This document shows, one piece after another, positions 1-37,908 of a DNA stretch of 37,908 bases (position 1 is the stretch's first letter; each line of letters begins with the position of its first letter). This stretch comes from Bacteroidota bacterium (GTDB lineage: Bacteria; Bacteroidota; Bacteroidia; Chitinophagales; UBA8649): contig PKDX01000055.1 of assembly GCA_002862745.1 (NCBI GenBank), positions 1-37,908 on the forward strand. The letters are read 5' to 3'. The position numbers and the translations under genes are program-made. The notes below the pieces were generated by a model. The model saw nothing but the letters and a program-made list of their open reading frames with translations. It ran no database searches and was not told the origin of the DNA.

Positions 1-610
1 TTGTTATATAGGCATTAAGGTCGGTTTCAATCTCTCCTCCAACGTGTTGGTTATACAACCCAGTGACTTGCGACCAGGTTTGATCAACATTCTTTTTTGA
101 CATCGAGTTATCGATAATCGGATAAAACCGATCGTAGAGGGATTGACGAGCATTGTTCTCTAAAAATTGAGTAGCCGCATCATCCTCCCCATTGAGTATT
201 TGTACCACATCTTGGAAGGTGATGTTTTGGATAACTTCCTTAAAAACCTCCTTGGCTTCTCCTGCAGCATCCTCCGCCGCTCGATTCATACTTTCCTCAA
301 AATTTTCCATAGCGCGTGCTACTGCATTATTGACAACGGGTATATTTCGGGACTTGTCAATGACTCGCTGCGCCTCACTAGGGACAACGATTTTTATTGC
401 TGCATTGCCAAGAAAACCATTCACCGCACTCGCTTGGTATACTGAAGTATCCGTACTTACATGGAGCGCTTCTCGCAACCCCCTTCGAATCTCATCTTGG
501 CTTAGTGTGGTCTGCTCCGCTGAGGCCACTTGTGCGATAGATTTAAATACATCGCATGACGATAGACAGATTATCATTGGAATACACAGTGTAGAAATGA
601 ATCGTACCAT
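1..610 (-). CDS. DUF4197 family lipoprotein (partial, 3' end outside window)
   Basis: This minus-strand reading frame opens at an ATG at 610-608 and stays open to base 1, giving about 203 residues; the C-terminus lies beyond the left edge. The N-terminus has a short hydrophobic stretch followed by the lipobox LSSC (Cys19), so an envelope lipoprotein is expected. The rest fits the DUF4197 family: an LSQDEIRRGLREAL start, a NGFLGNAAIKIVVP segment, the MNRAAEDAAGEA helix and an ILNGEDDAATQFLE motif. The molecular function of this family is unknown. The gene is divergent from the small plus-strand gene starting at 673, so the roughly 60 bases between them should hold both promoters. The family call comes from recalled motifs, not a search. 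Confidence 0.8.
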   Translation of the reverse strand, partial: MVRFISTLCIPMIICLSSCDVFKSIAQVASAEQTTLSQDEIRRGLREALHVSTDTSVYQASAVNGFLGNAAIKIVVPSEAQRVIDKSRNIPVVNNAVARAMENFEESMNRAAEDAAGEAKEVFKEVIQNITFQDVVQILNGEDDAATQFLENNARQSLYDRFYPIIDNSMSKKNVDQTWSQVTGLYNQHVGGEIETDLNAYIT

Positions 611-620
611 AACAGAGATT

Positions 621-649
621 TTTGTTCTATGTTGAATGTATGAATTTTG
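621..649 (+). promoter_or_regulatory. Candidate promoter for the small-protein/fahA genes
   Basis: TTTG at 621-624 and GAATTTTG at 642-649 are separated by 17 bases. This resembles the Bacteroidota -33 TTG / -7 TAnnTTTG promoter with one mismatch (G for the first T). A transcript would begin near 655, which favours the ATG at 673 over upstream in-frame starts at 622 and 640. Pattern match only. Confidence 0.3.
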
Positions 650-672
650 AAGTAGAACATTGGAAGCACACC

Positions 673-942
673 ATGAACAATCTTTCGGAGAATATCGTCG
701 AGAAAGAATACATCTGGCTCATTGAGCAAATTGAAAAGGCCCTTTCCTCAAATCCTTCAAAATTGCGACAAATCCTTTACCAAATAGACATTGAGGAGGC
801 CAAGATTGCCACAGTCTTCACTCAATCACCGAGCCATACTTGGGCAAAAGAACTTGCCGATCTTATGATACATCGTGAGCTCAAAAAAAGAGAAACAAGA
901 AGGAAATACCGCTGCGATGAGGGTGATGGGTTTTTCGATTAG
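673..942 (+). CDS. Small conserved hypothetical protein beside fumarylacetoacetase
   Basis: A predicted soluble, helical protein of 89 residues from the chosen ATG. The frame is open from 622, but the conserved-looking part begins after MNNLSENIVEKEYIWLIEQ, and a candidate promoter at 621-649 overlaps the earlier starts. It has no signal peptide or membrane segment and is rich in Glu, Lys and Ile, with a basic tail. I do not recognise a named domain. Short acidic/basic helical proteins of this type (helix, an LYQIDIEE-like segment, helix) occur in many Bacteroidota, often near metabolic genes; this is recollection, not a search result. The gene ends 53 bases before fumarylacetoacetase and is probably co-transcribed with it. 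No function can be assigned. Confidence 0.6.
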   Translation: MNNLSENIVEKEYIWLIEQIEKALSSNPSKLRQILYQIDIEEAKIATVFTQSPSHTWAKELADLMIHRELKKRETRRKYRCDEGDGFFD

Positions 943-995
943 TATAACCCTACGCTAATCACTGTGCATTTTGTACCTTCCTAAAAAATGAGCGC

Positions 996-2264
996 ATGTC
1001 GTATTCTCCAAATCATCCTGACTTAACTACATGGTTATCTATTGATGCTGGCACGGATTTTCCGGTGCAAAATTTACCATTTGGAATCTTTTCAACTGAA
1101 GATCGAAATGAGCGACCTGGAGTAGCTATTGGTCAATACATACTAGATCTTCAGCTTCTTGGAGAAGCCAATTTACTCGACCTAGAGGCCCCTTACTTTG
1201 AGCTAGAAACGCTCAATACATTTTTTAGCTATGGTCGAAAGGAGATAACACGAGTTCGCGACCAGATTTCCCGTCTGCTAACCGGAGACAGCAGCAAACT
1301 AAAAGATCATCAAGATCGAGAAGCGTTTTTTGTCCTACAGTCTGATGCTACTATGCACCTTCCTTTTACGATTGGTGATTACACCGACTTTTACTCCAGT
1401 GAAGATCATGCTAGGAATGTAGGCACCATGTTTAGGGATCCCGACAATGCCCTCCTGCCCAATTGGAAGCATATTCCAGTAGGCTATCACGGACGAGCCT
1501 CCTCCATTGTGGTTAGTGGCACTTCCATTCATAGACCCAAAGGACAAACCCTTCCGCAAGATGCTTCATCCCCTGTATACCGCCCGAGCCAATTAGTGGA
1601 TTTTGAGTTGGAAATGGCCTTTGTTACGTGTGGCGAAAATAGACTGGGTGAGCCTATATCAATAGACCAAACCGAAGACCATATCGGTGGAATCATGCTA
1701 TTTAATGATTTATCCGCAAGAGATATACAAAAATGGGAATACGTCCCCTTGGGGCCATTTCTCGCAAAGAACTTTGGATCGATTCTTTCCCCCTGGGTAG
1801 TTACACTTGATGCCTTGGAACCCTTTCGGATAGACAGCCCTCTACAAGATGACCCAAAGCCACTACCCTATCTTCAATATCAAGGAAAAGGGCATTTTGA
1901 TGTAAATCTAGAAGTAGCCATCACTGAAGAGAGTGGTGAAACGACAACCATTTGCCAATCCAACTTCAAGTACATGTATTGGAACATGTTCCAGCAACTA
2001 GCCCATCAGACGGTAAATGGTTGTAACGTTCGAACAGGAGATCTTTATGCCTCGGGTACCATTTCAGGACCGGAACCAACTTCATATGGCTCAATGTTAG
2101 AACTTGCTTGGCGAGGAAGTAAACCCATTCAACTTAATAGCGGCAACGAGCGCAAGTTTTTGGCGGACGGAGACACCTGCACAATGCGCGGTTATGCGGA
2201 AAAGGATGGCGTGCGCATAGGTTTTGGGCCTTGCTCATTTACATTGCTCCCTTCGAAATCTTAA
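996..2264 (+). CDS. fahA: Fumarylacetoacetase
   Basis: Hydrolyses 4-fumarylacetoacetate to fumarate and acetoacetate, the last step of tyrosine/homogentisate catabolism, in the cytoplasm. The 422-residue length is normal for the full-length two-domain enzyme. The N-terminal segment FPVQNLPFGIFS is typical. The metal/active-site segment DYTDFYSSEDHA (from about residue 128) carries the first metal Asp and the catalytic His. FELEMAF supplies the two metal glutamates, and LFNDLSARDIQKWEY followed by LGPFLAKNF gives the last metal Asp and substrate-binding residues. The start at 996 is the first Met of the conserved N-terminus; an ATG at 988 is in another frame. The flavin reductase-like gene follows 13 bases downstream in the same direction. 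Homogentisate dioxygenase and HPPD are not in this window. Confidence 0.97.
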   Translation: MSYSPNHPDLTTWLSIDAGTDFPVQNLPFGIFSTEDRNERPGVAIGQYILDLQLLGEANLLDLEAPYFELETLNTFFSYGRKEITRVRDQISRLLTGDSSKLKDHQDREAFFVLQSDATMHLPFTIGDYTDFYSSEDHARNVGTMFRDPDNALLPNWKHIPVGYHGRASSIVVSGTSIHRPKGQTLPQDASSPVYRPSQLVDFELEMAFVTCGENRLGEPISIDQTEDHIGGIMLFNDLSARDIQKWEYVPLGPFLAKNFGSILSPWVVTLDALEPFRIDSPLQDDPKPLPYLQYQGKGHFDVNLEVAITEESGETTTICQSNFKYMYWNMFQQLAHQTVNGCNVRTGDLYASGTISGPEPTSYGSMLELAWRGSKPIQLNSGNERKFLADGDTCTMRGYAEKDGVRIGFGPCSFTLLPSKS

Positions 2265-2277
2265 TTTAATCTGTGGT

Positions 2278-3147
2278 ATGACAGACATAGTTAGCTATAA
2301 TCCCTATGATTTACCATTACGTGATCGCCATCGATTGCTGACCGGTGCCGTTGGCCCTCGACCCATTTGTTGGGCAAGCACCCTTTCCAAAGAGGGCAAT
2401 GCCAATCTTGCCCCATATAGTTTTTTCAATCTGTTTAGCTCAAATCCTCCCATTATCGTCTTTTCATCTAATCGACGCGGCCGAGATAACACAACAAAGG
2501 ATACCTATCATAACCTTCTCGATAATGGCGAAGTAGTGGTCAACATGGTTTCCTATGATCTAGTGCATCAGATGAATATCTCCTCCACTGATTACGCAGA
2601 GAATATTAATGAGTTTTCAAAAGCAGGAGTAACCCCCATTGCCTCCGAAGTGGTAAAACCATTTCGAGTAAAGGAAGCCAAGGTGCAATTAGAATGCACT
2701 CTTGAAGACACGAAACATTTAGGAAATGAAGGAGGGGCAGGCACCCTGTTTATTTGTGCTATTCAAAAGATTCACATCCATACCTCAATCCTCGCGGAGG
2801 ATGGGCTAATTGATTCACAAAAAATTGATCTAGTGGGACGACTTGGACGAAATGACTACCTGCGGGCATCCGGAGATGCCATCTTTAGTATCAATAATCC
2901 GTTTGAAAAGCAAAACGTAGGATTTGACAACCTACCCAAAGGACTTGTGGAAAGCAAAATCCTTACTGGGGCAGAACTCGCTCAGCTCGCTATGGAAACA
3001 CAGCTTCCTTCAGAAGAAGACTTACTCAATCACCAGGAAGAAACACCTGATCATGAAGAGAAGCTTCATCAAATGATTCGAGAAAAGATAAAAGAAGGAG
3101 GCTATCAAGCGAGTCTTGCGCTAGCCATGAACTTCTATAAACGTTAG
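2278..3147 (+). CDS. Flavin reductase-like (FMN-binding split barrel) protein
   Basis: A 289-residue protein whose first ~200 residues resemble the flavin reductase-like domain: RHRLLTGAVGPRPICWAST, then NLAPYSFFNLFSSNPPIIVFS, and later NEFSKAGVTP. These are the FMN-binding and dimer regions of the family. The C-terminal third, LPSEEDLLNHQEE onward, is charged and helical. The frame is open upstream to 2224, but that start would lie inside fahA; the ATG at 2278 follows the fahA stop by 13 bases. Proteins of this kind are often found next to fumarylacetoacetase in Bacteroidota, suggesting a role in aromatic catabolism, but the substrate is unknown. Its stop codon overlaps that of the convergent ftsZ by 4 bases. 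Confidence 0.85.
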   Translation: MTDIVSYNPYDLPLRDRHRLLTGAVGPRPICWASTLSKEGNANLAPYSFFNLFSSNPPIIVFSSNRRGRDNTTKDTYHNLLDNGEVVVNMVSYDLVHQMNISSTDYAENINEFSKAGVTPIASEVVKPFRVKEAKVQLECTLEDTKHLGNEGGAGTLFICAIQKIHIHTSILAEDGLIDSQKIDLVGRLGRNDYLRASGDAIFSINNPFEKQNVGFDNLPKGLVESKILTGAELAQLAMETQLPSEEDLLNHQEETPDHEEKLHQMIREKIKEGGYQASLALAMNFYKR

Positions 3148-4553
3148 TCTATATTATTGTTGAGGTAAGCGTTGTCTTTACGAATCTCATATTGATTCCC
3201 TTTATCATCTCCAGGACCTATTGTGAACGATGAAGCATCACCAATACCTTGAGCCTCATTGCTGATCGATGTGTCTCGTCGCAGATAACTTGGCTCGTTA
3301 TACATTCGGTCACCTTGGCTTGGTTCACGCCACTTTGCACTTACATGACGCAATCGCTCTACCCGATCAACTGCTTTGAACTGCGGATCATTGGTCTCAG
3401 AAGATAACCCAGAAGGTTCAGCATTTTGGTTCGTGAGACCAACCGGCTCAACATCGGACTCTATTACATCATCTAACGTAAGCATAGTTTGGCCTACAGT
3501 ATTTGACGTCGAAGTTTCTTGCATAGTTGGCTCTAAGACATCACTGCTTGTCGCATCCGGATGTGATTGACTTTCAAGAGATACAGCACTTACTTCTTCA
3601 ATTGGCTGACCTGTATCTGATGAATGGTTAAAGCCGGTAGCAATCAAAGTAACTTTTAATTCTTCATCAAGATCATCACTGAGAGAAGTACCGAAAATCA
3701 TATCACATATCTCTCCTGTTTCATCCTGAATTTGATCAGAAATCAACTGAATCTCATCAAGCGTTACCTCTTTACTTCCGCTTGTTATGTTCAACAAAAC
3801 ATGTTTTGCACCTCGAATACTCTGCGAGAATAACAGGGGTGAATCCAGAGCTTGACTGCATGCCATTTCCGCCCGATTATCACCACTTCCAATACCCTCT
3901 CCCATGATGGCCACACCAGAATCTTTCATGACCACTCGTACATCGGCAAAGTCAATGTTAATTAGTCCTTTAATCGTAATGATCTCACTTATGGTTCGGG
4001 CCGCAATTGCCAAAATCTCATTGGCTTTATCAAATGCCTCTCGGAAAGGAAGACCACCATGACACTGACGCACGTAATCATTTTTAATGACAATAAGACA
4101 ATCCACTTGATCACGAATAAGCTCTAACCCTTCTTCTGCTTGTTTTGTCTTGCGTTTTCCTTCAAACTCAAAAGGCATGGTAACTATACCTACACTCAAT
4201 AAGTCCATTTCTCTCGCCAATTGACCTACTACAGGAGCTGCACCCGTTCCTGTGCCACCTCCCAAACATGCGGTTATGAATACCATTCTAGCTTGATCAC
4301 CAAGCATGGTTTTAAGCGCTTGCTTTGACTCAATCATCGCCTCTGCCCCAATGGCTGGATCAGAACCAGCACCTAATCCCTTGGTTAACTCTGGACCTAA
4401 TTGGAGTTTGTTAGGAATTGCACTGTCATTTAATGCCTGTGCATCCGTATTGCACACTATGTAATCCACTCCTTCTATGCCTGACTTATGCATAAAATTA
4501 ACTGCATTACTTCCTCCCCCTCCAACTCCTATAACCTTGATTATTGATGACAT
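3144..4553 (-). CDS. ftsZ: Cell division protein FtsZ
   Basis: Tubulin-like GTPase that polymerises into the Z ring at mid-cell; last gene of the dcw cluster. From the ATG at 4553 it has 469 residues. The P-loop-like KVIGVGGGGSNAVN lies at the N-terminus, the tubulin signature GGGTGTG at residues 98-104, and the T7 loop NIDFADVR near residue 200. A low-complexity acidic linker follows, then the C-terminal peptide region NEPSYLRR and a terminal YLNNNID of the Bacteroidota type. An upstream in-frame ATG at 4598 lies inside ftsA and would add a non-conserved extension, so I prefer 4553, 13 bases after the ftsA stop. The residues before the signature read ACL rather than the usual AGM. The stop overlaps the stop of the convergent flavin reductase gene. 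Confidence 0.98.
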   Translation of the reverse strand: MSSIIKVIGVGGGGSNAVNFMHKSGIEGVDYIVCNTDAQALNDSAIPNKLQLGPELTKGLGAGSDPAIGAEAMIESKQALKTMLGDQARMVFITACLGGGTGTGAAPVVGQLAREMDLLSVGIVTMPFEFEGKRKTKQAEEGLELIRDQVDCLIVIKNDYVRQCHGGLPFREAFDKANEILAIAARTISEIITIKGLINIDFADVRVVMKDSGVAIMGEGIGSGDNRAEMACSQALDSPLLFSQSIRGAKHVLLNITSGSKEVTLDEIQLISDQIQDETGEICDMIFGTSLSDDLDEELKVTLIATGFNHSSDTGQPIEEVSAVSLESQSHPDATSSDVLEPTMQETSTSNTVGQTMLTLDDVIESDVEPVGLTNQNAEPSGLSSETNDPQFKAVDRVERLRHVSAKWREPSQGDRMYNEPSYLRRDTSISNEAQGIGDASSFTIGPGDDKGNQYEIRKDNAYLNNNID

Positions 4554-4566
4554 AGATAAAATAGGT

Positions 4567-5832
4567 TTAGTTAAAATCCTCGTGCTCAGGTCCACCAAGC
4601 AGTATCTCTTTCAAATTCATTCCACTAAACCCGCCAAGTAGCTTACTCAGAACAGCAGGTTTAGCACTTTTTCCTAATGTTTGCTCAAATCGGAAACCCA
4701 TTTCACATAGACCGATTCCCGTAGCAAATAGCGGGTGACGCAGCTCAGCATCGAAATTATTTGCCAGGCGCTCAATGGGCTCACCAACGCGCGTATCGAT
4801 TCCAGTAACGTACTCGGCAAGTTGAGAGATATGCCTCAATTTGGACCCACCTCCTGTGAGCACAATGCCTGCAAGGAGCTTACCATGATATCCCGAAGCA
4901 CGAATTTCCATATCTACCAACTCAAAAATTTCGCCCATTCGACATTTGATAATTTCCGATAAAGTTTGTACCGAGATTTGCCTTGGCTGTCCCCCATTAA
5001 CCCTTGGAATTGAAACGACTTGATGCTTTGTCGAGTCTACAGAAATCGCGACGCCAAACTTTGTTTTAAGTTTTTCAGCTTGATCTTCAAGAATATGACA
5101 CCCATGTTGGATGTCATTTGTGATAACCTGTCCCCCAAAAGGAATAACTGCTGAGTGGCGAATAACATTCTTATGGAAGATGGCAATATCAGTTGTACCA
5201 CCGCCGATGTCCACAAGAACCACTCCCGCCTCTTTTTCTTTTTCAGAAAGAACTGCTGCCGATGAGGCAATGGGTTCTAAGACTAAATTCTTTAAGGTAA
5301 GTCCTGCACGCTTGATCGATTCTTCGATCATTTTTGCTGCTTGGATTTTTCCTGTAATTACATGGAAGTTTGCACTCAAACGACTACCCATACAACCCAC
5401 GGGCTCCAGAATATTGGTTTGGCCATCTATAGTATATTCTTGGGGTAGAACGTGAATAATTCGCTCATCAGGACCTACAGCAGTATTGTACATTTCCCGA
5501 GTCAACCGCTGTACTTCATCTTCTGTGATATCCGTATTGGGTTCTTGCATATTGATGACATGCATTTGCTGACTGCTTCGAATATGCGAACCTGCAATTC
5601 CCACATAGACTTCATCAATCGTTTGCCCTGAAGAGGCTTCTGCTATACTTACCGCCTTCTCGATGGCTTCTTGTGTCTGTCGTACATTTTGGACTTGGCC
5701 ACGAACTACACCATAGGACGGAGCTTTACCTACGGCAATAATCTCTAGCTTACCCTCTTCAAGCTTTTTTGCAACAAGAGCGGTAACCTTTGTGGTTCCA
5801 ATATCAATACCAACACAAATGTTGTTTTCCAT
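4567..5832 (-). CDS. ftsA: Cell division protein FtsA
   Basis: Actin-like ATPase that tethers FtsZ filaments to the inner membrane and recruits later divisome proteins. The 421-residue length is normal. The phosphate-1 motif VGIDIGTTKV is at residues 7-16, the second nucleotide motif VDIGGGTTDIAIF near residue 205, and the adenosine motif VLTGGGSKL in the C-terminal half. The SHS2/1C region (HVINMQEPN) is present between the nucleotide motifs. The C-terminus GMNLKEILLGGPE may form the membrane-targeting helix. The start at 5832 has an A-rich leader (AAAAGAAAGAA) instead of a strong Shine-Dalgarno site. It sits 17 bases after ftsQ and 13 bases before ftsZ, as expected for coexpression. Confidence 0.97.
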   Translation of the reverse strand: MENNICVGIDIGTTKVTALVAKKLEEGKLEIIAVGKAPSYGVVRGQVQNVRQTQEAIEKAVSIAEASSGQTIDEVYVGIAGSHIRSSQQMHVINMQEPNTDITEDEVQRLTREMYNTAVGPDERIIHVLPQEYTIDGQTNILEPVGCMGSRLSANFHVITGKIQAAKMIEESIKRAGLTLKNLVLEPIASSAAVLSEKEKEAGVVLVDIGGGTTDIAIFHKNVIRHSAVIPFGGQVITNDIQHGCHILEDQAEKLKTKFGVAISVDSTKHQVVSIPRVNGGQPRQISVQTLSEIIKCRMGEIFELVDMEIRASGYHGKLLAGIVLTGGGSKLRHISQLAEYVTGIDTRVGEPIERLANNFDAELRHPLFATGIGLCEMGFRFEQTLGKSAKPAVLSKLLGGFSGMNLKEILLGGPEHEDFN

Positions 5833-5849
5833 TTCTTTCTTTTATTTCT

Positions 5850-6626
5850 TTAGTTCTGTTTGAGACGACATATTACCTGACCTTCATAGCGCGTATCCAA
5901 TTCCTCAACCTGTTGCCAATCCAAAGAATGAAACTTAGCTTGATAGAAAGCACTTAGATCTTGCATTTCCTTCTCAACAGCATCTGGACGTCCAATTCGC
6001 ACATGATGCCCGCTAATTGATGTAACCAAGGTTAACTGGTTTGCAGTATCCAAGTGAATTTGCTCTACAATCGCTTCAAGGAAGGGATCTTCGCTTATCG
6101 ATTCAGCATATTCTCTCAATGTATTTTTCAAAGAAAATTCAGCCCAAAAGTGATCATCCGGTATACTACCAGAACACACTAATAGCTTTCCTATAAAGAT
6201 ATCAGATACGGGGGCTGAGTTGCCATTTTTGTCAACATAGTATTGAACACCATGATTGTTTATAATATGAAAGAGCGCATGCTTTGGCTGAATGTCTACA
6301 GAGAGAATTCCCTCATTGTTCAGATAAACTTCCGCATTGTCAATCCACTGGGAATTGGATAATCTTGATTCTATCACCTCTTCCTTGATCGCTGAACGCT
6401 TGGTTTTACCCACTTGAAGATTATATTCCTCGGTTAGAATTGCAAGAACAAAAGCCTCATCAATCATGGCACCATCGCCTTCACTTAGCTGTATATCTAT
6501 TTCATTTACAGTACTTTGCATCCAAAAACGATCCATTTCTGAAAAGGACAATAAGGCTACAATTCCAAGAAGAATAAACGCAGTATTGAGCAATTGCGCT
6601 CGAGAAAAATTCTTACGCTTTACCAT
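5850..6626 (-). CDS. ftsQ: Cell division protein FtsQ
   Basis: A bitopic membrane protein linking the cytoplasmic and periplasmic parts of the divisome. It has 258 residues: a short basic cytoplasmic tail (MVKRKNFSRAQ), one membrane helix at about residues 12-29, then a periplasmic region. That region has a POTRA-like part (VIESRLSNSQWIDNAEVYLNNEGILSVDIQPKHA) and a beta domain ending in RYEGQVICRLKQN. Sequence conservation in this family is low; position between murC and ftsA plus topology make the identification firm. The start overlaps the murG-murC stop by 14 bases, suggesting translational coupling. Confidence 0.9.
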   Translation of the reverse strand: MVKRKNFSRAQLLNTAFILLGIVALLSFSEMDRFWMQSTVNEIDIQLSEGDGAMIDEAFVLAILTEEYNLQVGKTKRSAIKEEVIESRLSNSQWIDNAEVYLNNEGILSVDIQPKHALFHIINNHGVQYYVDKNGNSAPVSDIFIGKLLVCSGSIPDDHFWAEFSLKNTLREYAESISEDPFLEAIVEQIHLDTANQLTLVTSISGHHVRIGRPDAVEKEMQDLSAFYQAKFHSLDWQQVEELDTRYEGQVICRLKQN

Positions 6627-9093
6627 AGGTCAAATCAAGTTTTTGCTGAATGGAAGGAATCAATGCGGAGATATCTCCAGCTCCCGCAGAGACGACAAAG
6701 CCCTTAGGTAAAGTGTCTACAAGAGACAACACTTCCTCTTTATCGTGTTGTAGTGTTCTGCAAGAAATCGTAACGTGATCAGCAACTAATGCGCTAGTCA
6801 CCCCCTTAATAGGTTCTTCACGAGCCGGATAAATCGGAAGAAGAATCACTTGGTCTGCTGCACTTAATGCCTCACCAAACTCCTTGGCGAGCATTTGCGT
6901 TCGAGTAAACAGATGGGGTTGAAAGATTATAACCACTGGCCAGTTAGGCTCCATGCTTCGCAGTCCGTGAATCAAGGCAGTAATCTCACTTGGATGATGG
7001 GCATAGTCATCTATATACGTCCATCCCTCTCCACCCGTTATGACTTGGAAACGGCGTTTTACGCCGGGGAAAGTTGATAACGCGTCCATGGCACTTTCAA
7101 TCGAAAGATTATGATTTTGAGCCACCGCAATTGACGCTATAGCATTTTTGACATTATGAATACCCCCGAGTGGGAGTTTACCACTGTACTCCTTACTTCC
7201 TACGGTAAAGACATAGGTAAAGGCATCGCCATCCCATTGAGCTTTACTCAACCTCCAATCCTTTTGAGAGGATAATCCATAGGTTGCTCGAGATAGACTG
7301 GGATTGCACGACCTAGGTATACTGACACTAGGGCCAATAATTAAGTGTCCATCAGAGGCAATACGACGAATAAAACACTCAAATCCACGTTGAACACCTT
7401 GTAAATCGCCATAGATTTCTAAATGATCGGCATCGATAGTTGATATAACTGCCGTGTTTGGTCTCAAGTGTAAAAATGACCGATCAAACTCATCAGCTTC
7501 GACCAAAAAGATATCTCCGTCTCCTACTAGTCCACCTTCTTGACCAACAAATTGTCCTCCGATAAATCCGGTGACTGACTTAGAATTAGCCATAAATACG
7601 TGGGTAATCATAGAGGTAATGGTTGTCTTACCATGGCTTCCCGCAACTGCTATTGTCGTTCGATTTTGAGTCAATAAACCCAAACACTCTGAGCGTTTTA
7701 ACAGACTAACGGACTTGCGTTGAATGGCTTGTAAAAACACAGGATTATCCTTACTTATAGCAGGAGTGTATACAACTAAATCAACCGCTGCAGGAATTAC
7801 ATCATCCAATGTATATCCAATTCGTGCACCCCTAGCCTCCAAGTGCTGAGTTATAGAAGTAGCCTTGCGATCATATCCAGATACATCAAGCCCCTGATTG
7901 AGAAAATAGTGGGCAAGCGTGTTCATCCCTGCGCCGCCAATTCCAATAAAATATATATGGCGAACTTGGGTTAAATCATGTTGATGTAAGTAATGTGGAA
8001 GGTTGCATTCTTTTACAATGTATTGCACAATATCGTGCGCTGCATAAGGTTTAGCAAATTGCTCAAGCGCAATAGACAGCTCTTCTTGCCGCTTCCTGTC
8101 TTCTAACAAATGAATCACTTCATGGCCCATTTTATCTCGGGCATTCTCATCGGAAATTTTAAGTATGGCCCGAGCATCCACCATAGCTTGTGCATTTTTG
8201 TTCTGATGATCTTCAGTAACATTAGGGGATGGGATTAAAATCGAAGGCTTAGCAATTAAGGCTAACTCAGAAATGGTCGAAGCACCTGCTCTAGCAACAA
8301 TAACATCCGCTGCTAAGTAGGCTAGATCCATTCGATCAACATAAGCCATCACTTTAACACGTTCACCATGATGAGCTTTAAACCGCTCATAATAATAGGA
8401 ACCCGACTGCCATAGTACTTGAATTCCCTTTTCTTGAAACAGCGGAAGTGCTAAGGCCATGCTATCATTGAGGGTTTGCGCCCCTAGACTTCCACCCGTC
8501 ATAAATACTATAGGGCGTGTGGAATCAAGATCGAAGTGTTCGCATGCTTCTTCTTTCGAAATCGAGGGGTCCACCGTGGAACGAATGGGATTTCCCGTAA
8601 TTTCTAACGACGTCTCAGTGAAGTATTGTTGCATATTAGGATAGGCCACAAAAGCCGCCTTAACCTTTTTTGCAAGAAGTCTATTGGTCTTACCTGGTGC
8701 TGCATTTTGCTCCTGCAAATACGTTGGAAGCCCCATCCATTGAGCCATTTTTAAACAGGGCCCACTAGCAAATCCTCCTAGACCAATGACAGCATCGGGA
8801 CTAAAGGATTTCAAAACCTTGTAGACTTTAACGAAGCTTATCAGAAGCCGAAAGGGAAAAAGCAAATTAGCCATAGAAAAACCAGGCTGGATTCCGCGAA
8901 CAGGAAGCCCCACAATAGAGTAACCAGCCTCCGGAACCCTTTTCATTTCAACCTTGCCATTGGCTCCAACAAAAAGAATTTCAACCTCATAGGGCAACTC
9001 CTTAAGCGCATCAGCAATAGCAATAGCAGGGTAAACATGACCTCCTGTGCCACCACCACTTAGTATAATGCGTAGAGGAAGTCTTGGAGCCAT
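6613..9093 (-). CDS. murG-murC: MurG-MurC fusion protein
   Basis: One uninterrupted 826-residue frame encodes two peptidoglycan enzymes. Residues 1 to ~362 are MurG, the lipid II-forming GlcNAc transferase, with GGGTGGHVYPAIAIA (from residue 13), GLGGFASGP, EQNAAPGKTNR, TGGSLGAQ and ARAGASTISELA. Residues ~375-826 are MurC, UDP-MurNAc:L-alanine ligase, with the Rossmann motif FIGIGGAGM (from ~382), the ATP loop GSHGKTT (485-491), VEADEFDRSF, the HLEIYGD segment and DDYAHHPSEI. The junction ECNLPHYLHQHDLTQVR has no stop and no in-frame ATG, so separate translation of MurC is not obvious. MurG acts on lipid I at the membrane and MurC on a soluble nucleotide early in the pathway, so the fusion joins non-consecutive steps. 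The gene starts 3 bases after ftsW and overlaps ftsQ by 14. Confidence 0.95.
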   Translation of the reverse strand: MAPRLPLRIILSGGGTGGHVYPAIAIADALKELPYEVEILFVGANGKVEMKRVPEAGYSIVGLPVRGIQPGFSMANLLFPFRLLISFVKVYKVLKSFSPDAVIGLGGFASGPCLKMAQWMGLPTYLQEQNAAPGKTNRLLAKKVKAAFVAYPNMQQYFTETSLEITGNPIRSTVDPSISKEEACEHFDLDSTRPIVFMTGGSLGAQTLNDSMALALPLFQEKGIQVLWQSGSYYYERFKAHHGERVKVMAYVDRMDLAYLAADVIVARAGASTISELALIAKPSILIPSPNVTEDHQNKNAQAMVDARAILKISDENARDKMGHEVIHLLEDRKRQEELSIALEQFAKPYAAHDIVQYIVKECNLPHYLHQHDLTQVRHIYFIGIGGAGMNTLAHYFLNQGLDVSGYDRKATSITQHLEARGARIGYTLDDVIPAAVDLVVYTPAISKDNPVFLQAIQRKSVSLLKRSECLGLLTQNRTTIAVAGSHGKTTITSMITHVFMANSKSVTGFIGGQFVGQEGGLVGDGDIFLVEADEFDRSFLHLRPNTAVISTIDADHLEIYGDLQGVQRGFECFIRRIASDGHLIIGPSVSIPRSCNPSLSRATYGLSSQKDWRLSKAQWDGDAFTYVFTVGSKEYSGKLPLGGIHNVKNAIASIAVAQNHNLSIESAMDALSTFPGVKRRFQVITGGEGWTYIDDYAHHPSEITALIHGLRSMEPNWPVVIIFQPHLFTRTQMLAKEFGEALSAADQVILLPIYPAREEPIKGVTSALVADHVTISCRTLQHDKEEVLSLVDTLPKGFVVSAGAGDISALIPSIQQKLDLTYGKA

Positions 9094-9096
9094 AAT

Positions 9097-10287
9097 TTAT
9101 ATGCGATTTATATGTTTCACCTGACTGCCCTCCACCTCTTGCTTGTCTTGATTGACCTCCTGACTCACACTAAGAATTATTCCCATGGCAATGCTTGTAA
9201 AGATCATAGAGCTACCCCCCATACTTACCATAGGAAGGGTAAGCCCGGTAACAGGAAAGAGATTTACCGCAACCGCCATATTTGTAAATGCCTGGAATAC
9301 AATTAATAGACACAACCCAAACGCAAGGAAAACGGGGTAAGCCTTGGGCGCCTTGAGTACCATGCGAATGGTTCGAAAAAGTATAATTAGATATAAGAGT
9401 ATCATCACAAATCCCCCTAACAGACCATACTCTTCAATGATGATTGCATAGATATAATCTGAGTAGGGGTGCGGTAAGAAGTTTTTCTGTTTTGAGTTAC
9501 CCGGACCGTTAGGGAAAATTCCTCCTCGTGCAATGGCGATTTCGGCCTGTCGAACTTGGTACATATCCATCGCCTTTTCACTCGGATTAGAATATCCTTC
9601 GATTCGGTGTTTCCAAGTCAAGAGCCGTCCCGCACTCTCAAGGTTAGTATCGGGTGTATTTTTTAGAAAAAGTATAAAAAGAACTGCCACCAAGAGCATG
9701 AGTGCCGCAACACTGACAAGTTGAAGTAAATGGACGCGGCCAATAAATAAGAGTATAAAGGAGGTTGCAAAAAGAATGACTGCCGTAGACAAATCATGGA
9801 TTGCAATCAGAAAACATATACCAACAATAAAGGCGATTGCTGGCACAAAAGTTTCCTTAAAAGACTTGATCGTATCTTGTTTAAGGGATAAATACCGAGC
9901 TAAGTACATCACCAGAGTAATCTTTGCAAAGTCAGACACCTGAAAACTTATGCCAAAAACCCTCACCCACCGGCGGGCATCATTAATATCATTACCCCAG
10001 AAAAGAACAAGAATGAGAAGAAAAATACTCAATCCAAAGAATGGGAAAAAGATGTTTTGAGCAAATAATCGATAGGGTAACAAATGAAAAAACCACATCA
10101 ACAATAGACCAATACCGGCCATTAGAAATTGCTTCCCCAAGTAATGTTCTGTATTGCCATCTTGCAACTTATAGGCTAAAGTCCCTGTGGAAGAATACAC
10201 CGCAAGCATGCCAAAAATGGAAAGCATTATAACGGCAAACCATATTACACGGTCACCTTGTATTAAACGGCTATACCTTGATATCAT
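9097..10287 (-). CDS. ftsW: FtsW, SEDS-family septal peptidoglycan glycosyltransferase
   Basis: Polytopic inner-membrane polymerase that works with FtsI to build septal peptidoglycan. It has 396 residues with about ten hydrophobic segments. SEDS hallmarks: the FGISFQVSDFAKITLVMYLARYL segment carries the conserved (Q)xSE/D-FxK pattern, NGPGNSKQKNFLPHPYSDYIYAIIIEEYGLLGG is the large periplasmic loop (about residues 260-290), and the C-terminal LFPVTGLTLPMVSMGGSSM is the usual family signature. The start ATG overlaps the murD stop (ATGA). Its position between murD and murG favours FtsW over the paralog RodA. Confidence 0.96.
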   Translation of the reverse strand: MISRYSRLIQGDRVIWFAVIMLSIFGMLAVYSSTGTLAYKLQDGNTEHYLGKQFLMAGIGLLLMWFFHLLPYRLFAQNIFFPFFGLSIFLLILVLFWGNDINDARRWVRVFGISFQVSDFAKITLVMYLARYLSLKQDTIKSFKETFVPAIAFIVGICFLIAIHDLSTAVILFATSFILLFIGRVHLLQLVSVAALMLLVAVLFILFLKNTPDTNLESAGRLLTWKHRIEGYSNPSEKAMDMYQVRQAEIAIARGGIFPNGPGNSKQKNFLPHPYSDYIYAIIIEEYGLLGGFVMILLYLIILFRTIRMVLKAPKAYPVFLAFGLCLLIVFQAFTNMAVAVNLFPVTGLTLPMVSMGGSSMIFTSIAMGIILSVSQEVNQDKQEVEGSQVKHINRI

Positions 10288-11642
10288 AACTCACGCACGG
10301 CCTGTTTAAATTGATCTCCACGATCTTCAAAATTGGAAAATCGATCGAAGGAAGCACATGCAGGAGAGAGAATAACGCTATCCCCCGGATCAGAAAACTG
10401 ATAAGAGACTTGAACAGCCTCAGCCATTGAGGAAACATTGATACAGATTCCAACATGCTTGGCAAAAGCCTCATGTAGTTTACGATTGTCGGCGCCAATA
10501 CAAACAAGAGACTTCACTTTTTGATGAACGAGCCCCTCAAGAATTGAATAGTCATTCCCTTTATCGACTCCTCCAGCAATCCAAACCACGTCGGTAGTCA
10601 TGGCCTCTAATGCATACCACGTAGAGTTTACATTGGTTGCCTTTGAGTCATTGATAAAACTCCTACCTCCAATACGTAAAACCCTTTCCATTCGGTGAGG
10701 TAATCCGTCAAAACGTTCCAAACTCTGCCGAATACTTGGATTGGTTACCTCTAAGGCGCGAGCAGCCATTCCAGCAGCAAGAGAATTATATACATTATGA
10801 TTTCCCTTTAAGATTAAATCGTTCATAGCAATAGTTATAGGGTTTGTAGAAAAGTTAAAATGAATCTCGCCGTCCTTGGCAAAGGCTAAGCAAGCAGTTT
10901 GTTGAATTGAAAATTGTTGAATCATAGCACGACTTCCCTCTTGGTCAAGTAACTGAGCAATGGGTTGGTCATCTGCTGACAGAATTAGAATATCCTCTGG
11001 CTGCTGATTTTTAGTAATGCGCCATTTCGATTGGGCATACAAGTCTATAGAGCCATTGTATCGATCTAGGTGATCAGGGGTAATGTTTAATATCACGGCA
11101 ATATCCGGACGAAACGCATCGATATCATCGAGTTGGAAACTACTGACTTCGACAACGAAGCAATCCACATCGTGTTCGGCGACAAAGCGTGCATAGCTCG
11201 TACCTACATTACCAACGAGTGCAGAGGGAATGCCTGCTCGCTGTACCATATCAAAAATCCAATTTACCGTAGTCGTTTTGCCGTTGCTGCCTGTCACAGC
11301 AATTACCTTTCCTTTATGAAAAAGCCATGCCCACTCTAATTCACTAATTATTTTTTGTCCTCGCTCACCCGCATCGATAAGCATTGGAATATGGTTGGGA
11401 ATACCCGGACTTTTTATAATTAAATCAGCCGCCTGAATTCGAGAAAGATCATGCCCTCCTTCTTCATAGGGGATATCATATTGGTGCAAGTCCTCTTTGA
11501 AGCGAGCCTTAATCATAGCAGCATCGCTCACAAAAACTTCATATCCTTTCTTTGCAGCCAAGATAGCCGCTCCAACTCCAGACTCACCACCACCTAGGAC
11601 CACAATGGACGTCGATAAATTATATGTCGGCTTAACCATCAT
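10284..11642 (-). CDS. murD: UDP-N-acetylmuramoylalanine--D-glutamate ligase MurD
   Basis: Adds D-Glu to UDP-MurNAc-L-Ala in the cytoplasm. From the ATG at 11642 it has 452 residues, normal for MurD. The N-terminal Rossmann motif [13 protein letters not shown], the ATP loop GSNGKTTT near residue 118, [20 protein letters not shown] and [15 protein letters not shown] mark the central and C-terminal Mur ligase domains. The frame opens further upstream at 11696, but that would lie inside mraY. Here two adjacent ATGs overlap the mraY TGA (ATGATG), so the first gives a 4-base ATGA overlap. The 3' end overlaps ftsW in the same way. Confidence 0.96.
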
Positions 11643-12898
11643 CGAATCTTGAGGGTTATGATTGAAAATGCCGCCATTGCAATGGCTATAATCCAAAAAC
11701 GCGTCACGATCTTCGTCTCATGCCAACCTTTCTTTTGATAATGGTGATGGAGAGGAGACATCAAAAAGATCCGTTGTCCTACCCCTGTTTTTTTCTTAGT
11801 GTACTTAAAATAGGCTACCTGAAGAATCACCGAGAGGTTCTCAATTAAAAAGATTGCGCAAAGGACCGGTATGAGTAATTCCTTGCGCAACAAGATCGCT
11901 AAAGAGGCTATAATCCCACCAAGCGCAAGGCTACCAGTATCTCCCATGAATACCGTTGCAGGATAACTATTGTACCACAAAAAGCCGACACAAGCTCCGA
12001 CAAAGGCGGCGAGGTAAACGACGGTTTCTTGGGAGTTAGGTATGTACAGTACGTTAAAATATTCCGCCAGAACAATATTTGACGAGACATAGGCAAAAAC
12101 AAACAGGGTAACCCCTACGATAGCGCTTGTTCCTGTAGCAAGACCGTCTAACCCGTCGGTAAGATTGGCTCCGTTGGATACAGCCGCAATGATAAATATG
12201 ACCATCGGGATAAAAAAGAGCCAAGCATATTTCCTTGTCTTCTCACTCTGTGTAATCCACACTAATGGTGCCTCATAATTGAATTCGTTACCCTTAAAGA
12301 AGGGGATATTTGTCACAGGCTCCTTGATTTTAACAAAGAAATGCCTGTCACCACCTTCATCGCGCATAGAAGATATTCGAGAGGACTCAAAGCGCTCCAC
12401 CTCATGTTGAGCAATCTCCTGCTTTACGTAGATTTCTGGATGGAGATATACAGCACATCCAACGATAAGTCCCAAGCCCACTTGGCCCAATATTTTAAAT
12501 CGTCCGGCAAGTCCTTTCTTGTTTTTTCTGTAGACTTTTATATAATCATCTAAAAAACCAATCAGCCCCATCCAAATCGTACTTACAATGAGTAATTGGG
12601 TATAGATATTTTTTAAATCACCGAATAGGATTAGCGGAATGAGAATAGCCGCTAGAATTATAATCCCGCCCATAGTCGGCGTGCCCGCCTTTTCCTTTTG
12701 ACCTTCTAATCCCAAATCCCGGATAGACTCTCCGATTTGTTTCTTACGCAGGATGTTAATTATACGGCCCCCAAAGATTAGCGAAATGAGAAGGGACACA
12801 AAAAGTGCAAGTCCTGCCCGTACAGAAACATACTGCATGATACCTTCTCCATAGAAGTCATAATTAGATGATAGAAAGTTCCAAAAATGATAAATCAT
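11639..12898 (-). CDS. mraY: Phospho-N-acetylmuramoyl-pentapeptide-transferase MraY
   Basis: Transfers phospho-MurNAc-pentapeptide to undecaprenyl phosphate, making lipid I in the inner membrane. The 419-residue length suits Bacteroidota MraY, which carries a longer periplasmic loop (here around residues 155-215, rich in charged residues) than the ~360-residue enterobacterial enzyme. Family motifs include [26 protein letters not shown] with the catalytic Asp pair, [12 protein letters not shown] near residue 245, and the [11 protein letters not shown] motif near the C-terminus. The start at 12898 overlaps the murE stop (ATGA); the N-terminus up to MQYVSVRAG fits the family, so the internal Met is not preferred. 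Confidence 0.97.
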
Positions 12899-14361
12899 GA
12901 CCCCACAGATTTAAGTGCATCAAATAAAACTTTACCATCGTCAAAAGGAAAGACCTTGTCCCCAAAGACTTGAGTCGTTTCATGCCCCTTGCCTGCCACA
13001 AGGACAATATCATTGGGCTGAGCCATACCTACCGCTTTATATATTGCCTCCTTTCGGTCAACTATAATCGAACACTTCCGTCGAGAGGAGAGCTCAACTC
13101 CCTGAAGCATGGCTTCACAGATATCTTCAGCCTCCTCATTCCGTGGATTATCTGCAGTAAAAATTACTTGGTCGCTTAATCGAGCGGATAATTGACCCAT
13201 TTTGGGACGCTTGGTAATATCTCGATTCCCACCACAACCAATTACGGTTATGACACGCATTCCTCCACGTAGAACCTCTCGTATCACCTCTAACACTTTC
13301 TGAACAGCATCAGGCGTATGCGCATAATCAATTATGCCTGTTACCTGAGTTGCCTCAGTTAACACAATTTCCATCCGACCCTTAGCCCCTCGTATAACAG
13401 ATAGCGTGCGTAGTATATCCTCTTCTTTGCTCCCCAGCAAATGAGAAGCAGCATAGACCCCTAATAAATTTGTGGCGTTAAAACCACCAATCATATGGGT
13501 ATGTACTTCAGCACCATCAATATTGAGGACTAATCCAGCAATATCCTGCTCCAATACTCGAACGCGGTAATCTGATGGGCCATATTGACTGTAACTATAA
13601 ATTGAGGCCTTGGTGTTTTGCACCATATAGCTCCCATTTTTATCATCAATGTTTACCAGGGCAAAAGCCGATGAATGGAGGCCATCGAATGCAAGCTTTT
13701 TAGCATCCCGATAGGCTTTCATTGATTTATGATAGTCCAGATGATCATGCGTCAAATTCGTGAAAATCATACCATCAAAAGCTAGAGCGGATGGACGGCG
13801 CTGAATCAATCCATGAGAAGAAACCTCCATAAATACGTGACTACAATTGAAATTTGCCATCTCGCGTAGCATGGAAGAAATCTGTCGTGCATCAGGAGTT
13901 GTATGGGTAGCTTCTATTACCCGGCTCCCAATGCGAATGACATTTGTTGAGATCAAGCCGCACATATGACCAAGTTGCGTATGAAGCTCCCATAGCATAC
14001 TTGCAATGCTTGTCTTGCCGTTCGTTCCTGTTACGCCCACAAGCTTTAGCGTCTTGGAGGGGTTGTCATACCAATTTTCACAAAGCCTAGCATAGGCCTT
14101 ATCACTTCGTAAAACTCGGATATACACCACTTGATCATCTACAGACTCAGGTATTCGCTCGCACAAAATGGCACGGGCTCCTGCTTTTATAGCCTGATCA
14201 ATGTAATCGTGTCCATCAACATGGCTTCCAGTTATCGCCACAAACATCATGTCTGATTCCACTTTGCGGGAATCGGAAGTAAAATCTTGAATGGCTAGGT
14301 CTGTATTACCCAGCACCTCCAGCATGTTGACTTCATACAATATGTCGCGTACGTTTTTCAT
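12895..14361 (-). CDS. murE: UDP-MurNAc-tripeptide synthetase MurE (meso-DAP type)
   Basis: Adds the third amino acid of the stem peptide in the cytoplasm. The 488-residue protein has the N-terminal TSDSRKV substrate motif, ATP loop GTNGKTS from residue 112, [18 protein letters not shown] and the DYAHTPDAV segment. The specificity motif DNPR occupies residues 404-407, which in characterised MurE enzymes indicates meso-diaminopimelate rather than lysine. This agrees with DAP-type peptidoglycan and with the OmpA domain encoded at 30758-34069, whose family binds DAP. It overlaps ftsI at its start and mraY at its end by 4 bases each. Confidence 0.97.
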
Positions 14362-16475
14362 TGCAAAACAAGATGTATTTTACTATTCTTATCAACGACA
14401 CTTCCTGCCTCTGGCCACTGTGTTGCCACATAACCATGGCCCTCACAACTCACCCTGTAGCCATATCTTGAGCAAAGACTTACCGCGTCAGACAACCCCA
14501 TTCCCATTAAGTAGGGAACTCTATTTTCTTCCGTTCTATATTGGTCATCCGTGCTGATTGTTGCATAATCATTGGACTCGCCTAAATCAACTTGGCTAAT
14601 CGCATAGAGTGGCTGCTCTGAATCAATGTTTAACAGGTTGGAAAGAATCTTCCAATCTTCCGAAAGCATTGAACTCATTGTTACTCCATCGCTTGCAAGC
14701 AATGCCGAAGGCATTTGACTTTGCTCTCCTATTCTGGCATAAGCGAATTCAGCTATGTCCCCGAATACCGGAGCAGCCGTACTCCCACCACCAATACCGT
14801 CATGTTCCTTGGCATCGATGTACGATAAAACGACAATCATGCTGTATTGAGGTTTCTCAACAGGGAAGAATCCGCAAAACAGCGCCCGCTTTATGTCATC
14901 CTCATACGCATAATCACCATCTTTAATCATGGTAGTACCTGTTTTACCACATATCGAGACATTGCGGGAAGAAAGGGCATTATGCGCCGTTCCCCGCGAG
15001 TCATTAACGACAAGCTTCATCATCGAAGTAAGATTTTGAGCTGTTTCGGGAGACATTAATTTACCTAGCTCAATGGTGGGAAATGTCTTGACGGTTTGAC
15101 CAAGCTTACTCGTATGACTTACCAAACGAGGTTGCACAGCAATACCATTATTGGCAATCGCATTGTAGTGTGTTAAAATATGCAAGGCCGTAAGTCGCAG
15201 GCCATAGCCAAAAGACTTCCATGCTTTATCAATAATGCCCCAAGATTCAACCGCGGGAATCTGTAATCCCTCTTCTCCATGTATTGTTATTCCTGTCTTT
15301 TCATAAGGGAATTGTTCAAAGAGAGCATCGCGAAAAGACACATTATTTGGAAAAAGTTCATCTACCATTTGAACTATACCAATATTAGAAGAGTACTTTA
15401 TGATGTCATACGCATCATAGTAGTCTTTCTTTGGCCTAGATGAAATAGGAACCTTTATGCCTGCCACGCGAAATTCACCATTGTGCATAGAGACCAGTTT
15501 ATCTAGAGGCATACCATGTTCTAAGAGGGCCGCCATGACAGGTATCTTCATCGTAGATCCAGGTTCGAATAGAGTCCCTACAGCATGGTTATACTGTTCA
15601 ACATACTCCCCTTCGCCATTGCGTTCTAGGTTGACCATGGTCAATACATTGCCTGTCTTGACTTCCATCAATAAGACACATCCATTTTTTGCATCGTACT
15701 CCTCTAAGCTTTTTCGTAAGGTTGCATCTGCAAAATCTTGCAGATCAATGTCTAATGTTGTATGAATATCTAATCCGGGATCGGGCTCAACATCATCACG
15801 TTCGATGTGCGGCAATGTCGTTTGCTGGGACACAACCTTTCTAAAGACCAGACCCTTTTCACCTTCTAACTCTGTATTGAAGTAGTGCTCAAGTCCAACA
15901 ATTCCTTGAGACGTATCCCCTGTTTGTCGTGTATAGCCTATCGTGCGTTGAGCCAGTCCTCCAAAAGGAAGCATCCGGTCGATAGAATGCTCAATGATTA
16001 GACCTGATGTATAACGACCTCGATCAAACCAAGGAAACGATTTAATGCGCTCTTTTTGACTGTAGGTTAAATCATCAGCTAAAAAATAATACCGCGCACC
16101 ATCGAGATAGCCCTGTTGTATGTGGTCCATCCATTGCTCACTTGTTTTATAATTGAATACAGAGGCAAGTGAATCACATAACTCAGGAAGCAATTGAATA
16201 AACTCCTCGCCTTGGACACCCTCAATCTTAAAATCCATATGTAACGAATACAGTTTAACCGTAGTCGAAAGGAGTCTGCCATCTGAAGTGAGTAGATTAC
16301 CTCGCTGGGCAGGAATCACTTCAACGGTTACCTCCAGGCTATCCGATTCGGCGATCAATTCGTCACCATATTTGTATTGGGTAATCCCAGCTCGTCCAAA
16401 AATGACCAGTGCAAAAATTGCCAGTGTAATGCCCACAACCCAAACACGCCATATGATATCAACTCGCTTATTCAT
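14358..16475 (-). CDS. ftsI: FtsI / penicillin-binding protein with PASTA domain
   Basis: Septal D,D-transpeptidase (class B PBP) that crosslinks new peptidoglycan together with FtsW. It has 705 residues: a short cytoplasmic tail, one membrane helix at about 10-30, a PBP dimerisation region (VIPAQRGNLLTSDGRLLS) and the transpeptidase domain. Active-site motifs are visible: STMK with nucleophile Ser307, SSN at 362-364 and KTGT at 511-514. A single C-terminal PASTA domain covers roughly 650-705 (VPYLMGMGLSDAVSLC...). PASTA-bearing FtsI is usual in Bacteroidota. Its start overlaps the ftsL-like gene by 8 bases and its stop overlaps murE by 4. Confidence 0.97.
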   Translation of the reverse strand: MNKRVDIIWRVWVVGITLAIFALVIFGRAGITQYKYGDELIAESDSLEVTVEVIPAQRGNLLTSDGRLLSTTVKLYSLHMDFKIEGVQGEEFIQLLPELCDSLASVFNYKTSEQWMDHIQQGYLDGARYYFLADDLTYSQKERIKSFPWFDRGRYTSGLIIEHSIDRMLPFGGLAQRTIGYTRQTGDTSQGIVGLEHYFNTELEGEKGLVFRKVVSQQTTLPHIERDDVEPDPGLDIHTTLDIDLQDFADATLRKSLEEYDAKNGCVLLMEVKTGNVLTMVNLERNGEGEYVEQYNHAVGTLFEPGSTMKIPVMAALLEHGMPLDKLVSMHNGEFRVAGIKVPISSRPKKDYYDAYDIIKYSSNIGIVQMVDELFPNNVSFRDALFEQFPYEKTGITIHGEEGLQIPAVESWGIIDKAWKSFGYGLRLTALHILTHYNAIANNGIAVQPRLVSHTSKLGQTVKTFPTIELGKLMSPETAQNLTSMMKLVVNDSRGTAHNALSSRNVSICGKTGTTMIKDGDYAYEDDIKRALFCGFFPVEKPQYSMIVVLSYIDAKEHDGIGGGSTAAPVFGDIAEFAYARIGEQSQMPSALLASDGVTMSSMLSEDWKILSNLLNIDSEQPLYAISQVDLGESNDYATISTDDQYRTEENRVPYLMGMGLSDAVSLCSRYGYRVSCEGHGYVATQWPEAGSVVDKNSKIHLVLQ

Positions 16476-16788
16476 CAGCGGATATTTTGATTGACTCTAA
16501 GGGTTGGTTGGGCACCTGAAGACCTATTGTATCTACGCTTTTACTGACTACCATTAAGGTAGACTCCTGCATAAAGTCAGCCTTTTCATTGAGATAGGTC
16601 CAACGCAATTCATCAATAGCATCCTGATCTCGATCGTACTCCTTTAACATGGACTCCACTTGATGATTGTTAGCAACATGAATTCCACATAAGACCGCAA
16701 GAAATATCACAAAAGGCATACTTCCCCACTGGCTGCTTACTTTTTTAAGCGGTGCCTTATCCGGTGTGGTATTTGACGATTTGCTCAT
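16468..16788 (-). CDS. ftsL: FtsL-like cell division protein
   Basis: A small bitopic protein of 106 residues: a basic/polar cytoplasmic tail, one hydrophobic segment at about residues 27-41 (FVIFLAVLCGIHVAN), then a helical segment likely to form a coiled coil (VESMLKEYDRDQDAIDELRWTYLNEKADFM), followed by a short tail. This topology, and its position between rsmH and ftsI, match the FtsL-like proteins of Bacteroidota, which bridge FtsQ/FtsB-type and FtsWI components. Primary sequence conservation is poor, so assignment rests on size, topology and synteny. It begins 3 bases after rsmH. Confidence 0.88.
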   Translation of the reverse strand: MSKSSNTTPDKAPLKKVSSQWGSMPFVIFLAVLCGIHVANNHQVESMLKEYDRDQDAIDELRWTYLNEKADFMQESTLMVVSKSVDTIGLQVPNQPLESIKISADE

Positions 16789-16791
16789 GAT

Positions 16792-17721
16792 TTATTTTGC
16801 CTCTTGGTCTACCTTACATGCTACGCGAAGCCTTGCACTACGAGCTCGACTATTTTTTGCCACCTCTTCTGAACTAGGCGTCTGGCTATGTACTTTATCC
16901 TCCTTCCAATTGGATGGCTGGGCCCCAAAAATCGGGTCATACGATTCTTCAGACGAGCCGAGTCCTTTAATCGCTCTTTTCACCAAACGATCCTCCAGCG
17001 AATGAAAGGTTATAATTGCCATATACCCGCCTGGCTTTATACATTTAGGCAGGCTATCAAGAAAATCCGTTAAAGAAGACAGTTCTTCATTTACCGCAAT
17101 ACGCAGGGCCTGATAAACTTGTGCTAAATATTTTTCTCTAGGACCACGGATTACCGGTTTGATCCAGGCATTGAAATCTTGGGTTGTTTTAATACTGCCG
17201 ATCGAAGGATGGGCTTGAAGTCTTTTGACAAGCTCCTTTGCATTACGCACCTCACCATAACTCGAAAACATATTGAGGAGGTCTTCAGGTGTAGATTCCG
17301 ATAAAATATCCTTAGCAGTCTTTCCATGATTATAATTCATCCTCATATCTAGAGGACCGTCAAAACGAGTGGAAAATCCCCTTGTACCCTCGTCAAATTG
17401 ATGGGATGAAACTCCTAAATCAGCTAGTACGCCGTCAACTTGACCAATTTCAAAATAGTTAAGAAAGGATTGGATGAAGCGGAAATTCCTCGGAATAAAA
17501 AGAAGCCGCTCATCGGATAGCAAATCGGCATTGAGCTTAGCATCTGGATCTTGATCAAAGGCAATCAGCCTTCCCTTTGAACCGAGACGGCTAAGAATAA
17601 CGCGACTGTGTCCACCGCCGCCAAAGGTTGCATCGACATAGGTACCATTTTCCTGGATATGCAATGCGTCAACGGCTTCTTCAAGCATAACTGGAATATG
17701 GTATTTATCCATCACCATCAT
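16792..17721 (-). CDS. rsmH: 16S rRNA (cytosine1402-N4)-methyltransferase RsmH
   Basis: SAM-dependent methyltransferase (also MraW) that modifies C1402 of 16S rRNA. The 309-residue length is normal. The N-terminal HIPVMLEEAVDAL, SAM-binding VDATFGGGGHSR, IAFDQDPDA, the DGVLADLGVSSHQ motif, the RGFSTRFDGPLDMRMN segment and the ITFHSLEDRLVK motif near the C-terminus are all present. The ATG at 17721 overlaps the mraZ stop (ATGA); a second plausible ATG at 17712 would give the shorter MDKYH start. It is the second gene of the dcw cluster. Confidence 0.97.
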   Translation of the reverse strand: MMVMDKYHIPVMLEEAVDALHIQENGTYVDATFGGGGHSRVILSRLGSKGRLIAFDQDPDAKLNADLLSDERLLFIPRNFRFIQSFLNYFEIGQVDGVLADLGVSSHQFDEGTRGFSTRFDGPLDMRMNYNHGKTAKDILSESTPEDLLNMFSSYGEVRNAKELVKRLQAHPSIGSIKTTQDFNAWIKPVIRGPREKYLAQVYQALRIAVNEELSSLTDFLDSLPKCIKPGGYMAIITFHSLEDRLVKRAIKGLGSSEESYDPIFGAQPSNWKEDKVHSQTPSSEEVAKNSRARSARLRVACKVDQEAK

Positions 17722-18173
17722 TCGTCAACCGATAAATCGCCAAGTACATCCTCTGCTAAGTCTGCAAAGTTGTCCGAACTTATATTGAGTTCAGCTTCAT
17801 AACGCTTGCTATCCCAAAGCTCTAAGGTGTTTTTTCCCGGCGTTAGAATGGCCTCGCCAGTTATTCCAGCATATTCAAGCAGATGCTTCGGAAGATTTAA
17901 TCGATCTTGCCCATCGAGCACCACCTCGGTGGCTCCTCGCATAAAGTATCGAATAAAGCTTCTCTCCTTTTTCTTAAACTGATTTAAGCGCTCTATTCTT
18001 GCCCTAACCTTTTCCCATACATCAATAGGGTAGATCTCAAGACAGGACTCAAAGCCACGATTGACGACAAAACGGCCTTTGTTTTCCGGCTTCATTTGTT
18101 GCTTTAAACCACCCGGCAAACGCATGCGACCTTTTGCATCGATCTTAACGGTATGTTCTCCTAAAAACGCCAC
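17718..18173 (-). CDS. mraZ: MraZ, transcriptional regulator of the dcw cluster (GTG start)
   Basis: DNA-binding protein with two AbrB-like SpoVT domains that forms rings and binds repeats in its own promoter. From the GTG at 18173 it has 151 residues, the usual size, beginning at FLGEHTVKIDAKGRMRLP and containing the second DAKGR-like element LDGQDRLNLP. The frame is open to an ATG at 18260, but that would add 29 residues (rich in Trp/Lys) absent from the family and would place the phased operator-like repeats (18209-18243) inside the coding region. A purine-rich GAAAGAAAA directly precedes the GTG. First gene of the cluster; overlaps rsmH by 4 bases. Confidence 0.9.
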   Translation of the reverse strand: MAFLGEHTVKIDAKGRMRLPGGLKQQMKPENKGRFVVNRGFESCLEIYPIDVWEKVRARIERLNQFKKKERSFIRYFMRGATEVVLDGQDRLNLPKHLLEYAGITGEAILTPGKNTLELWDSKRYEAELNISSDNFADLAEDVLGDLSVDE

Positions 18174-18208
18174 TTTTCTTTCTAGTGTAGATAAAACTAC
18201 ATTAAAAA

Positions 18209-18243
18209 GCCAATTATTACCACTTTTTACCACCTGCAACCAC
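18209..18243 (-). promoter_or_regulatory. Putative MraZ operator: 10-bp phased repeats
   Basis: On the plus strand ACCAC occurs at 18219-18223, 18229-18233 and 18239-18243, exactly 10 bases apart, with a degenerate GCCAA at 18209-18213 in the same register. Read on the coding strand these are GTGGT boxes with 5-base spacers. MraZ proteins of other bacteria bind tandem TGGG- or GTGG-type boxes with the same 10-base spacing upstream of mraZ, so autoregulation of the dcw operon is the likely role. The array lies 36-70 bases upstream of the GTG start. Confidence 0.75.
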
Positions 18244-18274
18244 CAACATTTCTTCCACATGAATCATCAAAGAT

Positions 18275-18283
18275 GGTGGATAA
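18275..18283 (-). promoter_or_regulatory. DnaA-box-like sequence upstream of mraZ
   Basis: On the minus strand this reads TTATCCACC, one base from the classical DnaA box TTATCCACA. A second similar site, TTATCAACA, is on the plus strand at 18322-18330. Both lie in the gap between pgk and mraZ. Short matches like this arise by chance, so the call is tentative. Confidence 0.25.
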
Positions 18284-18367
18284 CTACATGTATAGTCGGT
18301 TTATTAAGGGCTTAGCCACCTTTATCAACAGGTTTTTTTGAGAAAAAAATATTCGTAAATAGCCGAT

Positions 18368-19570
18368 TTATTCAGCAATTGCATGTATTCCTGGTAAGGT
18401 TTTACCCTCGAGAAGCTCCAAAAGTGCGCCGCCGCCAGTACTGATAAAAGACATCGATGACGCTAAGCCAAACTGATGTACGGCGGCCACAGAGTCTCCT
18501 CCGCCTACTAGGGTGTAAGCTCCTTGATTGGAAACGTTTGCAAGCGCTTCAGCTACCGCCTTACTCCCTGCCTGGAAAGAAGGCATTTCAAAAACCCCCA
18601 TTGGGCCGTTCCATATAATGGTTTTAGCTTGTGCGATCACCTCAGTATAGTGTGCTGCTGCCTGCGGACCAATATCAAGCCCCATCCAATCTTCAGGGAT
18701 ATCATCACTTGCACAAACCTGGGTATTCGCATCATTGGAGAATGCATCAGCACATACGGAATCAGCAGGAAGGTGTATCGTACAACCTTCAGCAGCTGCT
18801 AATTCCAGCAATCGCCTTGCATCATCAAAACGATCTTCTTCGCATAAAGAATTCCCTATTTGACCACCCTGAGCAGCCTTAAACGTGTAGGACATTCCGC
18901 CGCCAATAAGAATGGCATCCACCTTCCGGCAAAGATTTTCAATAATCATCAGTTTATCCGACACCTTCGCACCTCCTAATATGGCCACTTTGGGTGCATC
19001 ACCTTGAGAAAGCGCATTATTTGCATTGTCAATCTCCGCTTGCATGAGTAAGCCAAATACTCTGTGATCGGGAGAAAAGAATTGAGCTATACCTGCAGTT
19101 GATGCGTGAGCGCGATGCGCCGTCCCAAAGGCATCGTTAACATATACATCACCCCATGAGGCCAACTGCTCTGCAAACGCAAGATCATTTTTCTTTTCCT
19201 CAGGATAAAACCGAAGATTTTCCAGGAGAACAACAGATGGATTGGATGCCAAGCACGCTGCCTGAAGAGAAGCATCTCCACAATCCTCAACAAAGGCAAC
19301 GGGTCTCCCAAGTTTATCTTCTAACGTTGAAACAATTTGCTGTAGAGACTTATCCTTATCAGCACCATACTTAACTGCCTTTACAGCTTGTTTGGGTCGC
19401 CCTAAGTGAGACATTAATACCAATTGACCACCTTGGCCTAGAACATATTGTAAGGTTGGTAATGCAGCATCAATACGCGCTGTGTTTGTGATTTCTCCTG
19501 AAGCATTGATCGGAACATTAAAGTCTACACGCATCACAACACGCTTTCCTTGCAGAGCAAGATTTTTCAT
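18368..19570 (-). CDS. pgk: Phosphoglycerate kinase
   Basis: Glycolytic/gluconeogenic enzyme converting 1,3-bisphosphoglycerate and ADP to 3-phosphoglycerate and ATP in the cytoplasm. The 400-residue length is normal. The N-terminal signature KRVVMRVDFNVPI, the substrate motif LMSHLGRPK, ENLRFYPEEKKND, DAFGTAHRAHAST, ILGGAKVSDKL, NGPMGVFE and the nucleotide-binding GGGDSVAAV followed by STGGGALLELLEG are all in order. It begins 9 bases after the ABC permease stop and is probably on the same transcript; the dcw cluster starts about 195 bases downstream. No convincing hairpin terminator separates pgk from mraZ. Confidence 0.98.
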   Translation of the reverse strand: MKNLALQGKRVVMRVDFNVPINASGEITNTARIDAALPTLQYVLGQGGQLVLMSHLGRPKQAVKAVKYGADKDKSLQQIVSTLEDKLGRPVAFVEDCGDASLQAACLASNPSVVLLENLRFYPEEKKNDLAFAEQLASWGDVYVNDAFGTAHRAHASTAGIAQFFSPDHRVFGLLMQAEIDNANNALSQGDAPKVAILGGAKVSDKLMIIENLCRKVDAILIGGGMSYTFKAAQGGQIGNSLCEEDRFDDARRLLELAAAEGCTIHLPADSVCADAFSNDANTQVCASDDIPEDWMGLDIGPQAAAHYTEVIAQAKTIIWNGPMGVFEMPSFQAGSKAVAEALANVSNQGAYTLVGGGDSVAAVHQFGLASSMSFISTGGGALLELLEGKTLPGIHAIAE

Positions 19571-19579
19571 GGTTAATGT

Positions 19580-20806
19580 TTAGCGTGTAAACATACGGCG
19601 TAACTCGACGAATATCATAGCCGCGTTTACAGCGACCATCGTCACAACAACAAAGCCCAAGAAAACAAAAGTTTTCCAAGACAGCACCTGGCCTTCCACC
19701 GCAAAGCTAAACCCATCTAGAAAGGGTAAAACCACCATGGTCTTTATACCATACACCACAAAAAACGCCACGACCGATACGATTAGAAAAAGCAGGGCCA
19801 ATCCCTTTACATACCACATCAAAACAGTAACTGGTCGAACTCCTTGGATCAATATAGATTCAATTTGATTTTTAGATCGCGTCAACATTAACTGAACGGT
19901 CAGCAGAACACCTGTCAAGCTAAGCAATAGCACAAAGAAGCCCAACATACCTACGGCGATAAATGCACCACGAAAAAGAGCAGCGTTTTCCCCGGTTCTC
20001 AGCTTGGTCTCATTGGTTTCATATCCATGGTCTGCAAGGTACTGTTTGAGCTCTACTATGCGTTCAAGAGCAAATCTGACGGCAATCCGTTTTGAAAGTG
20101 TATCGCTTTCTGCCTTAGGATTTGCAAACGTTGTATTAAGATGCTCTAAAAAATCACAGGGGACCAAGACAGCGCTGATTCGATCACTGTAACCCGCAAT
20201 TCTTGCATTAAACGAAGCCTTTGTTGGATACCGAAGAGAATCCGAGGGCAGCAACTTGAGCTTAAGAGAAGTTAAGTCGTCTTCCGCCAAGGAAATAAAT
20301 CCGCTAGTGAGTACACTGGATAAGCGAAGAAAATCTTTGGGAAGAAGAATAGGCACATCCATCATACCATCTTCAGATAATGACCAAGACCAATCCGAAT
20401 CAATGCCATCAATTATGGCTGGATCCACACACTCAACCCCAAACATATCGCTTCGGATCGGAGCACCTTTGACGTCGATAAGCAGAGACATATTGACCAA
20501 ATTCCTTTGAAAGGGATACACATTGATCACGGAGGACAGCGAGTCGAGTGAATCCAATTCCGATTGTCTGAAAAATACTTCCTCAGCATCACCAAATCCC
20601 GTCTCGGTAACAGGCTTAGAGAGAATCATTACATCTTCCCCTATTCCCTCTTGGCTAGCGTCTCTAATGGATTGATAATCAATAAATCCCTGCATCGCAA
20701 TGGCCATCAACACGAAACTAAACAGCAGGCCAGCAACTTGCATTACGAGTTGGCTTGGGCGCAATCCACTAATTAAAATCCGTGTAAGAAATGGCGGCCT
20801 TCTCAT
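19580..20806 (-). CDS. ABC transporter permease, MacB/FtsX-like
   Basis: An integral membrane protein of 408 residues with one hydrophobic helix near the N-terminus (about 21-42), a long extracytoplasmic region (about 45-275) and three to four helices in the C-terminal third (about 280-400), ending in a basic tail. This is the layout of type VII ABC permeases (MacB, LolC/E, FtsX), where the complex transduces force across the membrane rather than moving a small solute. Sequence similarity to a named member is not evident by eye. It overlaps the ATPase gene by 4 bases, so the pair forms one unit. It is longer than typical FtsX (~300 residues), so FtsX itself is unlikely. Confidence 0.7.
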   Translation of the reverse strand: MRRPPFLTRILISGLRPSQLVMQVAGLLFSFVLMAIAMQGFIDYQSIRDASQEGIGEDVMILSKPVTETGFGDAEEVFFRQSELDSLDSLSSVINVYPFQRNLVNMSLLIDVKGAPIRSDMFGVECVDPAIIDGIDSDWSWSLSEDGMMDVPILLPKDFLRLSSVLTSGFISLAEDDLTSLKLKLLPSDSLRYPTKASFNARIAGYSDRISAVLVPCDFLEHLNTTFANPKAESDTLSKRIAVRFALERIVELKQYLADHGYETNETKLRTGENAALFRGAFIAVGMLGFFVLLLSLTGVLLTVQLMLTRSKNQIESILIQGVRPVTVLMWYVKGLALLFLIVSVVAFFVVYGIKTMVVLPFLDGFSFAVEGQVLSWKTFVFLGFVVVTMVAVNAAMIFVELRRMFTR

Positions 20807-21450
20807 ACCTTTTTAATCGTTAAGTCTATGAGTTTATTATCCGTGTCCAGCGAGGTAATGATCAGCCCTGCATGCTTGGATTGGATATCATCTAAAACAA
20901 GCTCCCATACAATTGCTTGGTTAGCCTTATCGAGATGGCTAAACGGTTCATCAAGCAAAAGCCATTGATACGGCTTCGACAAAGCCCTTAACAGGGCAAT
21001 TCGCTGGCGTTGGCCAAAAGACAGAATAGACGTCTTTTTGTGGAGTAAGGATTGAATACCCAAGCGCTCTGCCCAAGCTTCGATTTGATCTCGACTCGCC
21101 GAGCCTTCAAAACGGCTCGCTACAAACTGAATATTCTCCAATGCCGTAAGGTTGTCAAACAAGCGTAATCCCTGAGGAACAATGGAAAGACTGTGAGCAC
21201 GCCAAGCTGACCATTGGTTGTCAGTCCACTTACTTGTTGGAGCGTCTTGAATAATCAAGTTCCCAGAATAATCTTTTCGAATTCCCGCAATTAAAGAAAG
21301 CGCCGTTGTTTTACCGCGACCACTTTCAGCAAAAATCCCATAAGTCTCTCCCTGAGTGAATGTGTGCCGACCATGCCACAATGTATCCTCGCTACGACCT
21401 AACTCACGCAGAGGATGCGGCATTACATCATGAAAAACAATATCGGCCAT
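20803..21450 (-). CDS. ABC transporter ATP-binding protein with altered H-loop
   Basis: A 215-residue nucleotide-binding subunit. Walker A is AESGRGKT at residues 41-48, the Q-loop Gln is in VPQG (~93), the signature is LSFGQ at 143-147 (usual LSGGQ), Walker B is LLLDEP at 164-169 and the D-loop SHLD follows. The expected switch His after strand 'IITS' is replaced: the segment reads IITSLD at 197-202, where many relatives have TSHD. It is therefore probably an unusual or slow ATPase, though function may be retained. It pairs with the MacB/FtsX-like permease encoded immediately downstream and starts 12 bases after the DUF4836-like gene. Confidence 0.88.
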   Translation of the reverse strand: MADIVFHDVMPHPLRELGRSEDTLWHGRHTFTQGETYGIFAESGRGKTTALSLIAGIRKDYSGNLIIQDAPTSKWTDNQWSAWRAHSLSIVPQGLRLFDNLTALENIQFVASRFEGSASRDQIEAWAERLGIQSLLHKKTSILSFGQRQRIALLRALSKPYQWLLLDEPFSHLDKANQAIVWELVLDDIQSKHAGLIITSLDTDNKLIDLTIKKV

Positions 21451-21462
21451 TTGTTTAACGGT

Positions 21463-23295
21463 TTAGTCAAGCATTCCGAGCTCCTGTGCATAACGATTTA
21501 ATACCTGCCAAATTGTTATCAATGGATTGTCTTCCGTATTATCAAGGGCTAACACAAACTCCATTTCGCCCTGTGCGCTTACTGAAAAGGAAAGGTGCGA
21601 CATAAGATTGACGATGTCATCCACAGCTTGTTCTGATAACTCTACATTCTCTAGGTTAAGCTCCAAAATCTCCTTAGTAATATCACTAAACTTAGGTCCA
21701 TAATCCTTGCCATTCAAACTGACGTAGAAAGCAATAGGGTTGCGCTGTAAGATCTCTTGAATTTCATCACCGATTGCGTTGTCTTGTCCATAGCCTGCAT
21801 TCCGAATGAAGAGACTCACATCATCATTGTGTCCATTTACATTATTGGCTGAATCCAGTCCATCTTTCATCCCGAGAATGAGGGTATAACCATCAGATGT
21901 TTTCACAAGCTGTCTTCCTGAATACGGTAGGACATAAAGCGATTCGTATAGTGCATTCATAGCCGAATCATTTTCAAACAATAAGTCAAGAGAAAGTCCA
22001 CGATCCTGAATAAGCCCGTAGGATAAATCTGTAACTGTTTGACTGAACAGAGAGTCGCCCTCTTCCAGGCCAATATGTAGATGCATTTCATCAATTGGGC
22101 TAAACATCTCCTCTAGGTCAATACTTACAGCTCCTGCAATCAACCCATTAAGTGATGTCATTAATTCCTCAATTGTCCATTGTTTACCTTCCAATGCTGG
22201 AACGAATGCTCCAAGTTGCGCATCAATTTCTTCAAGCGAAAGGGGTTGTTCCCCAATTAAACCCTCTTGAACTAATGCATCAAGGTTGTTGTATAGGGTA
22301 TCCATATCCAATGCAATGGAAAAAGCGACCTGAGGATTGCCGCTTGAATGAAGGTTGTCGCTTGCCTCCTTAGATAAGCCTTGTTTTGCCAAAAAAGCAA
22401 AGGGATTTGGTCCTTTGACAGCAACCTTTGAGGATAGGATAAATTGCCCCGAATCAATGGTCAAGTAACATTGAATGGAACGTATTCCATTCGCACTAAT
22501 CTTAGGCGATAAAAGACCATTAGGGTCCATTGATGCCAACTCCGAGGAGAATATGTCATAAACTTCTTCATCAACTGCCTCAACGTTCACGAAAACTGCA
22601 ACTTCCTCAGCCTCCTTGTGAAATGCCTTGAAATCCTCATGTTGCTCGATGCAATTCTTTCGATCTGGATTTTCTATTCGGTAACGCGCCCACTCCTGCA
22701 TGGAATCAAGACTCACCGAAGGAGAATAATTAAGTGTAAACAACGCCGCTTTATGATCCCAAGTGACAAGTAGCGAAGAGTCCTTCATCGTCAATTGGGA
22801 AGAGTTGTTGCCCTCATCTATGGTGAAGGTGTCTTGGCAAAAAATGGCTTCTAAAAATTTTTTGAATTTGTTTTTATTCGTGAGCGCCAAGACGACATGA
22901 GTTGACGAGGTGTTGTTTATTGGGTCGGCCATGGTAAAGCCATAAATCTCTCCACCTCTAGTCCATGCGGTATGTTGTAAATCAATTCCAAACTTCATCG
23001 GATTTTTGGGCAGCTGACATGCCGTTGAATCTTCCTTGGATAACTTCTCCACTAAAGCACTATTGGCAATTTCCTTGTAGTGTCCTTTCAAATTTGCAAT
23101 AAAGGTGTACGGCTCAATTTTTATCACAACTAAGGCATCTTTGGGTATATAGCGCGTCAACGCATCATGGGGTCTGGGCCAAAACTGAACGATTCCAATA
23201 ACTAATAGGAGTAAAGAGGCAATTCCTAGGCCTCTCAGAATTTTCTTGCGGCGGGCGGACTTCGGTGGTATCAAATTTGAAGATTGGTCTGACAT
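21463..23295 (-). CDS. DUF4836-like membrane-anchored protein
   Basis: A 610-residue protein with a basic N-terminal tail (KSARRKKILRG), a single hydrophobic segment at about residues 22-42 and a large, probably extracytoplasmic remainder. After the anchor it has RYIPKDALVVIKIEPYTF, which resembles the start of the DUF4836 domain found in Bacteroidota, followed by FGIDLQHTAWTRGGEIYGF and repeated strand-rich segments such as GFTMAD and SFSVSAQGEMEFVLALDN. No catalytic motif is visible. It is the first gene of an operon with the ABC ATPase and permease, so it might be an envelope partner of that transporter. The family name is recalled, not searched. Confidence 0.55.
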   Translation of the reverse strand: MSDQSSNLIPPKSARRKKILRGLGIASLLLLVIGIVQFWPRPHDALTRYIPKDALVVIKIEPYTFIANLKGHYKEIANSALVEKLSKEDSTACQLPKNPMKFGIDLQHTAWTRGGEIYGFTMADPINNTSSTHVVLALTNKNKFKKFLEAIFCQDTFTIDEGNNSSQLTMKDSSLLVTWDHKAALFTLNYSPSVSLDSMQEWARYRIENPDRKNCIEQHEDFKAFHKEAEEVAVFVNVEAVDEEVYDIFSSELASMDPNGLLSPKISANGIRSIQCYLTIDSGQFILSSKVAVKGPNPFAFLAKQGLSKEASDNLHSSGNPQVAFSIALDMDTLYNNLDALVQEGLIGEQPLSLEEIDAQLGAFVPALEGKQWTIEELMTSLNGLIAGAVSIDLEEMFSPIDEMHLHIGLEEGDSLFSQTVTDLSYGLIQDRGLSLDLLFENDSAMNALYESLYVLPYSGRQLVKTSDGYTLILGMKDGLDSANNVNGHNDDVSLFIRNAGYGQDNAIGDEIQEILQRNPIAFYVSLNGKDYGPKFSDITKEILELNLENVELSEQAVDDIVNLMSHLSFSVSAQGEMEFVLALDNTEDNPLITIWQVLNRYAQELGMLD

Positions 23296-23438
23296 CGAAT
23301 AAATATTTCCACAAATATGACAATTATATCCTAGCTCCGCTTTAGTATCATCAATACAGCCCCGAAGATTTAACGGATTTTATGTGGAATTAGAAAAATT
23401 TACTACACTCAGTCCTTTCGTAAACTAAATTTCTTAAT

Positions 23439-23446
23439 TATATTCG
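23439..23446 (+). promoter_or_regulatory. Candidate -7 element upstream of tRNA-Glu
   Basis: TATATTCG differs from the Bacteroidota -7 consensus TAnnTTTG at one position and lies 64 bases before the tRNA. A matching -33 TTG is not clear (TTTCG at 23416-23420 is the nearest candidate), so the call is weak. Confidence 0.3.
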
Positions 23447-23466
23447 CGTTCCCTAGACGAAAGTCA

Positions 23467-23492
23467 CGTTGAATTACCAAGACGATTCAACG
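23467..23492. repeat. Perfect 8-bp inverted repeat in tRNA-Glu leader
   Basis: CGTTGAAT at 23467-23474 and ATTCAACG at 23485-23492 are exact reverse complements separated by 10 bases. There is no T-run after it, so it is not a terminator. It lies between the candidate tRNA promoter and the tRNA 5' end, and could fold in the precursor RNA or act as an operator for either flanking gene. Confidence 0.45.
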
Positions 23493-23510
23493 GAGTTAAA
23501 CAACTCAAAT

Positions 23511-23582
23511 GGCCCCTTCGTCTATCGGCTAGGACGCCAGGTTTTCATCCTGGAAAGAGGGGTTCGATTCCCCTAGGGGCTA
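23511..23582 (+). tRNA. tRNA-Glu (anticodon UUC)
   Basis: The 72-base sequence folds as a cloverleaf: acceptor strand GGCCCCT pairs with AGGGGCT (first pair G-U), the D arm contains TCGGCTAGGA, the anticodon stem CCAGG/CCTGG encloses the loop TTTTCAT with anticodon TTC, and the T arm GGGG-TTCGATT-CCCC is complete. The discriminator base is A and CCA is not encoded at the 3' end. A strong intrinsic terminator follows directly. Confidence 0.97.
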
Positions 23583-23584
23583 CG

Positions 23585-23624
23585 AAACCCGCTTGAAATC
23601 ATTCAGAGGACAAGCGGGTTTTTT
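23585..23624 (+). terminator. Intrinsic terminator after tRNA-Glu
   Basis: AAACCCGCTTG (23585-23595) pairs with CAAGCGGGTTT (23611-23621) across a 15-base loop and is followed by a run of T up to 23624. It separates the tRNA from the speA-like gene. Confidence 0.88.
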
Positions 23625-23663
23625 AATGGCATTTTTTTGCTTTTTTTACAACCACGCATTGAA

Positions 23664-23692
23664 TTTGGCTGTTTCTTTGCAAGATAGATTTG
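23664..23692 (+). promoter_or_regulatory. Promoter-like element abutting the arginine decarboxylase start
   Basis: TTTG at 23664-23667 and TAGATTTG at 23685-23692 are separated by 17 bases, an exact match to the Bacteroidota -33/-7 promoter pattern. The transcript would start around 23697-23700, only a few bases before the ATG at 23702. Confidence 0.5.
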
Positions 23693-23701
23693 CAAGGGCT
23701 T

Positions 23702-25093
23702 ATGAAGACGCTGTACAAAGATTTAGTAGAACAAACCCACACTTTTCCTCAAGAGGAATTCCGTGTGCAGGATGGGAATCTTATGTTCCATGAGATCGAC
23801 CTTGTTGGCTTAGTTCAACGCCATGGCAGTCCATTAAAAATCACCTACCTCCCGAGAATAAGCGAGCAAATTCGTAAAACAAAGTCTTGGTTCGCTGAAG
23901 CCATGCAAAAAACAAACTATCAAGGTCAATATTCTTTTGCCTATTGCACGAAAAGCGCTCACTTTTCATTTATTCTCGAAGAGTGCTTAAAAAATCAAGT
24001 GGATCTTGAGACCTCCTCAGCCTTCGATATATCCATTATCCAAGAACTCAAAAAGCAGGGTAAACTTCCAGCAAAAACCAATATAATCTGTAATGGGTTT
24101 AAGCCCGATGCCTATATCCAAGGAATCGCTGAACTTATAAATTCTGCAGAGCATAGGGTCACACCGATTTTTGATCATAAAAGAGAGCCCATCGAGCTCA
24201 TTAACTACTTAGAAAAACCCTGCCCTGTGGGAATACGAATTGCCTCAGAAGAAGAACCTAAGTTTCAATTTTATACCTCACGCCTTGGCGTGCGTTACAG
24301 GGAAGTGGTCAGTTTGTACCGGGAAGTGATCAGTCAGTTTGACCTCTATGAATTGAAGATGCTTCATTTCTTTATTAACACAGGTATTAACGACACCTCC
24401 TACTATTGGAATGAACTACTGAAATCCGTAAGGGTATATTGTGAACTAAAAAAGATTTGTCCGACTCTTGATACCTTAAATATCGGGGGAGGATTCCCCA
24501 TTAAAAATTCCTTGTCATTTGATTTTGACTACGCCTACATGATTGAAGAAATCATACATCAAATCAAAACGGTCTGCAATGAAGAAGGTGTAGAGGAACC
24601 CAATATCTATACCGAATTTGGATCATACACAGTTGGAGAAAGTGGTGCTTTACTCTTTAAAGTACTGGGGCAAAAGCACCAAAACGACCGAGAGCGGTGG
24701 AATATGATTGACAGCAGTTTTATGACAACCATACCGGATTCCTGGGCACTCAACAAGAAGTTCTTACTCATGGCCGTCAATAACTGGAATACCGAATATG
24801 AACGAGTACTTCTAGGTGGATTGACCTGTGATTCGGATGATTATTACAATTCCGAAGCCCATTCCAACGCCATCTATCTTCCAAAGTTTCAAGAAGGCCA
24901 AGAGCAATATATAGGCTTCTTCCATACAGGAGCCTACCAAGAATCCGTTGGTGGATATGGTGGTATAAACCACTGCCTTCTCCCAGATCCAAAATGGCTT
25001 ATCATTGACCGTGATGAAAAAGGGCAACTCGTAGAAAGGGTGTTCAGTGAAGAACAAAAAGCTGACCCAATGCTTCGTATCTTAGGGTACTAA
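23702..25093 (+). CDS. speA: Arginine decarboxylase (fold type III PLP enzyme)
   Basis: Decarboxylates arginine to agmatine, the entry to polyamine synthesis, in the cytoplasm. The 463-residue product from the ATG at 23702 fits the flavobacterial enzyme, which also begins with a YxDLxxQTxxFPQEEF-like segment. The PLP lysine is K84 in FAYCTKSAHF, the phosphate-binding glycine loop is LNIGGGFPIK, and the active-site cysteine contributed across the dimer is C376 in GGLTCDSDD; HTGAYQE lies near the C-terminus. The frame continues upstream to a TTG at 23690, but that lies inside the -7 element. A purine-rich AAGGG sits 5 bases before the ATG. The gene follows the tRNA terminator and precedes a thioesterase. 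Confidence 0.93.
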   Translation: MKTLYKDLVEQTHTFPQEEFRVQDGNLMFHEIDLVGLVQRHGSPLKITYLPRISEQIRKTKSWFAEAMQKTNYQGQYSFAYCTKSAHFSFILEECLKNQVDLETSSAFDISIIQELKKQGKLPAKTNIICNGFKPDAYIQGIAELINSAEHRVTPIFDHKREPIELINYLEKPCPVGIRIASEEEPKFQFYTSRLGVRYREVVSLYREVISQFDLYELKMLHFFINTGINDTSYYWNELLKSVRVYCELKKICPTLDTLNIGGGFPIKNSLSFDFDYAYMIEEIIHQIKTVCNEEGVEEPNIYTEFGSYTVGESGALLFKVLGQKHQNDRERWNMIDSSFMTTIPDSWALNKKFLLMAVNNWNTEYERVLLGGLTCDSDDYYNSEAHSNAIYLPKFQEGQEQYIGFFHTGAYQESVGGYGGINHCLLPDPKWLIIDRDEKGQLVERVFSEEQKADPMLRILGY

Positions 25094-25104
25094 AAGTGAC
25101 TCCG

Positions 25105-25539
25105 ATGTCCACATTTGATTTTAAAGCTTTTAATCAAGCCTACGAGCAAATCAATCACTACGAGCGATTGCAAAATATCCAACGTACGATTCACGCTCCT
25201 GGAAAAATCACGGTTTTACTTGATATAACCGAGCAACATCTTTCATCTCCTGGTACTGCACACGGAGGAAGCATGTCAGGCTTTATGGATGTTATATTGG
25301 GTTATGCAGCCTTAACCAAGGCACTGCCTGAGGGTAATGTCGTCTCAACCGTGGAGTTTAAAATGAACTTTCTAAAACCTATATTTCTTGGAGATAAGCT
25401 ACGAGGGGAGGGAGAAGTATTAAGTGCTGGAAAACGAATTGTTGTCACCGACGGCCGAGTGTATCGAGACGAAGAGTTGGTCGCCACAGGTCAAGGTACA
25501 TTTAATGCCTACCCTCTCGAGAAAAAAAGTTTATTGTAA
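25105..25539 (+). CDS. PaaI-type hotdog-fold thioesterase
   Basis: A 144-residue single-domain hotdog protein predicted to hydrolyse acyl- or aryl-CoA thioesters in the cytoplasm. The active-site region HGGSMSGFMDVILGYAAL begins at residue 53, with the typical HGG followed by the helix, and the later VEFKMNFLKPIFLGDKLRGEG strand and DGRVYRDEELVATGQGTF complete the fold. The substrate is unknown. An in-frame GTG at 25096 is only 3 bases after the speA stop; I prefer the ATG at 25105. It is likely co-transcribed with speA. It converges on the RRM gene ending at 25562. Confidence 0.85.
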   Translation: MSTFDFKAFNQAYEQINHYERLQNIQRTIHAPGKITVLLDITEQHLSSPGTAHGGSMSGFMDVILGYAALTKALPEGNVVSTVEFKMNFLKPIFLGDKLRGEGEVLSAGKRIVVTDGRVYRDEELVATGQGTFNAYPLEKKSLL

Positions 25540-25561
25540 GCCCCGTTTAAATTAAACTATG

Positions 25562-26365
25562 CTATTCGTCAAAGGAGAAATCATCCCATTCCGCTGAGCT
25601 CCAATTTCCTTTATTACCCTTGTTGCCTTTTGGCTTACCAGAATTCGATGATTTGTTTTTTCCACGTTTAACAGAGCGTTCAAACTTGTCGCCTCTCCCT
25701 TCAAATCGCTTACCGGACTTTCCTGCATCACGTTGTTTTCTGCGCCCCCCATCTTTACCTTCTTGAGATGAGTTACCCCAGCTTGGTCGATCTTGTCTTC
25801 TATCATTCGAAAAGGACTGATCTCGATCTCCACCACCTCGGTATCCACTATCACGACGGTCTCCACCGCCTCTGTATCCACCCTCACGACGGTCTCCACC
25901 ACCTCGGTATCCACCCTCACGACGGTCTCCACCGCCTCGGTCTCCACCCTCACGACGGTCTCCACCGCCTCGGTATCCACCCTCACGACGATCTCCGCCG
26001 CCTCGGTATCCACCCTCACGACGATCTCCACCGCCTCGGTATCCACCCTCACGACGATCTCCACCGCCTCGGTATCCACCCTCACGACGATCTCCACCGC
26101 CTCGATATCCGCCTTGATGTTGTGGTCTGTCCTCGGCTTCCTTTACGATGATTTGGCGCCCTTCAATTCGGGCCATGTTAAGGCTTTCGATTGCAGCACG
26201 AGCGCCTTCATCGTTAGGCATCTCGACGAAAGCAAAGCCTTTTGAGCGACCCGTTTCGCGATCAACGATTAACTTACAAGATGATACTTCACCGAACTCT
26301 TCAAACAAGGCTCGAAGGGTATCTTGAGTCGTATCGAAATTCAACTTTGTGACAAAAAGATTCAT
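25562..26365 (-). CDS. RRM RNA-binding protein with expanded RGG-like repeat tail
   Basis: A 267-residue protein. Residues 1-80 form one RNA recognition motif with RNP2 LFVTKL (3-8) and RNP1 KGFAFVEM (42-49). Residues 85-183 are nine tandem copies of an 11-residue unit with consensus GGYRGGGDRRE (copies 6, 8 and 9 vary), an RGG/YRG-rich disordered region. The rest (184-267) is basic and polar, with an acidic tip ending WDDFSFDE. Such proteins in Bacteroidota bind single-stranded RNA and may regulate translation or form condensates, but the role here is unknown. It lies downstream of a shorter paralog at 26541-26849 and shares its upstream leader. The repeats create spurious long frames on both strands. 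Confidence 0.93.
   Translation of the reverse strand: MNLFVTKLNFDTTQDTLRALFEEFGEVSSCKLIVDRETGRSKGFAFVEMPNDEGARAAIESLNMARIEGRQIIVKEAEDRPQHQGGYRGGGDRREGGYRGGGDRREGGYRGGGDRREGGYRGGGDRREGGYRGGGDRREGGDRGGGDRREGGYRGGGDRREGGYRGGGDRRDSGYRGGGDRDQSFSNDRRQDRPSWGNSSQEGKDGGRRKQRDAGKSGKRFEGRGDKFERSVKRGKNKSSNSGKPKGNKGNKGNWSSAEWDDFSFDE
25817..26113 (-). repeat. Nine tandem 33-bp repeats inside the RRM gene
   Basis: A 33-base unit, in frame, is repeated nine times and encodes the 11-residue units of the RRM protein tail. The copies are nearly identical at the DNA level, varying mainly between ACGG/ACGA and CACC/CGCC, which points to recent expansion or homogenisation by slippage or recombination. Confidence 0.95.
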
Positions 26366-26427
26366 GAAAAATTGGAGGAATTCTAAAAGATAGGTTAGGT
26401 CTTGTGATCTCTGGCTTTAGCCTAAGG

Positions 26428-26496
26428 GTTTAATTAAAATGTGAAAATAACTTTCTTTTTCTCTATTAAAGCCTAAAATTTATTAATTAATGATTT
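26428..26496 (-). repeat. Shared leader copy A, upstream of long RRM gene
   Basis: This AT-rich block matches 26901-26968 closely over nearly 70 bases, including an identical stretch from AAAGCCTAAAATTTATT through the end GATTT, and GTGAAAATAAC. It ends 63 bases upstream of the RRM start. It probably contains the promoter (coding-strand TAAATTTT is a candidate -7) and part of the 5' UTR. Confidence 0.85.
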
Positions 26497-26540
26497 GATA
26501 TCATCAAAAAAAAGCACGCCAACCTTTGGATAGCCTTTCT

Positions 26541-26849
26541 CTAAGATCGATAACCGCCTCCGCGACGATCTCTACCTCCACGATAGCCCCCTCCGCCATC
26601 ACGCTTGGGTCGATCTTCGGCTTCTTTGACTACGATTTGGCGTCCATCAACTTCAGCCATATTGAGGTTTTCAATAGCTGAACGTGCGCTGTCATCGTCC
26701 GGCATTTCAACGAAACCGAAGCCTTTAGACCGGCCTGTGTCGCGATTAATAATTATCTTACAAGAAGCCACCTCACCGTATTCTTCAAATGATGATTGAA
26801 GGGTTTCCTCAGTGGTATCGAAATTTAGTTTTGCTACAAAAAGATTCAT
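26541..26849 (-). CDS. RRM RNA-binding protein, short paralog
   Basis: A 102-residue protein with one RNA recognition motif: RNP2 LFVAKL at residues 3-8 and RNP1 KGFGFVEM at 42-49. A short Gly/Arg tail (GGGGYRGGRDRRGGG) ends the protein. It is clearly paralogous to the product of 25562-26365 across the RRM, including the shared KEAEDRP segment after the domain, but lacks the expanded repeats. Both genes have the same leader sequence and point the same way, so this is a tandem duplication followed by divergence of the tails. It is divergent from the M20 dipeptidase gene. Confidence 0.95.
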   Translation of the reverse strand: MNLFVAKLNFDTTEETLQSSFEEYGEVASCKIIINRDTGRSKGFGFVEMPDDDSARSAIENLNMAEVDGRQIVVKEAEDRPKRDGGGGYRGGRDRRGGGYRS

Positions 26850-26900
26850 AAAATTTTAGAAAGATAGGCTAGACTTGGTAATCTTTGTTTTAGATCAGTG

Positions 26901-26968
26901 GTTTAATTAAAGCGTGAAAATAACCTTCTTTTCTCGTTTAAAGCCTAAAATTTATTAATTAATGATTT
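26901..26968 (-). repeat. Shared leader copy B, upstream of short RRM gene
   Basis: Second copy of the AT-rich block also present at 26428-26496; it ends 52 bases upstream of the short RRM start and 6 bases before the divergent dipeptidase ATG. Because the dipeptidase start is so close, this element may also lie in its promoter region. Confidence 0.85.
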
Positions 26969-26974
26969 AACAGC

Positions 26975-28366
26975 ATGGAAAACCAGCAAACAAACCTTTG
27001 GAAAACCTATCTAGATAAGCATAAAGACCGCATGCTAGAGGAGTTAACCGACATCCTAAAAATACCGTCTGTCAGTGCTGATCCAGCGTATGCTAACGAC
27101 GTTCTTTCCATGGCCAAGGACCTTGAAAACAGACTTGCCAAGGTCGGCTTAGAAGAAGTTCGTGCCTATGAAACCGATGGCTTTCCCATGGTATACGGAC
27201 AAAAAATCATTGACCCTAGCCTTCCAACGGTATTGGTGTACGGGCATTATGATGTCCAGCCAGCCGACCCGCTTGAGTTGTGGACAAGCCCGCCTTTTGA
27301 GCCTGTTATTCGTGATGAGAAAATCTATGCCCGCGGAGCGTGCGATGACAAAGGGCAAATGTATCTGCAGGTCAAAGCCATTGAAGTACTCATCCAAACA
27401 GAAACACTTCCATGTAATGTAAAAGTCCTCATTGAAGGGGAAGAAGAAGTTGGGTCTTCTAATTTAGAAGACTTTGTTAAAGCCAATACATCCTTGCTTT
27501 CCTGTGATGTTATTCTTATCTCAGATACTGCCATGTTGTCCAAAGAACAACCATCTATAACGACAGGCCTTCGAGGTTTGAGTTATGTTGAAGTGGAAGT
27601 GACAGGTCCCAATCGAGATCTTCACTCCGGGGTCTACGGAGGAGCAGTAGCTAATCCAATTAATGTATTGAGCCAAATGATTGCTAGCCTACATGATGAA
27701 GAGGGTCGTATCACTATTGATGGTTTTTATGATGACGTAGAGGATGTATCCACTGAGGAAAGAGAACTTATGGCGAGTGCACCCTTTAGCCTAGATGATT
27801 ACAAAGCCCATTTAGATATCCAAGCCGTCCAGGGAGAAAAGGGATATTCAACCTTAGAAAGAACGTCGATTCGGCCTACGCTCGATGTTAATGGTATGTG
27901 GGGTGGTTATATAGGAGAAGGAGCCAAAACAGTACTACCCTCCAAAGCTTATGCTAAAATTTCTATGCGCCTTGTTCCCTATCAAAGTTCAGAGAAAATC
28001 ACGGAGCTCTTCACCAAACACTTTCAATCTTTGGCACCTGATAGCGTTACAGTAAGCGTAACTCCCCATCACGGTGGAGAGCCTGCAGTTACACCAGTGG
28101 ATTCCGTGGCCTACCAAGCAGCATCTCAAGCTATGGAGGCAACCTTCGGAGTGACTCCTATTCCTCTTCGATCAGGGGGTAGCATTCCTATTGTAAGTAT
28201 GTTCGAAGAGGTACTCGGTGCAAATACCGTACTCTTGGGATTTGGATTTGACAGCGACGCAATTCATTCTCCAGATGAACACTTTGGATTATGGAATTTT
28301 TATAAAGGCATTGAAACACTTCCTTACTTCTACCACTACTTTACCGAGTTAAAGAAGAAGGCATAA
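26975..28366 (+). CDS. M20 family metallo-dipeptidase
   Basis: A zinc-dependent cytoplasmic peptidase of 463 residues, related to carnosinase/DapE-type M20 enzymes. The metal-binding His/Asp motif YGHYDVQPAD, the bridging Asp in ARGACDDKGQ, the catalytic Glu pair in EGEEEVGSSN and the later SDTAMLS and LHSGVYGGAV (dimerisation domain) segments are in the usual order; SGGSIPIV and a C-terminal DAIHSPDEHFGL carry the last metal His. There is no signal peptide. The exact dipeptide specificity cannot be read from sequence. It is divergent from the RRM pair and precedes the isocitrate dehydrogenase gene. Confidence 0.94.
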   Translation: MENQQTNLWKTYLDKHKDRMLEELTDILKIPSVSADPAYANDVLSMAKDLENRLAKVGLEEVRAYETDGFPMVYGQKIIDPSLPTVLVYGHYDVQPADPLELWTSPPFEPVIRDEKIYARGACDDKGQMYLQVKAIEVLIQTETLPCNVKVLIEGEEEVGSSNLEDFVKANTSLLSCDVILISDTAMLSKEQPSITTGLRGLSYVEVEVTGPNRDLHSGVYGGAVANPINVLSQMIASLHDEEGRITIDGFYDDVEDVSTEERELMASAPFSLDDYKAHLDIQAVQGEKGYSTLERTSIRPTLDVNGMWGGYIGEGAKTVLPSKAYAKISMRLVPYQSSEKITELFTKHFQSLAPDSVTVSVTPHHGGEPAVTPVDSVAYQAASQAMEATFGVTPIPLRSGGSIPIVSMFEEVLGANTVLLGFGFDSDAIHSPDEHFGLWNFYKGIETLPYFYHYFTELKKKA

Positions 28367-28435
28367 GATTATTTTTATCCATTAAATGACAGGTAATAGT
28401 GCTTTTTGGACTTGTATATTTATGCACGCTTATAA

Positions 28436-30670
<2,235 letters not shown>

Positions 30671-30724
30671 TGCCATCATTCGTTTAAAGACGAGTTACTT
30701 TTTTGAGAATATCCTTGGGATGCA

Positions 30725-30744
30725 CTAATTTGATAACAAATTAG
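30725..30744. repeat. Perfect inverted repeat just upstream of the OmpA-family gene
   Basis: CTAATTTG (30725-30732) and CAAATTAG (30737-30744) are exact reverse complements around a 4-base spacer, 13 bases before the ATG at 30758. It could be an operator for a dimeric regulator or an mRNA hairpin near the ribosome binding site. It is AT-rich and has no T-tail, so it is not a terminator. Confidence 0.45.
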
Positions 30745-30757
30745 ATTATACTCTCCT

Positions 30758-33700
30758 ATGACATCAAAAAGGACTCTCGTTTATTGGCTGTGTTTCACAT
30801 TGATACTCTCTTCTACCAATGAAATTTTTGGGCAAAATAGAGCGTTAAACAAAATTTTGGAAGGCGATTACCGCGGAGCGGAAAAAATCGTTATGAAAAA
30901 AATAGAAAAGGATAATGATGACCTAAGTTATCTTTTCGCCTATGTGAAACTGCTTAACACCAAAGAGTACAAACTTTATGACTCCAAAAATGCTTATCTC
31001 GAGGTCAAACGGTTGGGAAGTCTTTTTGAAACCTCTGATGAAAAGGAAGTAAAAAAGGCAATACATAATGGAATATCACTACGAGAAATCTATGATTTAA
31101 AAACGAAAATTTGCTACAATGCAAAGGTAGATGCCATCAATTCAAAAGATGAAAACACCCTAAATGAGTTTCTTACATTCTTCTCGGAGGCTCCTGATGT
31201 TTACAAAGAAGAAGTTATTGTAGCAAGGAACCAGGCGGCCTTCATAAATGCCCAAAACAGACATACCATTAATGCATATCAGTCCTTTATCGATCAATAT
31301 CCTGGGGCGTCACAAATAGGTCAAGCAAAGGAACTTCGAAATCAATTAGCCTATGAGGAAGTAGTTTCTATTGATCAAATCGCTTCCTATGAAGCCTTTA
31401 TTCGAGCGTACCCAACTGCCCGCCAAGTCTCTCTTGCTAAATCACGAATCCAAACTCTAGCTTTTGAAGACGCAAAACAGGAGAATACATCAGGCGCGTT
31501 TGCTGGCTATCTAGAAAAATATCCAACAAGTCGACATAAAACAGAAGCAACCTCCTTGTATGAAGGATGTCTTTTTAGAGAAACGACAATCCAAGGAAAC
31601 TGGTCTAGCTATAAAGAGTATATCAATACCTATGGTAATAATGATTGGTTTGACGAGGCTATTGATAGCTTATTAGCCGTTTTCCAAAGCAATCCGAATA
31701 GGCTCATAATCGAATACATCCTCAGCCTAGATTATCTAGATGAAGTGCAGTATAAAAATTCAGTAACTGAATACTACAATTACATCAAAGAAGATGGCGA
31801 AAAAGCAACGCTCGATGCTTTTATCTCCCGATTTGGAACACCTTCTTACCTTACAGAATTGTCAAAGGACACATCATTAGCTCGGCTCGCCCAAGACTTA
31901 AAACTGTCATCACAGCAAGCCATTTCACTTTCAAATACGACGAGTGAAAATGAAGAACTCAATCGCAGATTGATTCGAGAGGGGGGTAAATCAGGAAGTC
32001 TTCAATTCTCCCTTATGTGGAATAACTACAACGACATTGATTTACATTGTATCGATCCAAACGGAGAACAAATCTACTATGGCAACAAGTATGTTTCCAG
32101 TCAAGGAGAATTAGATGTTGACATGAACGTTGAGTCCTACGAGTCTCTCGAACCTGTGGAGAATATTTATTGGCCAGAAAACGAGGCTCCTGTTGGGGTC
32201 TATCGCGTATTCGTACACCACTATCAAAATCATCAATGTGGCTACAATTGCCAAGACCCTACCCCCGTATTTGTAAGTTTAAAAATCAATGGGAGGGTAG
32301 AAAATTTCCGTGTAGAACTGCATGCTGATGAATATGCTACAATTAAAGAGTTTTACTATGGTGGACCCGAGACGCCGATAGATGACATTGTCTATAATCA
32401 AAATGAATTGCAAGAATTTTTAGACGTTTCAGCTCCTAACGATATGGGGTTTCTCGCGCTTCAAAAATTGATTTCAAAAAATGTAGACTTAAACCAATGG
32501 GATAAGGTAGAAGCAATGATTAATGAATACAGTCAAACATATCAAATGCATCCTTGGTTTACTGACTTACAGTCACTTGTAAGACAGCCAGTTGATCAGA
32601 GTATAAAACCTATTCCTTTGTCTAGAGTGAATTCTGAAGATGGGGATGAATATGCCCCGGTATTAACCGCTGATGGCAAACGTTTACTTTTTTGCGGGAA
32701 AAACACCTCATTTAATTTAAGTGAAGATGATGAAGATGTATTCATCGCAGAGCATCAAAATAACAAGTGGCAGAGACCCAACCTGTCCAATAACCTTTCC
32801 GATGTAAATTCTAACGATGCACCGATGGCCATAAGCACCGACGGCAACGAATTGATACAATTTTATGAAGGAAAGCTTGGCTATCGAAACAAGACTTCAT
32901 ATGGCTGGACATCACTGAATCTATTACCTGAACAGATAAACCGAGGCGAATGGAATGGTGACGCTATGATGTCTAGCGATGGGAATACACTCATTTTTGC
33001 TTCTGTTCGCAATGAAAACCAAGATTATGTCGATAGAAATTTAGACTTCTACCATGGCGGTGCTTTTTACCCTTCAGATATCTATATGTCAACGCGAGAG
33101 AATGGAGTCTGGTCGGAACCAGTGAATATTGGGACTCAGATAAACACGCGATACAGCGAAAGAAGCCCTTTTTTACATCCGGATATGAAGACGTTATATT
33201 TCAGCTCTGCAGGTCATGGTGGATTTGGAGGTTACGATGTTTTTGTAAGCAAACGATTGGCCGACTCCTGTTGGGATTGCTGGTCTAATCCTGTAAACTT
33301 GGGTAAAGAGATAAACTCTATTCGAGACGACTGGGGTTATCGTATATCAACTGATGGAGAGTATGCTGTCTACAGTGCTATTGGAAACTCTGGAAGCTAT
33401 GACCTATACTCAGTCAATCTTCCCATCCATCTAAGACCGGGTTATGTCGCGACCGTTTCCGGACGATTAGTCGACAGCGATGAACAACCGATCGAGGCAT
33501 CTATGCGTTGGGAAGATTTAGAGACTGGAGAAGTTATTGGACAATCTAAGAGTGATCCCGAAGACGGCAGTTACTTTATTGTTTTACCATTAGGTAAACT
33601 CTACGGATACTTCGTAGATAAAGAAGATTACTTCCCCATTGCCAACAATGTTGATTTAAGGGACAGTGTTAAGCCTATTGAATATGAGGAAGACATTAAA

Positions 33701-34069
33701 GTGGTAACCTTTGAAGAAATGAAAGAGGATAGCATTGCCGTAGAAATCAACAATCTCTTCTTTGCATTTGGCCAATCAAGTTTATTGAACTACTCAAAGC
33801 CTGAGCTTGTGCGCTTATCCAGGATCATCCAACAATTTGACTTATCTATTCAAATCAATGGACACACCGATAATATAGGAGAGACCGATAATAATATGAG
33901 ATTATCCGAAGCAAGAGCTCAATCCGTCAAGTCATTCCTTATCGATCTAGGATGTAAGGCGGAAAGTATGACAATTATAGGTCATGGAGAAAAACATCCT
34001 ATTGCATCCAATGAAACCGAATCAGGTCGAGCAAAAAATCGAAGGGTTGAAATTGTAATTGTAGACTAA
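30758..34069 (+). CDS. PorE-like OmpA family protein with DUF2135-like and PD40 repeats
   Basis: An exported 1103-residue envelope protein. A signal peptide covers about residues 1-26. Residues ~30-400 hold TPR-like helical repeats with recurring YQSFIDQYP, YEAFIRAYP and FAGYLEKYP units. Residues ~410-535 resemble DUF2135 (MWNNYNDIDLHCIDPNGEQIYY, LDVDMN, NIYWPE). Residues ~627-888 are PD40/WD40-like beta-propeller repeats (YAPVLTADGKRLLF, RSPFLHPDMKTLYFSS). About 890-970 is a carboxypeptidase regulatory-like domain. Residues ~996-1103 are an OmpA C-terminal peptidoglycan-binding domain with NGHTDNIG and LSEARAQSV, carrying the DAP-binding Asp and Arg. Apart from the DUF2135-like part, this is the layout of PorE, which anchors type IX secretion to peptidoglycan; a direct T9SS role is inferred. 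Confidence 0.88.
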   Translation: MTSKRTLVYWLCFTLILSSTNEIFGQNRALNKILEGDYRGAEKIVMKKIEKDNDDLSYLFAYVKLLNTKEYKLYDSKNAYLEVKRLGSLFETSDEKEVKKAIHNGISLREIYDLKTKICYNAKVDAINSKDENTLNEFLTFFSEAPDVYKEEVIVARNQAAFINAQNRHTINAYQSFIDQYPGASQIGQAKELRNQLAYEEVVSIDQIASYEAFIRAYPTARQVSLAKSRIQTLAFEDAKQENTSGAFAGYLEKYPTSRHKTEATSLYEGCLFRETTIQGNWSSYKEYINTYGNNDWFDEAIDSLLAVFQSNPNRLIIEYILSLDYLDEVQYKNSVTEYYNYIKEDGEKATLDAFISRFGTPSYLTELSKDTSLARLAQDLKLSSQQAISLSNTTSENEELNRRLIREGGKSGSLQFSLMWNNYNDIDLHCIDPNGEQIYYGNKYVSSQGELDVDMNVESYESLEPVENIYWPENEAPVGVYRVFVHHYQNHQCGYNCQDPTPVFVSLKINGRVENFRVELHADEYATIKEFYYGGPETPIDDIVYNQNELQEFLDVSAPNDMGFLALQKLISKNVDLNQWDKVEAMINEYSQTYQMHPWFTDLQSLVRQPVDQSIKPIPLSRVNSEDGDEYAPVLTADGKRLLFCGKNTSFNLSEDDEDVFIAEHQNNKWQRPNLSNNLSDVNSNDAPMAISTDGNELIQFYEGKLGYRNKTSYGWTSLNLLPEQINRGEWNGDAMMSSDGNTLIFASVRNENQDYVDRNLDFYHGGAFYPSDIYMSTRENGVWSEPVNIGTQINTRYSERSPFLHPDMKTLYFSSAGHGGFGGYDVFVSKRLADSCWDCWSNPVNLGKEINSIRDDWGYRISTDGEYAVYSAIGNSGSYDLYSVNLPIHLRPGYVATVSGRLVDSDEQPIEASMRWEDLETGEVIGQSKSDPEDGSYFIVLPLGKLYGYFVDKEDYFPIANNVDLRDSVKPIEYEEDIKVVTFEEMKEDSIAVEINNLFFAFGQSSLLNYSKPELVRLSRIIQQFDLSIQINGHTDNIGETDNNMRLSEARAQSVKSFLIDLGCKAESMTIIGHGEKHPIASNETESGRAKNRRVEIVIVD

Positions 34070-34127
34070 TCAAAATCAGTTTGTCAATAAGTTAAAATCT
34101 AGTCTCCCATTTTACAAGCCTTAGCGT

Positions 34128-34135
34128 TAATTTTG
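34128..34135 (+). promoter_or_regulatory. -7-like element abutting the T9SS substrate start
   Basis: TAATTTTG matches the Bacteroidota -7 consensus TAnnTTTG exactly and ends 4 bases before the ATG at 34140, so a transcript from it would be leaderless or nearly so. No good -33 TTG is seen at the expected distance, so it may be coincidental. Confidence 0.35.
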
Positions 34136-34139
34136 GGCA

Positions 34140-36722
34140 ATGCAAAAGTACTCTACTTTGCTTATTGGCTTAATGCTATGGCTCCTTGAAAGTATGGCGC
34201 AGCCGTTACTTGTTAATGGCCCTTACATCAATGAATTAAGCCAAGGTCCAAGTGGTGCAGAAGAATTCGTTGAAATCATGGTGTATGGTGATGTCAATTG
34301 CAACGATACCTGCTTTGATTTACGAGGATGGATTTTAGATGACAACAATGGATACTTTGCGAGCGGTGGTGGAACAGGAATTGCCACAGGGTCCTATCGA
34401 TTTGGGCCTGATCCCATCTGGGAGTGCGTCCGATATGGCACCTTGATAGTCATCTATAATGAGTTTGATCGAAACATCAACCTGCCGCCAGATGACTTGG
34501 ATCCCTCGGATGGTGTGATGATTCTTCCTGCAAACAGCACCTTGTTTGAACGCGCTGGTGGAAGTCCCTCAGCATCTGGTAGCGCCGACTACCCCACTAC
34601 TAACTGGCTTACAGGTGGAAGTTGGCAAAACACACAAATGAGTAATTCCAATGATTCCTATCAGATTCGGCAGCCCAATAACCTCAATGGATTAATCTCG
34701 CCATTTCATGCGATTAGTTATGGAAACAACACGAATAATCCTGTTATATCTTTTCCAGGTAGTGCCACAGGAAAAGTATTCTACATGGATAACTCCTTTA
34801 ACAACAATCCATTTGACCAGGCGAATTGGTCCGAAGGCGATGCAGCAAATGGAGATGAAACCCCGGGCGTCGGAAACAACCCTGCTAATTCCGCTTGGAT
34901 CCAAGGCGTCTTTGCTGCCGCTAACTCCGCAGGACTTCCAATCAGAGATACTGTCAGCATTCAAGCCTGTGATTCAGCGCAGTATCAAGCCACATTTCTA
35001 TTCAATGACACAACGTTCTCAGATACTCTACTCACTGTTGATGGCTGTGACTCTATTGTAACGTATAGCTACACAATAACCTCCTCCCCTTCCATAAACC
35101 TGACCATTGATAATATCATTTCATGCTTTGCCAGCAATGATGGCCAACTTTCTGCTTCATCGCTTACGGGCAATTACGACTGGACAGGAGCCTCAGGATT
35201 TTCTCAATCTTCCACAAGTAGTGTCATTAGTAACCTCGGCCCTGATACATATACTTTGGTCTTTACAGACAACAATGGATGCAGCGATCAAGACAGTATT
35301 GTTCTTAATGAACCTCTTGAGATTCGGACAGCAAGCAGCCAAAGTGCATGTGACTCAGCATTAATTCATGGTAATTGGGAGTTTGCTTCGGGGATATACA
35401 TTGATACGCAATTGGCAAGTAATGGGTGCGATTCAATTAGCGAGATCAATCTTAATCTTTCCAATTCTTCGATTTCTACGACGACACTCATTGGTTGTAA
35501 TTCTATCGACTACGATGGTCAAACATATTTTTCAGATACCATTGTTCGAGATACATTTCAAACCATAGGTGGATGTGATTCTATAATTATTGCTGAGCTA
35601 AGTATCCCATCAGATGTGAATTTTAATTTGACCATTCAAGATTGTCTTCCCATAGTTTATAATGGCATAACCTACACGTCAAGTACTACGATTCGCGATA
35701 CATTTTTAAGTAGTAATGGATGTGATTCCATCATGTCAGTAGACTTGATTATTGGCTCATCCATCTTCACAAATTTCGATGAAGAAGGATGCGATTCAGT
35801 CTTTGCCAATGGCCTATGGTTTTATGGGGATACTGTCCTTCGCGACACCTTCATAGCAGCTTCAGGATGTGATTCAATTGTCTCAACAACCATCACCGTG
35901 TCAAGTCCTAGTTTTGAGGTAAGCTTCACCTCATCATGCGACGATATTACCCTAAGTGGTCAGGTATTTTTATCCGATACAATATTTAATGATACGCTAT
36001 TATCCGTATTTGGTTGTGACTCTATTATTCAACAAAACCTCACCATTTTACAGTCCTCATCGAGTATTCTGACCGATTCACTCTGCCCAGATTCAATCTA
36101 TATCTTACCGGATGGAAGCGCGGCATCCAACCCGGGCACCTATTCAATCACACTTACAAACAACAGCGGATGTGACTCCGTTATCACGGTAAATCTATTC
36201 TCACGGTCTAGTCCATTTATCCAACTCACTGATTACGATTCTTCGCTCTGTGAAGGAGCGCAATATTTTATCAATTTGGCAGATTACCCAGGATTGTTGG
36301 GCGAATGGATTACACCCAACTCACCCAATGGGCTGCAACTTTTTGAAGAGTCAGGTGATTACATCTATTCTCTTAGAAATGGCATTAATGGATGTCCGGT
36401 GCTTGACACGGTATCTATTGATTTTATCTTTTGCGACAATTCTTGCACACTCTATTTTCCCGATGCCTTTTCGCCAAATTATGATGGCAGAAACGAAGTA
36501 TTCAAACCCGTATATCAGGATTGTAATGCTACCATAACACAATATGAATTATCGATTTACAATCGGTGGGGAGAACTTGTTTTCTATTCAGAAAATCTGG
36601 AATTTGGCTGGAATGGCATGATCAATCAGGAAGCTCTGCCAATTGAAACGTATATTTATGTGGTAAAATACAAACAAGAACAAGAATACAAAGTTGAAGG
36701 CAACGTAACGTTGCTGCGATAA
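34140..36722 (+). CDS. T9SS type B substrate with lamin-tail-like domain and 49-residue CDSI modules
   Basis: A secreted 860-residue protein. The signal peptide ends near residue 20 (ESMA-Q). Residues ~25-255 resemble a lamin-tail-like domain (INELSQGPSGAEEFVEIMVYG, FDLRGWILDDNNG). Then come repeated modules of exactly 49 residues, each with Cys at positions 9 and 35 and a GCDSI motif: one copy near 270-320, a SprB-like insert, five contiguous copies at 396-640, and a longer seventh variant. The C-terminus (~768-860: FPDAFSPNYDGRNEVFKP, IYNRWGELVFYS, GWNG, YVVKYK) is a gliding-motility-associated type B sorting domain, so export by type IX secretion to the surface or medium is expected. The ligand is unknown. 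It follows the PorE-like gene by 70 bases. Confidence 0.9.
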   Translation: MQKYSTLLIGLMLWLLESMAQPLLVNGPYINELSQGPSGAEEFVEIMVYGDVNCNDTCFDLRGWILDDNNGYFASGGGTGIATGSYRFGPDPIWECVRYGTLIVIYNEFDRNINLPPDDLDPSDGVMILPANSTLFERAGGSPSASGSADYPTTNWLTGGSWQNTQMSNSNDSYQIRQPNNLNGLISPFHAISYGNNTNNPVISFPGSATGKVFYMDNSFNNNPFDQANWSEGDAANGDETPGVGNNPANSAWIQGVFAAANSAGLPIRDTVSIQACDSAQYQATFLFNDTTFSDTLLTVDGCDSIVTYSYTITSSPSINLTIDNIISCFASNDGQLSASSLTGNYDWTGASGFSQSSTSSVISNLGPDTYTLVFTDNNGCSDQDSIVLNEPLEIRTASSQSACDSALIHGNWEFASGIYIDTQLASNGCDSISEINLNLSNSSISTTTLIGCNSIDYDGQTYFSDTIVRDTFQTIGGCDSIIIAELSIPSDVNFNLTIQDCLPIVYNGITYTSSTTIRDTFLSSNGCDSIMSVDLIIGSSIFTNFDEEGCDSVFANGLWFYGDTVLRDTFIAASGCDSIVSTTITVSSPSFEVSFTSSCDDITLSGQVFLSDTIFNDTLLSVFGCDSIIQQNLTILQSSSSILTDSLCPDSIYILPDGSAASNPGTYSITLTNNSGCDSVITVNLFSRSSPFIQLTDYDSSLCEGAQYFINLADYPGLLGEWITPNSPNGLQLFEESGDYIYSLRNGINGCPVLDTVSIDFIFCDNSCTLYFPDAFSPNYDGRNEVFKPVYQDCNATITQYELSIYNRWGELVFYSENLEFGWNGMINQEALPIETYIYVVKYKQEQEYKVEGNVTLLR
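35325..36059 (+). repeat. Five contiguous 147-bp (49-residue) coding repeats
   Basis: Residues 396-640 of the T9SS substrate are five back-to-back modules of exactly 49 residues. Each has Cys at module position 9 and at 35 within GCDSI, and four have a D[ST].[IL].DT-type strand before the second Cys. DNA identity between copies is moderate, so these are old repeats kept by selection for length. Confidence 0.9.
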
Positions 36723-36733
36723 ACTAAGCCTTA

Positions 36734-37908
36734 TGAAAACAAATATCAAACTCCTTTTGATTGCATTAGTTAGCGTAACTATGACAAGTAAAGCACAATT
36801 TCTAGCCTCTTGTCCAGGCGTAAATGCTGGACCTGACCTATCTCAGAGTTGCACTGATTCTTGCACCACACTCAATGCACAATTTCTTGAGACGGCACAG
36901 AGCACTCAGTATCGAGTAGATGCCATTCCTTATAATCCCTTCCCATACACTATTGGAACAGCAGTAAGCGTTGGTGTTGATGATGTATATAGTCCCATTA
37001 TCAACTTACCTTTCCCATTTTGTTTTTATGGGAACAACTATACACAGGTTGTCGTTGGTAGTAACGGTATAGTTTCTTTTGATACCAATTTAGCCAATGC
37101 TTATTGTGAGTGGTCTTACTCAACCCCCATTCCAAGCCCTACACTTGATGTACTCTCCATTATGGGCCCGTATCATGATATCAATCCTGATCAAACCAAC
37201 ATCATTTCTCCTGGATGTGGAACTATTCGTCAAGGTATTTATGGTATTGCTCCATGTCGAACATACGTAGTTAGTTTTGATGACGTGTGCCATTATGATT
37301 GTACTAACCTCACTAGTCGTCATCAAATCGTTCTATATGAGTCATCAGGTATAATTGAAGTTTATGTTGAGAAAAAACCGACATGTGTTTCATGGAATGG
37401 TGGAAATGCCGTGATAGGTATCCAAGATGGTAGTGGAACGAATGCCACAGTTGCCCCAGGACGAAATACGGGTTCATGGACGGTATCCACTCCTGAAGCA
37501 TGGCGATTTTCCCCAGATGGAGCGCCTACCTACAGCTTCAACTGGTTTGATATGGCAGGAAGCAATCTTGGGAACACAGCAAGTCTTGACGTCTGCCCTG
37601 ATGTGACCTCGTCCTACCGCGCTGAAATCATGTATACCTCGTGCAGTGGAGCTACGTTAACCTACAATGACACCGTAGAAGTCGCCGTAGCTGAAAACTT
37701 TGACTTTTCAGTTAATGTGACGGATACTGCGGATTGCGGCCAAAGCAACGGAGTCGCGGCCGCAGTAGCTCCTGTAGGGGCAAACCCTCCACTAACCTAT
37801 TCTTGGGATAATGGACAAAGCGGTCTTGTTCTCGCAGGTGTGTCGGCAGGAGATTATTGTTTGACCATAACAGATGCTTCGAACTGTCAAGTCACGCGTT
37901 GTATAACC
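36734..37908 (+). CDS. Secreted SprB-repeat protein, probable T9SS substrate (partial, 3' end outside window)
   Basis: The frame opens at ATG 36734, 11 bases after the preceding stop, and stays open to the right edge (391 codons). A signal peptide ends near residue 22 (MTSKAQ). Next is a Cys-rich stretch (CPGVNAGPDLSQSCTDSC), then a beta domain with LPFPFCFYGNNYTQVVVGSNG and later FDDVCHYDC, of a type common in large Bacteroidota surface proteins. From about residue 330 a SprB-type repeat begins (NVTDTADCGQSNG, then LTYSWDNGQSG and GDYCLTITDASNC). A C-terminal sorting domain would lie outside the window. Probably co-transcribed with the previous T9SS substrate; exact function unknown. Confidence 0.85.

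Follow-up and report, generated by a model that had tools for sequence, protein, structure and literature searches.

Here, we report a fused murG-murC gene that very probably encodes a genuine bifunctional MurG-MurC enzyme, with its two modules on a flexible tether, fixed in one Bacteroidota genus known here from MAGs. The gene lies in the 37,908-nucleotide stretch of DNA that was analyzed (the window), and the same stop-free 826-codon frame occurs, at 90% identity, in both of the other genomes of the genus (G001 and G002; coding sequences identical to public contigs DLYY01000002.1 and PAPS01000022.1). The identical frame in three species, and not the mere lack of a stop, was decisive in accepting the fusion as genuine; a random 33-codon stretch at the same G+C content is stop-free with a p of about 0.14, so an open stretch alone is weak evidence. 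The original prediction of a genuine fusion is borne out at the sequence level by a single open frame, complete halves, and three congeneric genomes.

Fused gene and genome context

The murG-murC frame, as translated from the window, comprises 826 codons plus a stop on the minus strand (positions 9093..6613; stop codon, 6613..6615), with a predicted product mass of 90.3 kDa. The MurG half (lipid I GlcNAc-transferase, GT28; residues 1-362; 8008..9093, minus strand) was assigned with TIGR01133, PF03033, and PF04101, and scored 254.4 bits against the TIGR01133 murG equivalog cut-off of 250.25 (residues 8-359; profile positions 7-353 of 353). The MurC half (UDP-MurNAc--L-alanine ligase; residues 378-826; 6616..7962, minus strand) was assigned with TIGR01082, PF01225, PF08245, and PF02875, and scored 355 bits against the TIGR01082 murC equivalog cut-off of 335.1 (residues 379-813; profile positions 1-446 of 449). 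Assignment of this half to Mpl (UDP-MurNAc:tripeptide ligase) was rejected at about 165 bits for TIGR01081, under the cut-off of 388.7. The halves are joined by a linker (residues 363-377; 7963..8007, minus strand), predicted to be a disordered tether from the three-species alignment and pLDDT. The linker had been described from the window as about 15 residues long with no stop or in-frame ATG, which holds (the first ATG after the MurG half is M390), and the motif positions given with it were exact (GGGTGGH, 13-19; FIGIGGAGM, 382-390; GSHGKTT, 485-491).

In the MurG half, the GGTGGH, GxGG, GGSLGA, RAGxxTxxE, and DHQxxNA motifs are all present, and 41 of the 43 positions invariant across 36 unfused relatives are retained, catalytic motifs among them; the two deviations are R to P/S at residue 70 and one F to Y. 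Aligned to solved MurC structures, the MurC half retains the P-loop GSHGKTT, EADE, DADH, DDYAHHP, and QPHLFTRT (P-loop, metal, and L-Ala sites), and deviates at 3 of 70 invariant positions (A388, N391, and G521), all outside the P-loop, metal, and L-Ala motifs. With the catalytic motifs all intact, both MurG and MurC activities are expected in the fused chain. In the three-species comparison, dN (0.04 to 0.05) was well under dS (0.32 to 0.46) in both halves, indicating that both are under purifying selection. The MurC half nonetheless has a long branch and evolves much faster than its counterparts in sister genera (mean distances of 3.04 and about 1.7, respectively), so that altered kinetics or specificity is possible, and GIGGIGMS has become GIGGAGMN.

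The fused gene forms part of a dcw cluster, identified by family matches (3144..18260, minus strand), with the order mraZ, rsmH, ftsL, ftsI, murE, mraY, murD, ftsW, murG-murC, ftsQ, ftsA, and ftsZ, which is that of Bacteroidota-type clusters. Directly upstream, after a 3-nucleotide gap, lies ftsW (9097..10287, minus strand; PF01098, 260.7 bits); ftsQ (5850..6626, minus strand), called from PF03799 at threshold plus its dcw position, overlaps the 3' end of the fused gene by 14 nucleotides. No other MurG or MurC copy was found in the genome (99.04% complete, 0.58% contaminated). No promoter or terminator signal at the murG/murC junction exceeded that of shuffled sequences.

Distribution, origin, and possible gain

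Surveys at the level of the order (398 genomes), the class (395), the phylum (395), and one family (298), which overlap and together cover about 1,300 distinct genomes, detected stop-free joint murG-murC frames in 11 Bacteroidota genomes, namely, the three of the genus and eight others: G111, G1289, and G1158 in family f18; G553, G756, and G719 in genus g265; and G542 and G673 in family f84. These counts are lower bounds from a nonrandom sample, as the survey joins only neighbors in register and may miss fusions with long linkers. The genes are unfused in two other g65 species and in the other f71 genera wherever both were found, and the surveys support the earlier expectation that murG and murC are separate in most Bacteroidota. 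Four further candidates (G034, G046, G196, and G200) were rejected, their reported frame lengths reading through stops and their real open reading frames being separate. G673 was rejected as an FtsW-MurG-MurC triple fusion; its MurG begins with a Met of its own, ftsW occupies a separate open reading frame in another frame, and the 200-residue N-terminal extension is an open stretch upstream of MurG. The single-genome fusions in G111, G1289, and G1158 are candidate cases and may be artefacts. In G1289 (L121), where murG reads through in frame into murC, a MurC-type start ATG persists 13 codons ahead of GIGG. This genome may still make a separate MurC, and its joint frame could be a halfway stage toward fusion or an assembly error.

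A maximum-likelihood tree built on joined MurG and MurC sequences of 45 genomes (without G1289 and G1158, which were found later) gave four changes of the fused label, counted without direction; all four were forced by well-supported branches alone, and the bootstrap values at the 5% and 95% points were likewise four. This supports a minimum of four separate state changes within the class, most plainly read as four fusions, since the genomes around each fused clade are as a rule unfused.

In the three sister-genus genomes of the family (G003, G004, and G005), murG and murC are separate. Two of the three (G003 and G005) have a 4-nucleotide ATGA overlap of murG and murC, with murC in another frame, and in G004 about 650 bp separate the genes. 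Such 4-nucleotide ATGA overlaps are typical of translational coupling. We infer that the fusion arose through an indel at an ancestral ATGA overlap and that covalent coupling thereby replaced translational coupling; a lost stop would have been insufficient, as murC is in another frame in the overlapping state.

An AlphaFold2 model from an 8-row alignment had a mean pLDDT of 80.0 and a pTM of 0.53; with so low a pTM and so shallow an alignment, it says nothing firm on the arrangement of the MurG and MurC domains. The model has a C-terminal MurG helix at residues 351-362 and the first MurC strand at 379-383, with pLDDT under 50 at 365-370 between them; this would fit a loose tether better than a fixed MurG/MurC complex. 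The two catalytic modules would most likely work independently, linked by a flexible tether of about 15 residues. MurG would dock at the inner leaflet to make lipid II, while MurC (UDP-MurNAc to UDP-MurNAc-L-Ala) would be carried along in a fixed 1:1 ratio close to MraY and MurG, where it may raise the local precursor concentration. The MurD, MurE, MurF, and MraY steps fall between MurC and MurG, and direct substrate hand-off between the two is therefore not expected. Fixed stoichiometry and proximity of MurC to the membrane are the plausible gains from the fusion, in keeping with published scaffolding of Mur enzymes by MurG (PMC6420597, PMC4929429). The suggestion, made when the fusion was first noticed, that it could bring the early pathway to the membrane and divisome is likewise plausible from that scaffolding.

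The fusion could also be real and yet neutral, a joining of frames that selection tolerated and drift fixed in a lineage with small genomes, without any benefit from coupling, and we give this a substantial chance, somewhat short of even. Its occurrence is sporadic, in some cases confined to one species whose congeners are unfused (G111, and G1289 with its MurC-type start Met), linkers vary in length and sequence among fusions, and the two steps are not consecutive; on the other hand, several separate events hit the same enzyme pair, and the fusion was retained in the sampled members of three clades. Recurrence and retention do not exclude neutrality, since gene adjacency alone may explain them. 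That the recurrent, separate fusions reflect a direct physical association, in Bacteroidota, between the first ligase and the last cytoplasmic enzyme is a tentative idea that we hold to be rather improbable; if true, the fusion would offer a natural way into the study of a membrane-docked Mur complex, which is transient elsewhere.

Junction and gene product

Alignment of the junction to close relatives, which the original prediction had proposed, revealed no stop, indel, or conserved start codon across the genus. Between the window's species and each congener, the 33 codons of the junction show 18 to 19 synonymous changes (synonymous sites here being saturated) and about 11 nonsynonymous changes, with zero indels and zero stops. 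Junction identity was 70 to 79%, a looser constraint than in the halves, with the frame always retained and the linker of equal length, without indels, in all three species.

A single frame could still yield mostly two proteins, by internal non-ATG initiation near the junction or by proteolysis in an exposed linker. An in-frame GTG at residue 356 (8026..8028, minus strand), identified by junction codon comparison as the sole alternative start near the window's junction, and an in-frame TTG at residue 360, present only in the congeners, could serve such initiation, and the linker is predicted to be disordered. The candidate start codons, however, differ in position and none is common to the species, the congeners having GTA and ACA at residue 356. 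There is no ATG across residues 345-390 before M390 itself, and a start there, inside the GIGGAGM loop, would truncate the nucleotide-binding fold. The reading frame is also preserved through an indel-free junction, for which two products with starts of their own would have no need. Release of two proteins is thus an unlikely account of the gene, and a single fused chain is the preferred reading. An assembly or sequencing artefact, in which the loss of a stop or an erroneous frameshift ran neighboring genes together, could be imagined in a draft genome of 72 contigs with genes that are normally adjacent anyway, but was rejected as exceedingly improbable on the congeners' matching frames, three separately assembled species sharing the 826-codon length and frame at 90% amino acid identity across a fast-changing junction without any indel.

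Known Mur fusions and other observations

A murG/murC fusion was reported in the actinomycete C. gilvus in 2016 (PMC4929429), and MurG/MurC was listed among known Mur fusions in a 2019 discussion (PMC6420597). Like the Bacteroidota fusion, that of C. gilvus joins the same two enzymes in the dcw cluster, and the published accounts also remark that the steps are nonconsecutive (PMC4929429, PMC6420597). The present fusion differs, in a comparison by description, in being from Bacteroidota and genus-wide, and it is supported as separate from those of three other Bacteroidia lineages. The fusion is less novel than was first implied, as fusions of this pair were reported in 2016, were discussed in 2019, and have more examples in Bacteroidia; the genus-wide Bacteroidota case is a new instance of a fusion type already known. 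No published description of Bacteroidota MurG-MurC fusions was found in the open-access literature, and among the matches listed there was no NCBIfam model for a MurG-MurC fusion, alongside models for MurC-Ddl and MurE-MurF fusions.

MurE-MurF of Bordetella likewise carries two Mur enzymes in one chain of flexible, elongated shape, and was shown experimentally to bind MurG (PMC6420597); MurE and MurF are consecutive ligases, for which channelling is conceivable, whereas MurG and MurC are nonconsecutive. MurC-Ddl (Chlamydia) and MurB-MurC (Verrucomicrobium spinosum; PMC4803751) also join MurC to another cytoplasmic peptidoglycan enzyme, but the Ddl and MurB partners are soluble and the MurG partner is membrane associated. 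The genus adds a well-supported, genus-wide example, and the other genomes sporadic ones, of fused nonconsecutive peptidoglycan enzymes. These bear on whether Mur enzymes act as a complex held by MurG, and offer natural tethered constructs for testing it.

A whole-genome profile search of the window's genome (G000) gave no Mpl above cut-off, and each of the three sister-genus genomes has an extra MurC/Mpl-like match; murein-peptide recycling may have disappeared as the genome shrank. MurF-Alr fusions are common in Bacteroidota. An 810-amino-acid protein of G000 (C8:28410-29657; L112:409-2841, minus strand) has a MurF-like half (224.5 bits, below the murF cut-off) and a C-terminal half that reads as alanine racemase, and a separate full murF lies on C9. 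Within the window are two neighboring RRM-domain RNA-binding proteins of 267 and 102 amino acids (25562-26365 and 26541-26849, minus strand). An arginine-decarboxylase-like product (23690-25093, plus strand; 467 amino acids against profiles of 624 to 636 positions), far under the family cut-off and shorter than SpeA, is possibly a divergent PLP decarboxylase. A 408-amino-acid open reading frame (19580-20806, minus strand) with no Pfam or NCBIfam match adjoins an ABC ATPase (20803-21450) and may be its permease partner.
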